DNA of 63,192 nucleotides. Source: Anaerohalosphaeraceae bacterium (GTDB taxonomy: Bacteria; Planctomycetota; Phycisphaerae; Sedimentisphaerales; Anaerohalosphaeraceae). Positions within the stretch are counted from its first letter, which is position 1. The number at the start of each line of letters is the position of its first letter. The notes below the pieces were generated by a model. It was not told where the DNA came from. It ran no database searches and saw only the letters and a list, made by a program, of their open reading frames with translations. Below are positions 1-63,192 of this stretch, in pieces. The stretch lies in NCBI GenBank assembly GCA_037479115.1, contig JBBFLK010000018.1, positions 1-63,192 of the forward strand, written 5' to 3'. The translations under genes and the position numbers were made by a program.

Positions 1-170
1 CCCTCGCCCAAGTCCCCGTCGTTCCCTCGCAGGCCACCGTCATTCCCGCGCAGGCAGGAATCCAGTTTGGAAGCAGCTGACTGCTCTTTCGGTTTCTTAT
101 TTGATAACTGACCACTGATGACACACGACTGATAACTGATGACTGATGACTGACAACTGATAACTGACAC
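1..170. repeat. Degenerate dispersed repeats at the left edge
   Basis: Positions 39-65 hold a decayed copy of the inverted repeat found three times near 31 kb (ATTCCC arm, short loop, imperfect GGGAAT arm). Positions about 105-170 are a degenerate run of short units of the form ACTGATGACTG / ACTGATAACTG. No coding sequence is credible here. This non-coding stretch lies downstream of the first gene. Confidence 0.55.
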
Positions 171-173
171 CCG

Positions 174-707
174 TCAGAGTTTTCCCGGGGCGGCAATGCG
201 GACGGCCTCCAGAAATTCCTGCGGCTGCTGTGTGCCGATGAGAATCCTTTTGCCGTTTTTCAGTTCCAGCTGGATTCCCTGATTGCCGCGGATGTTATAC
301 GCCGTGCCGGCGCGGCCGAATCGAATTCCCCAGCCGCCGTATTCGAGAATCGGCGAATAGGTCCGCGCATACAACCGTTCAATCTCCTCCCAGGCAATTT
401 GCCGCCGCAAAAACGTCAGCGGCAGGCACACAACCTCTATACCTTCTCTTCTTACGTAGGTGAGCATGCCCCCCGTAGCAAGGAACCCGTCCACTACGGC
501 CGTAAATACCCAGCAAAGCCACAGAAGCCCCATTAAGGTCCCTGACAGAACCCCTTTGAACTGCAGGAAGAGAAGAACTCCTCCAAAAACGACAATCCCT
601 GCCCACAGAGGCACCTGGAGCAGCAGCCCAAACCGCTGCCGTTCTTCAAACAGGGGCATCGACAGCCCTTCCCACGGTTCAGAGCCGGTCGATTTGTCTG
701 TTCCCAT
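174..707 (-). CDS. Small membrane protein with PH-like domain (resembles DUF6141)
   Basis: A protein of about 177 residues. Two hydrophobic segments lie near residues 32-50 and 57-78 and are followed by a basic, beta-rich C-terminal part containing EYGGWGIRFG and a GKRILIGTQ motif, as in bacterial PH-like membrane proteins. The start at 707 is chosen because its ATG overlaps the TAA stop of the upstream glycosidase (TAATG) and a GGGGAAG ribosome site precedes it. A start 39 bases upstream would reach into the glycosidase gene. The overlap implies translational coupling to the GH127 gene. The function is unknown; the family name is from memory and should be treated as tentative. Confidence 0.75.
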   Translation of the reverse strand: MGTDKSTGSEPWEGLSMPLFEERQRFGLLLQVPLWAGIVVFGGVLLFLQFKGVLSGTLMGLLWLCWVFTAVVDGFLATGGMLTYVRREGIEVVCLPLTFLRRQIAWEEIERLYARTYSPILEYGGWGIRFGRAGTAYNIRGNQGIQLELKNGKRILIGTQQPQEFLEAVRIAAPGKL

Positions 708-2707
708 TATTTCTTCCCCACAGCGGTTTCCGTATAAGGAATCCACACCGCCATCGGCCCTTTGCCGCGGTGCGCCCAGGCATAGTACGGAATCGCCTCG
801 AACTTTCGCGGTGTGCGGCGGATTTGCCCGTCTTCGGTTCGGCTGACTTCCGCCGCCGTGCCCCGCAGCACCACCAGCCCGCCCAGCAGGTTCGCCCGAT
901 ACACCGCCTCCAGCGGCGCATCCTTTTCAATCATCACGTTCAGCACCTGTCCGCCTTCGACATCCGGCCACTCCAGACAGTACACCAGCGGCCCGCGCTG
1001 AAAGGCCGTCTTGCCGATGTTGTCTTTAACCCGTTCATCGCAGACAATCCGCCGTATCGGCATCGGCAAATCCAGCATCACCGTATCGCCCGCCTTCCAG
1101 ACCCGGTCGATGACGGCATAGCCCTTCTCCGTTTCCGGCTCTATCGGCTGGCCGTTGACCGCAATCGCCGCGGGCCGCTCCAGCGGTTTTGTAAACGTGT
1201 ACAAAGCCGAAGAGGAGAAGGCATCCGTCGCCCAGTCCGGAATCCGAATCTTCAGCACCATCGGCAGATTATCCGACTCCGGCAGAATCTGCAGGAGCAC
1301 CCGGCCGTCCCACGGAAAATCCGTTTCCTGCAGGATTCGCACGGTCCCGCCGTCGGGCTTGAGCCGGGCTTCCGACTGGCCGAACAGATTCACATATACT
1401 GCTTTGCCTCGCACGGCATACGCATAGCCCGATACAGACGCCAGAAACCGCGTGATATTGCCCGGACAGCAGGCACAGCCGAACCATTCGCTTCGCTCGT
1501 AGTTGCCCGCCGACTCGAGCGGATTGGGGTAAAAGAACCGTTTGCCGTCCAGCGATACGCCCGAAATGACGCTGTTGTACAGGGCCCGCTCCATCACATC
1601 GATATATTTGGATTCGCCGTCCAGCAGAAACATCCGGTGGTTCCAATAGACATTGGCGATATTCGCGCAGGTCTCGCAGTAGGCGCTGGCGTTGGGCAGT
1701 TCGTAATCGTTTCCGAAGGCCTCCCCCTGATGGCGGGCCCCGATGCCGCCGGTCACATACAGTTTTCGGTTGGCCACGTTGTCCCAGAGGGCATGAATCG
1801 CGCGGATAAAGTCTGCATCGCCGGTCAGGGCCGCCACGTCCGCCATCCCGCTGTACATATACCCGGCCCGCACGGCATGTCCGACCGCCTCCGTCTGTTC
1901 CACTACCGGGATGTGCGACTGCATATAGGCATCTTTGTGTCCGGTGCGTCCCCGCTGATTGAGAAACCACCGGGCCTGGCGGAGGTATTTTTCCTCGCCG
2001 GTGACCCGATACAGTTTCACCAGTCCGATTTCAATCTCCTGATGACCGGGGACGCCTTCGTGCCTGCCCGGCCCGAACGTCTCGCAAATCAGGTCGGCGT
2101 TTTTGACGGCGATATCCAGAAAGGTCCGCTTGCCGGTGGCCATGTAATGAGCCACGGCCGCCTCGTACATATGCCCGGCATTGTACAGCTCGTGGCTGGC
2201 GGGCAGATTGTCCCATCGCTCCTTATCATAGCAGCAGGTGATTTGGCGTTTGCCGCCTTCGCGGGCATTGGCCGTATAGGCCGTGTACAGATAGCCGTCC
2301 GGTTCCTGAGCGGCGGCGATATACCCAATCAGCTGGTCCAAATACGCCTCCATTTTCGGGTCCGGCTTGACCATCAGCCCGTACGAGGCCCCCTCAATGA
2401 TTTTGTAAGGGTCGGTGTCGTTAAACCCGAACTCTCCCTCCCAGCGGCCTTCCATCAGTTTGCCGGCAATCTTGAAATTGTCGATGCGGTGCGTCTTTTC
2501 GCACATCTCGAAGGCAAACGGAATCGTCACCGTCCGATTGGTTTCGATCCGCGGCTGCCAGAATCGATCCGTAAACCGCACCTGCGTAAACGGCACCGGC
2601 TGATAGGGATAATCCGCTCCGGCCCAAAGCAGCGGATTTGACAGGACGAACACAAACAAAAAGACAAAGGCGGCAAAGACGGAACGATTCAGACACAGGC
2701 GTTTCAT
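707..2707 (-). CDS. Secreted GH127 (DUF1680) glycosidase, beta-L-arabinofuranosidase type
   Basis: About 666 residues with an N-terminal signal peptide (KRLCLNRS basic region, then a long hydrophobic stretch ending near LLWAGA). Start 2707 is preceded by GGGAGG at good spacing; an in-frame start further upstream lacks this. The body matches GH127. A YCETCA segment near residue 340 and a CACC segment near residue 411 supply the Glu-Cys-Cys-Cys zinc site, and the Glu 16 residues before the ECT-type Glu sits where the acid/base is found in Bifidobacterium HypBA1. The family hydrolyses beta-L-arabinofuranosides; some members act on rhamnogalacturonan II side chains. The exact substrate cannot be read from sequence. 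It is transcribed away from the PPIase gene and coupled to the small PH-like gene. Confidence 0.88.
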   Translation of the reverse strand: MKRLCLNRSVFAAFVFLFVFVLSNPLLWAGADYPYQPVPFTQVRFTDRFWQPRIETNRTVTIPFAFEMCEKTHRIDNFKIAGKLMEGRWEGEFGFNDTDPYKIIEGASYGLMVKPDPKMEAYLDQLIGYIAAAQEPDGYLYTAYTANAREGGKRQITCCYDKERWDNLPASHELYNAGHMYEAAVAHYMATGKRTFLDIAVKNADLICETFGPGRHEGVPGHQEIEIGLVKLYRVTGEEKYLRQARWFLNQRGRTGHKDAYMQSHIPVVEQTEAVGHAVRAGYMYSGMADVAALTGDADFIRAIHALWDNVANRKLYVTGGIGARHQGEAFGNDYELPNASAYCETCANIANVYWNHRMFLLDGESKYIDVMERALYNSVISGVSLDGKRFFYPNPLESAGNYERSEWFGCACCPGNITRFLASVSGYAYAVRGKAVYVNLFGQSEARLKPDGGTVRILQETDFPWDGRVLLQILPESDNLPMVLKIRIPDWATDAFSSSALYTFTKPLERPAAIAVNGQPIEPETEKGYAVIDRVWKAGDTVMLDLPMPIRRIVCDERVKDNIGKTAFQRGPLVYCLEWPDVEGGQVLNVMIEKDAPLEAVYRANLLGGLVVLRGTAAEVSRTEDGQIRRTPRKFEAIPYYAWAHRGKGPMAVWIPYTETAVGKK

Positions 2708-2808
2708 AGAGGCCTCCCAGCAACTCATCTCGGATTTTCGTTTTCGCCTGATGATACCCGATGCCCTCAGGCCGGTCAATCACCGGCTGAGAAAGGGGTT
2801 TTTCTCTT

Positions 2809-2835
2809 TTGCAGGGCCGGCAGGTCCGCTATAAT
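2809..2835 (+). promoter_or_regulatory. Candidate promoter of the PPIase lipoprotein gene
   Basis: A perfect TATAAT lies at 2830-2835 with TTGCAG at 2809-2814; the 15-bp spacing is short. It sits 38 bases before the PPIase start codon, which has AGGAG at 2862-2866. The divergent GH127 gene starts at 2707, so this gap serves both directions. Confidence 0.5.
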
Positions 2836-2873
2836 CGACGGCGAAAAGAAAGGATTGTTTCAGGAGATGTTTT

Positions 2874-4031
2874 ATGGAGCAAACCGCTCGAATCGGTATG
2901 CGGCTGACAGGATTGTGGACGGCCGGGCTGCTTTTGCTGGTCCTCGGCTGCGGCCCCAAAGTCCCGCAGGGAAAGTTCACCCAGGAGCAAATGCTCAATA
3001 TCCCGCTGGCCAACCGCTACAACCTGCCTGCTCCGACCGGCGGAATGACCATCCGGGTCGGCTCCAATACGCTCACATCGGAAGAGATTCTTTCCGTGCC
3101 TCAGCTTCAGGAAGCCCTCGCTCCCTTGGCCAAACGGGGCAATCTGGCCGCCTATGAAGCCCAGGCCATGCCGCTGCTGCGAAGCGTTATCCGTTCCAAA
3201 GTCGCCGACCTGCTCCTATATGAAGAGGCCCGCAAGAACGCTCCCGAAAACATTGATGAGCAGCTGGAGGCCGCCGTCAAAAAGGAAATCGAGCGATTCA
3301 TCGCCGATTACGACAACAATGTCGCGCTGGCAGAGCAGGAACTCAAACGGATGGGAATGGACTGGCGTTCCTTTCAGGAGTACAACAAGAAACTTATCAT
3401 GACCCATTCGTTTATCTCCGCCACGGTGATGGAGGAAAAGAAATTCACCCGCCGCGAACTGCTGGACTATTATGAACAGGTCAAAAACGAGCAGTTTTCC
3501 CGTCCCGGGCGGCTCCAGTTTCAGCTCATTGAACTGGTGCCTTCGAAGCTGACTTCCGAACAGATTCAGGAAGGAGAAACCCCCGAACAGGCCGCCCGCC
3601 GCATCGCACAGGAGATTCTCGAAAAACTTCAGCAGGGCGGCGATTTCGGGGAGCTGGCCAAACAGTTTTCCCACGACCCCCTGGCCTCCGCAGGCGGACT
3701 GTGGGCGCCCGTGACGATGGGAACGGACTCTCTGGCCCGCCCGTATGATAAAATAGAGAAGATTGCAGAGACGATGTCGGTAGGAGAGGTCAGAGGCCCC
3801 CTCGAAGAACAGGGCAGGCTTTTCCTTGTCAAGCTGGTTGCCTTAACACCCCCCGTCTCCAAATCCTTCGACGAGGTCCAGCATATTCTTGAATCTCAGC
3901 TTCAGTTTCAGCATAAGAATCGAAAATACAACGAGTTAGTTGAGAAGGTGATTAAAAGGGCCGATTTTGTCGAGTTAGAGCGATTCGCTGAATTTTGCGC
4001 TAATGAGGCCTACCGGCGGTGGAGCCAATAA
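2874..4031 (+). CDS. SurA/PrsA-type peptidyl-prolyl isomerase lipoprotein
   Basis: 385 residues. The N-terminus has a lipoprotein signal ending LLLLVLGC with the lipidated Cys at residue 26, so export and membrane anchoring are expected. Residues about 45-200 form a helical SurA-like chaperone region (KVADLLLYEEA, FTRRELLDYYEQ). Residues about 209-330 form a parvulin (PPIC) domain with GGDFGELAKQFSHDPLASAGG. Such proteins help fold or chaperone exported proteins, sensible in a genome with so many secreted enzymes. Start 2874 has AGGAG seven bases upstream; an internal Met at residue 9 lacks a ribosome site. It is monocistronic as far as can be seen. Confidence 0.88.
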   Translation: MEQTARIGMRLTGLWTAGLLLLVLGCGPKVPQGKFTQEQMLNIPLANRYNLPAPTGGMTIRVGSNTLTSEEILSVPQLQEALAPLAKRGNLAAYEAQAMPLLRSVIRSKVADLLLYEEARKNAPENIDEQLEAAVKKEIERFIADYDNNVALAEQELKRMGMDWRSFQEYNKKLIMTHSFISATVMEEKKFTRRELLDYYEQVKNEQFSRPGRLQFQLIELVPSKLTSEQIQEGETPEQAARRIAQEILEKLQQGGDFGELAKQFSHDPLASAGGLWAPVTMGTDSLARPYDKIEKIAETMSVGEVRGPLEEQGRLFLVKLVALTPPVSKSFDEVQHILESQLQFQHKNRKYNELVEKVIKRADFVELERFAEFCANEAYRRWSQ

Positions 4032-4133
4032 ACAGGGGAGAAGCCTGGAGAGAACCTCTCGAAAAAACACGGCTCTATTTTTTCATAAGTAATTTATTTT
4101 TCAAGGGGATAAAAAACATCCCACTCGTTTTTG

Positions 4134-4162
4134 TTGTTTTCCGTCCCCCTTTCGGATATACT
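4134..4162 (+). promoter_or_regulatory. Promoter for the 31-residue membrane peptide
   Basis: TTGTTT (4134-4139), 17-bp spacer, TATACT (4157-4162). Transcription would begin near 4169, giving a leader of about 60 bases before the ATG at 4230. Together with the terminator at 4362-4398 this defines a short self-contained transcription unit. Confidence 0.6.
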
Positions 4163-4229
4163 AAGCATTGTAGAAACAGTCATGGCTTCGGTCATGGGGG
4201 AATGAAGACTCTTGTGAAGGGGTTCAGAA

Positions 4230-4325
4230 ATGGCAAGGTTTTATGAGAAGATTTGGCACCCGTTCTTTGCCGGCAAGAAACGCATCCTGATTCTGGCTGC
4301 CGCCGCGTACATTGCGTTGTGCTGA
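4230..4325 (+). CDS. 31-residue single-span membrane peptide
   Basis: A short reading frame starting MARFYEKIWHPFF and ending in a hydrophobic stretch (ILILAAAAYIALC, residues 19-31) before TGA. AAGGGG lies about seven bases before the ATG. The unit has its own well-spaced promoter (4134-4162) and an intrinsic terminator 37 bases after the stop (4362-4398). The peptide has a basic, aromatic N-terminal half (KKR just before the hydrophobic part) and a C-terminal Cys. That layout fits a small membrane protein with the N-terminus inside. I do not recognise the family. Coding is supported by the signals around it rather than by homology, so an alternative reading is a small RNA. Confidence 0.5.
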   Translation: MARFYEKIWHPFFAGKKRILILAAAAYIALC

Positions 4326-4361
4326 ACCGTAAAACCAATTTTTGAAAGGATTTCATTCGAA

Positions 4362-4398
4362 AACGCCGGGGAAAGAACACCGCCCCCCGGCGTTTTTT
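4362..4398 (+). terminator. Intrinsic terminator after the small peptide gene
   Basis: A 10-bp stem (AACGCCGGGG at 4362-4371, CCCCGGCGTT at 4385-4394) is followed by a T run to 4398. Confidence 0.8.
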
Positions 4399-4422
4399 CT
4401 TTCCGAAAGCGCGTAGCTTAAA

Positions 4423-4461
4423 AAAAATCAGGGGCTCCGACCCCGTCAGCCCCTGATTTTT
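4423..4461. terminator. Bidirectional terminator
   Basis: A perfect 14-bp stem, AAAAATCAGGGGCT (4423-4436) with its complement at 4448-4461, has an A run on the left and a T run on the right, so it can act on both strands. The DNA from here to 4914 is AT-rich and carries no gene I can support. Confidence 0.75.
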
Positions 4462-4914
4462 AGGCCTGCGAATAGAAGTTGCAGGCACTGATTTTGGTGT
4501 CTTTTCATTAATAAGTCCGCACAATCCCCGCCTTCATTGATAGGAAAAATTAAAAATTTTTTAAATTCGAAACAGCCGCTGTTTTTCCCTTGAATTTCCA
4601 TTTAAAGTAAAAACCATTTCATAATTTTTTATATGGCTTGTTTTCGGTATTAAAAATGCGGTTTTTTAAGGTTATAAATAGTGTTGAAAAATTATAGGGA
4701 CAATCACCAGTGAATTTCGGATTGACAGCATCCTCTCCACAAATACAATATCATTATGTTGCGGATTGACCGGATTGTAATAGCGGATGACCCACATCAC
4801 AATCATACCACTTAGCGGGGCAACAACCGTCAGGATGTCTTTTTTTATGGATGGAGACCGTTGTCTGTATCTGTCCATTCTGCGAGAATACCGTTGGGAG
4901 GTTCCATTTAAGTT

Positions 4915-6114
4915 ATGTGCAGGTTAAAAGAAATATTCCGGATTATGTCTTTTTATGACCAATGCCGGTGGGAAGAAGCGAATAACTATAATTTTATAAA
5001 CTTCTTTCGGCCGAATTTAGATGCAGACACAAAAATTCTCACACACTGGTTAAGTTATATAACTGACAGACAAATGCCTTTCAAGCGAATATGGGATATA
5101 GGCGGATTTGTCTTTTCTGAAATGGTGTATGAATTGAAAAGAAAGAAAACGTTAGATCTTTTGAATCCTGAAGCTCAAAATTCCTTTATCGAAGAAAATG
5201 GAGGGAAGTTCACTTTTATAAGCCAATCTGCCGCAGGGGAGAATCGGGTTTTAGCTGCTTACGGGGAGTTTCCAGAAAATGAAAGGGTAACGTTCAAGTC
5301 GAGGTTTTTCCCTTCCGACTATATGGCGATACTTTATACGTTGGTGTTTTTGGAAGACTACGGTTACAGTTTTTCTAAATTTATAAAAGAAGTTTATTGC
5401 CGACACAAAGATAAAGCTGATTTTATCAAGCGAATATTATTTTCATTGTCGCTCGTAACGTATGAGGGTATTGGACAACCGAAAAGTAAGAACATAAAAA
5501 AATTTGCTTCTAATGAGCGAAGGGCAAAAGAGAGGAAAGACGAAATAAAAAGGGTTTTGGATAATGCCGGTGAATTTAATAGAAAGTACAGTGAATTTCT
5601 CGAAGGCAGAATCTATAATCAGAAAAGAGCATGGTGCAGTCTGCGAGATTATTTAAAATCTCCTGTACTTAAGGAGTATTTTAGAAAAGCATTAAGGGAA
5701 AGAGGTCTCTGTGACGACGATTTTAAGCGATTATTTTCATACCAAGCACTTACCCAATTGGAATTGCCGGGGGATGTATGGAATAACAATTCCAAATTCA
5801 GGAAATGTATTTTAAGAGATACCGCTTATGAAGATTTGACGAAGGCATTAAATAGAATCTTAAGAGAGTTTTATGACACGAATCATAAAGAGATTGACGG
5901 TTATCCTGAACAGTTCGATATTACCTTTGATTTTGTGCCGAGAATGTGTGAAAAAAACAATTGTACTTTATGCCCTATATATAAACTGGATAATGAAGAG
6001 AATTACTTTAGTAAAATATGCATTCAAGATGAGAGTAAGTTTTGTCCGGTGGCATTGATAAGCTGCAACTATAAGAGCAGTTGTAAAGGGAAAAATAATT
6101 GTAAACTCATTTAA
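4915..6114 (+). CDS. Unrecognised AT-rich gene with a cysteine-rich C-terminus
   Basis: 399 residues, no signal peptide or membrane span. Base composition and codon use (AAA, TTT, TTA) differ sharply from neighbours and suggest acquisition by transfer. The N-terminal region contains ILTHWLSYITDRQMPF and IWDIGGFVFSEMV; the middle is basic and helical. The C-terminal 60 residues hold about nine cysteines, beginning with MCEKNNCTLCP and continuing through CIQDESKFCP and CNYKSSCKGKNNC. This spacing could bind zinc or an Fe-S cluster. GGGAGG lies 13 bases before the ATG at 4915, longer than ideal; an ATG at 4945 is an alternative. It converges on apbE and overlaps it by 8 bases. I do not know its function. 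Confidence 0.75.
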   Translation: MCRLKEIFRIMSFYDQCRWEEANNYNFINFFRPNLDADTKILTHWLSYITDRQMPFKRIWDIGGFVFSEMVYELKRKKTLDLLNPEAQNSFIEENGGKFTFISQSAAGENRVLAAYGEFPENERVTFKSRFFPSDYMAILYTLVFLEDYGYSFSKFIKEVYCRHKDKADFIKRILFSLSLVTYEGIGQPKSKNIKKFASNERRAKERKDEIKRVLDNAGEFNRKYSEFLEGRIYNQKRAWCSLRDYLKSPVLKEYFRKALRERGLCDDDFKRLFSYQALTQLELPGDVWNNNSKFRKCILRDTAYEDLTKALNRILREFYDTNHKEIDGYPEQFDITFDFVPRMCEKNNCTLCPIYKLDNEENYFSKICIQDESKFCPVALISCNYKSSCKGKNNCKLI

Positions 6115-7135
6115 GCAAGTAGGCGGCGGCGCCGGAGGTGAAAATCAGCTCCTCGGGTTTGTCGGCGGCAATCACAATCGCCTCCGCTTCCGGCAGCGAT
6201 TCAATCAAGGCCAGTCCCTTTTCCCGGCCCAGCACACTCACCGCGGTTGATAAGGCGTCGGCCTCCAGAGCGCTGGGGGCCAGAATCGTCACACTGATTA
6301 ACTCGGCGGCCGACTCGCCGGTGGCCGGATTGAGGATATGGCTGAGTCGTTTTCCGCCTTTCTCGATGAATCGGCGGTAATCTCCGCTGGTGGCGACGGC
6401 CAGCTCGTCCAGCCGAATTTTGGCGCTGAGGGCTTCGGCTCTGGGGTTTTGAAGGCCGATGGTCCAGTGTTGGGCGGGCGGCGGAGGCGTCCCAAAACAG
6501 CGGATATTCCCCCCGACATCCGCCATTCCGCCTCGGATTCCCAGCTCTTTCATCGCCCCGATGGCCGCATCCACGGCATAGCCCTTGGCAATTCCTCCCA
6601 AATCCAGCCGCATTCCCTCCGCCTCAAACCGCACGGTCTGCTGGGTCGGATTCAAAATCACTTTTTCATAGCCCACCCGACTCCGGGCCTCCTGAATCTC
6701 TTCCGGCGTCGGCTCGATTCCTGTTTTTTCCATCCGCCGCCAGAGGGCCACGAGCGGTCCGACCGTAATATCAAACGCCCCGTTTGTCAGCCGGCTGTAT
6801 TGTTGGGCCGCACAGAGCACCGCAAACAGGTCCGGGCTGACCGGCACTTCCTGTTCGAATGCTGTTTGGTTTATCTGGGACAGTTCAGAATTCGGATCGC
6901 GGTCATTCATCGTCCGCTGGACGTTTTCGAGGACGTCAAAAGCGACCTGAATGGCCCTGCGTGCGGCTGCCGGGCTGTCAGCCACCGCTGTCACCTGCAC
7001 GACCGTCCCCATCATCAGATGAAATCCGCTGTGTTCGACCGCAGGCGGTTTGTATTGCCGGTGTATCTTCACGGCCGCCGCAGCCATGAGTACACCCAGC
7101 ACGAGTCCAAAAAGAATGTCTAATTTTACTTTCAT
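6107..7135 (-). CDS. apbE: ApbE-type FAD:protein FMN transferase
   Basis: 342 residues. An N-terminal hydrophobic segment (residues about 5-22) acts as export signal or anchor. Hallmarks of ApbE follow: GTVVQV, the LDLGGIAKGYAVD motif, GGNIRCFG, ATSGDYRRF, HILNPATG and the metal-site EADALSTAVSVLG. ApbE uses FAD to attach FMN covalently to a threonine of target flavoproteins such as NqrB/NqrC or RnfG/RnfD outside the cytoplasmic membrane. A sodium-linked redox pump would be a logical client given the predicted Na+ V-ATPase, but no target gene is in this window. The ATG at 7135 is chosen over an in-frame TTG nine bases upstream. It is divergent from the radical SAM gene. Confidence 0.9.
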   Translation of the reverse strand: MKVKLDILFGLVLGVLMAAAAVKIHRQYKPPAVEHSGFHLMMGTVVQVTAVADSPAAARRAIQVAFDVLENVQRTMNDRDPNSELSQINQTAFEQEVPVSPDLFAVLCAAQQYSRLTNGAFDITVGPLVALWRRMEKTGIEPTPEEIQEARSRVGYEKVILNPTQQTVRFEAEGMRLDLGGIAKGYAVDAAIGAMKELGIRGGMADVGGNIRCFGTPPPPAQHWTIGLQNPRAEALSAKIRLDELAVATSGDYRRFIEKGGKRLSHILNPATGESAAELISVTILAPSALEADALSTAVSVLGREKGLALIESLPEAEAIVIAADKPEELIFTSGAAAYLLK

Positions 7136-7149
7136 TGTCGGCAAATCGA

Positions 7150-7177
7150 TTCAAAAAAGGTCGAGATTGTGTATAAT
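7150..7177 (+). promoter_or_regulatory. Promoter giving a nearly leaderless radical SAM mRNA
   Basis: TTCAAA at 7150-7155, 16-bp spacer, perfect TATAAT at 7172-7177. Transcription would start about 7184, three bases before the ATG at 7187. No ribosome binding site precedes that ATG. Confidence 0.5.
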
Positions 7178-7178
7178 A

Positions 7179-7199
7179 GCCGCTCTATGATAGAGCGGC
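7179..7199. promoter_or_regulatory. Perfect 9-bp inverted repeat across the start codon
   Basis: GCCGCTCTA (7179-7187) and TAGAGCGGC (7191-7199) flank a 3-base centre, so the palindrome covers the predicted transcription start and the ATG at 7187-7189. It could be a repressor operator or an RNA hairpin that hides the start codon. Confidence 0.55.
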
Positions 7200-9001
7200 C
7201 CATACAATCTGTAAAGGAACAAGTCAGCCGACGGCTCCTGCCGTTTGTGCGCAAACCCGCCCGCTACATCGGCGGCGAAATCAATCAAATCTGCAAAGAC
7301 CCGGCGGCTGTCGAGGTCCGGGTGGGCCTGTGTTTTCCTGATATTTATGAAATCGCCATGAGCCACACCGGCCTGGCGATTTTGTACGAAGTGGTCAATC
7401 GGCTGCCGTGGGCGCTGGCGGAGCGCATCTTTGCCCCCTGGCTGGATGCCGAGGAGCGGATGCGAAGCGAGCACATCCCGCTGTTTTCTCTCGAATCCCG
7501 CCTGACCGCCGGCAGTTTCGATATAATCGGATTCAGCCTGACCAATGAGCTGTGCTATACCAACCTGCTCAATCTGCTGGATTTGGCGGGTCTGGCGGTT
7601 CGTTCGGAGCACCGGCGCCCCGAAGACCCGCTGGTCATTGCGGGCGGCCAGGCCGCCAACTGCGCCGAGCCCATCGCTCCCTTTGTCGATTTGTTTGTAC
7701 TCGGCCAGGGCGAGGAGGCGGCGGTTCAATTGCTGGAGTTGTATCGGCAAAACAAACAGCAGGGGCTTTCCAAGAGCCAGTTTCTCCTTCAGGCGGCTCG
7801 AACCCTGCCGTTTGTCTATGTTCCTTCTCTGTATGAGTGGGAGTACGTCGGGACGCATCCGGCTGCGCTGCGGGCTGCACATCCGGACATTCCCCTGCGC
7901 ATTCACGATGCCGCCCTCGATGATTTTGAGAATGCTCCGGTACCGGAAGCCCCCATCGTGCCGTTTGTGCAGACCGTCCATGACCGAATTACGCTGGAGA
8001 TTATGCGGGGCTGTCCGGGGCGATGCCGGTTCTGCCAGGCCAGTTTCTGCCGGCGTCCTGTGCGGTATCGTTCGGTCGGGCGGATTGTCGAGCTGGCCCA
8101 AAAGCAGTACTGGAACACCGGTCACGATACCATCAGTCTGCTCAGTTTATCCACCGGCGAATACCCCTGGCTTGAGGAGCTTGTCGAGCGGCTGACGGGG
8201 TTTTTTCGCCCGCTTCACGTGGGCATTTCGATTCCCAGTCTGCGTGTTCAGCAGCAGCTGCGGCTTCTGCCGAAACTGATGACGTCCGTTCGCAAAAGCG
8301 GTTTGACGATTGCCGTCGAGGCCGCCTCCGAGCATCTGCGGCAGGTCATCAACAAGCCCATCTCGGATGCCGACCTTTTTGCCGGTGTGCAGGCCGCTTA
8401 TGAGGCGGGCTTTCAGAGCGTCAAACTTTACTTTATGGTCGGTTTTCCCGGCGAAACCGAGGCCGATATCCTCCAGATTGTGGATTTATGCCATGCCCTT
8501 GCCCAGCTCCGCCGGCAGGTTGCGGGCCGACCCGCTTCTGTAACCGCCTCGGTCAGCTGGCTGGTTCCCAAACCTCACACGCCGTTTCAGTGGCTCGGGC
8601 AAAAGCCCATTGATTATTTTCAGCAGGCCCGCCGGATTCTGCTGGAGCGCAAACAGCAGCTGCGGGCCGGCGCCGTCCAAATCAAGTATCACACCCTCGA
8701 ACGCAGTGTTCTGGAGGCGGCGATGGGACGCGGGGACCGGCGATTGGCCGATGTCATCGAGACCGCCTGGCGGCAGGGGGCTAAATTTGACCTGTGGGAT
8801 GAAACGTTTGATTTCCAGCGATGGCAGAACGCCTTTGCCGCACATGGTCTGGATGTGCATCAGGAGGCCCAGCGGTCTTTCCAGCCCGGGCAGCTCCTGC
8901 CCTGGGCCCATTTGGGCGGCCCAGAAGAATCCTACCTGCTCAAACACTACCGCCGGGCCCTCGGACTGCCTGATTCCGTCGAGAACAAGACAGTTATCTG
9001 A
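7187..9001 (+). CDS. B12-binding-type radical SAM protein (TIGR03960-like)
   Basis: 604 residues. Residues about 1-200 are a B12-binding-like region typical of the family (KPARYIGGEINQI, CFPDIYEIAMSHTGLAILY, GGQAANCAEPIAPFVDLFVLGQGEE). The radical SAM core begins with RGCPGRCRFCQ near residue 275, giving the CxxxCxxC ligands for a 4Fe-4S cluster. Further family marks are HVGISIPSLRV, GLTIAVEAASEHLR and KLYFMVGFPGETEADI. In other bacteria this family often neighbours a DUF2344 protein, which is absent here. The biochemical role is unsettled. ATG 7187 is used because the N-terminal motif follows at the expected distance and the promoter overlaps a GTG at 7169. A weak terminator-like hairpin follows the stop (9001-9020). 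Confidence 0.85.
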   Translation: MIERPIQSVKEQVSRRLLPFVRKPARYIGGEINQICKDPAAVEVRVGLCFPDIYEIAMSHTGLAILYEVVNRLPWALAERIFAPWLDAEERMRSEHIPLFSLESRLTAGSFDIIGFSLTNELCYTNLLNLLDLAGLAVRSEHRRPEDPLVIAGGQAANCAEPIAPFVDLFVLGQGEEAAVQLLELYRQNKQQGLSKSQFLLQAARTLPFVYVPSLYEWEYVGTHPAALRAAHPDIPLRIHDAALDDFENAPVPEAPIVPFVQTVHDRITLEIMRGCPGRCRFCQASFCRRPVRYRSVGRIVELAQKQYWNTGHDTISLLSLSTGEYPWLEELVERLTGFFRPLHVGISIPSLRVQQQLRLLPKLMTSVRKSGLTIAVEAASEHLRQVINKPISDADLFAGVQAAYEAGFQSVKLYFMVGFPGETEADILQIVDLCHALAQLRRQVAGRPASVTASVSWLVPKPHTPFQWLGQKPIDYFQQARRILLERKQQLRAGAVQIKYHTLERSVLEAAMGRGDRRLADVIETAWRQGAKFDLWDETFDFQRWQNAFAAHGLDVHQEAQRSFQPGQLLPWAHLGGPEESYLLKHYRRALGLPDSVENKTVI

Positions 9002-9020
9002 CGGCCCCGACGGCCGTTTT
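9001..9020 (+). terminator. Weak terminator after the radical SAM gene
   Basis: A 6-bp stem ACGGCC/GGCCGT (9001-9006 and 9012-9017) is followed by only four T residues. Confidence 0.35.
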
Positions 9021-9056
9021 GTGCCCCAATGGAGCGGCCGTCATTCCGGCGGAATC

Positions 9057-12000
9057 TTACGGCATCGGCAGCAGATTTTCCCAGCGGACGACCCAGAGGC
9101 CGTTGTTCGGGAATCCCGGCGCATGGCGTTTGGGGCCCTCATCCCAGCCGGCGGCCATCATCGCTGTCGCGGTCAGCAGGCCGCCGTTGCCCGGCAGATA
9201 CAGCGGCAGATTTTCCCGCTGATAATTGTGCCCGTTGGGCCAGTAGAGATTCTTTTTGGATTCGATAAAGAAGGCGTCCACGGCCAGCTCAGGCAGTCCC
9301 ACGCGGGCGGCGGTCATTGCCAGCATCGGATAATCCCAGCCCCATGTATCCGGCCAGTGCCACTCGGCATAGACCCATTGAGCCGTTCGGCGCATGATGT
9401 CTTCCTGAACCAGGGGGGTTTTCGGCAGCACCCCCAGCGCCGCCAGCATCGACGGATGGTCGGTCAGATTTGTATAAGGCTCCGGTTCCACGGCGGTGTA
9501 GATTCCGTCACGGACCGGCAGGGCGGACAAATGGTTCATCACATGGTCCCATTTTTCCTCTCGCGGCAGGCCGAGCCGCTGCCGCCACTGCTGGGCGGTG
9601 TTCAGCCCCCAGTACCAATAGCACAATTCGAAAGTCGGATTCCACGTGTCGGCGTATTTGTAGTTTTCCTGAGCCGGAATAACCGGCGGCCCGAGGACAT
9701 ACCGCTTTTGCTTTTCGTCCCAGTGGGCAAAGTCCGCCATAAAGCGGGCCGTTTCGAAGACAATCTCTTTGAATTGGTTCAGCGTGTCCGCATTCGGCTT
9801 CTGACGGTACACCAATTCCGCATAATAAATCGGGTGCGGCTGCTGCCAAATCAGAAGCGGCCCGATGCCGGATGGGGAATCCTGCCCGTCGGGGCTGGTC
9901 ATCTTGGGCCAGCGCACCCCTTCATAGCCCTGTCGGCGGGCGATGGCCCGGGCGGCGGGAAGTATCTCCCGATACCAATCCAGGGCGGACTCGAGCATCG
10001 GCAGGCGATTCCACAGGGCAAAATGCACGCTGTGCCACCAGTGCATCTCCAGATGAAACTTGCCGAACCAGCTGCTGCAGGTCAGCCCCGTTTCCTGCGG
10101 CGGATATTTCTGAACGGACTGAATGGCTGTCAGGTATTGGGAAAGAACAATCCGCCGCTCCAGTTCCTTCCAGCGCGGGTCTTTGCTCAAAGACAAGTCG
10201 ATGGCGCCGCCGGTTTCCCAAAAAGATTTCCAATGACGTCCGGCAGCGGCCCGCACCGTGTCAAAATCCGTCGCGCGAAGGGGGCTGTCCTGCTCCTGAA
10301 ACAGCACGAGGCCCTCGATGGTGCCGCCCGAATGCTTCGGCTGCCAGAGAAAATGATGTTCGGCGGTCTTTTGCCAATCCCCTCCGCCGGACAAAAGCGT
10401 TGTGCAGACATACCGCTTGGAATCCATCACCCGTTCAAAGCGGAATTGCCTGTCGTTTTCCTTTTTCAGAATGGTTGTGTGTTTATCAGGGCTGTTCCAG
10501 TCCGCCGGGTCGGGGCCCCAGGTGCCTGCGGCGTAGGGGAACCGGATTTGAATGCGGAGCCTTCCGCTTTCGATGAGGGGCGAATCGATTCGGAAAGCAA
10601 GGATATCCTGTTCGGGGTGAACACAGGTTTGGACGTGAACCGGCAGCCCTTCGATTGTAAAGGTACTGTCGAGGAGACCTTCCCAGAGATTGAGGGTTTG
10701 TTCGATGTTTTGAATCTCTTCCAGGGAAACCGGTGAGCCGTCGGCTTTTTGCAGCACCAGTCCAATCAGCCCGAGGGTGATTTGGTGCGGATTGGCCCGC
10801 AGGTAGTCCGCGGCCGGCCCTCTCTGGTTGCTGTTGTAGGGCACCAGCCGGCCGTAAGTGTCAATCTGGACAAAGGTATCCTCCAGTTTGTGGCCCGCGG
10901 TGTTGGGGAACGAGTGCCAGCCCCATTCGGCCATCGTCGTCAAGGGGATGCCTTTGGCATAGGCCTGCGGAAAGGTCTGCAGACCGGTGATGTCGGCGGT
11001 AAAAGCGAACTGTCCGTTCCCGACGGACAAGGGCGAAAACTCATGGAAGCGGTCCATTCGGACATTGTGTCGGTTCACGAGGGCCTGCCGGTCAATTTTG
11101 CCGAACGGGTCGCCGCCGCGGGCCAGATATTCGAGATACTCTTCGAGGCAGGTAAAGCCGTCGTCGTCGGGATCCGCATTAGAGTCAGAAAAATCGCCGG
11201 CCGGAGAATGGGGGTTGAGGTGATGAATGACTTCCCACCAGTCCGGCAGGCCGTCTCCGTCAGAATCGGGGGCGGCCGGACCGCCTTTTAGGGTCGGATA
11301 GCCGCCGACGTCGTCCTGTGAATCAATGATGCCGGGCAGTCCGTCTTTGCTGCCGCGATAGGTAAAGGAACGCTGACGCACCTCCCGGACAATCCGTTCG
11401 TCGATGGCATCGCGTTTGGGCCGAACGGCCCCGACATCGTCGAGCACCTTTTCGAGCAGCTCATCGGCAGAGTAGGTCGTCACATAAGATGGGAAAAACG
11501 GCTCATTGCTGCGAATGTCTGCTTCCTGAGCATAGTTCGGGGAAACCCCTTTCCAGTTGTCCGCATCGTATTGGGGGTATCCTTCCATTTTATTGCCGGC
11601 AATGTAAAACTTTTGCGGATTGCCGGTCTTCATTTGGTCCCCATCGGGACGCATCAGAAGGAAATGTTTGGTTGCCGGGCCGGGCAGGTAGAGATTGTTG
11701 ACAAAGTTGCAGCGATAGACGCCGCCGTCCGTTGTTCGATGGAGCCAGTTATAGACAATATTGTTCCGAATATCACAGAACCCTTCGTATTGACCGTCCT
11801 GCCCGAGTCCTCCTGCCAGTGACCAGTTCCTTCCGGCACAATGGGCCAGCAGATTGTGATGAAAACTGCCGATGTTTCCGCTGATGGAGCCCGCAAAAGA
11901 ATGCTTGCCGTAATGGTAGGAGTTGTGCAGGGCCTCTGAGATGATATTGCGGGAGAAGGTGATGTTTTTGGCGCCGCGGGTGCTGACTCCCTCATCCAGA

Positions 12001-13418
12001 CTCCAGCTGATGGAACAATGGTCGATGATGCAGTGGTCGCAGCCGGCCATTCCCATCCCGTCCAGCGGTTTTTTGGCGGAATCACCGACGCGGGTCCGGA
12101 TGAATCGGATAACGGCATCCGTCGTGTTGTTCATTCCGAAGGAGTATCGGGCCAGACAAATGCCGTCGCCGGGGGCGGTCTGGCCCGCCACATACACATC
12201 GCCTCCGTCCGGAGGGATGGTCAGGGTATTCTTGAGGAAGATGGTGCCGCCAACCCGGAAGATGACCACACGCGGCCCTTTTTCGACTTCAAGGGCCTTG
12301 CGGAGCGAGCCGTCAATAACCGGCTCGCCGGCCTGCGGGTCGTAGTCATCCAGTGTGGTGACGGCGATGACGCGTCCGCCCCGTCCGGCGCGGGCGAAGC
12401 GTCCGTATCCTTCCGCTGAGGGAAAGGCGAGCCGGCGAACCCGGAAACTCCAGACGGTGCCCTTTCGAATCGTGCCGTCCTCGGAAACGGCATCCACCCG
12501 CCAGAAATAGGTATGTTTGCTGTGGAGATTCTCGGCGGGAAACGCGGTTTGTCCGGCGGGCAGGCGCCCTTTGTAAATTGCTGAATCGGACAAAGACGCC
12601 TTTTCAACGGATAAGCGGTCTGTGCCGAGGTACACATCATAGAAAGCGGCCCCCGGAACGGCGGACCATTTTAGTTCCGTACGGCCTTTGCCGGCCGAAC
12701 CGGGGCCGGGATGGTCATTGTGTGCAAAGACGTGGAAATCTCCGTCTGCCGGCGTCGGATTGTCCGGGGTGCTGCCGGGGGCATACGGGCGGTCGATTTC
12801 AAAGCCGTTTAAGACCGCCGAGCAAATCTGTTCATTCAGTTTTCCGGTCGGTTCAAAATCGATAATCACCGGTTTGCCGTCTTCGGCGGTGATTTCGAAA
12901 AATGCCGTTGTGATGAGCCGGTCATCCGTTGCGGCCTGGCTGGGCTGGATGGTCCGGACGGTCTGTCCATTGAAGCGGATTCGGCAGGGGCTGATGGTCT
13001 TTCCAAACCGCTCCGCGGGCCAGGGGGCGTTGTGATAGGTCGTCAGGGTATGCCGCCCGGAGGAAAGCCCCTCGAGCGTCATCCGGATGGTTCCGCCGGC
13101 AAAACTCGGGTGCGTATTTTTCCCGTCCTCTTTCTGCGCATACAGGCAGTCCATCGCCAGTTTGTAGCCCTTCAGACCGTCTTTGTTGTGCCAGCCGATG
13201 GTCAGCTTCGTGTCCGCAGGCGGCTCGAGCAGCTCAAAGGAGATTTTGACAGGGCCGAAAGACCGTTGGAACCCTTCTTCAGGCCGCCAGGACTCAAATC
13301 CGGCAGCGGTTGAATCCCGCCTCACGTCCAGGTCAATCCGAAGCGGCTGAGCGGATGAATGAGCGGGAAACACAAACAGGCATACCAGCCAAATCCAACC
13401 TTGCTTTCTTTTGTTCAT
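9057..13418 (-). CDS. Giant secreted pectate lyase / six-hairpin hydrolase chimera
   Basis: About 1453 residues. Domain order: signal peptide (NKRKQGWIWLVCLFVFPAHSSAQ); beta-sandwich carbohydrate-binding-like region (about 30-240); fibronectin-III-like region (about 255-325, ending TYFWRVDAVS..GTVWSF); pectate lyase beta-helix (about 330-710) with AFPSAEGYGRFARAGRGG, DHCIIDHCSISWSLDEG and HHNLLAHCAGRNW; a calcium-binding stretch (PDSDGDGLPDWWE, about 716-765); and a 670-residue C-terminal domain starting FSPLSVGNGQFAFTADITG that looks like an (alpha/alpha)6 glycosidase. Start 13418 fits the signal peptide; GGTG precedes it. It lies 49 bases after the second lyase gene, in an operon with it. 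The linkage of lyase and hydrolase in one chain is unusual; substrate of the C-terminal domain is unknown. Confidence 0.85.
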   Translation of the reverse strand: MNKRKQGWIWLVCLFVFPAHSSAQPLRIDLDVRRDSTAAGFESWRPEEGFQRSFGPVKISFELLEPPADTKLTIGWHNKDGLKGYKLAMDCLYAQKEDGKNTHPSFAGGTIRMTLEGLSSGRHTLTTYHNAPWPAERFGKTISPCRIRFNGQTVRTIQPSQAATDDRLITTAFFEITAEDGKPVIIDFEPTGKLNEQICSAVLNGFEIDRPYAPGSTPDNPTPADGDFHVFAHNDHPGPGSAGKGRTELKWSAVPGAAFYDVYLGTDRLSVEKASLSDSAIYKGRLPAGQTAFPAENLHSKHTYFWRVDAVSEDGTIRKGTVWSFRVRRLAFPSAEGYGRFARAGRGGRVIAVTTLDDYDPQAGEPVIDGSLRKALEVEKGPRVVIFRVGGTIFLKNTLTIPPDGGDVYVAGQTAPGDGICLARYSFGMNNTTDAVIRFIRTRVGDSAKKPLDGMGMAGCDHCIIDHCSISWSLDEGVSTRGAKNITFSRNIISEALHNSYHYGKHSFAGSISGNIGSFHHNLLAHCAGRNWSLAGGLGQDGQYEGFCDIRNNIVYNWLHRTTDGGVYRCNFVNNLYLPGPATKHFLLMRPDGDQMKTGNPQKFYIAGNKMEGYPQYDADNWKGVSPNYAQEADIRSNEPFFPSYVTTYSADELLEKVLDDVGAVRPKRDAIDERIVREVRQRSFTYRGSKDGLPGIIDSQDDVGGYPTLKGGPAAPDSDGDGLPDWWEVIHHLNPHSPAGDFSDSNADPDDDGFTCLEEYLEYLARGGDPFGKIDRQALVNRHNVRMDRFHEFSPLSVGNGQFAFTADITGLQTFPQAYAKGIPLTTMAEWGWHSFPNTAGHKLEDTFVQIDTYGRLVPYNSNQRGPAADYLRANPHQITLGLIGLVLQKADGSPVSLEEIQNIEQTLNLWEGLLDSTFTIEGLPVHVQTCVHPEQDILAFRIDSPLIESGRLRIQIRFPYAAGTWGPDPADWNSPDKHTTILKKENDRQFRFERVMDSKRYVCTTLLSGGGDWQKTAEHHFLWQPKHSGGTIEGLVLFQEQDSPLRATDFDTVRAAAGRHWKSFWETGGAIDLSLSKDPRWKELERRIVLSQYLTAIQSVQKYPPQETGLTCSSWFGKFHLEMHWWHSVHFALWNRLPMLESALDWYREILPAARAIARRQGYEGVRWPKMTSPDGQDSPSGIGPLLIWQQPHPIYYAELVYRQKPNADTLNQFKEIVFETARFMADFAHWDEKQKRYVLGPPVIPAQENYKYADTWNPTFELCYWYWGLNTAQQWRQRLGLPREEKWDHVMNHLSALPVRDGIYTAVEPEPYTNLTDHPSMLAALGVLPKTPLVQEDIMRRTAQWVYAEWHWPDTWGWDYPMLAMTAARVGLPELAVDAFFIESKKNLYWPNGHNYQRENLPLYLPGNGGLLTATAMMAAGWDEGPKRHAPGFPNNGLWVVRWENLLPMP

Positions 13419-13467
13419 AGGCACCTTTTTTCTATCAGGGGATTCGTCGATGGATACAAATCGGTTT

Positions 13468-15567
13468 TCAGGGGGTTTCCGCCAGCCAGTTTTGGGCCAT
13501 GCGGGCAAAGACGGTCAGGTCGATGCGGCCGCCGTCCGTTTCCCAGCCGGCTTCGTATAGCCACTGTTCAGCCAGGCAGGACAGGTCTTCTATATCCACC
13601 CGTCCGCTGCCGGTAAAATCGCCGTACAGCCAGTCCCGCGTCAGGCGGTCGGCTTCAAGCGGACGCTTGGTGAATGAAGGGCCGGACCAGAAGACGGTCA
13701 GGTTCGGACTGCTGCGACAGAAATATTCAGCCCGAATCGGATGCAGACCGGCCTGGAGCAGAATAGAGCCGGCGGCCTCCTGCGGGCCGTGGACTCCGTC
13801 ATTATCGACGACTTCGATGGAATGGACAAAGAGACGGCTTCCGTCGGTGCTGCTGACGGAAAAGGTGTACCAGCCGTCTTCGGGAACGTTCAGGTATCCT
13901 TCCAGCACCGCCCCAAAGGGAGGCGGGACCGACAGGGAGCTGAGATTGAAATCGCGGACGGCTCCTTTGGCCGCAGGGGACAGGGCGTCAAAGTCCGGCA
14001 GGAATGACCATGTGCCCGGATAGATTCGACAGGCCAGTCCCGGCCCGCGGGCGGCCGGCAAAACCGGCGTCATCGCCGGACGGATTTCGACAAACCCCAG
14101 TGCGGCGGACGCGGAGCTGCCCGGGGCCTGAGCAATCGTCAATCGGCCGTCTGAAACCCGCACCACCGCCTGATATTCGTCATAATCCCACAGGACGGCC
14201 CCATCCGGGTCTTCGAACAGGATTCCTTCGAGCAGGACGCTGTTGAGCCGCGGAATGTTGTTTTCAGGGAAGAGGTTTCTCGGGTCGCCCGGGTCGCCGC
14301 ACATCAGGGTCACGTGATACCAGCCGTTCGGGAGGGCGATTTCCCAGAAACGACTTTCGGCGGCGGTTGTGAGGAAGGCATTGCGGCGAAAATCGGCATC
14401 GACCGGCACCAGGTAGGTTTCGCCTTCTTTGGTGGTGCGTGTCTGTCGCCAGAAGGCGTTGGCGGTGTTGTCGGCGTTCCATCCGTAGGTATATCCGTTT
14501 CCGCGGCTGGCGAATGCGGCACCGGTATCGGAGAGCATGCCTTTGACGTCCGGGGCGGACGCGGGCCGGAAGTTGATGCGAATGACCGGCGGTCCCATCC
14601 ATTTTTCAAACCCGCCCGGGCCGGCTTTGGCCTTGACCATGGCCGGCACCTCGGCCGCAGGGTTCAGGACGTACGGGTACGGCGGGACAAAATCGTTTCC
14701 GCTGGCGACGGCCAGTCCCGTCATCGAATCGAGGATGCATCCGACGGCTTCAACCAGTCCGCCGGAGGTTTCGCAGTAGGCGTCTTTGCCCTGCTGAAAG
14801 TACAGGTTTTCCAGCCGCATTCGGGTCAGAGAGCGCGGCAGCATTCCGTAGCTGCGCAGGCCCAGCAGCCAGCAGTTAAAGACGTGCACATCCGCCCACT
14901 CGCCGGTTACATTCCGCTGGGTGGTGTTGTCAAACCAGCAGTGGTGGAAGGTGTAAGTGCCTATCGGACTTCCGCTGCTGGGGCCGTTGGCGATGGCGGT
15001 TTTGTTGTGATGACTGAAAATCGTCCAGGAAACCGTTACGTATCCGGAGGCATAGGTCATATCCAGCAGTCCGTCTCCGGCGCGGCTCAGATGACAATGG
15101 TCAATCCAGACGTGATGCGCATTCCGCAGGGCAATCGCGTCATAATCATTCAGCTTTCCGTCATAATCGCCCATCATATAAGAATCGCGGATTGTCAGGT
15201 TTTTGATGATGATGTTGCTGACGCCGTTGAGATTCAGTCCGTGGTTGATGAGGGCGGCGTCATTGCCGAGGCCGATGAGGGTTTTGCTGCTTTTGACGGT
15301 GACGGTTCCCGGCGTCGGGGAGACAATCGGCCCGGCAATCTGGATGATGTATTTGGCGGTTTGTCCGGCGTAATATTTCAGGTCGGCCAGCGTTGTAACG
15401 GTTACGACCGTGCCGCCTGCTCCGCCTGTGGTTCCGCCGGCCAGATATTGACTGCCCTGACCATCAAGGGCGGCAAAGCCGATGGGCCGGTCTGAAGCGA
15501 AGGCCGCGGCTGAAGCAGTCAGAAAAAGAAGGGTGAAAAAAAACCGCCGATTTTTTTGCTCTGTCAT
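13468..15567 (-). CDS. Secreted PL1-type pectate lyase with PA14-like and dockerin-like modules
   Basis: 699 residues. A signal peptide (FFFTLLFLTASAAAFAS) precedes a pectate lyase family 1 beta-helix, residues about 25-300, with the characteristic NDYDAIALRNAHHVWIDHCH, YVTVSWTIFSHHNKTA and TYTFHHCWFDNTTQRNV segments. A malectin/CBM-like part follows (about 325-480), then a PA14-like module (about 500-640: GYLNVPEDGWYTFSVSSTDGSRLFV). The C-terminus is two dockerin-like half repeats (GDFTGSGRVDIEDLSCLAEQWL and RIDLTVFARMAQNWLAE). It would cleave polygalacturonate by beta-elimination outside the cytoplasmic membrane. It is the first gene of an operon with the giant chimera and is divergent from the uronate catabolic operon. 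The ribosome site is weak. Confidence 0.9.
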   Translation of the reverse strand: MTEQKNRRFFFTLLFLTASAAAFASDRPIGFAALDGQGSQYLAGGTTGGAGGTVVTVTTLADLKYYAGQTAKYIIQIAGPIVSPTPGTVTVKSSKTLIGLGNDAALINHGLNLNGVSNIIIKNLTIRDSYMMGDYDGKLNDYDAIALRNAHHVWIDHCHLSRAGDGLLDMTYASGYVTVSWTIFSHHNKTAIANGPSSGSPIGTYTFHHCWFDNTTQRNVTGEWADVHVFNCWLLGLRSYGMLPRSLTRMRLENLYFQQGKDAYCETSGGLVEAVGCILDSMTGLAVASGNDFVPPYPYVLNPAAEVPAMVKAKAGPGGFEKWMGPPVIRINFRPASAPDVKGMLSDTGAAFASRGNGYTYGWNADNTANAFWRQTRTTKEGETYLVPVDADFRRNAFLTTAAESRFWEIALPNGWYHVTLMCGDPGDPRNLFPENNIPRLNSVLLEGILFEDPDGAVLWDYDEYQAVVRVSDGRLTIAQAPGSSASAALGFVEIRPAMTPVLPAARGPGLACRIYPGTWSFLPDFDALSPAAKGAVRDFNLSSLSVPPPFGAVLEGYLNVPEDGWYTFSVSSTDGSRLFVHSIEVVDNDGVHGPQEAAGSILLQAGLHPIRAEYFCRSSPNLTVFWSGPSFTKRPLEADRLTRDWLYGDFTGSGRVDIEDLSCLAEQWLYEAGWETDGGRIDLTVFARMAQNWLAETP

Positions 15568-15762
15568 ACCCGTTGTCCCAAAGAATCGTCCGTCACTTAT
15601 AAGGGTTCAGAATACGGCCCCTTGCGGCATTATAATGATTCGGAAAATGGCGGGGAAGTCGGGCAGAGGTCTTTTGCTGATTTTTGCGCAATTTGTCTTT
15701 TTTTGATGCACAAAATAGTTGTCGGCGGGGACAGAGTGCCTTGATTTTTCCGGTTCTGAACG

Positions 15763-15791
15763 TTGTTGAAGGGCGAAGTTTGTGGTAGGAT
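15763..15791 (+). promoter_or_regulatory. Candidate promoter of the uronate catabolic operon
   Basis: TTGTTG (15763-15768), 17-bp spacer, TAGGAT (15786-15791), about 40 bases before the esterase start. The 262-bp divergent gap contains no clear symmetric operator. Confidence 0.4.
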
Positions 15792-15829
15792 AAGCGGCCG
15801 ATGTTCGAGTTGTTTTTGGAGAAGTAAAG

Positions 15830-16801
15830 ATGCGGTATTGGCTGGGAATCTGGATGGCGTGCAGCGCAGCAGCTCTTTGGGCGGCGGAAAGTCCGCAGGC
15901 AAATTGTCTGGTTCTTCCGCTCTGGCAGGAAACCATCCCCGGGGCTCTGGGGTCGCAGGACAAGGACAAACCGATGCTGTATGTGTATCTGCCCAGCGAG
16001 GCATCCGCCCCGACGCCGGCTGTGGTGATTTGCCCGGGCGGCGGATACGTCCGACACGCCATGGACCACGAAGGCAGGGAAATCGCCGAACGGCTGCGGA
16101 AGGAAAACATCGCAGGAATTGTTCTGAAATACCGTCTGCCGGGCGACGGCTATCGGCATCCGATTCCGATTCTGGATGCGCGGCGGGCGATTCAGACGGT
16201 GCGGTTTCACGCCCGCGACTGGAATATCGATCCGGACCGAATCGGAATCCTGGGCTTTTCGGCGGGCGGTCATCTGGCCTCGACGGCTGGAACGTTTTTT
16301 GAAGACATTCCTCTGTCGTCCGCCGTCAAAGATGCCGTCGGCTCCGTATCCTATCGGCCGAATTTTCTGGTGCTGGTGTATCCGGTGATTTCGATGCAGG
16401 ACGAATGGACGCATCAGGGCTCCCGGACCAATCTTCTCGGTCCTCAGCCGCCGAAGGAACTGGTTGAGCGGCTGTCCAACGAGCGGCAGATTACCAGGGA
16501 TACGCCGCCGACCTTTTTAATCCATGCCGATGATGACAAAACGGTTCTGCCGGAAAACAGCATCCTGTTTTATCAGGGTCTGCGGAAAGCGGGTATTCCG
16601 GCGGAGCTGCATATTTACCGCAAAGGCGGGCACGGATTCGGGACGCGTCCGACGGCCGGTCCCGCGGCCGGCTGGCTGGAGGACTGTCTGAAGTGGATGA
16701 AGCAGATGGGATTTCTCCAGCCGGAACAGCCGGAATCGACGGCGGATAAGCCCGTTTCGTTTTTGATGCAGCAGACCAACGAATCGAGTATAGAATCCTG
16801 A
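15830..16801 (+). CDS. Secreted alpha/beta-hydrolase, acetyl-esterase type
   Basis: 323 residues with a signal peptide (YWLGIWMACSAAALWA). The alpha/beta-hydrolase marks are clear: oxyanion region CPGGGYVRHAMDHEG, nucleophile GFSAGGHLAS near residue 145, acid HADDDKTV and histidine GGHGFGTRP. It resembles BD-FAE/acetyl-xylan esterase-like enzymes that in planctomycetes and Bacteroidetes accompany pectin or xylan lyases. Given its position at the head of the KduI-KduD-kinase operon, removal of acetyl groups from pectin so lyases can act is the likely role; this is inference from context. GGAG lies about ten bases upstream of the ATG. Confidence 0.8.
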   Translation: MRYWLGIWMACSAAALWAAESPQANCLVLPLWQETIPGALGSQDKDKPMLYVYLPSEASAPTPAVVICPGGGYVRHAMDHEGREIAERLRKENIAGIVLKYRLPGDGYRHPIPILDARRAIQTVRFHARDWNIDPDRIGILGFSAGGHLASTAGTFFEDIPLSSAVKDAVGSVSYRPNFLVLVYPVISMQDEWTHQGSRTNLLGPQPPKELVERLSNERQITRDTPPTFLIHADDDKTVLPENSILFYQGLRKAGIPAELHIYRKGGHGFGTRPTAGPAAGWLEDCLKWMKQMGFLQPEQPESTADKPVSFLMQQTNESSIES

Positions 16802-16830
16802 ACAGCCGGAATCGAGAAGAGAGGTGAATC

Positions 16831-17982
16831 ATGAAGTCGAAGTTGTTTTTCTCTGTCGGACTGCTTTTGCTGGCAGGGGCCTGTCGGGCCCAGACGGAAA
16901 TTCGTATTGCCGTTGTCAATCCCACCCAAATTCTTCGGGTCCAGGAGAGCATTGAGCTGGATTGGGCGGAGATTCAGAAACGCTCGGCGGACCTGAAGCC
17001 GGAAGAGACGGCGGTGCTGGAGGCATCAACACGGCAGCCGCTGCGCACACAGGTCCTGCAGATTGACGGCAGGACGTCCCTGCTTTTTCAGACGGATTTG
17101 CAGCCCGGACAAAAAAAAGAGTTTATTCTGCTCAAGCGTCCGGAAGGGATGACGGAGCCGGATTCGCCGGCCCGGACGTACTGCCGGTTTATTCCGGAGC
17201 GCAAGGACGACTTCGGATGGGAAAATGACAGGGCGGCGTATCGGATGTACGGCCCGGCGCTGGAGGATGAGACCATCACCAGCGGGATTGATGCCTGGGG
17301 CAAATGCGTGCCGTATCCGGTGATTGACAAGTTCATCCGCGATTACAATGAGAAGAAGATTTCCTATCACGAAGACCACGGTGAAGGCGGCGATTTTTAC
17401 AAGGTTGGACCGACCCTCGGCTGCGGGGGCCTGGCTCCGTTTGTGGACGGCAAGGTCTGCCTGCCTCCCCGCAATTTTGTTCAGTGGAAGATTCTGGCCA
17501 ACGGTCCGCTGCGTTCCGTCTTTGAGCTGACATATAAGGCGTGGCAGGCCGGTCCCTACACCGTCAGCGAAGTCAAGCGGATTTCGATTGACTTGGGCAG
17601 CAACTTAAGCCGCATCGAGTGCACCTACACCTGTCCGCAAACGGATACCCTGCCGCTGGCGGCGGGCATTGTCCTGCGGGAAACCAGTCAGCAGACCTGG
17701 AAGGCCCCGCAGAGCATTGCCTACTGGCTGCCGACGGATTTCATCAGCGGCCATATGGGCTGCGGAGTCCTCTTCGGCGCCGGCTGGGCGGCGGAGCCGA
17801 CGGAGGCCGACGGACACCTTCTCCTGACGCTTTCCCACAAGCTCAGCAAGCCGGTTGTCTATTACGCCGGCTCCTGCTGGGATAAAAATGAAGAGTTTCG
17901 TACATTTGAAAAATGGCAGCAGTATCTGAAGACGTTCAAGCAGCGGCTGGACAATCCGGTCGCAGTGGAATGGCTGCCGTAA
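16831..17982 (+). CDS. DUF4861 family exported protein
   Basis: 383 residues with an N-terminal signal (SKLFFSVGLLLLAGACRAQ). The rest is beta-rich with DFGWENDRAAYRMYGPAL, SGIDAWGKCVPYPVIDKFI and YHEDHGEGGDFYKVGPTLGCGG, segments I associate with DUF4861, a family found next to pectate lyases and unsaturated rhamnogalacturonyl hydrolases. The conserved His, Glu and Asp residues hint at an enzyme or sugar-binding role, but no activity is established that I can cite. It lies 29 bases after the esterase gene with a strong GAGAGGTG ribosome site. Confidence 0.8.
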   Translation: MKSKLFFSVGLLLLAGACRAQTEIRIAVVNPTQILRVQESIELDWAEIQKRSADLKPEETAVLEASTRQPLRTQVLQIDGRTSLLFQTDLQPGQKKEFILLKRPEGMTEPDSPARTYCRFIPERKDDFGWENDRAAYRMYGPALEDETITSGIDAWGKCVPYPVIDKFIRDYNEKKISYHEDHGEGGDFYKVGPTLGCGGLAPFVDGKVCLPPRNFVQWKILANGPLRSVFELTYKAWQAGPYTVSEVKRISIDLGSNLSRIECTYTCPQTDTLPLAAGIVLRETSQQTWKAPQSIAYWLPTDFISGHMGCGVLFGAGWAAEPTEADGHLLLTLSHKLSKPVVYYAGSCWDKNEEFRTFEKWQQYLKTFKQRLDNPVAVEWLP

Positions 17983-18005
17983 CCTTAATTTCGTGAAAGG
18001 ATGTT

Positions 18006-18836
18006 ATGCAGGTACGTTATGTTCCGGACCCGGTGCGGTTTTGCCGGATGACGACGCAGGAGATTCGGGAGGCGTTTCTGATTGAAACGCTCTTTGCACC
18101 CGAGCGGATTGAGATGCTCTATTGCGATGTGGACCGTGTGATTGTCGGCTCGGCGGTGCCGGTCGGGGCGTCGCTGACGCTTTCGGCGGCTGAGCAGCTG
18201 CGGGCGGAGTATTTCTGCCAGCGGCGGGAGCTGGGCATTCTGAACATCGGCGGGGCCGGCCAGGTGGTTGTGGACGGCCGCTCGTTTCCGATGGCGAATC
18301 TGGATTGTCTGTATGTCGGACGCGGCAGCCGGCAGATTGAATTTGTCAGCGGCAATTCCGCGCAGCCGGCGCGTTTTTATCTGCTCAGCTACCCGGCCCA
18401 CCGGGAGTATCCGACGACTCTGATTCCCAAGGCACAGGCCAACCCGGTTCATCTGGGCAGCATCGAGCAGGCCAACAAACGCACGATTTATCAGTGCATT
18501 CATCCCAAAGGCGTGCCGAGCTGTCAGCTGGTGATGGGCTTTACGGTTTTGGAGCCGGGCTGCGTGTGGAATACGATGCCGCCGCACACGCACGAGCGCC
18601 GGATGGAGGTGTATATGTATTTCCATATGCCGTCGAACGCCCGTGTGTTTCATCTGATGGGCAGACCCAGCGAGACCCGTCATATTGTTGTGGCGGAAGG
18701 GCAGGCGGTCATTTCGCCCAGCTGGTCGATTCATTCCGGCGTCGGCACGGCGGCTTATACCTTCTGCTGGGGCATGGGCGGCGAGAATCAGACCTTTGAA
18801 GATATGGATCACTTGACGATGGATGATATTCGGTAA
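18006..18836 (+). CDS. kduI: 5-keto-4-deoxyuronate isomerase
   Basis: 276 residues, full length for the family and cytoplasmic. It isomerises 5-keto-4-deoxyuronate, the product of unsaturated uronates, to 2,5-diketo-3-deoxygluconate. The zinc site is visible as PPHTHERRMEVYMYF (two His and a Glu) with a further His in WSIHSGVGT; the C-terminal GMGGENQTFEDMDHL is also typical. AAAGGATGTT precedes the start. The gene is followed closely by kduD, the next enzyme of the pathway. Confidence 0.95.
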   Translation: MQVRYVPDPVRFCRMTTQEIREAFLIETLFAPERIEMLYCDVDRVIVGSAVPVGASLTLSAAEQLRAEYFCQRRELGILNIGGAGQVVVDGRSFPMANLDCLYVGRGSRQIEFVSGNSAQPARFYLLSYPAHREYPTTLIPKAQANPVHLGSIEQANKRTIYQCIHPKGVPSCQLVMGFTVLEPGCVWNTMPPHTHERRMEVYMYFHMPSNARVFHLMGRPSETRHIVVAEGQAVISPSWSIHSGVGTAAYTFCWGMGGENQTFEDMDHLTMDDIR

Positions 18837-18855
18837 GGAAGGAAGGCAGGACAGT

Positions 18856-19617
18856 ATGATTCTGGACAAATTTAAATTGGACGGCAAAAAAGCGATTATC
18901 ACCGGTTCGGCCCGCGGCCTCGGGCAGGCCATGGCCATTGCTCTGGCGGAGGCGGGGGCGGACATTGCACTGGTGGACATTCTGGATATGTCCGAAAGCA
19001 AGGCCCGCATCGAGCGGCTCGGACGCAAGTGCATCACCATCACGGCCGACCTGAGCAAAAAGGACTGTGTGGACGTGATTGTCAGGGAAACCGTCGAAAA
19101 GCTGGGCGGGATTGATATCCTTTTCAACAACGCCGGGATTATTCGGCGGGCTCCGCTGCTGGAGTTTTCCGAGAAGGACTGGGATGATGTGATGAACATC
19201 AACATCCGTACGCTGTTTTTCCTCAGCCAGGCGGTTGCCCGGGTGATGATTCAGCAGGGCCGCGGCGGCAAGATTGTCAACACGGCCTCGATGCTCAGTT
19301 TTCAGGGCGGGATTCTGGTGCCGTCTTATACGGCCTCCAAGAGCGCGGTAATGGGACTGACGCGGCTTTTGGCCTGCGAACTGGCCCCCTATAAAATCAA
19401 CGTCAATGCGATTGCTCCGGGCTATATGGCCACCGACAATACAAAAGCCCTCCGCGAAAATCCCGAACGGAATAAGGCCATCCTCGACCGGATTCCGGCG
19501 GGCCGATGGGGCCAGCCGGAAGACCTGCAGGGGGTGGCGGTCTTTCTGGCCTCGGCGGCCTCGGATTATATGCACGGATACACGGTTGCCGTGGATGGCG
19601 GCTGGCTGGCGCGATAG
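18856..19617 (+). CDS. kduD: 2-deoxy-D-gluconate 3-dehydrogenase (2,5-diketo-3-deoxygluconate reductase)
   Basis: 253 residues, a classical short-chain dehydrogenase. TGSARGLG (residues 16-23) binds the dinucleotide, NNAG lies at 91-94, NTASM carries the catalytic Ser, and Y158-x3-K162 is in YTASKSA. It reduces 2,5-diketo-3-deoxygluconate to 2-keto-3-deoxygluconate. ATG 18856 is chosen because it has GGAAGG upstream and gives the normal KduD N-terminus (MILDKFKLDGKKAIITG); an in-frame ATG at 18823 would overlap kduI. It is 19 bases after kduI. Confidence 0.92.
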   Translation: MILDKFKLDGKKAIITGSARGLGQAMAIALAEAGADIALVDILDMSESKARIERLGRKCITITADLSKKDCVDVIVRETVEKLGGIDILFNNAGIIRRAPLLEFSEKDWDDVMNINIRTLFFLSQAVARVMIQQGRGGKIVNTASMLSFQGGILVPSYTASKSAVMGLTRLLACELAPYKINVNAIAPGYMATDNTKALRENPERNKAILDRIPAGRWGQPEDLQGVAVFLASAASDYMHGYTVAVDGGWLAR

Positions 19618-19631
19618 GGAGGACAGAAATC

Positions 19632-20732
19632 ATGGCAACTCTAAAACTGCGTCCTGCATTAGAATGCAAATACGATATCCTTTCTCTGGGGGAAGTGATG
19701 CTTCGGCTGGACCCGGGCGAAGAGCGGATTCATACCACGCGTACGTTTCGGGTCTGGGAGGGCGGCGGAGAATACAACGTCGCCCGCGGTCTTCGCCGCT
19801 GCTTCGGCAAGCGGGCGGCGGTTGTGACAGCCATTCCGGATAATCCCGTCGGGCGTCTTCTGGAGGATTTGCTGCTGCAGGGCGGCGTCAGTCTTGAATA
19901 TGTCCGCTGGGTGCCGTTTGACGGCATCGGCCGCAAAACCCGCGTGGGCCTGAATTTTACGGAGCGCGGCTACGGGGTTCGGGCGGCGGTGGGCTGCTCG
20001 GACCGGGCCAACAGTGCGGCCTCGCAGATGAAAAAGGGCGATATTGATTGGGAGAAAATCTTCGGACGCGACGGGGTGCGGTGGTTTCATACCGGCGGCA
20101 TTTTTGCAGGCCTTTCACCGACAACGCCCGATGTGATTCTGGAGGCGATGGAGGCCGCCCGCAAGTACGGCACGGTGATTTCCTACGATTTGAACTATCG
20201 GGCCTCGCTGTGGAAGGAATTCGGCGGCAAAGAGCGGGCCGTGGAGGTCAACCGCCGGATCGCCCCGTTCGTGGATGTGATGCTCGGCAACGAAGAGGAC
20301 TTTTCGGCGGCGCTGGGTTTTGAAGTGGCCGGTCTGGATGCGGACTGCTCCAAACTCGACCCGTCGAATTTCAAGAAGATGATTGCCGAAGCCGTCAAGG
20401 TCTTTCCCAACTTCAAGGCCGTAGCCACGACACTTCGGAACGCCCGGACCGCTACGCGGAATGACTGGGGAGCGGTTCTGTACTATGACGGCAAATTTTA
20501 CGATGCGACCCTGCGGGAGGATTTGGAAATCCTCGACCGCGTCGGCGGCGGCGACAGTTTCGCCTCCGGTCTGATTTACGGTCTGATGGAGGGCAAAAGC
20601 CCGCAGGAGGCGGTCGAGTACGGGGCGGCCCACGGGGCGCTGGCGATGACGACGCCGGGCGATACAACCACAGCGACGCTGGCGGAGGTGGAGCGGGTGA
20701 TGAAGGGCAAATCCGCCCGCATCAGCCGCTGA
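19632..20732 (+). CDS. kdgK: 2-keto-3-deoxygluconate kinase-like PfkB sugar kinase
   Basis: 366 residues of the PfkB ribokinase fold. Family marks are GEVMLRLDPGEERI, the glycine-rich WEGGGEYNVARGL near the N-terminus, SYDLNYRASLWKE, and the active-site GGGDSFASGL with the catalytic Asp at about residue 308. In this operon the substrate is most likely 2-keto-3-deoxygluconate, giving KDPG. The aldolase that would finish the pathway is not in the window. The start follows a GGGAGG site 14 bases after kduD. The protein is longer than E. coli KdgK (about 310), mainly through inserts in the middle. Confidence 0.85.
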   Translation: MATLKLRPALECKYDILSLGEVMLRLDPGEERIHTTRTFRVWEGGGEYNVARGLRRCFGKRAAVVTAIPDNPVGRLLEDLLLQGGVSLEYVRWVPFDGIGRKTRVGLNFTERGYGVRAAVGCSDRANSAASQMKKGDIDWEKIFGRDGVRWFHTGGIFAGLSPTTPDVILEAMEAARKYGTVISYDLNYRASLWKEFGGKERAVEVNRRIAPFVDVMLGNEEDFSAALGFEVAGLDADCSKLDPSNFKKMIAEAVKVFPNFKAVATTLRNARTATRNDWGAVLYYDGKFYDATLREDLEILDRVGGGDSFASGLIYGLMEGKSPQEAVEYGAAHGALAMTTPGDTTTATLAEVERVMKGKSARISR

Positions 20733-20751
20733 GCCGCGGCGGTTTCTGTTT

Positions 20752-21621
20752 ATGGAACAGTCTGTTTCGATTGCCGTTGGGACGGCCGGCTGGTCCTATC
20801 CGGACTGGGCGGGGATTGTCTATCCGAAAGGCTGCAAAGAAACACTGCGGTTTGTTTCAGGGCTGGTGGACTGCATCGAAATCAACAGCACGTTTTATCG
20901 TCCGCCGGAGAAAAAGACGACCTCCGTCTGGTGCAAGCAGGTGCAGGGACGAAAGGGGTTTTTCTTTACCGCCAAACTCCATCAGAAGTTTACCCACGAG
21001 GGACAAATCGATTCGGAATTGGTGCGGCAGTTTCGGGAGGGGTTGGCTCCGCTGCTGGAAGCAGGCCTGCTGCGCTGCCTTCTGATGCAGTTTCGATATG
21101 ATTTCACTGCTTCGGATGACAATCGGCGCTATCTGGGAAATCTGATAGCGCAGTTCCGGGATATCTGCCCGATTGCCGTCGAAGTGCGGCATGCCTCCTG
21201 GCGGCAGCCCGCCTTTCTGCAGGAGCTGGAAGACAGCGGCGTAACGGTTTGTTCCATCGATTATCCGACGGGACCTGATTCGTTTGTTTTGGACGACCGA
21301 ACCGTCGGTTCGGCGGGCTATATGCGTCTGCACGGGCGCAACGCCGCCGCCTGGTTTGCCAAGTCTACCCGCGATGAACGGTATGATTATTTGTATTCGC
21401 CGGATGAATTAAGGGAAATCGCTGCACGGATTCAGCGGCTGGCGGCCCATTGCCAAACCTATACGGTGATTGCCAATAATCATTACAAGGGAGCTGAACT
21501 GGCCAACGCCCTCGAATTGAAGTTTCTTCTGACTGGGTTAAGACAACACGTGCCGGACAGTCTGCTGGCCCGGTATCCTGCTCTGGCCCGGATTGCTCAG
21601 TCGGGGGGGTTGTTTGATTAA
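20752..21621 (+). CDS. DUF72 (YecE-like) TIM-barrel protein
   Basis: 289 residues. The N-terminal GTAGWSYPDWAGIVYP, IEINSTFYRPPEKKT and FTAKLHQKFTH, with EVRHASW and YMRLHGRN later, are the conserved segments of DUF72. The structure is a TIM-barrel; no reaction is established. It starts 19 bases after the kinase and may be read through from the pectin operon, though its ribosome site is weak. Its membership in the pathway is only positional. Confidence 0.88.
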   Translation: MEQSVSIAVGTAGWSYPDWAGIVYPKGCKETLRFVSGLVDCIEINSTFYRPPEKKTTSVWCKQVQGRKGFFFTAKLHQKFTHEGQIDSELVRQFREGLAPLLEAGLLRCLLMQFRYDFTASDDNRRYLGNLIAQFRDICPIAVEVRHASWRQPAFLQELEDSGVTVCSIDYPTGPDSFVLDDRTVGSAGYMRLHGRNAAAWFAKSTRDERYDYLYSPDELREIAARIQRLAAHCQTYTVIANNHYKGAELANALELKFLLTGLRQHVPDSLLARYPALARIAQSGGLFD

Positions 21622-21628
21622 CAGCGGA

Positions 21629-22474
21629 TTATTTTTCCTTCGGCAGCGGTTTGGGCAGCACGGGCGAATAATTGGGTCTGGACCCTTTGTGCCAGGCCAG
21701 CGTCCAAAGCTGCTCGTGGACAAGGGTATCCACGTGCATATCCAGAAAAGCGACGTTGGTTTTTCGTCCGTGGCGGTTCAGGACAAATCGTCCGATGGCC
21801 CGTTCCGTGGTTCCGCTGGTCTGGTCGCCGGTATCATAGAAATTGGTAGTGCCGGAAATCGCATTGGCGGGCAGGGTATTGGTATTTTGCGGCCAGCCGT
21901 CCACCCAATTGGCATCGAGGAAAACGGGGGCCTCGCCGGCGGCTTTCACATCGTTTAAGCTGGCGTACGGGTAGTTCTGCATCGACGCCGGCACCCAGCG
22001 GTTGGCATCGCCGTAAAACCAGCCGTTAAAGCCGTAACTGCCGGTTTCATAGCGTTTATGCGACTGGGCCGAGTAATTCCACAGCCACGGGCGCATGGCA
22101 GTGCCCCACAGACTGGTTGAGCCGTTGTATTCATTTTCCACAGTTTTCAGCTGCGATGCCGTTTCCGGGCAGAGCCGGGCTTCGTCCACGTTTCCCATAT
22201 TTTGTCCGATCGCATCCAGCCAGAGGACACTCGTTGTATTATCCGGATAGGGGAAGAATCGATTTTTGTTGTTGGTCAGGTACAGCTGCATGGCGGTCCC
22301 GAGTGTTTTCAGATTGTTTTTGTCGAGTGTCATTCGGGCCTGATATTTGGCCTTTTTTAAGGCCGGCAGCAGCACCGACAGCAAGATGGCGATAATGGCG
22401 ATGACAACCAGCAGTTCGATTAACGTAAAAGCCCTGCGTTCTATCCGACTCGACCCCATTTTTTTGATTTCCAT
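21629..22474 (-). CDS. Prepilin-leader (type II secretion/DUF1559-like) surface protein
   Basis: 281 residues. After a short basic leader, [31 protein letters not shown] is the class III prepilin cleavage site (before Phe) and hydrophobic stem helix. The remainder is a globular domain with the planctomycete/lentisphaerae-type ending in which a His and a late FLDMHVD motif lie before the C-terminus. Such proteins occur in many paralogues in this phylum; role in pseudopilus or surface display is unproven. ATG 22474 has GGAG eight bases upstream; a GTG three codons earlier is less likely. It converges with DUF72 with only 7 bases between stops. Confidence 0.85.
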
Positions 22475-22790
22475 AAAAAACACTCCGTTCCCATTCTGCT
22501 TGTCCCCCTTTTATTTAATGTCCGTTTTTCCTTGTTTTTACAGGGAAAACGGCAAAAACTTCGAAAATCCGGAAAGAAACCGGTGAACAACGGACGAAAA
22601 ATATCCATATACAACAATAATCGCGGGAAATATGGGACTATGTCTATACAGAATAGATAAGATATTGGCGAGTTTGTCAGGGATGTAATCGAAAGCTGAC
22701 CAATTTCGTATTGTTTTTGAAGAAAAAGGATATAATGTTGGCTTCTTCAGACGTAGAATTTATGTTTCTTTTAAGCAGGGAGGAGCTTGA
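22475..22790. other. Divergent intergenic region with a candidate -10 box
   Basis: A 316-bp AT-rich gap between divergent genes. A perfect TATAAT at 22731-22736 lies 54 bases before the phosphatase gene; I see no convincing -35 at normal spacing and no RNA gene. Confidence 0.4.
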
Positions 22791-24116
22791 ATGGATACCG
22801 TAATGACGGAATTAGAAAAACAGCAAATACAGCGGGAAGAAGAGATTTACCAGATTTCCACACTGGTGGCGGGGAACTTCCGCCTTCAGGAAGTGCTGGA
22901 CCGTCTGGCGGAGGCGGCCGTGCGCGTCACCAACACGACGGCCTGTTCGATTCGGCTTTTGGATGAGGAAACAGGCGACCTGAAGATGCGCAGCACCTAT
23001 GGTCTGAGCGAGGCCTATCGCAATAAAGGGCCGGTGACCAAAGATGACCCTGTGGTGAAAGAGGCCTTTGAAGGCAAGGCCGTCGTGCTGGATGATATGC
23101 GGGTGGACAGCCGGGTGCAGTACCGCGAGGCCACCATTCGTGAGGGGCTCATCAGCCAGCTGACGGTGGCGATGATATTCCGTGATAAACCCCTGGGGGT
23201 TTTGCGGCTTTACAGCCCGGAACCGAATCGGTTCGATGAAAATGCGATTCGTCTGGCCCGGCTGGTGGCGACCCAGTGCGCCGTGGCCATTACCAACGCC
23301 CGGCTGTATGCGGAGGCCCTCGAAGGGGCTCGGATGGCCGAGCAGATGCGTCTGGCGGCGGTCATCCAGCGTCGAATGATTCCCGAAAAAGCCCCCTGTA
23401 TGAAGGGGCTGGATATTCAGGCGCGGTACCAGCCCTGCTATGAAATCGGCGGGGACTTGTATGATTTTCTGCAGCTGGATGACCATACGCTGATTGTCGG
23501 GATTGCCGACGTCATCGGCAAAGGGGTGCCGGCGGCGATTATGATGAGTATGTTCCGCGGGACGCTTCGGGCCTATGCAGACGGCGGTTACGGACGGCAC
23601 AGCATGCAGGAAGTCATCGTCCGGCTGAATCGGGTGGCCTGCCGCGAATGCCGCGATGGAGAGTTTATCACCCTCTTTATGGCCCGGATCGATACGAAGG
23701 AAAATACCCTGACCTACTGCAACTGCGGGCATGAGCCGGGACTGCTTCGGCACGGCAAGGAGCTGCTCGAACTGGAGCAGGGCGGTCTGGTATTAGGGGT
23801 CTGGCCGGATGCCGAATATTCGATACAAACGATTCCCTTTGTGCAGGATGACCTGCTGATTCTCTACACCGACGGATTGATTGATGCGATGAATTTTGAA
23901 GGGGAAAGCTGGGGCAAAGAGCGGTTTTTTGAGGCCATCGGCAAGACCTGCACCCACAGTTCCGAGGCCTTTATTCGGTCGCTGATGACCTGGCGGCGTC
24001 GATTTGTCGGTCTGGCCAGCCAGACGGATGATACGAGCATTGTTGTCATTCGCCGGGATGATCAGGCCAACCCCCGCCCCGAAGACTGTCAGTGCGCAAG
24101 GGTCGATACAAAGTAA
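22791..24116 (+). CDS. GAF-domain PP2C/SpoIIE-type serine phosphatase
   Basis: 441 residues, cytoplasmic. Residues about 20-170 are a GAF domain (FRLQEVLDRLAEAAVRVT, TACSIRLLDEETGDLKMRSTYGL, LGVLRLYSPEPNRFDE). A helical linker with MRLAAVIQRRMIPEKAP leads to an RsbU/SpoIIE phosphatase domain (about 205-425) with the metal ligands in YEIGGDLYDFLQLDD, GIADVIGKGVPAA, NCGHEPGLL and LYTDGLIDAMN. It probably dephosphorylates an anti-sigma-antagonist protein in response to a GAF ligand. No partner anti-sigma or antagonist lies nearby. GGGAGGAG precedes the ATG. Confidence 0.9.
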   Translation: MDTVMTELEKQQIQREEEIYQISTLVAGNFRLQEVLDRLAEAAVRVTNTTACSIRLLDEETGDLKMRSTYGLSEAYRNKGPVTKDDPVVKEAFEGKAVVLDDMRVDSRVQYREATIREGLISQLTVAMIFRDKPLGVLRLYSPEPNRFDENAIRLARLVATQCAVAITNARLYAEALEGARMAEQMRLAAVIQRRMIPEKAPCMKGLDIQARYQPCYEIGGDLYDFLQLDDHTLIVGIADVIGKGVPAAIMMSMFRGTLRAYADGGYGRHSMQEVIVRLNRVACRECRDGEFITLFMARIDTKENTLTYCNCGHEPGLLRHGKELLELEQGGLVLGVWPDAEYSIQTIPFVQDDLLILYTDGLIDAMNFEGESWGKERFFEAIGKTCTHSSEAFIRSLMTWRRRFVGLASQTDDTSIVVIRRDDQANPRPEDCQCARVDTK

Positions 24117-24327
24117 ACCCTCTACCCGTCCCTTGAACTTGAAGGCGATTCTCAACAAAAAATAAGGGAATGGGTAGAAAGCGGGCATATAATAGATGTA
24201 CCCTGTCTGTATTTATCTGTAAAATTTTTCGATTCCCTCTAAAAAATTCATAGAAAACAGGAGGAGTTGGAGCATTTAGTTTATAGAGCCGACCTGCGCA
24301 GTAGGACGGGCGAAAAAAGAAAAAAAC

Positions 24328-24355
24328 TTGACATTTTTTTTTGAATGTCTACAAT
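24328..24355 (+). promoter_or_regulatory. Strong promoter of the second prepilin-leader gene
   Basis: Perfect TTGACA (24328-24333), 16-bp spacer, TACAAT (24350-24355). Transcription would begin about 24362. Confidence 0.75.
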
Positions 24356-24360
24356 AAATG

Positions 24361-24382
24361 AATTAGAAACCGGTTTCTAATT
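24361..24382. promoter_or_regulatory. 22-bp perfect palindrome, LacI-type operator
   Basis: A perfect dyad whose centre is AGAAACCGGTTTCT, with a central CG as in LacI/GalR family operators. It sits exactly at the predicted transcription start, where a bound repressor would block the promoter. No LacI gene is in the window. Confidence 0.7.
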
Positions 24383-24498
24383 TATTGAAAAAGGTTTCGG
24401 GCATCCTTGAAAATCACTGCAAAAACGATAAGGCCGGCGGCTATTGCTCTGTAGGGAGTACAGCCGAAAAGATAATAGACCCGAAAAAGGAGATTATT

Positions 24499-25359
24499 AT
24501 GAGGCGGAAGACCGGTTTTACACTCATTGAGCTTCTGGTTGTGATTGCCATTATTGGCCTTTTGCTTTCGATTTTAATTCCCTCGCTTGCTAAAGTCAAA
24601 GCGATTGCCTGGGAGGTTTTCTGCAAGAACAATCTCAAGCAATATGCCGTGGTCGGAAAGATGTATTTGAATGATTATGCCGATACATTCCCGAACGCCT
24701 GGAACTCGATTTACCGCTCGGTGGATGAAAACAATCATCCGCGAATGTGCCAGTGGCACGATGCAGTCCGAAATCCGGACCGCAGACCGGATTTGGCCGG
24801 CCGGCTGTATCCCTATTTCGGCTCCTGGAGCGATATCCATGTCTGCCCGACGTTTGAGCGTTTTGCCATGGCGTATGGTCCTGAGCACTACGGCAGCTGC
24901 AATCCGTCGATTATTCCGATTCAGCCGCAGTTCGGCTACAGTATGAATGCCTTTCTGGGCGGCTTTGAACCGTCGCTGGCGGCGGAAAACCACCGGCTGG
25001 TTATCAAGTTGAGCCAGGTTGTCTCGCCTGCTACCGTTTTCTTCTTCTCAGAAGAAAACTGCTGGTTTATCTATCGAAACAACCAAATGGTTCGGTATGG
25101 GGCGGTCTTCAACGACAATGCCTTGTGCGGAGCCCCGCTTCATCCCCAGGACCCGGCGGCGTGGACCTATACAACGATTCCGGACCCGGATGTCAATCGG
25201 TTTTACGATTGTTTTGCCAGTTTTCACAAAACCACGCTTCAGAAGCGCAACGATGGGTTGGCCAACACAGTTTTCCTGGACGGTCATGTGGATTTTGTCA
25301 GCTATAAAGATACCTACAAATATGCCCGTCCGATGAAGCAGCAGCCCAGACTGCGGTAA
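24499..25359 (+). CDS. Prepilin-leader surface protein under operator control
   Basis: 286 residues. [20 protein letters not shown] gives a prepilin cleavage site before Phe and the stem helix. The C-terminal domain ends with NTVFLDGHVDFVSY, the H-x-DG style motif of DUF1559-like proteins, and contains several Cys. ATG 24499 has AAGGAG at ideal spacing; in-frame codons upstream lie in the regulated leader. It has a strong promoter, a palindromic operator and a terminator of its own, so it is a single-gene unit responding to some signal, perhaps a sugar. Function beyond surface localisation is unknown. Confidence 0.85.
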   Translation: MRRKTGFTLIELLVVIAIIGLLLSILIPSLAKVKAIAWEVFCKNNLKQYAVVGKMYLNDYADTFPNAWNSIYRSVDENNHPRMCQWHDAVRNPDRRPDLAGRLYPYFGSWSDIHVCPTFERFAMAYGPEHYGSCNPSIIPIQPQFGYSMNAFLGGFEPSLAAENHRLVIKLSQVVSPATVFFFSEENCWFIYRNNQMVRYGAVFNDNALCGAPLHPQDPAAWTYTTIPDPDVNRFYDCFASFHKTTLQKRNDGLANTVFLDGHVDFVSYKDTYKYARPMKQQPRLR

Positions 25360-25396
25360 GTCCATTTCTGTTTTCAAAGCTTTGTTCATTTCCGGC

Positions 25397-25430
25397 AGAG
25401 GTTCTGCGGAAGCAGAACCTCTTTACCTTT
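25397..25430 (+). terminator. Intrinsic terminator after the prepilin-leader gene
   Basis: A perfect 11-bp stem (AGAGGTTCTGC at 25397-25407 and its complement at 25412-25422) closes a GGAA tetraloop and is followed by a T-rich tract. Confidence 0.85.
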
Positions 25431-25483
25431 TTGTTTCAGAATGATATAGTTGTCGCATTCAAAACGGACAGAGTGTGTCGGAT

Positions 25484-26167
25484 ATGCAGACTTCCTGGGT
25501 CATTACAATTGACGGTCCGGCCGGTGCGGGCAAGAGCACTATTGCGCGAATGCTCGCGGAGCGGCTGGGAGCGGTGTTTCTGGATACAGGGGCTATGTAT
25601 CGGGCCCTCACGGCGGCGGCCATGGATAAAGGCGTCGATTTGGAGGATGTTGAATCGCTGCTGAAGGTGTTCGAGACTACTCGTTTCCAGTTCGAACACG
25701 ACGGGCAGGTGCTTCGGGTGCTGGTGGACGGGCAGGACTATACGCAGCGGATTCGTTCGCCGGAGGTTACGGAAAAGGTTCGCTATGCGGCCTGCCAGCC
25801 GGCCGTCCGGAGCCGGCTGGTTCAGATGCAGCAGGATTTTGCCCGCCGTTTTCCCAAAGTGGTTACGGAAGGGCGGGATCAGGGTACGGTGGTTTTTCCG
25901 CACGCGAAATGGAAGTTCTTTCTCGATGCGGATGCCGCGGAACGGGCCCGACGGCGCCAGAAAGATTTGGCCCAAAGCGGAACATACGTGAGTCTGGAAG
26001 AACTGAAAGAGCAGATTGAGAATCGGGATGCTTCAGACCGAAACCGTTCCGTAGGCCCCTTGACGGCGGCAGCGGATGCCGTTGTCATTGATACCACCCC
26101 TCTGACGGCGCAGGAAGTTGTGGAAAAGATTCTTCAGATTGTAGGAAGCGGCGATGGCGGAAGCTGA
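25484..26167 (+). CDS. cmk: Cytidylate kinase
   Basis: 227 residues from ATG 25484 (a GTG three codons upstream is equally possible). GPAGAGKS at residues 11-18 is the P-loop; DTGAMYRALT and TEGRDQGTVVFP bind CMP and nucleotide; ERARRRQKDL is the lid. It phosphorylates CMP and dCMP. It begins the cmk-plsC-ispH-rpsA cluster; the plsC start lies 14 bases inside its end. Confidence 0.93.
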   Translation: MQTSWVITIDGPAGAGKSTIARMLAERLGAVFLDTGAMYRALTAAAMDKGVDLEDVESLLKVFETTRFQFEHDGQVLRVLVDGQDYTQRIRSPEVTEKVRYAACQPAVRSRLVQMQQDFARRFPKVVTEGRDQGTVVFPHAKWKFFLDADAAERARRRQKDLAQSGTYVSLEELKEQIENRDASDRNRSVGPLTAAADAVVIDTTPLTAQEVVEKILQIVGSGDGGS

Positions 26168-26846
26168 TATCCTGGACAGCTGGGGCGGACGTTTGTGGCG
26201 CAGAATCGCTCAGTTTCTTACCGTGAGCGTTTCTTCGCTATTGTATCGCGTTCGAGTCTTCGGCAAAGAGAATGTGCCAGCGGAAGGCCCCATTTTGGTC
26301 CTGTGCAATCATCAGAGTTTTCTGGACCCGATGTTCAGCCAATCCTGGGTTCGGCGTCCGTTTTTGTTTGTGGCTCGGGAAACGCTCTTCCGCGGATTCT
26401 TCGGCCGGCTGATTTATTCGCTGGGCGCGATTCCTATTCGACAGGGTCAGGCGGATATCCGCTCAATCCGTACCGTGATTGAGTCCTTAAAAAAGGGCCG
26501 GGCGATTTGTCTGTATCCGGAGGGCAGCCGCACATATGACGGACGAATAGCGGTGATTAAGCCGGGTTTCGGGCTTATCAGTCGGCGGGCTCGGGCCCCG
26601 ATTGTGCCGATGGTGATTGACGGGGCGTTTGAATGCTGGCCGCGGACACAAAAACGGCCCCGGCTGACGGGCCGTGTCGGCGTGCTGTACGGCAAACCGA
26701 TTTCTCCCGAACACGTGGAACAGGCGGGCGATGAGGCCTTTGCGGAGGAGCTGACCGCTCTGCTTCGTCAGATGCACAATGAACTTCGAGCCAAAATGGG
26801 CCGGCCGCCTTTGGATTATTCCACGCCGGTGCCCACCGATTGGTAA
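26154..26846 (+). CDS. plsC: 1-acyl-sn-glycerol-3-phosphate acyltransferase
   Basis: 230 residues. The acyltransferase motifs are NHQSFLDP (residues 52-59, catalytic His-Asp), the FGRLIYSLGAIPIRQ block, YPEGSRTYDG (EGSR from residue 123) and APIVPMVIDG. An N-terminal amphipathic/hydrophobic stretch would place it at the inner face of the membrane, where it makes phosphatidic acid. The gene overlaps cmk by 14 bases, so the two are probably coupled. Confidence 0.9.
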   Translation: MAEADILDSWGGRLWRRIAQFLTVSVSSLLYRVRVFGKENVPAEGPILVLCNHQSFLDPMFSQSWVRRPFLFVARETLFRGFFGRLIYSLGAIPIRQGQADIRSIRTVIESLKKGRAICLYPEGSRTYDGRIAVIKPGFGLISRRARAPIVPMVIDGAFECWPRTQKRPRLTGRVGVLYGKPISPEHVEQAGDEAFAEELTALLRQMHNELRAKMGRPPLDYSTPVPTDW

Positions 26847-26855
26847 GGAATCCCG

Positions 26856-27707
26856 ATGAAGGTCCTCCTGGCGGAAAAATGCGGGTTTTGCCCCGGTGTT
26901 CGAAATGCCATCAAGCTGGCCCAGAAGACCCTGGCGGAAGAAAAAGAGGTCTATTGTCTGGGGCCGATTATCCACAATGAAGACGTCGTGCGGCGGCTTT
27001 CGGAGGCAGGTCTGAAGACCGTTTCCTCCATCGATGAAGTCCATTCCGGGACGGTTTTAATCCGTTCCCACGGGGCGACGCTGGAGGAACTGGACAAAAT
27101 CAAGCGAAAAGGTCTGAAAATTGTCGATGCCACGTGCGTGCTTGTCAAACGGGTCCAGCAGATAGCCCGGACATTAAATGAAGAGGGGTATCGTGCTATC
27201 ATCGTTGGAGACAAAAATCATCCGGAAGTAAAGGCCGTTGTGGGTTCTGCGCCGGATGTCCGGGTTGTCGCCGGGCCGAATGATTTGGATAACTTAAGTA
27301 CCAATGAGAGGTTAGGCCTGATTTGCCAAACCACGCAGAGCCCGGATTATTTTGCAGAGACGGCAGCGGCGATTCTCAAGAAGGGCTTTTCGGAACTAAA
27401 GATTATTAATACACTATGTCGGGAAACTATGGCCCGTCAGGAGGCAGCCGTCAAACTGTGTCGGCAGGTGGATGTGATGTTTGTGCTGGGGGGGCTGCAT
27501 AGCGCCAACACGAAAAAACTGGCCGAACTGTGCAAAAAGCACAATCCGCAAACGTTTCATTTGCAAAACTGGCAGGAACTTGATAAAAGAATACTTTCCG
27601 GAAAACGGACCGCAGGCGTTACCGCCGGAGCTTCGACTCCGGACTGGGTCATCGAAGACTTTGTCAGACATCTGCAGGAATACTCTCCGGAAGAACCGGC
27701 TCTTTGA
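26856..27707 (+). CDS. ispH: 4-hydroxy-3-methylbut-2-enyl diphosphate reductase
   Basis: 283 residues. It makes IPP and DMAPP in the last step of the MEP pathway. The 4Fe-4S ligands are Cys in CGFCPGVRNA (residue 12), DATCVLVK (94) and NTLCRETM (188). The family motifs NHPEVKAVVG, CQTTQSP and GGLHSANTKKLAELC are present; the last usually reads GGxNSxNT, so the His for Asn/Ser change is a minor variation. It starts 9 bases after plsC. Confidence 0.93.
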   Translation: MKVLLAEKCGFCPGVRNAIKLAQKTLAEEKEVYCLGPIIHNEDVVRRLSEAGLKTVSSIDEVHSGTVLIRSHGATLEELDKIKRKGLKIVDATCVLVKRVQQIARTLNEEGYRAIIVGDKNHPEVKAVVGSAPDVRVVAGPNDLDNLSTNERLGLICQTTQSPDYFAETAAAILKKGFSELKIINTLCRETMARQEAAVKLCRQVDVMFVLGGLHSANTKKLAELCKKHNPQTFHLQNWQELDKRILSGKRTAGVTAGASTPDWVIEDFVRHLQEYSPEEPAL

Positions 27708-27841
27708 GAAGGTGCAAAGACCGTCGGCTGTGTGGGCCGGCGGCAAGGAATAAATTAACCCGGGATGCAGAAAGCCCGGCGGCGTACATGTGGGGCGCCG
27801 TCGGTGCGGTTTGAACAGACTCCACAAGAGACGGATTTTTT

Positions 27842-29635
27842 ATGGTAGACAGAAACATTATCAGCAAGCTCGGTCTGACGGCCGAGGAACTCGAAAAACA
27901 AGTCAGTGAAATCTTTACGGATGAGCATGACAAGCTGCTCGGCGAGGTTCTGGATAAGAATGTGGAAGCCCTCGTTCCGGGCACGATTGTCAAAGGGCGG
28001 ATTATCACCCAGCTGGGCAATGATGTGATTGTCGAGCTGGGCTTAAAGAGCGAAGGCATTGTGGATGCTTCGGAATTTGATGACCCGTCTGAAATTCAGC
28101 CGGGCAGGGAAATCGAGGTGCTTCTGGAGGAAGTGGATGCCGAGGGGTCGATTCTGCTGTCCAAGCGGAAGGCCGATCGGATTCGCGGCTGGGAGCATGT
28201 GATTACACATCACAAAGAGGGCGATATCGTCAAGGGAGTTGTCAGCCGCCGCATCAAGGGCGGTCTGCTGGTGGATATCGGCGTGCCGGTCTTCCTGCCC
28301 GCTTCGCAGGTGGACATCCGCAAGCCCGGCGACATCAGCCGGTTTATCGGGCAGGAAATTGAGTGCAAGATTCTCAAGATTGATACGGAAAACCACAATA
28401 TTGTCGTGTCCCGCCGGAAGATTATTGAAGAGAATCGGCAGGCCAACAAAGAAAAACTGCTGGCGGAACTGGAAGTCGGCCAGCTCCGCAAGGGCGTGGT
28501 CAAGAACATCGCCGATTTCGGCGTCTTTATCGACTTGGGCGGTCTGGACGGCCTGCTGCATATTTCGGATATGAGCTGGGGCCGCATCTCTCATCCGTCC
28601 GAAATGGTGCAGATGGACCAGGAAATCGAGTGCGTGGTCATCGGCATCGACCGGCAGGCCGAAAAGGTTTCGCTGGGACTGAAGCAGAAGACCCCCAGCC
28701 CGTGGGAAACGGTCGCTCAGCGGTATCCGGTCGGCAGCCGGGTAAAGGGCACGGTGGTCAATATTATGAATTACGGGGCCTTTGTGCGGCTGGAAGAAGG
28801 CGTTGAGGGCCTCATTCACATCAGCGAGATGAGCTGGACCAAGCGGATTGCCCATCCGGCGGATATCCTGCAGGTCGGCCAGGAAGTCGAGGTGGCCGTG
28901 CTGGACATCAACAAGGAAAAGCAGGAGATTTCGCTGGGCTTAAAGCAGCTGGAAACCAACCCGTGGTCGATTGCCGGCCAGAAATATCCGGTCGGGACGA
29001 TTGTGACCACGAAGGTGACCAGTCTGACCAACTACGGGGCCTTTGTGGAAATCGAGCCGGGCATTGACGGGCTGATTCATATTTCCGACCTGAGCTGGAC
29101 GAAGAAGTACAACCACCCCGGCGAGTGCCTCCAGAAGGGCCAGGAAGTCAAGTGCGTGGTGCTCGAAATGGATGAAGAGAAGCACCGCATTTCGCTGGGC
29201 ATCAAGCAGCTGACGGAAGACCCGTGGGTTCGGGCGATTCCGGAAAAGTATATTCCGGGACAGATTGTCCGCGGTGTGGTGACCAAGCTGACCAACTTCG
29301 GCGTCTTTGTGGAGCTGGAGCCGGATTTGGAGGGGCTGCTTCATATTTCCGAGCTGTCCGACGAGAAGGTCGAGTCTCCGCAGGATGTCGTCAAGATCGG
29401 CGATGTGCTGGAGGTGAAGATTCTTCGGGTGGATACGGAAGCCCGCAAGATCGGCCTTTCGCTGCGTCGGGTCCGCTGGGCGGCGGAAGACCAGGCGGCC
29501 TCTGCCGGCGGCGAAGAGAAGAAATCCTCCTCGGAAGGCAAGCCGGAAACCCCGACTCGCCGAGGCGGTCTGGACGGCACGCTGATGCCCGGACCGATGA
29601 AGATTTCGTCGGAAAACAGGCCGGAAAACGCCTGA
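27842..29635 (+). CDS. rpsA: Ribosomal protein S1, six S1 domains
   Basis: 597 residues. Six S1 RNA-binding repeats can be counted, beginning near VPGTIVKGRI, KEGDIVKGVV, EVGQLRKGVV, PVGSRVKGTV, PVGTIVTTKV and IPGQIVRGVV. The last four carry the strong GLLHISDMSW-type signature. A charged low-complexity tail ends the protein. S1 binds mRNA leaders on the 30S subunit. The 134-base gap before it may hold its own promoter. A strong terminator follows at 29666-29700. Confidence 0.95.
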   Translation: MVDRNIISKLGLTAEELEKQVSEIFTDEHDKLLGEVLDKNVEALVPGTIVKGRIITQLGNDVIVELGLKSEGIVDASEFDDPSEIQPGREIEVLLEEVDAEGSILLSKRKADRIRGWEHVITHHKEGDIVKGVVSRRIKGGLLVDIGVPVFLPASQVDIRKPGDISRFIGQEIECKILKIDTENHNIVVSRRKIIEENRQANKEKLLAELEVGQLRKGVVKNIADFGVFIDLGGLDGLLHISDMSWGRISHPSEMVQMDQEIECVVIGIDRQAEKVSLGLKQKTPSPWETVAQRYPVGSRVKGTVVNIMNYGAFVRLEEGVEGLIHISEMSWTKRIAHPADILQVGQEVEVAVLDINKEKQEISLGLKQLETNPWSIAGQKYPVGTIVTTKVTSLTNYGAFVEIEPGIDGLIHISDLSWTKKYNHPGECLQKGQEVKCVVLEMDEEKHRISLGIKQLTEDPWVRAIPEKYIPGQIVRGVVTKLTNFGVFVELEPDLEGLLHISELSDEKVESPQDVVKIGDVLEVKILRVDTEARKIGLSLRRVRWAAEDQAASAGGEEKKSSSEGKPETPTRRGGLDGTLMPGPMKISSENRPENA

Positions 29636-29665
29636 TGGCTTGCTGGATTGTCTGCTGACATTCAA

Positions 29666-29700
29666 GCGCCGCGTTCGAACGAGAGCGCGGCGTTTTTTTT
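29666..29700 (+). terminator. Intrinsic terminator after rpsA
   Basis: Stem GCGCCGCG / CGCGGCG (29667-29673 with 29686-29692) followed by eight T residues. Confidence 0.8.
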
Positions 29701-29746
29701 GGGTCTCGGGCGAGATTTTCAGCGGCAAACGATCATTTGGAAGGAT

Positions 29747-30484
29747 ATGGAACAGACCATTTCGACAGCGGGTTGGGTGATGTTGGCGTTTTGCGGCTTG
29801 CTGGTCGGGCTGTCCAAGACGGCGCTGCCGGGTGCAGGGATTCTGGCGGTGCCGCTGGCGGCGATGGCGGTGCCCGCGCGGGCTTCGGTCGGTCTGCTGC
29901 TGCCGCTGCTGATTTTTGCCGATTTGTTTGCGGCGGCATATTACCGCCGACAGGCCCAGTGGTCTTGTCTGCTGCGGCTGCTGCCGGCGGCGCTGCTGGG
30001 CATTGCGGCGGGGTTTGTCCTGATGCAGCGTCTGGATGACCGCCGGCTGGCGCCGCTGATTGGGCTTGTGGTTCTCGCGATGCTGGTGCTGAAGGCCCGC
30101 GGCTTTTCTTCCAACGGCGACAGGCCGCCGTCCGGACGTCTGTTTGCGTATGCGATGGGCTTTGCCGCGGGGGTGACGACGCTTCTGGCCAATGCGGCGG
30201 GCCCTGTGATGACGCTGTATCTGCTTTCGATGAAGCTGGACAAGGACAAGTTCGTCGGCACCTCCGCCTGGTTCTTCTTTGTGGTTAACTGGGTGAAGGT
30301 GCCGTTTCTGCATCATCTGGGGCTGATTACGCCGCAGTCCCTGCTGGCGGATGTGTACGTTTTTCCCGTTGTTGCACTCGGGGCGGTCGGGGGCATCATC
30401 CTGCTGCGGCATATTCCGCAGCGGCTGTTTGAACTCCTCACGGTGGTGCTGGCCGCCGCGGCGGCCGTCAAACTGCTTTTCTGA
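29747..30484 (+). CDS. TauE/SafE-family membrane permease
   Basis: 245 residues with about eight hydrophobic spans. The family's repeated motif appears as GLLVGLSKTALPGAGILAVPL near the N-terminus and GFAAGVTTLLANAAGPVMTLYLL in the second half, with LDKDKFVGTSAWFFFVVN between. TauE/SafE proteins export sulfite or organosulfonates; the substrate here is not evident. ATG 29747 is chosen for the hydrophobic start; GGAAGG is very close to it (about two bases). It follows the rpsA terminator. Confidence 0.85.
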   Translation: MEQTISTAGWVMLAFCGLLVGLSKTALPGAGILAVPLAAMAVPARASVGLLLPLLIFADLFAAAYYRRQAQWSCLLRLLPAALLGIAAGFVLMQRLDDRRLAPLIGLVVLAMLVLKARGFSSNGDRPPSGRLFAYAMGFAAGVTTLLANAAGPVMTLYLLSMKLDKDKFVGTSAWFFFVVNWVKVPFLHHLGLITPQSLLADVYVFPVVALGAVGGIILLRHIPQRLFELLTVVLAAAAAVKLLF

Positions 30485-30772
30485 CTTCGAGATACCGAGC
30501 TGCTAACAAGCAGAAAGCGAAAGTCAGGAAAAAGAAGAAATGGCTGTCCGAGCCTGCGAGGGAATCAGCTCCGGGCGCAAGCCTGGGGAGAAGGGACAAC
30601 GCATCGATCTCTTTCCCACACCCTTGCGGGTGCGGCTATCCCATAGCGCCCGCTGCGCGGGCTCAAAAATCCGCTTGCCGTCATTCCCCGGCCTGCCGTC
30701 ATTCCCCGGCCTGTCGTCATTCCCCGGTCTGTCGTCATTCCCCAGTCTGTCGTCATTCCCCAGTCTGTCGTC

Positions 30773-30792
30773 ATTCCCGCGAAGGCGGGAAT
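30773..30792. repeat. Inverted repeat, dRS3-like, copy 1
   Basis: ATTCCCGC and GCGGGAAT around GAAG. Same form as the dispersed ATTCCC-N8-GGGAAT elements known from Neisseria (dRS3) and seen in many other genomes. Confidence 0.8.
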
Positions 30793-30992
30793 CCAGGGTT
30801 TTTTATCGATCTTTTCCCCACGGGCTGGCGCCTGTGGTTATCGTACAGCGCCCGCTGCGCGGGCTCAAAAATCCGCTTGCCGTCATTCCCCGGCCTGTCG
30901 TCATTCCCCGGCCTGTCGTCATTCCCCGGTCTGTCGTCATTCCCCGGTCTGTCGTCATTCCCCGGCCTGTCGTCATTCCCCAGTCTGTCGTC

Positions 30993-31012
30993 ATTCCCGC
31001 GAAGGCGGGAAT
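30993..31012. repeat. Inverted repeat, dRS3-like, copy 2
   Basis: Identical 20-bp element, 220 bp after copy 1 and again directly after an 18-bp array. Confidence 0.8.
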
Positions 31013-31155
31013 CCAGGGTTTTTTATCGATCTTTTCCCCACACCCTTGCGGGTGCGGCTATCCCATAGCGCCCGCTGCGCGGGTTCAAAAATCCGCTTGT
31101 CATTCCCCGGCCTGTCGTCATTCCCCAGTCTGTCGTCATTCCCCGGTCTGTCGTC

Positions 31156-31175
31156 ATTCCCGCGAAGGCGGGAAT
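31156..31175. repeat. Inverted repeat, dRS3-like, copy 3
   Basis: Identical 20-bp element, 163 bp after copy 2. The shorter distance is explained mainly by three instead of six minisatellite copies. Confidence 0.8.
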
Positions 31176-31242
31176 CCAGGGTTTTTTATCGATCTTTTCC
31201 CCTCGCCATGGCGGGCGAGGCTTTCATTCTGCTGTCTTTGAA

Positions 31243-34200
31243 TTATTCTTTCTCCGCAAGGACAGTCACGGGTCCCAGAAGCCCGGAGGGCTCCAGCCGC
31301 CAGTCGCGCCGGACGGTAATGTTGGTTTTGGTGCGGCGCTGGTCAGGCGGCAGGTCCCGGTCGCCGATGAGCCGATTGCGCCAGGAGTTGACCACTTCCA
31401 CTTCGAGCACATTGACGCCGTTTTTCAGCACGGAGGTGATATCCGCCTGAAACGGCGGTGTCCAGAGAATCCCCAGCTCTTTGCCGTTGAGCGTCACTTT
31501 GGCGATGCCGACATCTTCCACGCGTCCGAGGTCCAGCCGATATTCCCGGCCGGGCTGAAGGGGCTTTTCGAGCTGGAAGCTTTTCTTATAGACCGCCGCC
31601 CCGGAGTAGAAACGCACGCCTTCCTGCTCGTGCTGGCTCCAGTCGAGCAGGTCGGGAAAGACGATTTCCTCCGGGCCGCCCCAATTGGGGTCAAAAGAAA
31701 CCAGCCAGGGGCCGGTGAGAGTCTGGACAGTCAAATACTCCTTATAATTGGCTGCAGGAGCCGACTGCGCAGCCGCCGACGGCTGAAATACAACAAAGAT
31801 GGAACCGTACGGGCCGAAGCGCAGCGGCACCTCGATGCGTCCGTCCGTCTGCCGGAAGGCGGCGGGTCTGACCTGTCCGCTGACAGGGTCCCACAGCTGC
31901 GGTGTTTTGCCGCTGATTCGGAAACGGCAGTCGGCCGTCACGACAGCTTCCGTCTGGTTGGAGACAAAATACACATCTGCATCCTCGCGGGTATAGTGAA
32001 TGTAGTCCAGCTGCACATTGGAGTCGGCACTGGAAAATTCGAAGTCGGGACGAATGCGGTCTTCGAGCAGGACCTGGCGTGCGGTCTTGCCCCAGATGAG
32101 CCGGCCGGTGCCGATGGTGCGCTGACCGGCAGGCGGGGTCACTTCGCCCCACAGCTGATCGGTCAGCTGCTCGAAACGCTGCCGGGCCGACAGTCCGCCG
32201 ACCAGGGAAACCATCCGTTCCGGACGCTCACAGAGGACCGTTGCCCCCTGACGAAGCAGTTCGTTGACTTTTTCGAGGGCCTCAAGCGAAAGGACTTTGT
32301 GATCAGGCATGACCAGCAGATGATAAGAGATGCCGCCAGGAACGACGATTTTGCCGGAGCGGACTTTCAGTTTGGCCAGAATGACTTCATCCGTGATGTC
32401 ATAGTCGAATCCGGGCAGGACTTTGGCCGGGTCGTCTTCCTTGAGCCGGGCGATGTTGGGCACATGATCGCCGTAATAATACAGCACATCCGCCACAAAT
32501 CTGCCTTTGCGGAGCATATATTGGCAGCGGTTGATGTACTGCATAAAGGGGATGGAATGATGCCACCAGGTCACCTGCGGGTTGACGTGGGTGCCCGCAA
32601 AATACTCTTGTCCGGGAATGCCCATCTCTTTGGGCGAGCAGGTGAAGGTGTGGAAGAAAATCTGATTCAGTCCGGCGCAGAACTCGTGGTCCATGGCGGG
32701 TTTCATCGTCTTCCAGAGCACATCGTTCCAGTGGCGTCCGATGGTGGTAAAGGACTCGGCGGCGACGATTTCTTTGCCGTAAATGTGCGCGGCGGCGGCC
32801 GCCTGCTTGACGAAGAAACGCACTTCCGGTGTGGGACGATGGGGGGAGGGCGACCAGAACTCGGACATGACGATATCGCTCTTGCCGTAATTTTTGATGC
32901 CGTCAATCGGGCCTGCGTGCGGACCGGCGGATTCGGGCTGAATCTGGAGATTGTGTTTGTGGGCTAATTCCGCAAAAACCGCATAGTGATTGTCGGCTAC
33001 ACAGTCGCCCAGCGTCTTGCGGAAGTCGGCCAGGAAGGCGTTGGACACTTGGCGGCTTTCGATAATCTTGCCGGCGATGACGGGAAGATACGGAATGGGG
33101 TCGTAGCCGCGGTATTTTTTGAAGTCTTCGGCAAAACGGTCCGACCAGTTCATTCCGCCGCATTCCCAGCTGTCGGTCTCCAGCTGCTTAAGGACGGTGC
33201 CTTTGAGGGGGCCTGCGGCTTCCAATAACGGCTCCACCACCTCGTTCCAGTAGCGTTCAAAAGCGCTGCGGCTGAGGTAATCGATTACCATGCCCTGCCA
33301 GCCGCCGCTGGAGGTGGAGACGCGGGCATCGGTGGGCGTATAGCCGAAACGCAGCACCGTCCAGGTGCCGGCGGGTACGGTCCACGTGAGCGTGCCGTCG
33401 GCCGACAGATGGTCTGTCAGGTTGAGGATGTCCTGCAGAGAGGCGTCTTCTTCCCCTTCCACAGAAGGAATATCATCCAGCAGGAACCGGCAGTCCGGAG
33501 CGGACATCCCCAATTCATCGTGCATAATTTTCAGCTGCAGATTCTGAATGCCCGGGCGGGAGATGGTTCCGGTGATGGGTTTTTTGTTTTCATCGAGCCA
33601 ATGCAGTTCGGCCACCTGGACATTGCGAGGCCGGTCGGGATGCCGCAGGTCATAGGCCTCTTCAAAAAGGATGCGGAAGACAGTGCCGGTTTGTTTTCCG
33701 AATTCGATTGTTTTTGTTTTGCCGTCTTCGATGGAGACGGCCTCAAGCGGAGGATTTTCATCAATTTGGATGCGGACTCTTTTGGGACCGTAGCCGGGCC
33801 GGCCCAGGATTTGTGCACCGGTGATGACAATGGGTTTTTCAAAGGTAAACTGAAGCCACTGGGGCTTTTCAGCGGAGGGCCCTTGTCCGGGTTCGGTGCC
33901 GCCGCTGACCCAGAAGGTATCCGGATTGCCGTCAAAGACGAGGGCGGCGGGATAATCCTGCTGAGCAGAACTGCTTTGGACCGTCCAATGGATGTCGGAG
34001 GGCTTGTGCTGCTTCAAAGGAAAAGCCAGCACAGCAATGTCCCGATACCAATTCCGGTTTTCGGGCATCGGCAGTTTCTGTTTGTACTGCTGCGGGCCCT
34101 CAATCTGCACTTCGGACCAGGTCAGGTGTTTGGCGGCAAAATCGGCCGTTACATTGGGACCGCCCAGATTCCAGCCGCTCTGGATAGACAGTCCCAATTC

Positions 34201-34527
34201 CAGCCCGAGCCGCTGGGCCTCCCGGAGGGCGTGTTGGTACAGTTTGACCCACTCCGGACTTCCAAAGAGCGGCCCGGCAGGGACCTGGGCATTGCCCCGC
34301 TGTTCAGCGCCTCCGGCATCAAAAATCATTGCCCCGCTGAATCCCTTGGCTTTCATCTCCTCCAGGTCGCGGGTGATGGCCTCGGCGGTGACGTTGCTGT
34401 TCAGCCACCACCACCAGCATCGCACTCCCGCCCAGGCGGGAGGATTTTGAAACTCCTGTTCAGACAAGACGGCAAATGTCGGCCCAACAAGTGTGCACAG
34501 CAGAAGCCAGCAAACGAGGCACCGCAT
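31243..34527 (-). CDS. Secreted GH106-type alpha-L-rhamnosidase
   Basis: 1094 residues. A signal peptide (RCLVCWLLLCTLVGPTFA) is followed by the GH106-type opening FQNPPAWAGVRCWWWWLNSNVTAEAITRDLEEMKAKG and GLELGLSIQSGWNLGGPNV. The central region has QPESAGPHAGPIDGIKNYGKSDI and FWSPSP, and the C-terminal 180 residues form a beta-sandwich sugar-binding module ending VEVVNSWRNRLIGDRDLP. GH106 enzymes remove alpha-L-rhamnose, including from rhamnogalacturonans, matching the pectin genes elsewhere. It is monocistronic and divergent from the kinase-like gene at 34740. Confidence 0.85.
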   Translation of the reverse strand: MRCLVCWLLLCTLVGPTFAVLSEQEFQNPPAWAGVRCWWWWLNSNVTAEAITRDLEEMKAKGFSGAMIFDAGGAEQRGNAQVPAGPLFGSPEWVKLYQHALREAQRLGLELGLSIQSGWNLGGPNVTADFAAKHLTWSEVQIEGPQQYKQKLPMPENRNWYRDIAVLAFPLKQHKPSDIHWTVQSSSAQQDYPAALVFDGNPDTFWVSGGTEPGQGPSAEKPQWLQFTFEKPIVITGAQILGRPGYGPKRVRIQIDENPPLEAVSIEDGKTKTIEFGKQTGTVFRILFEEAYDLRHPDRPRNVQVAELHWLDENKKPITGTISRPGIQNLQLKIMHDELGMSAPDCRFLLDDIPSVEGEEDASLQDILNLTDHLSADGTLTWTVPAGTWTVLRFGYTPTDARVSTSSGGWQGMVIDYLSRSAFERYWNEVVEPLLEAAGPLKGTVLKQLETDSWECGGMNWSDRFAEDFKKYRGYDPIPYLPVIAGKIIESRQVSNAFLADFRKTLGDCVADNHYAVFAELAHKHNLQIQPESAGPHAGPIDGIKNYGKSDIVMSEFWSPSPHRPTPEVRFFVKQAAAAAHIYGKEIVAAESFTTIGRHWNDVLWKTMKPAMDHEFCAGLNQIFFHTFTCSPKEMGIPGQEYFAGTHVNPQVTWWHHSIPFMQYINRCQYMLRKGRFVADVLYYYGDHVPNIARLKEDDPAKVLPGFDYDITDEVILAKLKVRSGKIVVPGGISYHLLVMPDHKVLSLEALEKVNELLRQGATVLCERPERMVSLVGGLSARQRFEQLTDQLWGEVTPPAGQRTIGTGRLIWGKTARQVLLEDRIRPDFEFSSADSNVQLDYIHYTREDADVYFVSNQTEAVVTADCRFRISGKTPQLWDPVSGQVRPAAFRQTDGRIEVPLRFGPYGSIFVVFQPSAAAQSAPAANYKEYLTVQTLTGPWLVSFDPNWGGPEEIVFPDLLDWSQHEQEGVRFYSGAAVYKKSFQLEKPLQPGREYRLDLGRVEDVGIAKVTLNGKELGILWTPPFQADITSVLKNGVNVLEVEVVNSWRNRLIGDRDLPPDQRRTKTNITVRRDWRLEPSGLLGPVTVLAEKE

Positions 34528-34671
34528 ATCTCTTCCCTTTCTTCCGGATGAACAAAAAAAGATTTTCTATCTTATATCATAATGCCAAACGGTATCCAGA
34601 ATTATTTGACTGAAAAACGGGCATGATTGCCTATTTTGACGGTGCATTCCGACCGAGAATTAGGGATTTTG

Positions 34672-34698
34672 TTGACAAAACTGAGGAATTCCGATAAT
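34672..34698 (+). promoter_or_regulatory. Promoter of the cytidylate-kinase-like gene
   Basis: Perfect TTGACA (34672-34677) and GATAAT (34693-34698), 15-bp spacing. It lies about 40 bases before the start codon and may also feed the V-ATPase operon. Confidence 0.6.
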
Positions 34699-34739
34699 TT
34701 ATCCGGTGATTTCTGCAAACCTATTAAAAGGAAGAACCA

Positions 34740-35435
34740 ATGAGCAAGCCAACCTTATCTGCCTATCTTCGGGATCATTTGGAGAATGTAAATCGCAAGC
34801 AGGAGCCCGGTCCCTTCTTGACCATTTCGAGGCAGTTCGGCTGTGATGGGTTCGAATTAGGGCAATTTCTTCTGGAAAAACTCAACCAGCGGGACGAATT
34901 AGGCCGTTGGAAACTGTATTATAAGGAACTGCTCAAGCAGCTGGCGGAGGATACCGGCCTGACAGAGGAACTGATTGAACAGGAACGGCGGTCCAAGCCG
35001 AGTCTTTTTAAGGATTTCCTGCGCGGTTTGCGAAAGGGAAATGTTCCGGACGGGTACGAAATCCGCAACAAAATAACACTAATGGTGCGCACCATTGCCT
35101 ACGAAGGGTATGCGATTATTATCGGACAGGGAGGGGCGGCGGCGACCTATGATATTGACAACGGTTTGAGTGTTCGGGTGGAGGCGCCGAGAGATTGGAG
35201 AATTGCCAGAGTGAGCATACGAGAGAAAATAGATAAAACGGCGGCCGCTGTTAAAATAGATGAAATAGATAAACAGCGAGAGTTTATGCGGCGTTTCTAT
35301 GAAGAGAAAAATCCCCGTGAGCCGGCGTTTGCGATTACGCTGGACAACTCGATTTTCAAAAAAGAACAGATGGCGGACTTGATTCTTCTGGCGATGGAGC
35401 AGAAGGGGCTGATTGGGGCCGCCAAAAAGCCATGA
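34740..35435 (+). CDS. Cytidylate-kinase-like family protein
   Basis: 231 residues. The sequence fits the Cytidylate_kin2 group: FLTISRQFGCDGFELGQFL at the position of the P-loop, RWKLYYKELLKQLAED, YAIIIGQGGAAATYDID and RVSIREKIDKTA. The loop lacks the normal GxxxxGKS; the lysine-less form is usual in this group. A role in nucleotide metabolism or regulation is unproven. It lies 125 bases before the V-ATPase operon on the same strand. A canonical cmk is present elsewhere in the window, so this is not the main CMP kinase. Confidence 0.82.
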   Translation: MSKPTLSAYLRDHLENVNRKQEPGPFLTISRQFGCDGFELGQFLLEKLNQRDELGRWKLYYKELLKQLAEDTGLTEELIEQERRSKPSLFKDFLRGLRKGNVPDGYEIRNKITLMVRTIAYEGYAIIIGQGGAAATYDIDNGLSVRVEAPRDWRIARVSIREKIDKTAAAVKIDEIDKQREFMRRFYEEKNPREPAFAITLDNSIFKKEQMADLILLAMEQKGLIGAAKKP

Positions 35436-35478
35436 AGCAGGACAATCTGTTTTCTTGCAAAAAACAGCAAGTTTTCCC

Positions 35479-35506
35479 TTGTTCTGTGCAAAAGGGTTGC
35501 TATTAT
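35479..35506 (+). promoter_or_regulatory. Candidate promoter of the V-ATPase operon
   Basis: TTGTTC (35479-35484), 16-bp spacer, TATTAT (35501-35506). About 50 bases before the first operon gene. Confidence 0.45.
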
Positions 35507-35560
35507 ATCCCCTGACATACTGGGCAGAGTTTTCAAAACCGCCGAAAGCAGGACGATTCT

Positions 35561-35866
35561 ATGGAACTGATTCAGCGAATCAAGGATGCCGAACAGCAGG
35601 CCAAACAGATTATCGAACAGGCCAAAAAAGAGGCCGCTGAGCTTCTGGAAAAAACGGCTGATGAACAGCAGCAGAAGCGCCGTCAGGCCGTCCAGAGGCG
35701 AAAGGAAACAATCGCGACGGCTCTTGCGGAAGCGGAACGGAACGGTCGGGCCCAGGCGGAATCTCTGCTGAAGGAAGGGCAGAAACAAATCGAATCGCTT
35801 CGACAGAAAACGGCCGGCCGAATGGAAGAAGGCATCCGTTTTATCTTGTCCCAGCTGCCTCAATGA
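35561..35866 (+). CDS. V-type ATPase subunit G/H (peripheral stalk coiled coil)
   Basis: 101 residues, almost wholly charged coiled coil (AEQQAKQIIEQAKKEAAELL, then RRQAVQRRKETIATALAEAE). By position at the head of the operon and by composition it is the stalk partner of subunit E, equivalent to NtpF of Enterococcus or AhaH of archaea. It ends just before the subunit I gene. Sequence similarity in coiled coils is weak evidence alone; the operon makes the call firm. Confidence 0.8.
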   Translation: MELIQRIKDAEQQAKQIIEQAKKEAAELLEKTADEQQQKRRQAVQRRKETIATALAEAERNGRAQAESLLKEGQKQIESLRQKTAGRMEEGIRFILSQLPQ

Positions 35867-35912
35867 AACCCCGTCGGGGATGAATACGGACGCGTAAAAA
35901 GGGAACAAACCG

Positions 35913-37910
35913 ATGGCCATTGCGCCGATGGAAAAAATCCTGATTGTTGCTCACCGCAGCCAGGCTGCCGAGCTTCTGGAGGCCCTTCAGGAGGCCGGAT
36001 TGGTGCATCTGCTGGATGCCGCTCAGGCGATGGTGAGCAAGGAATGGCCGGAGCTTCAGACGGAATTCCGCCGGCCCCGGGAGCTGGAAGAGCTGCTCGG
36101 ACGTCTGGAACGGGCGATCGAGTTTCTCGAATCCTTTGCACCGGAGCCGTCCAAGGGCGGTTTGTTTTCCTCCCGGCTGCCTGTGGAGTCCTCGCGGTAT
36201 TTGTCTATCATCAGCGGGCAGGAGGCGATGACCCTGCTGGAGGAGACGGAGCATCTGGAAGACCGGCTGGAAGAGCTCCGCAGCGAACAGGAACAGACCT
36301 CCGAGCAGCTGCACCGCCTTCTTCCGTGGCGGAATCTGACCTGCCGGCTGGAGGACTTGACGGCTTTTTCGAGCGTGGAGGTGTATGCGGGAATGATTCC
36401 CGTTCAGCATGCTGCTTCGGCCCAAACCGCCCTGGAGGAGCTGTCCTGTTTGGTTGAAACGGTCGGCCAGGCGGAGAACCGCAAGGCCTTTTTGGTTCTT
36501 TCCTGGGGCGGCCGGACTGCGGAGATTCAGAGGGTTCTCCGCAGTGCGGAGTTTGAACCGATGCACCTGGAGGGGCTCCAGGGAACGCCGTCGGAGCTGA
36601 TTGAGCAGTGCCGCTGGCGGCTGCAGGAAATTGACCAGGAGATGGGGCAGGTCCGCCGACAGGCCGCCGACCTGTCGCAGCGCAGCGTGGAGCTGAAGGT
36701 CCTGGCCGACTACTATCGCAATCTGCTGGAGCGAAAGACCGCTCAGGCCCAGGCGGCGGCGACGGAACAGACGCTCTTTCTGGAGGGCTGGACCAAACAA
36801 AAGGATTATCCCCGGGTACAGGAGATTGTCCGTCGGTTCAGCGCCTGCGATGTGACGGTTTTGATTCCGATGGAGGGGGAAGAACCGCCGGTGGAGATTG
36901 AAAATGCGGGCCTGGTTCGGCCGTTTGAAACGATTACCAATCTGTATGGTGTGCCTTCGCCCAGAGATGTGGACCCGACCGTATTTTTGGCGCCGTTTTT
37001 TGCTGTGTTTTTCGGATTGTGTCTGACGGATGCCGGCTACGGGATTGTCCTGACGGCGCTGCTGGTCTGGGTGCTTCGGAAGCTTCAGGGCGACAAGCGG
37101 GCGATTCAGATGCTTTTGATTTGTTCGATTCTGACCATCGCGGCCGGTGCAGTGACCGGAAGCTGGTTTGCCGATACCATCCAGGCGCTGCTGCCGCAGG
37201 AGGAAGGCAGTCTGGGGGCCCGTCTGAATCTGTGGCGGGAGAAGCTGATGCTTTTTGACCCGATGCAGGATCCGCTGATTTTTATCGGCCTGGCGCTGGG
37301 ATTGGGATATGTGCAGATTCTGTTCGGTTTGGCGGTTGCATTTGTCAATCTGCTGCAGCAGCGCCGGTATGCGGAGGCGGTCTTTGAGAAGCTGACATGG
37401 ATTGTGCTTTTGAACTGTCTGCTGATTCTCGGACTGGCTTCCCAGAAGACGGTTCCGGCTTTTCTGGCGGCGCCGGCCGGATGGCTGGCCCTGGCGACGG
37501 CGGCCGTGATTTTCTGGTTTACGGAGCGGAAAAGCGGGCTGGCCGGGCGAATCGGCGGAGGAACCTTTGCCGTATTCAGCACGGTGTTTTATCTGGGGGA
37601 CATTCTCAGTTATGTGCGTCTGATGGCGCTGGGAATGGTGACCGGCGGGCTGGGAATGGCCATCAATATTCTGACCAAACTGCTGATGGATATCCCGTAC
37701 GTGGGTTTTGTCCTGGGGCTTGTTCTGTTCGTGGCCGGCCATGGCGTGAATATTGTGCTGTCGCTGCTGAGCGCGTTTGTTCACAGCCTGCGGCTTCAGT
37801 TTGTGGAATTTTTCCCGAAGTTTTTCAGCGGGGGCGGACGGGAGTTTTCCCCGCTGCGGACACGGTATAAGCATGTGTTGGTTGTGGAGAATCAAACAAG
37901 AAAAGCGTGA
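35913..37910 (+). CDS. ntpI: V-type ATPase subunit I (membrane stator)
   Basis: 665 residues. The first half is soluble with coiled coils (residues about 90-300), including RELEELLGRLERAIEFLES. The second half has about seven membrane spans, starting near LAPFFAVFFGLCLTDAGYG, with YLGDILSYVRLMALGMVTGG carrying the conserved arginine of the ion channel and GHGVNIVLSLLSAFVHSLRLQFVEFF near the end. It forms the half channels next to the c-ring. Confidence 0.93.
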   Translation: MAIAPMEKILIVAHRSQAAELLEALQEAGLVHLLDAAQAMVSKEWPELQTEFRRPRELEELLGRLERAIEFLESFAPEPSKGGLFSSRLPVESSRYLSIISGQEAMTLLEETEHLEDRLEELRSEQEQTSEQLHRLLPWRNLTCRLEDLTAFSSVEVYAGMIPVQHAASAQTALEELSCLVETVGQAENRKAFLVLSWGGRTAEIQRVLRSAEFEPMHLEGLQGTPSELIEQCRWRLQEIDQEMGQVRRQAADLSQRSVELKVLADYYRNLLERKTAQAQAAATEQTLFLEGWTKQKDYPRVQEIVRRFSACDVTVLIPMEGEEPPVEIENAGLVRPFETITNLYGVPSPRDVDPTVFLAPFFAVFFGLCLTDAGYGIVLTALLVWVLRKLQGDKRAIQMLLICSILTIAAGAVTGSWFADTIQALLPQEEGSLGARLNLWREKLMLFDPMQDPLIFIGLALGLGYVQILFGLAVAFVNLLQQRRYAEAVFEKLTWIVLLNCLLILGLASQKTVPAFLAAPAGWLALATAAVIFWFTERKSGLAGRIGGGTFAVFSTVFYLGDILSYVRLMALGMVTGGLGMAINILTKLLMDIPYVGFVLGLVLFVAGHGVNIVLSLLSAFVHSLRLQFVEFFPKFFSGGGREFSPLRTRYKHVLVVENQTRKA

Positions 37911-37936
37911 GTCTTTATTAAGGGAAGGTTACGACG

Positions 37937-38413
37937 ATGGAATACGGATTGGCACTGGCATTCAGCGGAGCGGCGTTTGCAACATTTCTGGCCGGAATCG
38001 GCTCCTCTATCGGTCTGGGAATTGCCGGGCGCAGTGCATCGGGCATTCTCAGTGAAAAGCCCGAGCAGTACGGTCTGATGACGCTTCTGGTGGTTCTGCC
38101 CAGTACCCAGGGGATTTACGGACTGGTGATTTCGCTGTTTATCATGATTAAAATCAATTTGTTCGGAGGCAATCTGGCGGATGTATCGCTGGCCGAAGGC
38201 ATCCAGATTCTGGCGGCTTCGCTTCCGGTCGGCATTGCCGGTCTGTTCAGCGGAATTCATCAGGGCAAGACCTGCGCGGGAGGCATCCAAATGGCAGCCA
38301 AGCGTCCGGAGATGGGTGTCAAGGCCGGCGTGGTCTATGCAGCGCTGATTGAATTCTACGCCATTTTGGGCTTTTTGGTCTCGTTCCTGCTGATTTTCAT
38401 CGGCATTAAATAA
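37937..38413 (+). CDS. ntpK: V-type ATPase subunit K (c-ring proteolipid), Na+-type ligands
   Basis: 158 residues, four membrane spans arranged as two c-type hairpins. Only the second hairpin carries the ion carboxylate (Glu139 in IEFYAILG). The residues that bind Na+ in Enterococcus hirae NtpK (Leu61, Thr64, Gln65, Tyr68, Gln110, Glu139) correspond to Leu54, Thr57, Gln58, Tyr61, Gln109 and Glu139 here, in LPSTQGIYGLV, SGIHQGK and IEFYAILG. That predicts sodium rather than proton translocation. GGGAAGG precedes the start. Confidence 0.95.
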   Translation: MEYGLALAFSGAAFATFLAGIGSSIGLGIAGRSASGILSEKPEQYGLMTLLVVLPSTQGIYGLVISLFIMIKINLFGGNLADVSLAEGIQILAASLPVGIAGLFSGIHQGKTCAGGIQMAAKRPEMGVKAGVVYAALIEFYAILGFLVSFLLIFIGIK

Positions 38414-38467
38414 CCCGCTTCTTGGCGGACCCAACCGAAACCCCCGGACTTAGACAGGAATCGTACC

Positions 38468-39061
38468 ATGAAAGCCGAGCAGGTCACGGAGAAAATCCTC
38501 AGCGAAGCCAGGCAGGAGGCGGAGCGGATTCTGGACGAGGCGCGCCGCCAGGTTCAGGCCCGACAGGAGGCGTTTGAGCGGGAATCCGCGGCATTCGAGC
38601 AGGAGACGGAGCAGCTGGCCCGCCGCAGCGCCGAGGACAAACAGGCGCGGATGCTGGCGGCGGCCCGGATGGAGCTGCGGAAAAAGATTTTGGCTGCCAA
38701 GAGAGAGCTGCTGGATGAGGTGTTCGAAAAAGCCTATCAGCGGCTGAACCGGCAGGAGGACGGCGCCTATCTGGAGCTGATGGGCCGGCTTCTGATGCAG
38801 GCGGTTGTTACCGGCGATGAAGAAGTGGTCGTCGGCAGAAACGAAACGCGGATTAATCAGGATTTTCTCAAGCAAATCAACAAGCGTCTGGGGCCGGGCT
38901 ACAAGGGCAATCTGCGGCTTTCGTCCGAGCGGGCGGATCTGGACGGAGGATTTCTCCTTCGTCGGGGCAAAGTGCAGGTCAACTGCTCGCTGAAGGTGCT
39001 GCTGGAACAGATTCGTGAACGAATAGAGATGGAACTGGCTGAAAAATTATTCGGCAACTGA
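38468..39061 (+). CDS. ntpE: V-type ATPase subunit E
   Basis: 197 residues. The N-terminal half is a stalk coiled coil (KILSEARQEAERILDEARR, AARMELRKKILAAKRELLDE); the C-terminal half is the globular part that contacts subunit B (SSERADLDGGFLLRRGKVQVNCSLKVLLEQIRE). With the G/H protein it forms the peripheral stalk. The TGA stop overlaps the ATG of the next gene by one base. Confidence 0.92.
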   Translation: MKAEQVTEKILSEARQEAERILDEARRQVQARQEAFERESAAFEQETEQLARRSAEDKQARMLAAARMELRKKILAAKRELLDEVFEKAYQRLNRQEDGAYLELMGRLLMQAVVTGDEEVVVGRNETRINQDFLKQINKRLGPGYKGNLRLSSERADLDGGFLLRRGKVQVNCSLKVLLEQIRERIEMELAEKLFGN

Positions 39062-40098
39062 TGGATTCGTTTCCGCCCATTCTGGATTTTTACCGGTATC
39101 CTCCAATCGGCGAGGAAGACTGGCGGTATGTGTACGCGACCGCGCGGGTTCGCGTGCTGGAAACGCTGATGCTCAAGCGGTCGATGCTGTCGGAGCTGGC
39201 TCATGCGGACGGGTTCGAAACGGCCGCGGAGCTGCTGAGCGGAACGGAATATGCCGTCGGTCGGCAGGCGTCGGCAGAGGAAATCGAACAGGTGCTTCTG
39301 GGCCGCCGGCGTCAGGTGCGGCAGCTGTTTGTGCAGCTGGCGGAGGAGCCGGGGTTTGTGCAGATGTTTCAGGCACGGGAGGATTTTTCCAATATGCGTC
39401 TGGCCGTGCGCCGCGTCGTTACGGACAGACCCCTGGGCACGGACTACAGCCCGGAGGGAGCGGTTCCGGCGGAGGAGTTTGAGGAAATTTTCGAACAGGA
39501 AAACTATCAGCGGTTTCCGGAGTATCTGCAGGAAGCGGTGGAGGCCGCCGTTCTGGCCTACTATGAAAACAAGGATGTTCGGCAGATTGATTACGCCATC
39601 GACCGGGTGGAGGCCGCCTGGCGGGTTCGGCACAGTCTGGCCATCGGCAGCGTCTTCTGTCTGTCGCTGTCGCGGATTCGAATTGATTTGCACAATATCC
39701 GGACGATGCTGCGGCTGAAAGCCGCCGAACGGACGGAGCGGAATCTGTTTCTGCCGGACGGTTTTGTGGATACGGCCCGGTTTCTCCAGGGGCTTGAGCA
39801 TGGCTACGATACGCTGGCGTCGCTGTTTGCGGCGACTCCCTATCAGGAACTGGTGGAGGAAGCGGTCCGGTATCTGCGGGAAAAGGGGTCGTTTCTGGCC
39901 CTCGAGCGGGGCTGTGAAGATTATCTGATGGAATTTCTGAAGACCACGCGTCAGCTGGCGGCGGGTCCGCAGCCGATTGCGGCTTATCTGCTGATGAAGG
40001 AGGCGGAGATTCGAACGGTTCGGATGCTGCTGATGGGCAAGAAAAACGGCCTGTCAACCGAACTGCTGCTGGACCGGCTGGGGACGTGGATGGATTAA
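39061..40098 (+). CDS. ntpC: V-type ATPase subunit C (central stalk adaptor)
   Basis: 345 residues, all helical, with the family opening YVYATARVRVLETLMLKRS, the middle DVRQIDYAIDRV and RIRIDLHNIRTMLRLKAAE, and the terminal YLLMKEAEIRTVRMLLMGKKNGL. It caps the c-ring and receives the D-F shaft. Translation is coupled to subunit E through a TGATG overlap. Confidence 0.92.
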   Translation: MDSFPPILDFYRYPPIGEEDWRYVYATARVRVLETLMLKRSMLSELAHADGFETAAELLSGTEYAVGRQASAEEIEQVLLGRRRQVRQLFVQLAEEPGFVQMFQAREDFSNMRLAVRRVVTDRPLGTDYSPEGAVPAEEFEEIFEQENYQRFPEYLQEAVEAAVLAYYENKDVRQIDYAIDRVEAAWRVRHSLAIGSVFCLSLSRIRIDLHNIRTMLRLKAAERTERNLFLPDGFVDTARFLQGLEHGYDTLASLFAATPYQELVEEAVRYLREKGSFLALERGCEDYLMEFLKTTRQLAAGPQPIAAYLLMKEAEIRTVRMLLMGKKNGLSTELLLDRLGTWMD

Positions 40099-40132
40099 CA
40101 GACCGGCATTCGGCCGGGCAAAAAATATAACC

Positions 40133-40152
40133 GGAAGCCGCTGTCGGCTTCC
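40133..40152 (+). promoter_or_regulatory. Intra-operon hairpin before the subunit F gene
   Basis: GGAAGCCG (40133-40140) and CGGCTTCC (40145-40152) form a perfect 8-bp stem with a CTGT loop, ending directly before the AAAGGGACGG ribosome site of subunit F. No T run follows, so it is not a terminator; an RNA processing or translation-tuning element is possible. Confidence 0.5.
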
Positions 40153-40164
40153 AAAGGGACGGAA

Positions 40165-40485
40165 ATGGAAGGCAAAGCAGCCGTATTGGGAACAGCGGAT
40201 TTTGTGATGCCGTTTTCGGCGCTGGGGCTGGATACGTTCGCCGTGGAGCCGACTTCCGAAGCGGTGCAGGAGACGGCCCGGGTCATCCTCCGCCAGCAGT
40301 ACACGCTGGTGGTGGTGGCGGAAAATGTGGCCCGCCAGGCCCAGTCGGTTTTTGATACGACGATGCGGAAGGCCCTGCCCTGTGTGGTGGTGGTGCCGTT
40401 TACCGCCGAACCGTCCGGGATTGCAACCGAATCGCTCGGGCGGCTGATTAAACTGGCCGCCGGTATCAATATTCTCAAGCATTAG
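40165..40485 (+). CDS. ntpG: V-type ATPase subunit F
   Basis: 106 residues, a small alpha/beta protein. Features are [20 protein letters not shown] at the start, [11 protein letters not shown] in the middle, and [14 protein letters not shown], the usual core of subunit F. It sits with subunit D in the rotating shaft. Its position between C and A matches the Enterococcus hirae order (where it is named NtpG). Confidence 0.9.
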
Positions 40486-40531
40486 CGCACAGCCCATCAG
40501 GGAACTTTTTGAGCAAACGGAAGCAGGAAAT

Positions 40532-42310
40532 ATGACGGAACAAAAAATCGGAAGAATCGTCAAGGTGGCCGGCCCGGTGGTGGTGGCCGAAGGAATGACC
40601 GGCGCTCATATGTACGATGTGGTTCGCGTCGGCGAAGAAAACCTCATCGGGGAAATTGTGGAGCTGCACGGCGACCGGGCCAGCATTCAGGTCTATGAAG
40701 ACACGGTCGGCATCGGTCCCGGGGAGAAGGTGGTCAATACCGGCGCCCCGCTGAGTGTGGAACTGGGGCCCGGGCTGATTTCGAACATCTATGACGGCAT
40801 CCAGCGTCCGCTGAGCGCTCTGGTGGAAGCGCAGGGCAGCTTCATCAAGCGCGGCAGCGATATTCCGGGCCTTCCGCGGGACAAAAAATGGCACTTCCGC
40901 CCGACCCTCCAGAACGGCACCGAAGTCGGGCCCGGGGATATTCTGGGCGAGGTGCAGGAATCAACCCTGGTTCGGCACAAGATTATGGTGCCGCCCGGCG
41001 TGCGGGGACGGCTGGAGGGCCTCTCGGAGGGCGAGTTTACCGTTACGGACAAGATTGGTACGGTCCAAACGAAGGACGGCGAGCGGGTGCTGACGCTGAT
41101 GCAGAAGTGGCCTGTGCGGCGGCCCCGTCCGGTTCAGCAGCGGCTGAATCCCAACAAGGTGCTTCTGACGGGCCAGCGTGTGATTGATGCATTTTTCCCG
41201 ATTGCCAAGGGCGGAACGGCCTGTGTGCCCGGTCCGTTCGGCACCGGCAAAACGGTTGTCCAGCACCAGCTGGCCAAGTGGGTGGATGCCGACATCGTGG
41301 TGTATATCGGATGCGGCGAGCGCGGCAACGAAATGACGGACGTGCTCAGGGAGTTTCCCGAACTGATCGACCCGCACAGCGGCGAGCCGCTGATGAAACG
41401 GGTTGTTCTGCTGGCCAACACGTCGGATATGCCTGTGGCGGCGCGGGAAGCGTCGGTTTATACCGGCATCACGATTGCCGAATATTTCCGCGATATGGGA
41501 CTGTCGGTGGCGCTGATGGCTGACAGCACCAGCCGATGGGCGGAGGCGATGCGGGAAATCTCCACGCGGCTGGAGGAAATGCCCGCCGAAGAAGGGTATC
41601 CGGCCTATCTGGGGGCGCGAATCGCCTCCTTCTATGAGCGGGCCGGCCGGGTCATCTGCTCCGGAAGCCCGCAGCGGGAAGGGGCCCTGTCCATCATCGG
41701 GGCCGTCAGTCCGCCCGGCGGCGACCTGTCCGATTCGGTGGTGCAGGCCACCCTGCACGTCGTGAAGGTCTTCTGGTCTCTGCTGGCCCGGCTGGCCCAG
41801 CAGCGGCACTTCCCGGCGATTGACTGGCTGACCAGTTATTCCTTCTATAAGCAGTATCTGGCGGAGACCTTTGAGGACAAAGACAAGGGACGCGAGTTCG
41901 TTCAGATGACCAAAGAGGCGATGGCTCTGCTGGAACAGGAAGCCCAGCTGGTGGAAATCGTCCGTCTGGTCGGAGCGGAGGCCATCAGTGCCGCCGACCG
42001 GATGGCCCTCGAAACGGCCAAGAGCATCCGCGAGGACTTCCTGCACCAGAACGCCTTCCACAAGGTGGATACCTACACGCCGATTGACAAGCAGTATGAT
42101 ATGCTCAGTCTGATTCTGCATTTTCATCGGCAGGGGCTGGCGGCGATTGAGCGCGGCGTAGAAACGGCGGAGCTGTTCGCCCTGCCGGTTCGGGAGGATA
42201 TCGCCCGGGCCAAATACATTGATTATGCCGAGGCGGACAAGATTCGGGCGATTCGGGACAAAATCGACGCCCAGATTAAGGAACTTGCCTCTTCTGCGGC
42301 GGCCAAGTAA
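40532..42310 (+). CDS. ntpA: V-type ATPase catalytic subunit A
   Basis: 592 residues. The P-loop GPFGTGKT lies at residues 234-241. The non-homologous bulge ([22 protein letters not shown]) typical of A subunits precedes it. [19 protein letters not shown] with the catalytic Glu, [14 protein letters not shown] and [11 protein letters not shown] are all intact, so ATP hydrolysis or synthesis is expected. Start has AGGAAAT upstream. Confidence 0.96.
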
Positions 42311-42345
42311 GCAACCCATCAGACAGCAGACACAGGAGTTTGCCG

Positions 42346-43761
42346 ATGTTGAAAGAATACAGAACCGTTCAGGAAATCGCCGGACCGCTGATGCTCGTGG
42401 AGGGTGTCGAGCGGGCCAAATACGGTGAAATCGTGGATATCGAGATGGGCGACGGCACCATCCGGCACGGTCAAATCCTGCAGGTGGAAAAGGACAAGGT
42501 GCTGGTGCAGGTGTTTGAAGGGACCGAAGGCATCGACGTGCGGGATACGACGGTGCGGTTTCTGGGCAAGCCGATGGAGCTGGCGGTCTCGCCGGACATC
42601 CTCGGGCGGGTTTTCAGCGGAACGGGGCAGCCCAAGGACGGCGGCCCGGCCATCATCCCCAAAAAGCGGCTGAACATCAACGGCAACCCCATCAATCCCT
42701 ATGCCCGCGACTATCCCAATGAGTTCATTCAGACGGGCATCAGCACAATTGACGGGCTGAACCCGCTGGTGCGCGGGCAGAAACTGCCGATTTTCTCCGG
42801 TTCGGGTCTGCCGCACGATGAAATCACGGCCCAGCTGGCCCGGCAGTCCACCGTGCTGGGCAAGGGAGAAAACTTTGCAGTAGTGTTTGCGGCGATGGGC
42901 ATTACGTTCGAGGCGGCCCAGTTCTTCATCAACGACCTGACGGAAACGGGGGCCATCGAGCGGGCCGTGCTGTTCATCAATCTGGCCAACGACCCGGCGA
43001 TTGAGCGGATTGCCACGCCGCGTGTGGCGCTGACGGCGGCGGAATACCTGGCGTTTGAAGAGGATATGCACGTGCTGGTTATCCTGAATGATATGACCAA
43101 CTACTGCGAGGCACTGCGCGAAATCAGCGCCGCCCGCAAGGAAGTGCCGGGCCGGCGCGGCTATCCGGGCTATCTGTACACCGACCTGGCGACCATTTAT
43201 GAACGGGCCGGCCGAATCAAGGGCAAAAAAGGCTCGATTACGATGGTGCCGGTACTGACAATGCCGGAAGATGACAAAACGCACCCGGTGCCCGACCTGA
43301 CGGGCTATATTACGGAAGGGCAGATTATTATGAGCCGCTCGCTTCATCGGCGCGGGATTGCTCCGCCGGTGGATGTGCTGCCCAGCCTGTCGCGTCTGAA
43401 AGACAAAGGCATCGGACCGAACAAGACCCGCGAGGACCACGCCGACCTGTACAACCAGCTTTATGCGGCCTATGCCCGCGGCAAGGAAGCTCAGGAATTG
43501 GCGACGATTCTGGGCGAGGCGGCCCTGTCAGCGGAAGACCAGAAGTATATGAAGTTTGCCAACGAGTTTGAGGCCCGCTACATCTCGCAGGGCTATTATG
43601 AAAACCGGACGATCTTCCAGACCCTGGACCTCGGCTGGGAGCTGTTGAGTATGTTCGAAAATGTCGAACTGAAACGAATTGATATTAAACTCATTGAAAA
43701 GTATATGCCGAAATTCCGTGCCAAAAAGGGCTCGGATACGGCCGAAGCCGAAAAAGCCTAA
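42346..43761 (+). CDS. ntpB: V-type ATPase regulatory subunit B
   Basis: 471 residues. ATG 42346 has AGGAG seven bases upstream; a TTG two codons earlier is not needed. The body has [45 protein letters not shown] and [34 protein letters not shown]. As expected for B, the P-loop is replaced by SGSGLPHDE and is not catalytic. Confidence 0.96.
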
Positions 43762-43773
43762 ACGCCGGAACCT

Positions 43774-44394
43774 ATGCAGCAGAATATCAACGCAACCCGA
43801 ATGGAAATGCTGCGGCTTCGCAGGCGCGTCGCCCTGGCCGTGCGGGGCCATCGTCTGCTCAGCCAGAAGCGGGATGAAATCAGCCGCCAGCTGGTGCTGA
43901 TTTCCCGCTCCCTCAAGGAGCTGCGGCAGAAGGTCGAGCGGGAGCTGCTGGAAACGAGCCGGCGGTTTGTGATGGCCCGTTCCACGATGGAGCCGGAACA
44001 CGTCCGGGCGGCTCTGGACGTCCCCACCAAAAAGTTTTCGCTGGCTGTGCAGTTTGCCAGTGTGATGAGCGTAAAGGTGCCGCAGCTGACCAAGCAGATT
44101 GAAGGCGATATCCTCTGCTATGGATTTGCCGCAACCAGCGGCGAAATGGATGTGGCGCTGCGGGCCCTGGAGCGGGCGTTTGATATGCTGATTGAACTGG
44201 CGGAAAAGGAAAAGCAGGCCCAGCTGCTGGCGATTGAACTGCAAAGCACCCGCCGGCGCGTAAATGTTCTGGAGCACGTGGTTATTCCGGAGCTTCAGGC
44301 GACGATTCGGTTCATTTCCAACAAACTCGGCGAGGCCGAACGGGACAACATCAGCCGACTGATGATTATTGCCGATATGATTCGCGGAGAATAA
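43774..44394 (+). CDS. ntpD: V-type ATPase subunit D (rotor shaft)
   Basis: 206 residues forming a long helical hairpin, with the family opening NATRMEMLRLRRRVALAVRGHRLL and KRDEISRQL and the closing RRRVNVLEHVVIPELQATIRFI. It is the central shaft in the A3B3 hexamer and ends the nine-gene operon G/H-I-K-E-C-F-A-B-D. No clear terminator follows before the promoter at 44440. Confidence 0.94.
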   Translation: MQQNINATRMEMLRLRRRVALAVRGHRLLSQKRDEISRQLVLISRSLKELRQKVERELLETSRRFVMARSTMEPEHVRAALDVPTKKFSLAVQFASVMSVKVPQLTKQIEGDILCYGFAATSGEMDVALRALERAFDMLIELAEKEKQAQLLAIELQSTRRRVNVLEHVVIPELQATIRFISNKLGEAERDNISRLMIIADMIRGE

Positions 44395-44439
44395 CGGCGG
44401 ATTTTCTATCGGAGACCTCCGTATCTCAGAAAACGGTTC

Positions 44440-44468
44440 TTGCCTCCCAGGTATTCTGCCTGTACAAT
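44440..44468 (+). promoter_or_regulatory. Promoter of the membrane Hsp70-type cluster
   Basis: TTGCCT (44440-44445), 17-bp spacer, TACAAT (44463-44468). Transcription would start about 44475, giving a 67-base leader. Confidence 0.6.
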
Positions 44469-44504
44469 ATCTCCTTCATTGAACGGTTAAGCCGAAATCT
44501 TAAC

Positions 44505-44515
44505 GAAACCGGTTT
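44505..44515. promoter_or_regulatory. GAAACCGGTTT element in the leader
   Basis: Contains the 10-bp palindrome AAACCGGTTT. The 11-base string is identical to the core of the palindrome at 24361-24382, which sits on another promoter. It may be a weak site for the same LacI-type regulator. Confidence 0.4.
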
Positions 44516-44541
44516 AGGAGCCGGTGCATAATCTTTTAATT

Positions 44542-46407
44542 ATGGCAGAACCCAGTCCAGGCATAAAACCCGCCGGGCCTACCAAATCCTTTATGACGGC
44601 CGGCCCGACTTTGCACTACAGCCATGCGAATGTGTACAGCTGCTGGCTGCTGTCGATTGTGGTGTATGCAGGGGTTTGTCTGTTCTGGGGCCGCCTGACC
44701 AACGGGCAGTTTCTGGTTCTGAATCTTCTGGAGCTGTTTCACCCGCATCAATGGCATCTGGGACGGGTGGTTACGGAACCCCTGAGCATCTATGAGTATC
44801 CCTGGCAGATTGCGATTTTAGGCACACTGATGGGGATTCTGGCGGTCGGACCGCTGCTGACGGCCCAGCTGATGAGTTTTCGATTCAGCATCCCGATGAT
44901 TGTGCTGGCTGTTTTTCTGGCCCGTCTTCCGATGCTGGGGGGCTTTCTGGTGCTGTCCTGTATTGCGGTGGCCTGCCGGCCGCTGCGGTTTCGTTCGCGG
45001 ATTATTTCGCTGGCGCTGTGCATGGCCGGTCCGATGATTTACTGGGCGGCCTTCGGCGGGATTCACAGCAGCGACCCGATTCGATGGGGCATTTCCTATA
45101 CCCCGTGGATTTACGCCTGGCTGATTGCGATGCTGATTGCCGGAGTCGTCATCGCCGTCGGGCATTATACGCGGTATCGTCCGGGGCTGGTCTGGCTGAT
45201 GACGCTGGCGGCGGGTGCCGCCGCATTCCTGACCTTTGAAAGGACCATCGGGTTTGATGAACTGGACTTTCAGTTGTTTGTGGCCGGCCACAATCCGGAA
45301 GAGCAGGTGGAGTTTCACGACCATTCTCTTACGAAATATCTGGATCGAATTCTGGCTGATGAGATGCGGTACAGTTATTTTGCGGGCTATTTCTATCCGA
45401 GCGACAAAATCGATCTGCGGAAAAAACTTCGGGAGGAAATTGAAAATCTGCTGTACTACAACCGCTGGCCGCAGTGGTTTCTCAGCGACCTGCCGGAGAA
45501 GCTGCGGTATCAGTCCAAACGAAGCGAACTGCTGGCGCAATACAACTATTTTCTGGACAAGAGACCGAACAGCCGCCGGGTTCCGATTGCCCTGTATTTC
45601 AAGGCGATGCTGAACGAGCTGGCGCCCGATGCCCGCTATTTCGGGCAGACGGAAGTGCTTCGTTTCTATCGCGACTATCCTTTTTATGAAAATCTTCACA
45701 TCTGGCAGGACCTTCTGGTTCGGTTTCCGCAGAGCCCGGAGGCGCTGGAGTCCCGATGGCGTCTGGCGGTTCACATGGCCGGGCGGGGCCGCTTCAAGGA
45801 AGCCCATGATTTGTGTACGGTGGCGCTGGCTCTTCTGGAGCAAATGCTGCCGTCTTTTTCGGAGCCGCCGATTGCCGCCGGCAGTTTTACAACAGCGTTT
45901 GGGCATCCGATTCAAACGGCGATGACCCGGTACAAGCTGCAGGACCTTCGAAGCCGTCTGCTGATGCTGATGGAGCTGATTTCGCCCGCCAACCAGGGCG
46001 GCAGCGAAGCGGAGCGTCAGCGTCTGGCCCGGTTTGTTCTGCTCAACCCGTACGGAATCCAGTATGCCCGGCAGATTGAGGACCTTCTGGCGTCTTCCTG
46101 GGAGGAGGATCCGCTTCGCGACAATCTGCTGGTGGCGCGGACCCGTTTGATGGCGGATTTGCAGGCACGGGCGGCGGCCCTGCGGGAAATCTGGGAAAAA
46201 TATCCGGACCGTGACGGAGGGATTCAGGCCCTTTATGAACTGGGGGCCCTGCGCCTTCAGCAGTGGAAGGAGGCCAGGGCGGACGGAGCCAAGACCGAGC
46301 TGCTGGCGGAGGCCCGTTCTCTGCTGACCCACCTGATTCAAACCTATCCGCAAAGCCCGTTTGCCGATTCCGCCCGTCGGCTTCTGGCCCCGCTGGCCAA
46401 CCTGTAA
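44542..46407 (+). CDS. Polytopic membrane protein with TPR-like helical C-terminal domain
   Basis: About 621 residues from ATG 44542; a GTG at 44524 is possible but its AGGAG is only three bases away. Residues about 30-250 hold roughly seven hydrophobic spans, including SCWLLSIVVYAGVCLFW and WLIAMLIAGVVIAVG. The remaining 370 residues are soluble and helical. They contain TPR-like stretches such as FPQSPEALESRWRLAVHMAG, GRFKEAHDLCTVALALL and YPQSPFADSARRLLAPL. I do not recognise a family. It has its own promoter and precedes the GrpE-like, Hsp70 and J-like genes, so it may be the client scaffold or membrane core of that machine; this is inference. The 348-base gap after it means co-transcription is uncertain. 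Confidence 0.75.
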   Translation: MAEPSPGIKPAGPTKSFMTAGPTLHYSHANVYSCWLLSIVVYAGVCLFWGRLTNGQFLVLNLLELFHPHQWHLGRVVTEPLSIYEYPWQIAILGTLMGILAVGPLLTAQLMSFRFSIPMIVLAVFLARLPMLGGFLVLSCIAVACRPLRFRSRIISLALCMAGPMIYWAAFGGIHSSDPIRWGISYTPWIYAWLIAMLIAGVVIAVGHYTRYRPGLVWLMTLAAGAAAFLTFERTIGFDELDFQLFVAGHNPEEQVEFHDHSLTKYLDRILADEMRYSYFAGYFYPSDKIDLRKKLREEIENLLYYNRWPQWFLSDLPEKLRYQSKRSELLAQYNYFLDKRPNSRRVPIALYFKAMLNELAPDARYFGQTEVLRFYRDYPFYENLHIWQDLLVRFPQSPEALESRWRLAVHMAGRGRFKEAHDLCTVALALLEQMLPSFSEPPIAAGSFTTAFGHPIQTAMTRYKLQDLRSRLLMLMELISPANQGGSEAERQRLARFVLLNPYGIQYARQIEDLLASSWEEDPLRDNLLVARTRLMADLQARAAALREIWEKYPDRDGGIQALYELGALRLQQWKEARADGAKTELLAEARSLLTHLIQTYPQSPFADSARRLLAPLANL

Positions 46408-46755
46408 TCAACTCCTGAAAAAGTGAGTTATCGGACGTCCGGAAGCGGCTGCCAAAACTCAACGGACATTCAGGAAGCATCTGTTTTGAAATGCAACCTT
46501 CCGGACCGATAAAAACCTTTTTGACAGTTCGTCTGAAAACCAACGGCGTCTTCTTTTTTTGAAAAACGTTTGCGGACTTACCTGCCGCCTCAGTTTGGCC
46601 GATAGAGAAAGCGGATTGATTGTTATAGTTTAAAAGACGAGGACCTGCCGGAACGAAGGTCCGCCCTGATTTTGTTTTGTGAAGGAAGAAAGAGTCGGGC
46701 CCTGCCGTGAATCGGGCCGCCGGCGCCAAACCTCAACCTCCAAACGAGGCCGTTT
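46408..46755. other. 348-bp gap within the Hsp70-type cluster
   Basis: No gene is supported. A TATAGT at 46624-46629 could be a -10 box, without a good -35. A 10-bp palindrome CGGACGTCCG lies at 46432-46441. A separate promoter for the GrpE-like gene cannot be excluded. Confidence 0.4.
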
Positions 46756-48123
46756 ATGGATGCGGACAGGGAAAACGGGAAAAACAGTTCAGCCAGACAC
46801 TGGCTTACCTGGGCCCTGCTGGCTCTGCTGCCCGGTCTGACCGGATGGTGCATCGTTTTGACACAGCGGCAAATCCAGCAGAACCGGACGGACAGCTATC
46901 GGGAAATCAGCCGGCAGGAGAAGGAAGAATTTCTTCGAATGTATGAGGAATGGAATCGTCTCAGTCCTCAGGAAAAGGCGGACAATCCGTGGGGCAGCGG
47001 ACCCTACGGGGGACCGGAGATACAAAAACGGCTGCGGTCGCATCAGGAAGAACGGCTGATGGCCGACCTTCCGGAACTGATGGCCGACCAGGCCTTCCCG
47101 AGTGAGCTGGGGGATATTCTTTACGGTCCCGGCTGGAGGCAGCGGGTTCAGAAATATCAGAAACAGATTGAGTTTCAGGAAATCCTGAGCATCTTTTCCA
47201 CGATTCTGCTGGCGTCCGGCGGGCTGGTGCTTTTCATTGGAACGCTGATTTGGCTGGTCGGATCCGCCAGGGCGGCCGCGGAAAAATCCGAATCAGAGGA
47301 ATGTTCAGTGGGCACCGAGGATGTTTCCGCCGGCGGAGTATCGGGGGGCATGGCGGAGCAGAAAAGTACCGACCCGCAGCCAAGTCAGGCCAAGGAGGTG
47401 TTTCTGTTCCCGCAGCGCAGCGCCTCCGAGAAGAAAGCTGCCGAGGCCGTCAGCGGTACTCCATCCTCCGACACGTCTCCCAACCCGGAGCCGAAAAAAC
47501 CCGCGGCGGATTTATCCGGCGGCAAACGGGTCAGAACGGACAAGCCGGCTCTTGTGCCGGCCCAAACGGATGAGCTGCAAACCACCGCCCGAACGGCTGC
47601 TGCCGTTTTGACGGAACCGGAGCCGGCGGCTGCAGACCCCATTCTGGCATCGCTGATGGCCCCGATTCCGGTCGTCAAAGGACTGTCGGAAATCAGCGAA
47701 CAGATGTCGGCCATTCGCGAATTCGCCGCCGAACAGCAGAACCAGGTCCGAAAGTTTCAGGACGGCTACGACTGGATGCTGATTAAGCGGTTCTGTCTGC
47801 GGATTATCCGCTGCATTGACAATCTGGAGGACCGCATCCGGCAGCTTCAGAACGCCGGCCAGGATGTTTCTATGCTCAGGGACATCCGGGATGAAATTCT
47901 GTTTGCCCTCGAATCCAGCGGCGTCGAGCAGTACGAGCCGGAAATCGGGCTGGACTACAAGGGCCTGGAGCGGTATGCCGAATCCGTCCGGGAGAAAAAG
48001 GAAAACGATGACCCGAGCAAGAGCGGACGCATCGCAGAAGTCGTCCGTCCGGGCTATCAATATCTGATTAACGATGAGGAAGTCAAAATCGTTCGCTGCG
48101 CTCAGGTGAAACTGTATGCGTGA
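46756..48123 (+). CDS. Membrane-anchored GrpE-like nucleotide exchange factor
   Basis: 455 residues. Hydrophobic spans at about 16-37 and 145-169 form a hairpin with a 105-residue loop between them. Residues 170-300 are a Pro/Ala/Glu/Lys-rich disordered linker. Residues about 310-455 resemble GrpE: a coiled-coil start (SEISEQMSAIREFAAEQQNQ), the helical part LRIIRCIDNLEDRI where GrpE has its LDNLERA motif, ILFALESSGVEQYEP where GrpE has its GVE motif, and a beta head GRIAEVVRPGYQYL then VKIVRCAQVKL. The resemblance is to pattern, not strong identity. The next gene encodes an Hsp70, 27 bases away, which supports the reading: an exchange factor tethered to the membrane so that Hsp70 cycles there. 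The ATG is preceded by GAGG. Confidence 0.75.
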   Translation: MDADRENGKNSSARHWLTWALLALLPGLTGWCIVLTQRQIQQNRTDSYREISRQEKEEFLRMYEEWNRLSPQEKADNPWGSGPYGGPEIQKRLRSHQEERLMADLPELMADQAFPSELGDILYGPGWRQRVQKYQKQIEFQEILSIFSTILLASGGLVLFIGTLIWLVGSARAAAEKSESEECSVGTEDVSAGGVSGGMAEQKSTDPQPSQAKEVFLFPQRSASEKKAAEAVSGTPSSDTSPNPEPKKPAADLSGGKRVRTDKPALVPAQTDELQTTARTAAAVLTEPEPAAADPILASLMAPIPVVKGLSEISEQMSAIREFAAEQQNQVRKFQDGYDWMLIKRFCLRIIRCIDNLEDRIRQLQNAGQDVSMLRDIRDEILFALESSGVEQYEPEIGLDYKGLERYAESVREKKENDDPSKSGRIAEVVRPGYQYLINDEEVKIVRCAQVKLYA

Positions 48124-48150
48124 GCGAGAACAGCATAAGGACAGAAGACT

Positions 48151-49701
48151 ATGGGCATGATAGCAGGCATAGATTTGGGAACTACTTTTTCGGCGCTGGC
48201 GATTCTGAACAAAATCGGCCGTCCGGAAGTGGTTCCGAACAGTGAAGGAGAGCGGCTCACGCCGTCTGTGGTGTATTTTGATGAAGACCAGGACGCCACG
48301 GTTCGTGTCGGCATCGAGGCGCTGAACTGCCGGCAGCTCAATCCGGACCGGGCAATCCGCTGGATAAAGCGGCACATGGGCGATTCCCAGTGGCGAAAGA
48401 CCATCGGCAATCGGGTCTGGACGCCGGAGGAAATCTCCAGTCTGATTCTGAAAAAGCTCAAACAGGATGCGGAGATGATTTATCCGAACATTGAGCATGT
48501 CGTCATCTCCGTGCCGGCGCATTTTGACGAGGTTCGCCGAAAGGCCACAATGGACGCCGGTGCCATGGCCGGGATGAATGTCATCGGCATTGTCAACGAA
48601 CCGGTGGCGGCGGCGCTCTATTATGCTACGACGCACGATGTCAACGGCCGGGTGCTGGTCTATGACCTGGGCGGCGGCACATTTGACGTGACGATTATGG
48701 ATGTCAGCGGCCAGAATATTCAGATTGTCTGCAACCAGGGCGACCATGCCCTGGGCGGTGTGGATTTTGACCGGAAAATCCTTCAGATGTTCGAAAAGGC
48801 CTATCAGGAGCAGACCGGCCAGCCGCTGATTACCAACTTGCAGGAACAGGCCCAGTATGAAGACGAGGCCGAAGATGTCAAAAAGACGCTGTCGCGCCGC
48901 CCGGTGGCCAAAAAGATTCTGTACGGCAAGGCCGGCAGCGCTCGGATTGAAATTACGCAGGCCCAGTTTGAGGAGGCCGCCGAGCCGCTGGTCGGACGCA
49001 CGGAGATGCTCATTGACGTCAGTCTCCAGGAGGCGGGCTGCACGGTTAAAGAAATTGATCAGGTCCTGCTGGTGGGCGGCAGCACCCGCATCCCGCTGGT
49101 GCAGAAACGGCTGACCGAAAAATTCGGCAAGCCCCCGCTGGTGGCCGTCAATGTGGATGAGTGTGTGGCGCTGGGGGCGGCCATCCACGCCGGTTTGACC
49201 CTGCTGCGGCAGAATCCTAAACAGGTAGAGGCGGGCATTGCCGCCGGCCTGCGCGACATTAAACTCAAAGATGTCTGCAACCACAGTTACGGAACGCTGT
49301 GTGCCCCGTTCGACGAGGCTACGGGCAAGCACGTCATTCGCAACAGCATCCTGCTGAAGAAAAATACGCCGCTGCCGTGCGAGGCCACGCAGACCTTTTA
49401 TACGATGTGCGAAGGGCAGACGGAGCTTCAGATTACTATCACGCAGGGAGAAGATGAAGACCCGGATTTTGTCAACAAAATTGCGACGGAAATCTTTGAA
49501 CTGCCCCCCAATCGGCCGGCCAATCGTCCGATTCGGGTTCGATACAGTTATGACCTCAACCAGCGGATGCACTGCACGTTCTGCGACGAGGAGTCCGGCC
49601 GAACACTGGAAGTGGACCTGGCTCTGACGCCCGACGGGTCGGCCGTTCAGAAATCCATTCATCAGAAAACAGAGGAAATCGCCAAATTCCAGGTTCGCTG
49701 A
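48151..49701 (+). CDS. Hsp70 (DnaK-like) chaperone lacking the helical lid
   Basis: 516 residues. The nucleotide-binding domain is complete: IDLGTTFSAL (residues 7-16), EPVAAALYYAT, VYDLGGGTFDVTIMD (170-184) and GGSTRIP (309-315). A beta-rich substrate domain follows (about 385-500: LLKKNTPLPCEATQTFYTMCEGQTEL). The chain stops where DnaK has its alpha-helical lid, and there is no EEVD-type tail. DnaK is about 120 residues longer. It therefore probably binds peptide without lid closure, or binds a dedicated partner. The start follows AAGGACAG. The stop overlaps the next ATG by one base (TGATG), coupling it to the J-like gene. Confidence 0.92.
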   Translation: MGMIAGIDLGTTFSALAILNKIGRPEVVPNSEGERLTPSVVYFDEDQDATVRVGIEALNCRQLNPDRAIRWIKRHMGDSQWRKTIGNRVWTPEEISSLILKKLKQDAEMIYPNIEHVVISVPAHFDEVRRKATMDAGAMAGMNVIGIVNEPVAAALYYATTHDVNGRVLVYDLGGGTFDVTIMDVSGQNIQIVCNQGDHALGGVDFDRKILQMFEKAYQEQTGQPLITNLQEQAQYEDEAEDVKKTLSRRPVAKKILYGKAGSARIEITQAQFEEAAEPLVGRTEMLIDVSLQEAGCTVKEIDQVLLVGGSTRIPLVQKRLTEKFGKPPLVAVNVDECVALGAAIHAGLTLLRQNPKQVEAGIAAGLRDIKLKDVCNHSYGTLCAPFDEATGKHVIRNSILLKKNTPLPCEATQTFYTMCEGQTELQITITQGEDEDPDFVNKIATEIFELPPNRPANRPIRVRYSYDLNQRMHCTFCDEESGRTLEVDLALTPDGSAVQKSIHQKTEEIAKFQVR

Positions 49702-50849
49702 TGACGGAACGGGTCTTGAGCATTCTGATTGTTGTGCTGACGCTGGGAGCGATTGGGGCGGCCCTCGGCCCGGCCTGTCTGCGGCGATGGCTCAGCGTGC
49801 TGATACCCGCCCTGGACCCGCGGCGGTTTGCCTGTCGCGTGCTTGTGTTTGAGGAGGAAACAGGCGCCGGCTGCCGGGATATCCTGAAAATTCAGATTCA
49901 GGGTGCGATTCGGGCCCCGCATCCGAATTGTGATACCGACCTGCTGATTCAGCTGACCGACGCAACCGACAAAGGGACTGTCAAGCCGGTGCTGTGCCGA
50001 CGCACGGAATGGACCACGGACGGCACACCCGCCCATCAATACCGCTTTCACAACGGTCTGCTGCCGGCCCGGGTGTCGGTCCTGAAGGACTGGGTTACCA
50101 TTGCCGAAATCGGTGTCTGGGAGCTGGTCTTTCCGCGGCGAGGACCGGCGGTCCTTGAATGCGAAGTGACCGTTCTGGATAAGGCAGCCGGCAAAGCCCT
50201 GGCCTGTGCACGAAGCCAAGTTTCGCTGTTGTCCGAACACTTCGGCTATGAGGAAATTCAGCAGCAGAAGCTGGCCAAACAGAGTGCCATGCGTCAAATT
50301 GTCTGGGCTGTCTGGCGGATGACGGCGCCGAATCCGGCGGGCAAAGAACTGCTGGAACGCTGGCTGCAGGAACGAAAGCTGCCTGCCGCCGAAAAGGCTG
50401 AACTGTCTGCGGAGCAGGCCGCTTCTCTCGTTCAGGAGGCGTGCGAGCAGCTGGCGGGCTATGCGGACCCTGCCGACGGCTGTGCCGTTCTGGAAATCTG
50501 TATGCGGATTGCCGCCGCCGGCGAATCGATTCCCCAGTCCCTTTTATCTGTGCTTCAGACTCTTGCCGCCAACCTCGAAATCCCCAAAGACCGCTGGGAG
50601 GCCCTTGTGCAGAAATACCTGAGCCGCCAGGCCGAACACATCCAGGACCCGATGCTTCTGCTGGGGCTTCACGAGCGGATGACAGAGGCCCAAATCCTCG
50701 AAAAACTCACCAGTGAATACCGCAAATGGAACGCCCGGGTAACCCATCCGGACCCGGCCGTCCGCAAGCAGGCCGACCAGATGCTGAACCTGATTGCCCA
50801 GTGCCGCAGCCGGTTTGCCCGTCAGGCCTCCGGAAGCAGTCGCGGATAA
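49701..50849 (+). CDS. DjlA-like membrane protein with TerB-like and J-like domains
   Basis: 382 residues. One N-terminal membrane span (VLSILIVVLTLGAIGAALG, residues 5-23) is followed by a beta-rich domain (about 42-178), a helical region resembling TerB (about 185-312, with AVLEICMRIAAAGESIPQSLLSVLQTLAANLEI), and a C-terminal segment 316-372 with J-domain layout: DPMLLLGL, helix QILEKLTSEYRKW, the tripeptide HPD at 349-351 and helix RKQADQMLNLIAQC. TM plus TerB plus C-terminal J is the plan of E. coli DjlA. The J part is divergent, so the call rests on order, HPD and the adjoining Hsp70 gene. Its ATG overlaps the Hsp70 stop by one base. Confidence 0.72.
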   Translation: MTERVLSILIVVLTLGAIGAALGPACLRRWLSVLIPALDPRRFACRVLVFEEETGAGCRDILKIQIQGAIRAPHPNCDTDLLIQLTDATDKGTVKPVLCRRTEWTTDGTPAHQYRFHNGLLPARVSVLKDWVTIAEIGVWELVFPRRGPAVLECEVTVLDKAAGKALACARSQVSLLSEHFGYEEIQQQKLAKQSAMRQIVWAVWRMTAPNPAGKELLERWLQERKLPAAEKAELSAEQAASLVQEACEQLAGYADPADGCAVLEICMRIAAAGESIPQSLLSVLQTLAANLEIPKDRWEALVQKYLSRQAEHIQDPMLLLGLHERMTEAQILEKLTSEYRKWNARVTHPDPAVRKQADQMLNLIAQCRSRFARQASGSSRG

Positions 50850-50858
50850 GCTTCTTTT

Positions 50859-51974
50859 TTACGGCGAAGAAGCCGACGGCTCATCCGCCCCGGCCGGCTG
50901 GTCATCGTTTCGCTTTTCGTAGAGATAATCCTTCAGAAAGCAGCCCATCTCATAGGGCCCGCAGCGCAGCGTCCAGTCGGGGTTGAACAGTCTGGGCTCC
51001 CAGTCATAGCTGGCAGCCCAGCAGGTGCTGCTGATTTTGAACTGTTCGATCCAGTCCATCAAAGGGCGTCCGTAGTTGTCAATTGTGGCCGGCGGAATAT
51101 GGCGGTGACGGAAACTGCGGCTGAACCCCCACTCGCTCATAAAGACCGGATGCACCTTCACGCAGCGGAGGATATGGTCTTTGTACCACTGGGCGTTCTC
51201 GCTGAGCCAGTGCATCGGATAAATATGGGAAACGATGGCATAATTTTTGCCGCCGATGGGGTCATCGATGGGATAGTCAGCGGCGGGTCCGATGATTTGC
51301 GAATAGTTGGCGCCGGCAATCAGCAGCAGCGTCCGCGGGGCATACTGCCGAATCAGGTTGACCCACTCCTGCATATCTTTCCGCACACTCAGCCAGCATT
51401 CCTCATCCGTGCCGACCTTGTTAATCGGCTCGTTGAACAGCTCAAAAATAACATGGCTGTCCTCGGCAAACCGCGGCGCCATATACTCCCAGAACTGCCG
51501 CGTCGTTTCGCGATGGTCGAAGGTGTTGCCGATGTAGTGCCAGTCCACAATGGCATACAAATCCTTGCTTTTGCAGTAGTCCACCACAGGGCGCAGCAGC
51601 TTCTCATAGAAATCATCCCGGCCGGGAATAAACGTCCACGGGCTTTTGTAATCCTCTTCATCCGGCGGATAAATCGGAATGCGGATGACCTTCGGATACC
51701 AGCCGGGAGAAGAACCCTGCGGGTCATTGCGGTTGGTCAGCCGGTCAATCATCCGAATCGCCCCGCCGAACTGTTTTTCCGTCCCGCCCAAATCAATCAA
51801 AGACACGCCGCGCAGAACTACCACATTGCCCGCCGGGTCTTTGAGGACCGTTCCTTCCGCGCGCAGCCAGGGGGTGGCTGCTGCCGACCAGGCTCCGAGA
51901 AACAGAAAGAAGCCGAGGGTGCTGCTGTTCGGCCGGAATGCGGCAATGTCTGATTTTTTGGGTACCTGTTTCAT
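50859..51974 (-). CDS. Secreted GH5-type beta-glucanase
   Basis: 371 residues. An N-terminal signal-like stretch (STLGFFLFLGAWSAAATPWLRA) precedes a TIM-barrel with GH5 marks: RIPIYP, DWHYIGNTFDH, the acid/base Glu in VIFELFNEP (near residue 180) and the nucleophile Glu in PVFMSEWGFS (near residue 280). It would hydrolyse beta-1,4-glucan or a related beta-glycan outside the cytoplasm. Its ATG overlaps the stop of the GH94 gene (ATGA), so the two are translated together. The signal is longer than usual and begins with a polar leader. Confidence 0.88.
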   Translation of the reverse strand: MKQVPKKSDIAAFRPNSSTLGFFLFLGAWSAAATPWLRAEGTVLKDPAGNVVVLRGVSLIDLGGTEKQFGGAIRMIDRLTNRNDPQGSSPGWYPKVIRIPIYPPDEEDYKSPWTFIPGRDDFYEKLLRPVVDYCKSKDLYAIVDWHYIGNTFDHRETTRQFWEYMAPRFAEDSHVIFELFNEPINKVGTDEECWLSVRKDMQEWVNLIRQYAPRTLLLIAGANYSQIIGPAADYPIDDPIGGKNYAIVSHIYPMHWLSENAQWYKDHILRCVKVHPVFMSEWGFSRSFRHRHIPPATIDNYGRPLMDWIEQFKISSTCWAASYDWEPRLFNPDWTLRCGPYEMGCFLKDYLYEKRNDDQPAGADEPSASSP

Positions 51975-54433
51975 GGTTTCGTCCCCATTTCTGCATTGAC
52001 ACGAACGGTTTGGCCGGCCGGAAAGACCGGCACGACTTGTCCCTGAATCGGTGTTCCGTTGACCAGCAGGCGGCGGATGCCCTTCATCACCCCGCCCGGA
52101 TTGCTCACGTGAATTTCATACCGGCAGCCGCGGAAGAGCCGATGCACGGTGAAACCCTTCCAGTCCGGCGGGATGCACGGGTCAATGCACAGCCCATCGT
52201 ATTCGGGCCTAATTCCCAGGATATATTGCGTGAGGGCGACATAGGTCCAGGAGGCGGTGCCGGTCAGCCAGGAGTTTTTGGCCTCGCCGGGCAGCGGGGC
52301 ATCCTTGCCGGCGATAGTCTGAGCAAAGCAGTAGGGCTCGCTGCGGTAAACATCCAGCCGGTCCTCTTTGGCCGCCGGACAAATCCGCCGATACAGCTCC
52401 CACGCCTTGTCCCCGCGTCCGAGGATGGTTTCGGCGATAATTATCCAGGTGTTGTTGTGGCAGAAGACGCTCGCATTCTCCTTATAGCCGGGCGGATACG
52501 AGGTGATTTCGCCCAGATAGTCGCGGTAATAGGTAAAGGCGGGCTGCACAAGGACCATTCCATTCTCATCGGCCAGATGCTCCCAGGCACTGTCGAGGGC
52601 CTGTCGAGCTTTCCCATCCTCCAGCCCCAGGCCGGCCATCACGCCCCAGCCCTGCGTTTCGATAAAGATTTTGCCTTCGTCGCAGGAGGCCGAGCCGACG
52701 GGCCGCGAAAAATGGTCATACGCCCGGCGGAACCATTTGCCGTCCCAGCCGAACTGCATCACGGCTTCTTTCATTGCGGCGGCTTCTTTTTCGTAGGCAT
52801 CTGCGGCTGCCGCATCGCCTCGCCGGCGCAGCAGGGCCGCCAGCCGGCCTGCGCTGTAAATGAACAGCTGGGCGACCATCACTGATTCGGCCCGGCCGCC
52901 TTCGATATCGCCGGCCAGCTGAAAGCTTTCGCCGGGGGTATTGCTGAAGCAGTTCAGGTTCAGACAATCGTTCCAGTCGGCATGGCCGATCAGCGGCAGA
53001 TTGTGCGGCCCTCGGTCTGCCAGCACCCGACGGGCCGACTGGTGCAGGTGGTCCAGCAGGGTTGTACGCTCGGCACTCTGGGGCTTGTCCGCATATCCGA
53101 CGGGAGCATCGAGAATCGATTCATCGCCGGTTTCGCGAATGTAGGCGTCCGTTGAAACAATCAGCCACAGCGGGTCGTCGCTGAAACCGGTGCCGGCTTC
53201 GTGGTTGCCCTGTTTGGTGAGGGGCTGGTACTGGTGATAGCAGGTGCCGTCGGAGTTCTGCGTGGCGGCCAAATCCAGAATCCGCTGTCGGGCCCGCGCG
53301 GCTACCATCTGCACGGAGCCGAGCAGGTCCTGATTGGAATCCCGAAACCCCAGCCCGCGTCCGATGCCGGATTCAAACGAACTGGCCGAACGCGACACAT
53401 TGAACGTAACCATACATTGATACGGATTCCAGGTATTGACCATCCGCCGAACCAGCGGATTGTCTATCTCGGTCTGAAGGGTTCCGAGGAGCTGCTCCCA
53501 GTGCCGCCGAAGCTGCTGAAACTTCTCCTCAATCTGCTCGGCTGTCTGAAACCGCCGGAGGACTTCATAACATCGTTCTTTGTTGAGCACGCCGGGAGCG
53601 GAAAATTTCTTTTCGGGCGGATTTTCCAGATACCCGAGAACAAAATGAAACGAGCGGGTTTGACCTGCCTCCAGCGTCAGCCGCAGATGGTGGGAACCGA
53701 CCGGCGCCCAGCCGTGGGCAATGCTGTCAGAAGACTTTCGTAAAAGCACGGCCTGCGGACAGCCGTAATCATTCATATTCCCCAGAAACGCATCGCGGCT
53801 GCTGTCAAATCCGACAACCGGTTCGCTGGAGGCGAAAAAGGCATAATGATTGCGGCGTTCGCGGTATTCAGTTTTGTGATAAATCACGCTGCCTTCGACT
53901 TCGACCTCGCCGGTGTTCCAGTTTCGCTGAAAATTGGTGGCGTCATCCCAGGCATTCCACAGACAGAACTCCGCATAACTGAAGATGTCGATGGTTTTTT
54001 TGCGTCGGCTGTGATTGGTCAGCTGAACCGCCCAGACCTCCGCATCTTCATCGACCGGCACAAAATAGGTCGTCCGGGCTTCGATTTCTCCGAGCCGGCC
54101 GGTAATTACGGTATAGCCGAGGCCGTGACGGCACTGGTAAAAATCCAGCGGGCGCCGCATGGGCTTAAAGCTCGGGTTCCAGGTGTCTTGCCCGTCGCAG
54201 ATGTACAGATAACGGCCGGGATTGTCTTTGGGCACCGCATTGTAAAAATAACGGGTAATCCGCCGCAGCCGGGCATCCCGATAAAAACTGTAGCCGCCGG
54301 CCGTATTCGAAATAATCCCCAGATAATCCTGAAATCCCAGATAGTTTATCCACGGAAGAGGGGTGTCGGGTCGCGTGATGACGTATTCCCGAGCCGCCTC
54401 ATCGAAAAAGCCGTACTTGGATGTCGTCTCCAT
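51971..54433 (-). CDS. GH94 cellobiose phosphorylase
   Basis: 820 residues with no signal, so cytoplasmic. Phosphorylases of GH94 split cellobiose with phosphate to glucose-1-phosphate and glucose. Marks are YGFFDEAAREYVITRPDTPLPWINYLG at the start, GRGLGFRDSNQDLLG, and IGHADWNDCLNLNCFS, where the Asp in DWND is the general acid in Cellulomonas cellobiose phosphorylase. Length and the N-terminal segment favour cellobiose phosphorylase over cellodextrin or chitobiose phosphorylases. It is upstream of and coupled to the GH5 gene: the secreted enzyme cuts, the phosphorylase harvests. A promoter lies at 54487-54515. Confidence 0.9.
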   Translation of the reverse strand: METTSKYGFFDEAAREYVITRPDTPLPWINYLGFQDYLGIISNTAGGYSFYRDARLRRITRYFYNAVPKDNPGRYLYICDGQDTWNPSFKPMRRPLDFYQCRHGLGYTVITGRLGEIEARTTYFVPVDEDAEVWAVQLTNHSRRKKTIDIFSYAEFCLWNAWDDATNFQRNWNTGEVEVEGSVIYHKTEYRERRNHYAFFASSEPVVGFDSSRDAFLGNMNDYGCPQAVLLRKSSDSIAHGWAPVGSHHLRLTLEAGQTRSFHFVLGYLENPPEKKFSAPGVLNKERCYEVLRRFQTAEQIEEKFQQLRRHWEQLLGTLQTEIDNPLVRRMVNTWNPYQCMVTFNVSRSASSFESGIGRGLGFRDSNQDLLGSVQMVAARARQRILDLAATQNSDGTCYHQYQPLTKQGNHEAGTGFSDDPLWLIVSTDAYIRETGDESILDAPVGYADKPQSAERTTLLDHLHQSARRVLADRGPHNLPLIGHADWNDCLNLNCFSNTPGESFQLAGDIEGGRAESVMVAQLFIYSAGRLAALLRRRGDAAAADAYEKEAAAMKEAVMQFGWDGKWFRRAYDHFSRPVGSASCDEGKIFIETQGWGVMAGLGLEDGKARQALDSAWEHLADENGMVLVQPAFTYYRDYLGEITSYPPGYKENASVFCHNNTWIIIAETILGRGDKAWELYRRICPAAKEDRLDVYRSEPYCFAQTIAGKDAPLPGEAKNSWLTGTASWTYVALTQYILGIRPEYDGLCIDPCIPPDWKGFTVHRLFRGCRYEIHVSNPGGVMKGIRRLLVNGTPIQGQVVPVFPAGQTVRVNAEMGTKP

Positions 54434-54486
54434 TTTGCCGTCCTAACCGTGCAGTTTTGTTCCAAATGGCGTTTTCTCTATTGTCT

Positions 54487-54515
54487 AAAATATTTGCATT
54501 AGGGGTTTCTGTAAA
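54487..54515 (-). promoter_or_regulatory. Promoter of the GH94-GH5 operon
   Basis: On the minus strand TTTACA (54515-54510), 17-bp spacer, TATTTT (54492-54487), about 54 bases from the GH94 start. Confidence 0.55.
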
Positions 54516-54529
54516 GATTATTTTTGGAA

Positions 54530-54563
54530 GAAAACAAAAAAGGGCCTGCTTTTTTGCAGGCCC
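54530..54563 (-). terminator. Intrinsic terminator after the LamG/dockerin-like gene
   Basis: Stem GGGCCTGC/GCAGGCCC (54542-54549 and 54556-54563) followed on the minus strand by six T residues and further T-rich sequence. Confidence 0.8.
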
Positions 54564-54595
54564 CGTCATCCGGAAGGGATGTTTTTTTGTGACGA

Positions 54596-56794
54596 TTACG
54601 GATAAAAGCCCTCTGCCAGCCAGTTTTGAGCCATCATGGCAAAGTCCGCCAAATCAACGCGGCAGTAAGACGTTCCCGTGTTATCTACGTTGAAGTGGCT
54701 GCCCGGGAAGTCCGTATAGATGCAGCCGGGTTTGCCCGTCAAATTATAGTATTCCTGGGCAATTGTCTCCGGAGTGAGGACATAGTTGTACACCCGCAGG
54801 TTGTCAATCAGCCCGTTGAAGTACCGATGGATGCCGCCCTGCGTATCCTGAGGCGATGCTCCGATGAGCATTCCGTTTACCCACGGCAGGAAGGTGCTGC
54901 TGGAGGCACTGCCGGAGGTGGCAATGAGACTGCCGTCCACATACACCCGCATGATGTCATCCATCGCCCAGGTCGCCGCAATCATATGCCACTGTCCGTC
55001 GCCGGCCATGTTGAAGTTGTTCACCCATGTCGGCCGCCAGGACACCCACGATACCTGAGCCGTCTCGCCCAGCACAAGGGCCCGGGCGTTGGTATAAGTG
55101 GAATCCAAATCCGACTCCACCGCCAGTTCAAAAGCCGTATGCGGCCAGCCGTCTCCGTGATTCCAGCCGGACAAAATCGCCGCCACCTTGCTGTAGGGCT
55201 CCCCGCCCGGCACGGAATTGACCTTCACCCAGCAGACAATCGACCCTCTGTCCAGACCGCCGCCGATGCCGCCGGCATCCAGCAGACCGGCTTTCGGAAA
55301 GCCGTTGTTGCCCAGCGTGACATACTGGTTGAGGCCGTTCAAAGACAGCGCTTGACCGCCGCCGACGCCCGGGGCAAAGGTCGGGCTGCCGACACCGGTG
55401 CCGTTGATGTTGTGTCCGCTGGTGTCATTGAGGTTGCCGTCAAAGAGGTATTCGGCCACCTTGCGTTCCACAACCAGCGTAACGACATTCGAATAGAGGT
55501 CCGGGAAAGACCCTCCGCCGGATTGGGTCGCCGTATTCCAGACTCGGCAGTAGTAATAGCCCTGATAAGCGCGGTTCGGCGAGGGAATCGTCAGCGTCGG
55601 ACTGTTGCCGCCAATCGAAGCGCTGATGGCAACGTCGGACGCATCAATCACCCCGTCCTGGGAGAAGTACCACTGGTAGCCGGGCTGCGTGACGCTTTGA
55701 ACCGTGATGGTAAACTGCGGGTTGGGGCCGCCGATCAGATACCGGGTGCTCACCGGCTGGGCTGTAATCACCGGCAGCGTGCTGAGCGTGTTGAAGGACC
55801 AGATGGGACCGATGATGTTGTTGGGTTCCACATCCGCCAGTGTGCTGACGCCGACGGTAAAGGTTTGTTCAAATCCTTCGACGGCTTCCACCACCGCCCA
55901 GCGGAACGTGCTGTTAATCGGCAGAAGGATGGGACCATACTGGGATTCAGTCATCGTCAGGCCCGGGTCCACGCCGGTTCTGCCGTGATAATACAGATTG
56001 GGATCATCAATGGTCTTGCTCATAAAAACATATTCATCCGCAATCAGCGGATTGACCTCGTATTGTCCGTTGGGGTCTGCTCCCGGTCTCCACTTCAGAA
56101 GAGCATTGACGAAGTCGGGATTGGCGGCAAACTCCTGCTCCACGGAGGGATTGCGCGGCCCGAACTCATCAATGATTCCTTCCGGCCAAATCCAGATGTT
56201 GTCAATATAAATCGTTGCGCTGCTGCCGGTACCGGTATTGATGCCGAATCCGATATTGGCGCCCCAGCCGCCGATGGCATTGATAATGGCATTTCGCGTT
56301 TCCTCATCTATTGTAAACACATACCGATGGGGCAGACCGTCCAGAACCAGCGGCTGCCACATATACAGATTCCAGCCGCCGCTGGGGGCCGCCGTGTTGT
56401 GAATAAACCCCAGTTCACACCAACCGGCTGTTATTTCTGAGGCAAACGCCGTCACATCGACCGAAACAACGCTGTTCGGAGACAGAATGGCCTGAATCCA
56501 GGGGTTGTCTAAACTATTCCCCATCACAAACAAAGGCAGCTGTACCGTAGCACCCCAGCCGCCGTCGGCATCCACACATTTTAACGAATGGGTTCCCCGC
56601 GTAGCGGCCACCGCCGGCAAAAGCGTGTCGGAAATGGCCAGTCCGCCGTTAAACCAGTGGTCATATCGATAGGGTGTAAAACTGGTGTCCGGGCCGCTTT
56701 CAAAATCTCCGATTAAAATCGGGTCCATCGCAAAACCGGCGGACAGAAAAAGAAGTCCGAATCCTATACAAATCCAAAACCTGTTTCTTTTCAT
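54596..56794 (-). CDS. Secreted LamG/Ig-like protein with dockerin-like C-terminus
   Basis: 732 residues. Signal peptide (FWICIGFGLLFLSAGFA); a beta-sandwich module (about 25-210: ILIGDFESGPD, VDVTAFASEITAGWCELGFI, IYIDNIWIWPEG); an Ig-like domain (about 345-440: YQWYFSQDGVIDASD, GYYYCRVWNTAT); a LamG/concanavalin-like domain (about 445-680: VAEYLFDGNLNDTSG, GGLDRGSIVCWVKVN, MLIGASPQDTQGG); and a terminal RVDLADFAMMAQNWLAE half dockerin-like motif. It looks like an adhesion or glycan-binding surface protein; no catalytic site is evident. It starts 47 bases after the FecR-like gene and is likely in the sigma factor operon. A terminator follows. Confidence 0.85.
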   Translation of the reverse strand: MKRNRFWICIGFGLLFLSAGFAMDPILIGDFESGPDTSFTPYRYDHWFNGGLAISDTLLPAVAATRGTHSLKCVDADGGWGATVQLPLFVMGNSLDNPWIQAILSPNSVVSVDVTAFASEITAGWCELGFIHNTAAPSGGWNLYMWQPLVLDGLPHRYVFTIDEETRNAIINAIGGWGANIGFGINTGTGSSATIYIDNIWIWPEGIIDEFGPRNPSVEQEFAANPDFVNALLKWRPGADPNGQYEVNPLIADEYVFMSKTIDDPNLYYHGRTGVDPGLTMTESQYGPILLPINSTFRWAVVEAVEGFEQTFTVGVSTLADVEPNNIIGPIWSFNTLSTLPVITAQPVSTRYLIGGPNPQFTITVQSVTQPGYQWYFSQDGVIDASDVAISASIGGNSPTLTIPSPNRAYQGYYYCRVWNTATQSGGGSFPDLYSNVVTLVVERKVAEYLFDGNLNDTSGHNINGTGVGSPTFAPGVGGGQALSLNGLNQYVTLGNNGFPKAGLLDAGGIGGGLDRGSIVCWVKVNSVPGGEPYSKVAAILSGWNHGDGWPHTAFELAVESDLDSTYTNARALVLGETAQVSWVSWRPTWVNNFNMAGDGQWHMIAATWAMDDIMRVYVDGSLIATSGSASSSTFLPWVNGMLIGASPQDTQGGIHRYFNGLIDNLRVYNYVLTPETIAQEYYNLTGKPGCIYTDFPGSHFNVDNTGTSYCRVDLADFAMMAQNWLAEGFYP

Positions 56795-56841
56795 CTGCTT
56801 CCCCTTTCCTTTTCTTCTTATGACTTGAAAATCATTGCCTT

Positions 56842-58503
56842 TTAGTATTTTCCTCTCAATTCCAGGCGCGGCTGTTCAAACAGACACCAGTCATAACTGA
56901 TTCCGTCGCCGCCGTCGGTGACGGCCAGTGTCAGAAACCGCTCCTCTGGCCGAATTTCAATGTTGATTTTCTGAATCGACGCCTGCTGATGCGGATTGAG
57001 ATGATGAAACCGCACCTGACCGTCCACGAGCACCCAGAATTCATTGGCCATTTGCGCCAGCGCATTGGCCGAAACGCCGCAGCGGGCGGTAAAGCGGACA
57101 ATTTCCAGATTCGGATACTGCCGCCGCAGGGCGTCCAGGTCAAACGTAATGCCCGCGTTGGAGTGAATCACCAGCACGGAGGAGGGGGTTTTGGACGGCT
57201 CCAGCGACACCTCCATCGGCTGACCTTTCAGGAGTTCCTGATTGTCCCCCAGGCGTGCGGTGTAAATAATCGGCTGCGTGAGGATATCCGCCCAATATTC
57301 GCCGGCCGTCCGCGGAAAACCGCCGAAGGTATGCCCGGCTGAAGACACCTGCACCGGTTGCTGACCGCCGTTAGGGACAAACACGCCATCGACGAACGGA
57401 AGAACCGACACCGGATGATAGGCCCCCGAACCGCTTCGGATATAGCCCTGCTCGGCCTCCGGATGAACCTGTCCCGCAGCCGGGTCGATTCCCATTGGGG
57501 ACGGAACAGATTCTTTGCCGCTGCCGCCGGCGGCCAGGTTCGCCAAATCCAGATAGGTCTGTCCGTACCAGACGGACTGCTCCTGCGAAGAAATCCTTCG
57601 GGCAAAATATAATTCCTTAAACTCCGCCGGCCGGATTTTTCCATCCGGTTCAACCCGACGCGCCTGGGCCGACTGGAGGATTTCGCTGGTCTGCGGGGTT
57701 CCCTGCACACCGGCGACAAGATTGACTTTGCCCTTCATCACGTGCACTTCGGCCTCTCCCCCGCCGCGCACCTCCAGCCCGAATTCCGTGCCCAAATCCA
57801 CCACGCGCGAACCGGGACATTCAACGGTAAAACCGATAGCGGTATTGGGAACGGAGGCAAAGACCTTTCCGCTGAAAAGACGCATCTGGTTTTCTGAGAG
57901 CAGCTTGAAACGGGCGGGACCTTCGAGCACGACTTCGGCGCCGGAATCGAAACGAATGGAAATGAAGCCGCCGAGCAGTTCTTTCGGACGGACGGAAAGA
58001 CGGTCCTGCGGCTGAAGAGGATTTTGGCCGGAGGCCCAGCGGGCATTGACCGAATCAGTCAGGGTTGCCACCGCCGGCGAAGCAAAAAACTGCGCATACA
58101 CCACGATAAAAAGCATGGCAGCGACGGATACCGCAATCCCAAACAAAGACAGCCGGCTGACACGGCGGCGCGGGGACATCGGAGCAGCCGGCGGTTCCGA
58201 AACAGCCGGCTCAACCGGACGCTCCACCGGCACCAGTTCCGCCGTCTGTTCGTGCCGGGCCAGCTGCTGCCACAGCTGTGCATCCAGAACCTCTTCCGTC
58301 GAAGAGGCGGCCTGCGGCGCGTGTTCCAGAAGGGTCCGAAGGTGCATATGGATCTGCAGAAACTCCACATAATACCGGCGGACCTGCGGCTGTTCGACAA
58401 TCAGACGGTCCAGCTCGCGAATTTCCTCCTCTTCAATTCGCCCGTCCAGCGACTTGCAGATCAGATACCGTACACGATAAAAGATTTTTTCCTCTGCATT
58501 CAT
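56842..58503 (-). CDS. FecR-like anti-sigma protein with NPCBM-type sensor domain
   Basis: 553 residues. The cytoplasmic N-terminus (about 1-100, YLICKSLDGRIEEEEIRELDRLI and RRYYVEFLQIHMHLRTLL) resembles the sigma-binding part of planctomycete FecR proteins. A membrane span lies at about 119-140 (LFGIAVSVAAMLFIVVYAQF). A FecR domain follows (about 165-265: FDSGAEVVLEGPARFKLLSE, GSRVVDLGTEFGLEV, VHVMKGKVNLV). The last 170 residues resemble NPCBM, a putative carbohydrate-binding module (VIHSNAGITFDLDAL, RFTARCGVS, FWVLVDGQVRFHH, LTLAVTDGGDG). It would sense a glycan outside and release the sigma factor. The ATG overlaps the sigma stop (ATGA). Confidence 0.85.
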   Translation of the reverse strand: MNAEEKIFYRVRYLICKSLDGRIEEEEIRELDRLIVEQPQVRRYYVEFLQIHMHLRTLLEHAPQAASSTEEVLDAQLWQQLARHEQTAELVPVERPVEPAVSEPPAAPMSPRRRVSRLSLFGIAVSVAAMLFIVVYAQFFASPAVATLTDSVNARWASGQNPLQPQDRLSVRPKELLGGFISIRFDSGAEVVLEGPARFKLLSENQMRLFSGKVFASVPNTAIGFTVECPGSRVVDLGTEFGLEVRGGGEAEVHVMKGKVNLVAGVQGTPQTSEILQSAQARRVEPDGKIRPAEFKELYFARRISSQEQSVWYGQTYLDLANLAAGGSGKESVPSPMGIDPAAGQVHPEAEQGYIRSGSGAYHPVSVLPFVDGVFVPNGGQQPVQVSSAGHTFGGFPRTAGEYWADILTQPIIYTARLGDNQELLKGQPMEVSLEPSKTPSSVLVIHSNAGITFDLDALRRQYPNLEIVRFTARCGVSANALAQMANEFWVLVDGQVRFHHLNPHQQASIQKINIEIRPEERFLTLAVTDGGDGISYDWCLFEQPRLELRGKY

Positions 58504-59051
58504 GGTCGTTCTCCCGCCGCCAGCGTTCGCCGCACACAATTCAGCAGCCAGTCGTTCAGCCGAGCGGTATAACGATAAACGGCATCGATGGATGCGCCGA
58601 CTTTCTGTGCCACAAGGCGGGCACTGGAGCCGTCATAATAGCGCATCCGGATAAACTGCTGGTCTTTGTCGGACAGTTTATTCAGGCAGTTGCGCAGGGC
58701 CTGAAGCCGGTCCTGACTCTGCTCCTGCACCTTTTCCGTTTCGGAAATCAGCAGGTCATAGGCCTCTTCGCTCAGACACAGGCGGGAACGTTTGTTTTGT
58801 TTTCGGTAATTGAGGATCTGGTATTTGGCGATGGTGACTGCCCAGGAAACGAAGTTGGTTCCCGGTTCAAATTTATGGAAGTTTTTCCACATCACCGCTG
58901 CCGTTTCCTGCATAATGTCATCGGCATCCGAATCATTGGGGACCATACTGATGATGTAGGCATAGATTCGGGCGTGGTTGGCCGTAAGCAGTTTGACGAA
59001 CGGCGTTCGGGCCTTCAGAAAATCGGATGTCTTTTCGTTTTCCTGTGTCAT
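58500..59051 (-). CDS. ECF sigma-70 factor, Rhodopirellula/Verrucomicrobium type
   Basis: 183 residues with region 2 (ARIYAYIISMVPNDSDADDIMQETAAVMWKNFHKFEPGTNFVSWAVTIAKYQILNYRKQ) and region 4 (LNKLSDKDQQFIRMRYYDGSSARLVAQKVGASIDAVYRYTARLNDWL). Region 3 is missing, as in all ECF factors. The length and the WAVTIAKYQILNYRK segment match the planctomycete/verrucomicrobial subgroup. It is the first gene of an operon with the FecR-like protein, its likely antagonist. AGGCAGGACG precedes the ATG. Confidence 0.93.
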   Translation of the reverse strand: MTQENEKTSDFLKARTPFVKLLTANHARIYAYIISMVPNDSDADDIMQETAAVMWKNFHKFEPGTNFVSWAVTIAKYQILNYRKQNKRSRLCLSEEAYDLLISETEKVQEQSQDRLQALRNCLNKLSDKDQQFIRMRYYDGSSARLVAQKVGASIDAVYRYTARLNDWLLNCVRRTLAAGERP

Positions 59052-59190
59052 CGTCCTGCCTAATTTACTGTCTTGCTCTGTGCAGTCCGTTTTTCCCGTT
59101 CACCCCTTCTGCAATAGCCGAAAGTCTGGTTTGTCAGCGGTTTTTTCTCGGCTGGGAGCTAATTTTATTCCCCTGGGTTCCGAAGGGAAG

Positions 59191-59231
59191 AAAAACGGGC
59201 TTGCCTGCCGAAAGCGAACAAGCCCGTTTTT
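59191..59231. terminator. Bidirectional terminator
   Basis: Stem AAAAACGGGCTTG (59191-59203) with its complement at 59219-59231, flanked by A and T runs. It ends the PEP-CTERM gene on the minus strand and insulates it from the sigma factor gene. Confidence 0.8.
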
Positions 59232-59250
59232 ACCCTCCTGTCCTCTCCTG

Positions 59251-59916
59251 CTACCGCCTGCGGCGAAGGACGGACAGTCCGCCCAGCCCCAGCAGGACCA
59301 AAGAAGCCGGTTCCGGGACAAGCACTTTGATATTGTCAAAGTAGTAAATTGCCATCGCCGGATAAATCGGCTCGCCGGTAATGGGGTCGTTTTCATTGCT
59401 GCCGGTGTTGCTGATAAAGCCGATGTTGGCCCAGCCGGTGGCGCCGCCCATCTTGGCCATTGCTTCTTCGGAAATCTGGAAGACGAGCGTTTGCGTGCTT
59501 CCGATGGCGACATTCTGCCAGTCAAAGACGCTCCACATGGTCTGTGCCCAGCCAGCTTCGGCACCGAGACCGGTGTTGATCAGCAGGCCGATGGATGCCC
59601 AGCCGGCGGGAAAATCATTGGCGAAAGTCGTAATGTCCACGGAGACTTTCCCATAGGCGGCCAGTTTGGCTTGAGCCGGTGTTCCCAGCAGCGCCCCTTC
59701 AATCGTATTGTCCCATCCTCCCTGGACTTGCGTCATTTTCATCGACCACTCCCCCAGGGTTGCGTTGGCCTGCACGGGAGTGGAGGAATCCCCCGGCTGC
59801 CAGCCGCCGGTCCACCAGCCGTCGTTGGAGTTTTCGAAATTGCCGACAACGATGTCGGCCCAGGCGGAGGAGGCCAGTACAAGAGATACAAGACACAGAA
59901 TTGCTTTTGCTTTCAT
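59251..59916 (-). CDS. Exported PEP-CTERM protein with beta-sandwich module
   Basis: 221 residues. A signal peptide (KAKAILCLVSLVLASSAWA) is followed by one beta-sandwich module (about 22-195: DIVVGNFENSNDGWW, VSVDITTFANDFPAGWASIGLLI, IYYFDNIKVL). The C-terminus VPEPASLVLLGLGGLSVLRRRR is a PEP-CTERM sorting signal, cleaved by an exosortase to place the protein on the cell surface. The module resembles the N-terminal module of the LamG protein 2.5 kb away. ATG 59916 has AGGAGAAGGAAAG upstream. Function is probably glycan binding, not proven. Confidence 0.88.
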   Translation of the reverse strand: MKAKAILCLVSLVLASSAWADIVVGNFENSNDGWWTGGWQPGDSSTPVQANATLGEWSMKMTQVQGGWDNTIEGALLGTPAQAKLAAYGKVSVDITTFANDFPAGWASIGLLINTGLGAEAGWAQTMWSVFDWQNVAIGSTQTLVFQISEEAMAKMGGATGWANIGFISNTGSNENDPITGEPIYPAMAIYYFDNIKVLVPEPASLVLLGLGGLSVLRRRR

Positions 59917-60289
59917 CTTTCCTTCTCCTAAAGAGTTACAAACGTTTCTTTCTCTCACACACTTCCACACTTCACACACACGGGACAAGGGTACTCCGTA
60001 AAGCAATAGCCGTTAAATGGGGTGCTTTGCGCAGATTTTGTGAAAAAACGACTGTATTTTTGCTTTTCCGAGATGACAAAAAATGTATGTATGACGTACA
60101 AAAATTGTATAGAATATAAAAGCAAGAAAATATAGATAAATAGAAAAGAGACAATGAAAATCTTCTTTGGGTTTTTGGGGAAATTTTTTGATGTTCACAT
60201 TTTGAATATCAGCGAGTTCGGCATTTTGCGGTTTACTTTATTTCAACGGACAGGCAAAGAGATATAATACTCCAAACCAAGTGGAAGAA
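59917..60289. other. AT-rich intergenic region before the Fic gene
   Basis: A 373-bp AT-rich stretch that marks the start of an island of different base composition. The only signals are the Fic promoter at its right end and a weak 37-codon frame at 60154-60267 (rejected below). Confidence 0.4.
60241..60268 (+). promoter_or_regulatory. Promoter of the Fic gene
   Basis: TTTCAA (60241-60246), 16-bp spacer, perfect TATAAT (60263-60268). Transcription would begin about 60275, so the leader is only about 15 bases. Confidence 0.55.
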
Positions 60290-61429
60290 ATGATAAATTG
60301 GGATGTAGCGTTTGTACAGGAGTCAGTTATGGGGCAGCCAGTGTTGTATCATTACGGCAGGTTTCCGCCGACAAACATCCAGTGGGATAAACTGATTTCA
60401 CTAATTGGACCGGCGACGGGAGCTTTGACGCGTTATGATGGTGTCTTATCCGTTATTAGGAATCCATCGGTTCTTTTGTCTCCTTTAACAACACAGGAGG
60501 CGGTTCTTTCCTCAAGAATCGAGGGAACACAGGCCACCCTCGGAGAAGTGCTTGAGTATGAAGCGGAAAAAGACGGGAATGGCTTTCCAGAGGAGAAAAA
60601 AGAAGATATTTTTGAAATATTAAATTATCGCCAAGCTATATGGAAAGCTGTTGAACTCCTGAAGAAATTACCTCTTTGCGGCCGTGTGATCTGTGAGGCG
60701 CATCGGGTTCTAAACAAAGCGCCCGGAGAATATCGGAAAACACAAAATTGGATTGGCCCGCATGGCTGTTCCCTTGAGCAGGCTCGATTTGTTCCGATTT
60801 CTCCAGACCAACTGCCTGATGGAATCAGCGCATGGGAGAAATACATCCACCAGGAAACTCCAGATAAACTCGTGCAACTAGCTGTTCTGCATGCAGAATT
60901 TGAGGCCCTGCATCCATTTTATGATGGTAATGGTCGAATCGGAAGGTTGTTTGTCCCCTTATTTTTATATAAAACAGAACTCATTAAAAGTCCTACATTT
61001 TATATAAGTGCTTATTTTGAGGCAAATCGCGAGGAATATTATGAGCGGCTCCTGGCAGTCTCCCGTGATAATGATTGGACTGGTTGGTGTCAATTTTTCT
61101 TAAAAGCTATTGAGAGCCAAGCCAGAGAGAATCAAGAAAAGGCGACAAAAATCCTTCAGTTATATGAAGAAAAGAAAAACCAGATACAGGAGATTACTCG
61201 TTCCCAATATACCCTACATATCTTAGACTTTATTTTCGAAAATCCTATATTTAAGGCAACCACTTTAGCAAAAATAGGAAAAATTCCGGAATCCTCTGCA
61301 AAAAAACTTCTGATTGATTTACGTAATGCTAATGTTATCAAGACATTAAAACAAGCAAGCGGGCGAAGGGCGGCTGTATTTGTATTTCATGAATTGCTGA
61401 ATATTGCCGAAGGGCGGGAGGTTTTTTGA
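60290..61429 (+). CDS. Fic family protein, class II auto-inhibited
   Basis: 379 residues from ATG 60290 (a GTG three codons earlier is possible). The Fic/DOC N-terminal domain comes first. S74-S75-R76-I77-E78-G79 fits the class II inhibitory motif [ST]xxxE[GN]. The catalytic motif HPFYDGNGRIGR begins at His208. The C-terminal 100 residues look like a winged-helix DNA-binding region (SQYTLHILDFIFENPIFKATTLAKI, SSAKKLLIDLRNANVIKTL). Fic enzymes transfer AMP or other groups to target hydroxyls. The gene is AT-rich, with a short leader, isolated and without an antitoxin gene, consistent with acquisition and with the built-in inhibitor acting as its own control. Confidence 0.92.
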   Translation: MINWDVAFVQESVMGQPVLYHYGRFPPTNIQWDKLISLIGPATGALTRYDGVLSVIRNPSVLLSPLTTQEAVLSSRIEGTQATLGEVLEYEAEKDGNGFPEEKKEDIFEILNYRQAIWKAVELLKKLPLCGRVICEAHRVLNKAPGEYRKTQNWIGPHGCSLEQARFVPISPDQLPDGISAWEKYIHQETPDKLVQLAVLHAEFEALHPFYDGNGRIGRLFVPLFLYKTELIKSPTFYISAYFEANREEYYERLLAVSRDNDWTGWCQFFLKAIESQARENQEKATKILQLYEEKKNQIQEITRSQYTLHILDFIFENPIFKATTLAKIGKIPESSAKKLLIDLRNANVIKTLKQASGRRAAVFVFHELLNIAEGREVF

Positions 61430-61454
61430 GGATATTCAAATAACCACAAGTTCA

Positions 61455-61491
61455 TTTGTGGATACTGAAAGGGGGTTCTGATATCCACAAA
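61455..61491. repeat. 10-bp perfect inverted repeat after the Fic gene
   Basis: TTTGTGGATA (61455-61464) and TATCCACAAA (61482-61491) are separated by 17 bases. No T run follows, so it is more likely a binding site or remnant than a terminator. Confidence 0.5.
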
Positions 61492-61552
61492 ATAAGTTGT
61501 CGGTATTGGAGTATCCGCAAAGGTCTGCAAAGAGGTAAAAACAGATAGGGAA

Positions 61553-63192
61553 TTATTGCAAAAATAGAATGGAACGTCGGGAGATGATGTCGCTGATAAG
61601 ATGAAGGGAAATGCCGAGTATGTCGAGGCAGATAAGCCGGATTGTGTCGGAATAATCGGCGGCGTCGGGGAGGACCTCCTCCAGAGCATTCGGGCAATTC
61701 AGGAACCATTCCGCGCGGAAAAGGACCTCCGGCCGGGCCGGAAAGACGGCCATATAGAAGATGTCGCTTTCGACCAAATCCTGAAAGAAATGCGTCCCAA
61801 AGGACAGGTCGGGGATGAGATTGCTCCCCTCGCAGGCAATTTCGGCCAGCACAGAGACATTGCTGATTTCGGCAAACCGCACCGGCACGCCCAGCGAAGG
61901 GGTACTGGTACCCCAGCGTCCGGGGCCCAAAAGCATCACGGATGTCTTTTCGCGGTCTTCAATCATTCGGTTGAGCCGGCCGATGAGACGGGCGACTTCG
62001 TATTTTTGGTTCTGCGGGCGCTCCAGATAGGGTTCCGGAACCACATAAATAATCCGATGGATGGGCAATGAGACGCTCGGCCCCATCGTAAAGCCCTCTG
62101 TCCGGAGAAGAATCTTTTCATCCGGAACTGTGGTGGGCATCCGGACATCGGCCCGGATGCCTTTGGTCTGCAGCGGCCGGCACTGGACAAGATTGATTCG
62201 CAGCTGGCCGTCCTGCGTGAAATTAACGGTAAACTCTATATCAACCGGATACTGATAGGCGGCCTCGAGTGTTTTTAAGAGCCGATGCATCAGCTGCGGA
62301 AAGGCCGTTTCAGCCAGCAGTTTGCGGAAGGTAACCAGATAGTAGGTTTTGGCGTCAGAGCGTCCCGTTTCCTGCAGCCGGCGCATCAGGTATTCATCCG
62401 GAGAAACAATCAGGTCCAGCGGCAGGTCCAGCGGCTCGGACAAAATCTCCTGCACATCGATGGCCTTGAGGCGGTTTTCCTGCACATCGAGCAGGTCGAT
62501 TTTGTGCTGGGAGAAGCGGCCGGCACCATCACGGTCGGCATAGGGCCGCACGAGCGGGTCGTCCAGAGCGATCGTCTGCGGGTAGTCATCCTCCACACGG
62601 TCCACGGCGCGGGTGCCCAGTCCAAAGACCAGCCGCAGCATCCCGGCTTTCGGGTCCAGCGAGGCATTCCAAACAAAGGTATTATACGAAACACCTACCC
62701 CTGCCATGGCCGGAAAATAGTAATGCCGATGATAAGCGCCGGAGACCCGCTGAACCAGCAGCGCCATCTGTTCATCGTGTCCGGCCAGGCCCCGCTGGAG
62801 CCGATAAGTGAGGGCGTTTTCATTCATCGTACTGGCAAAAATGCGGCGGACGGCCTCTTCAAAGCGGGCCAGACGCTCCTCGGGGTCGCCCTGATTGACC
62901 AGAAAGATGCTTTCGTATTTGCCGGCAAAGGCGTTGCCGAAGGAATCCTCCAAGAGACTGCTGGAGCGTACGATGATAGGCGACTGGCCGAAGTACTCCA
63001 TCATTTCCTGAAACTGCCGGCGAATGGGCTCGGGGAATTTGCCGTGCAGCATTTTGTCCTTCAGTTCGGCGGCGGCGCGGAAGTAGCCCTCCGACGTTTT
63101 CTGCTCCATAAAGAGTTTCCACCAGCCGTTTTCGACAATGTAGTGCCGTTTCCAAAAAATAATTTTAGCATTTTCTAAATTCAAGACTTGCG
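61553..63192 (-). CDS. PEP/pyruvate-binding (PPDK N-terminal-like) protein, 5-prime truncated
   Basis: At least 546 residues; the frame is open to the window edge, so the start lies outside. PIIVRSSSLLEDSFGNAFAGKYESIF and VDIEFTVNFTQDGQLRINLVQCRPLQ match the nucleotide-binding N-terminal domain of pyruvate phosphate dikinase and PEP synthase. GPGRWGTSTPSLGVPV occurs late. The phosphohistidine and PEP/pyruvate barrel domains are not seen in the visible part, so a full dikinase is not indicated. Proteins with only this domain may use a partner or have a different reaction. It converges with the Fic gene. Confidence 0.75.
   Translation of the reverse strand, partial: QVLNLENAKIIFWKRHYIVENGWWKLFMEQKTSEGYFRAAAELKDKMLHGKFPEPIRRQFQEMMEYFGQSPIIVRSSSLLEDSFGNAFAGKYESIFLVNQGDPEERLARFEEAVRRIFASTMNENALTYRLQRGLAGHDEQMALLVQRVSGAYHRHYYFPAMAGVGVSYNTFVWNASLDPKAGMLRLVFGLGTRAVDRVEDDYPQTIALDDPLVRPYADRDGAGRFSQHKIDLLDVQENRLKAIDVQEILSEPLDLPLDLIVSPDEYLMRRLQETGRSDAKTYYLVTFRKLLAETAFPQLMHRLLKTLEAAYQYPVDIEFTVNFTQDGQLRINLVQCRPLQTKGIRADVRMPTTVPDEKILLRTEGFTMGPSVSLPIHRIIYVVPEPYLERPQNQKYEVARLIGRLNRMIEDREKTSVMLLGPGRWGTSTPSLGVPVRFAEISNVSVLAEIACEGSNLIPDLSFGTHFFQDLVESDIFYMAVFPARPEVLFRAEWFLNCPNALEEVLPDAADYSDTIRLICLDILGISLHLISDIISRRSILFLQ

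Follow-up and report, generated by a model that had tools for sequence, protein, structure and literature searches.

A conserved three-gene cluster for a lidless Hsp70, a membrane-anchored GrpE-like protein and a TerB/J-like protein in planctomycetes

The window analysed here (the whole stretch of 63,192 nucleotides of contig JBBFLK010000018.1, assembly GCA_037479115.1, from an Anaerohalosphaeraceae bacterium) contains a conserved unit of three genes, encoding a GrpE-like protein, a lidless Hsp70 and a TerB/J-like protein, and not of four as an earlier note on this DNA had proposed. On balance, we favour the reading that the three form an Hsp70 cycle dedicated to the membrane side, in which the module's own exchange factor is anchored, the TerB/J-like protein acts as a tether, and firing probably does not go through the HPD-R167 contact. 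Housekeeping dnaK, grpE and dnaJ are found at other places in the same genome, and the planctomycete lineage has, alongside this ordinary set, a second, pared-down chaperone set apparently made for membrane work. In the textbook scheme, Hsp70 is fired by contact between an HPD motif and the arginine that receives it (PMC8215388). Both sides of this contact appear decayed here, in an operon that is conserved and has retained its exchange factor and the ATP site. The module is a natural system for asking what an Hsp70 cycle minimally needs, having no lid and no HPD-R167 pair, and it raises the question of why an exchange factor should be fixed to the membrane. Planctomycetes would gain a probable quality-control or assembly machine.

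Gene order and distribution

The four open reading frames of the earlier note are all present on the forward strand (Table 1), and its spacing for the last three, 27 bases between the stop of the GrpE-like gene and the start of the Hsp70 gene and a one-base overlap between the Hsp70 and J-like genes, was recovered exactly. Gene order was computed in relatives found by a contig scan with two short peptide patterns, which reaches close relatives only and is the one route by which phyla beyond the module's own were covered. The scan gave 118 stretches, and the best 80 of 81 relatives were used as related loci. The Hsp70 gene lies directly 3' of the GrpE-like gene in 80/80 of these loci, a recurrence beyond chance, and the TerB/J-like gene is third in 71, the remaining nine ending at a contig edge. 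Median gaps, with starts set mechanically, are 29.5 bp for GrpE-like/Hsp70 (78 measurable pairs) and 18 bp for Hsp70/J-like (69 pairs). Two distant triads keep the same order. Conservation of gene order in relatives therefore holds for three genes, but not for the polytopic first gene.

The Hsp70 ortholog is held by 78 of 125 genomes of the order (Sedimentisphaerales), and 77 of the 78 have one match each. The phylum-wide draws comprised 393 genomes, in which alignment A1 (GrpE-like) matched nine, eight from the module's own family and one weak, alignment A3 matched ten at E<=1e-140, and alignment A7 (J-like) matched 24, ten near full length and 14 in the TerB part.

Table 1. Features of the module and of the gene that precedes it
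Feature	Position	Strand	Basis
Polytopic protein, weak TPR/BamD-like matches at end (neighbour, not module member)	44542..46407	+	
Membrane-anchored GrpE-like gene, 455 aa	46756..48123	+	Pfam GrpE, fold search
Hydrophobic span 1, aa 17-35	46804..46860	+	hydropathy
Hydrophobic span 2, aa 150-168	47203..47259	+	hydropathy
GrpE domain, aa 307-455, helices and beta domain, most conserved part of the GrpE-like protein	47674..48120	+	
Lidless Hsp70 gene, 516 aa	48151..49701	+	ORF, Pfam HSP70, DnaK alignment
Gly146 codon, aligned with DnaK Arg167	48586..48588	+	alignment
Interdomain linker LRDIKLKD (DnaK VKDVLLLD)	49249..49272	+	alignment
Beta substrate-binding domain, then only ~20 aa (no lid)	49273..49635	+	domain end read from alignment
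Membrane-anchored TerB/J-like gene, 382 aa	49701..50849	+	ORF, hydropathy, model, Pfam TerB
Beta-sandwich domain, aa 41-179	49821..50237	+	model pLDDT 91.2; VIA
TerB domain, Pfam-matched part, aa 230-301	50388..50603	+	Pfam TerB
J-like helical end, aa 317-379; helices 317-320, 329-345, 352-379	50649..50837	+	model
HPD motif, aa 349-351	50745-50753	+	

The lidless Hsp70

The second protein of the module is an Hsp70 (Pfam HSP70 E 2.2e-99) with an actin-like NBD, in which the ATP-site residues are kept and hydropathy finds no hydrophobic span. Its alignment with DnaK chains runs to roughly residue 500 of the latter, where the beta substrate-binding domain ends, and the protein itself stops after this domain, at residue 516, which confirms the absence of the lid; the commonest Hsp70 ORF length in the 80 loci (best 80 of 81) is 514-523 aa. 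The loop contacted by GrpE in DnaK is partly shortened in the alignment, which counts against the favoured reading. In a tree with 17 of the 80, the triad Hsp70s cluster with an SH-aLRT of 100 and HscC is not placed among them, in both cases under the tool's warning of long branches. The arginine of DnaK that receives the HPD aspartate, R167 (PMC8215388), is replaced in all 78 readable Hsp70s of the best 80 of 81, by G in 70 and by A in eight.

The GrpE-like protein

The results support a membrane-anchored exchange factor of the GrpE type. The window protein scores 24.1 bits with Pfam GrpE against a cut-off of 25.8 (26.1 in the whole-genome search), and the profile matches 58 of 69 aligned members at E<=0.1, with a best value of 1.6e-10; this alignment (A6) holds 68 of 78 long ORFs and the window protein. 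The fold is supported as well: the best Foldseek match of the model is GrpEL1 (E 1.5e-4, prob 1.00), and GrpE fills the six best VIA rows, with Z 12.1-9.5 over 136-169 residues and rmsd 4.7-10.3, one at 38.6, the next unrelated row having Z 8.4. A sequence search of solved structures with alignment A1 gave no GrpE match, although the structure search did find GrpE.

Hydropathy gives two hydrophobic spans, in agreement with the two-helix anchor described before. The segment between them is helical in the model, with Y123, G124 and W127 nearly invariant, and its VIA matches are helical arrangements only, at Z 8.4 or less. The assumed topology is not supported by the charge counts: the N side of span 1 is more positive in 5 of 65 members, where the N-terminus ahead of the span is short, and the C side of span 2 in 25 of 65. 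The GrpE-like genes at loci L198 and L199 are without a span, so the anchor is not common to every version. No description of a membrane-anchored GrpE was found in the literature searched.

The TerB/J-like protein

The J-like alignment (A5) consists of 65 long ORFs from the 80 loci (best 80 of 81) and the window protein. Hydropathy finds one hydrophobic span in the latter (residues 5-23), and positive charges put the C-terminus inside in 51 of the 53 members (of 66) in which a span was detected. Of the 66, 48 have a Pfam TerB match at E<=1 (best 2.2e-11); that of the window protein, at E 0.013, is below the cut-off. The beta-sandwich domain has a best VIA match of Z 8.6, with rmsd 3.5 over 111 residues, and from the matched domains it appears immunoglobulin-like. 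The earlier note had ascribed to this protein the DjlA domain order on a one-helix anchor. Span, TerB domain and J-like end do follow that order, but the beta-sandwich between span and TerB had gone unmentioned, and DjlA, of 271 aa, has by our reading no room for it. DjlA is otherwise similar in having one N-terminal span, a TerB-like domain and a cytoplasmic C-terminal J region (PMC11709261); it differs in having a J domain with HPD, and DjlA works with DnaK and GrpE (PMC11709261).

The classical reading of the module is a membrane J-protein/Hsp70/GrpE machine, in which a true diverged J domain fires the ATPase through HPD or a substitute, as in DjlA-DnaK. Several results are consistent with it. 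The window protein has HPD, and the model shows a helix, an HPD loop and a helix. With hhalign, the J-like end compared with a 21-row J set gave a probability of 3.3%, a score of 17.3 and P 0.013, above 59/59 control windows (highest control 14.8). This set contained 16 canonical J domains (30 loci tried), DnaJ, CbpA, DjlA, HscB and one misplaced DjlC fragment; once the fragment was dropped the score was 20.1, and with this or with the true N-termini of DjlB and DjlC the probability was 9.6-9.8% and P 0.0033. Compared with DjlA, the TerB-J part falls in line at both TerB and the HPD loop (P 0.00059). In E. coli, HPE takes the place of HPD in both DjlB and DjlC, and DjlC stimulates HscC (PMC8215388), so HPD is not indispensable everywhere and a working pair can tolerate variation in the motif.

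Against this reading, Pfam DnaJ matches 0/66 aligned members at E<=1, and HPD is found in only 17 of the 66. Its presence follows kinship among the 66 readable loci of the 80 (best 80 of 81): 16 of 23 close triads (Hsp70 score >970 bits) and 0/43 distant ones. The J-like end alone was aligned by hhalign to the wrong part of DjlA (probability 0.5), and the full J-like family against the J set reached a probability of 0.4 and P 0.15. The solved-structure sequence search with the J-like alignments returned no J or TerB match. The structure search with the whole model speaks neither for nor against a J fold, since the beta-sandwich filled the list; no J-domain row was among the 50 Foldseek matches listed. 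Relative to what we take to be the arrangement in DnaJ, helix III of the model begins right after HPD and helix IV is absent. The HPD of the J-like protein is thus present in the window but not conserved among relatives, and, with the Hsp70 arginine also gone, a working J protein is doubtful and the classical machine rather unlikely. The earlier note had seen all parts of an Hsp70 cycle in unusual form; the lidless Hsp70, the anchored GrpE-type factor and the anchored TerB protein beside a housekeeping system stand, with the working J protein as the weak part.

Proposed mechanism and related systems

We infer that the three proteins of the favoured membrane-side cycle interact physically and that the cycle is kept on the cytoplasmic side of a membrane, where the GrpE domain would lie. 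The Hsp70 would bind and hydrolyse ATP, as its kept ATP-site residues suggest, and would grip clients with the beta domain alone, from which fast release is expected. ADP would be removed by the module's own GrpE-type factor, fixed to the membrane through two spans and a long disordered linker. The TerB/J-like protein, with one N-terminal span and its C-terminus inside, may tether the Hsp70 or the client near the membrane. Because HPD is mostly lost and the partner arginine of the Hsp70 is lost, hydrolysis would probably not pass through the classical HPD-R167 contact; the trigger is probably the client, or another contact of the J-like end, in which W343 and R346 are found in all ungapped rows and K342 and A358 in nearly all. 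Possible clients are the cytosolic portions of membrane proteins or of envelope-machine proteins.

The module may, tentatively, represent a further bacterial Hsp70 machine besides DnaK, HscA and HscC, being lidless, confined to the membrane, equipped with an anchored GrpE and free of the HPD-R167 trigger. If so, its layout would make it a bacterial counterpart of the mitochondrial import motor, and it would act on chains that lie at the membrane or pass through it. In the mitochondrial motor, Mge1 is soluble and the Hsp70 has a lid. Its mtHsp70, Mge1 and Pam18/Pam16 likewise bring an Hsp70, an exchange factor and anchored J or J-like proteins to one membrane (PMC11349236, PMC9695410); the likeness does not go beyond layout, and HPD is kept in classic Pam18 (PMC11349236).

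The earlier note knew of no described system with this set, and partial precedents do exist, namely HscC with DjlB/DjlC, DjlA, the M. xanthus DnaK2-GrpE pair and the GAP1-N2 neighbourhoods. HscC is similarly a divergent second Hsp70, and in the alignment it too has a stretch of subdomain IB missing; it works with membrane-anchored J proteins encoded nearby (PMC8215388), and its DjlB/DjlC depart from HPD as most J-like relatives do. In contrast to the module Hsp70, HscC has 556 aa, a shortened lid and an Arg kept at the R167 place. As described in PMC8215388, it needs no exchange factor, whereas the module has its own GrpE-like gene, and DjlB/DjlC are tail-anchored with an N-terminal J region, whereas the J-like protein is anchored N-terminally.

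In M. xanthus, DnaK2 (MXAN_6671) is a second Hsp70 encoded, as here, beside its own GrpE gene, the paralog MXAN_6672, but it is a DnaK paralog of the canonical branch; the word 'transmembrane' is absent from the main text of the paper on this pair (PMC11019930). Both M. xanthus NEFs bind DnaK1 (PMC11019930), which is consistent with the proposal that the anchored GrpE-like and TerB/J-like proteins mainly bring the housekeeping DnaK to the membrane, with the lidless Hsp70 serving as a regulator or decoy. R167 is retained in the genome's own DnaK, which HPD-bearing relatives could therefore use. However, conservation within the module is highest in the lidless Hsp70 (mean column identity 76%, against 39% and 39% for the other two), which also keeps its ATP-site residues, and we regard this proposal as improbable.

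Genomic surroundings

A comparably small chance is given to a module that serves one envelope machine, either type II secretion/type IV pilus assembly or the adjoining V-type ATPase. Among the 61 loci that extend more than 1 kb upstream, 16 have a GspE/PilB-type ATPase gene (Pfam T2SSE confirmed on one representative) that ends at most 150 bases before the GrpE-like gene. The window and 7 of 80 loci (best 80 of 81, many short) have V-ATPase genes upstream. Neither neighbour is constant, and a general role as V-ATPase assembly factor was rejected on the latter count.

A conflict or defence module is very improbable: GAP1-N2 neighbourhoods similarly combine an Hsp70, GrpE and a DnaJ-linked protein (DnaJ-FNIII proteins, PMC7159879) and the J-like protein has a beta-sandwich, but those neighbourhoods are GTPase-centred and described from actinobacteria and firmicutes (PMC7159879), none of the four proteins was matched by PADLOC at E<=0.001, no GTPase was recognised by eye among neighbour families recurring in at least four loci (four families Pfam-checked), and nearly every positive genome has a single match.

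The polytopic gene, which ends 348 bases before the GrpE-like gene, is a real ORF, most likely starting at ATG 44542, where the family alignment begins, and not at GTG 44524. As a fourth member of the system it was rejected: its protein is found in 34 of 39 family genomes (19/19 good ones), some without the module, and is present where the J-like gene was not found, in G012 (99% complete), G024 (73%) and G025 (85%). Among 20 polytopic-gene loci with short flanks, 11 have V-ATPase subunit D as a neighbour and 12 have the GrpE-like gene. Assembly of this protein as the task of the module is likewise not supported. The promoter attributed to it corresponds to one sigma-70-like match at 44440-44468 (9 of 12); between 44200 and 51000 such matches number four, against 2.0 +/- 1.8 in shuffles, and it is therefore no evidence for a promoter of its own.

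An M48 peptidase gene lies directly 3' of the J-like gene at L198 and L199. No ORF matched these M48 proteins at E<=1e-3 in the 80 loci (best 80 of 81), 54 of which have more than 1.5 kb downstream, or in 32 family stretches, so, within the stretches covered, M48 was dropped as a partner in the window-type version. In the window's genome the L199 protein has a weak best match (29.8 bits), whose surroundings, by eye, resemble an HtpX-type gene next to one of LemA type.

Gene order and distribution of the module

In the window, V-type ATPase genes are followed by a gene for a polytopic protein and then by three closely packed genes encoding a GrpE-like protein, a lidless Hsp70 and a TerB/J-like protein. 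Contigs were scanned for relatives of the GrpE-like protein, and the best 80 of 81 relatives were retained as loci. The next module gene after the GrpE-like gene is the lidless Hsp70 in all 80 of them, and the J-like gene is third in 71; in the other nine (L116, L120, L121, L135, L140, L145, L171, L176 and L181), by our own reading of the locus data, the contig ends no more than about 430 bases past the Hsp70 gene. The median spacing is 29.5 bases between the GrpE-like and Hsp70 genes (78 measurable pairs) and 18 bases between the Hsp70 and J-like genes (69 measurable pairs). The J-like gene was found in 33 of 39 genomes of the family (18 of the 19 good ones), the Hsp70 ortholog in 78 of 125 genomes of the order, and a J-like match in 40 of 297 genomes drawn evenly from the class, one of the 40 being weak. 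Two module contigs, L121 and L186, are labelled Gammaproteobacterium and Candidatus Kuenenia, respectively, perhaps through binning or naming errors.

The polytopic protein, which the earlier note had counted as a fourth member, contains six or seven hydrophobic spans, and its C-terminal end gives weak BamD/TPR-like matches. Within the best 80 of 81 relatives, its gene lies 5' of the module in 13 loci, and V-ATPase genes directly precede the module in seven. Of the 39 family genomes, 34 have the gene, including all 19 good ones, and it occurs in three genomes that gave no J-like gene. Among 20 fetched loci, V-ATPase subunit D adjoins it in 11, including those of G012 and G024, where no J-like gene was found. 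The polytopic gene is a common gene, conserved across the family, that stands beside the module here, and the module consists of three genes. Canonical DnaK (876 bits), canonical GrpE (139 bits) and one canonical DnaJ were identified by genome search on contigs other than the window; the module is therefore a second set. The HSP70 search also gave an additional weak line of 53 bits, on contig C34.

Coordinates of the module, its neighbours and the distant peptidase genes
Feature	Location	Position	Strand	Evidence
V-type ATPase genes, subunits I, K, E, C, A, B, D	window	35913-44394		
Polytopic protein	window	44542-46407		
GrpE-like	window	46756-48123	+	
Lidless Hsp70	window	48151-49701	+	
TerB/J-like	window	49701-50849	+	
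GH5 and GH94 family genes	window	50859-54433	-	
M48-family peptidase, directly 3' of TerB/J-like	L198	10791-11918	+	Pfam M48 3.7e-15
M48-family peptidase, directly 3' of TerB/J-like	L199	5785-6924	-	Pfam M48 2.8e-17

Features of the three proteins

Sequence identity of the Hsp70 is 34% with E. coli DnaK, 33% with HscA, 31% with HscC and 33% with the DnaK encoded elsewhere in this genome. In a quick tree of 24 rows, for which the tool warns of long branches, 20 triad Hsp70s group (SH-aLRT 100) apart from DnaK, HscA and HscC. Alignment to DnaK shows that the ATP-site residues are retained; the interdomain linker reads LRDIKLKD vs VKDVLLLD in DnaK, and the protein stops straight after the beta domain. 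Subdomain IB carries a deletion resembling the one in HscC. In DnaK, Arg167 bonds the HPD aspartate, according to an extract of PMC8215388. Of the 78 module Hsp70s readable among 80 loci, 70 carry Gly and eight Ala at the corresponding place, and at the place of Gln378, the other partner of this aspartate, 61 of 74 have His and six retain Gln.

Of 69 aligned GrpE-like members, 58 give a Pfam GrpE match, and conservation is greatest in the C-terminal 150 residues. The predicted model (mean pLDDT 76, low confidence from about 192 to 307) has human GrpEL1 as its top Foldseek match (E 1.5e-4, prob 1.00). GrpE structures also fill the first six VIA rows, with Z from 12.1 to 9.5 and a large rmsd caused by domain shifts. 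According to model and hydropathy, two long helices in the N-terminal half carry the hydrophobic spans, and a short, conserved helical segment lies between them. The GrpE domain would lie on the cytoplasmic side, given that the Hsp70 lacks an export span; charge counts flanking the spans give no support to this assumed topology.

The J-like model (mean pLDDT 91.2) has a single anchor helix followed by a beta-sandwich at residues 41-179 and a TerB region made of helices. After these come a short helix and two more, 329-345 and 352-379, which flank HPD. Positive charges place the C-terminus inside in 51 of 53 members. Among 66 aligned members, Pfam TerB matches 48 and Pfam DnaJ none; HPD occurs in 17, its aspartate alone is kept in 59, and W343 and R346 are kept in 65, the remaining row being a gap. 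HPD is confined to close relatives, with 16 of 23 triads whose Hsp70 scores above 970 bits vs 0 of 43 far triads. Profile comparison with canonical J domains gave a weak match (probability 3.3, P 0.013) that lies in the correct register and scores above 59 of 59 control windows, and removal of one mis-cut row from the J set gave probability 9.6 and P 0.0033. Counting against J homology, the same type of comparison missed the J domain of DjlA when run with just the J-like end. The TerB-J parts of the two proteins align in line (P 0.00059). On these comparisons the protein is DjlA-like in layout and at best a remote or decayed J relative.

Proposed mechanism

The computations establish the conserved gene order, the Hsp70 and GrpE folds, the hydrophobic spans and the motif losses. 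In the mechanism that we propose, the Hsp70 cycle would be confined to the membrane face, client exchange would be fast on an Hsp70 without a lid, the anchored GrpE would perform the nucleotide-exchange step, the TerB/J-like protein would serve as tether, and the trigger would differ from HPD-R167. E. coli DjlB and DjlC (controls L206 and L212) carry HPE in place of HPD, and DjlC stimulates HscC (extract of PMC8215388). A known Hsp70 pair thus deviates slightly from the HPD rule, and a variant motif is compatible with a working pair. However, HscC retains an arginine at the R167 place and the module Hsp70s do not. Trypanosome Pam18, a membrane J-like protein with HSD instead of the motif, is thought to act without Hsp70 (extract of PMC11349236). 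Here the Hsp70 remains in the operon, and this is the unusual point. A literature search by title and abstract start, with subscription papers and preprints mostly outside its scope, found no description of this chaperone set.

Distant forms and variable neighbours

Another version of the triad occurs beyond the order, in G183, a genome of the same class, and in G325, of the same phylum. Among 393 genomes drawn from the phylum, no others from outside the family matched the J-like protein over nearly its full length. Gene order in this version is a span-free GrpE-like gene, lidless Hsp70, anchored TerB/J-like and then an M48 peptidase gene. HPD is absent from both distant J-like proteins. The GrpE-like protein of the distant locus L198 scores 25.7, marginally under the Pfam GrpE cut-off of 25.8, and that of L199 has no Pfam GrpE match, so its assignment rests on its place and our own reading of the sequence. 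As the distant GrpE-like proteins are span-free, the membrane anchor of GrpE may be a later addition.

No single partner gene recurs in most loci among the neighbours of the 80. Of the 61 loci with more than 1 kb upstream, 16 (L131, L133, L136, L138 and 12 more within L108-L187) have a GspE/PilB-type (type II/IV secretion) ATPase gene immediately before the module, checked with Pfam T2SSE on one representative. In the window, a GH5 cellulase-family gene and a GH94-family gene share a four-base overlap on the minus strand and converge on the module.
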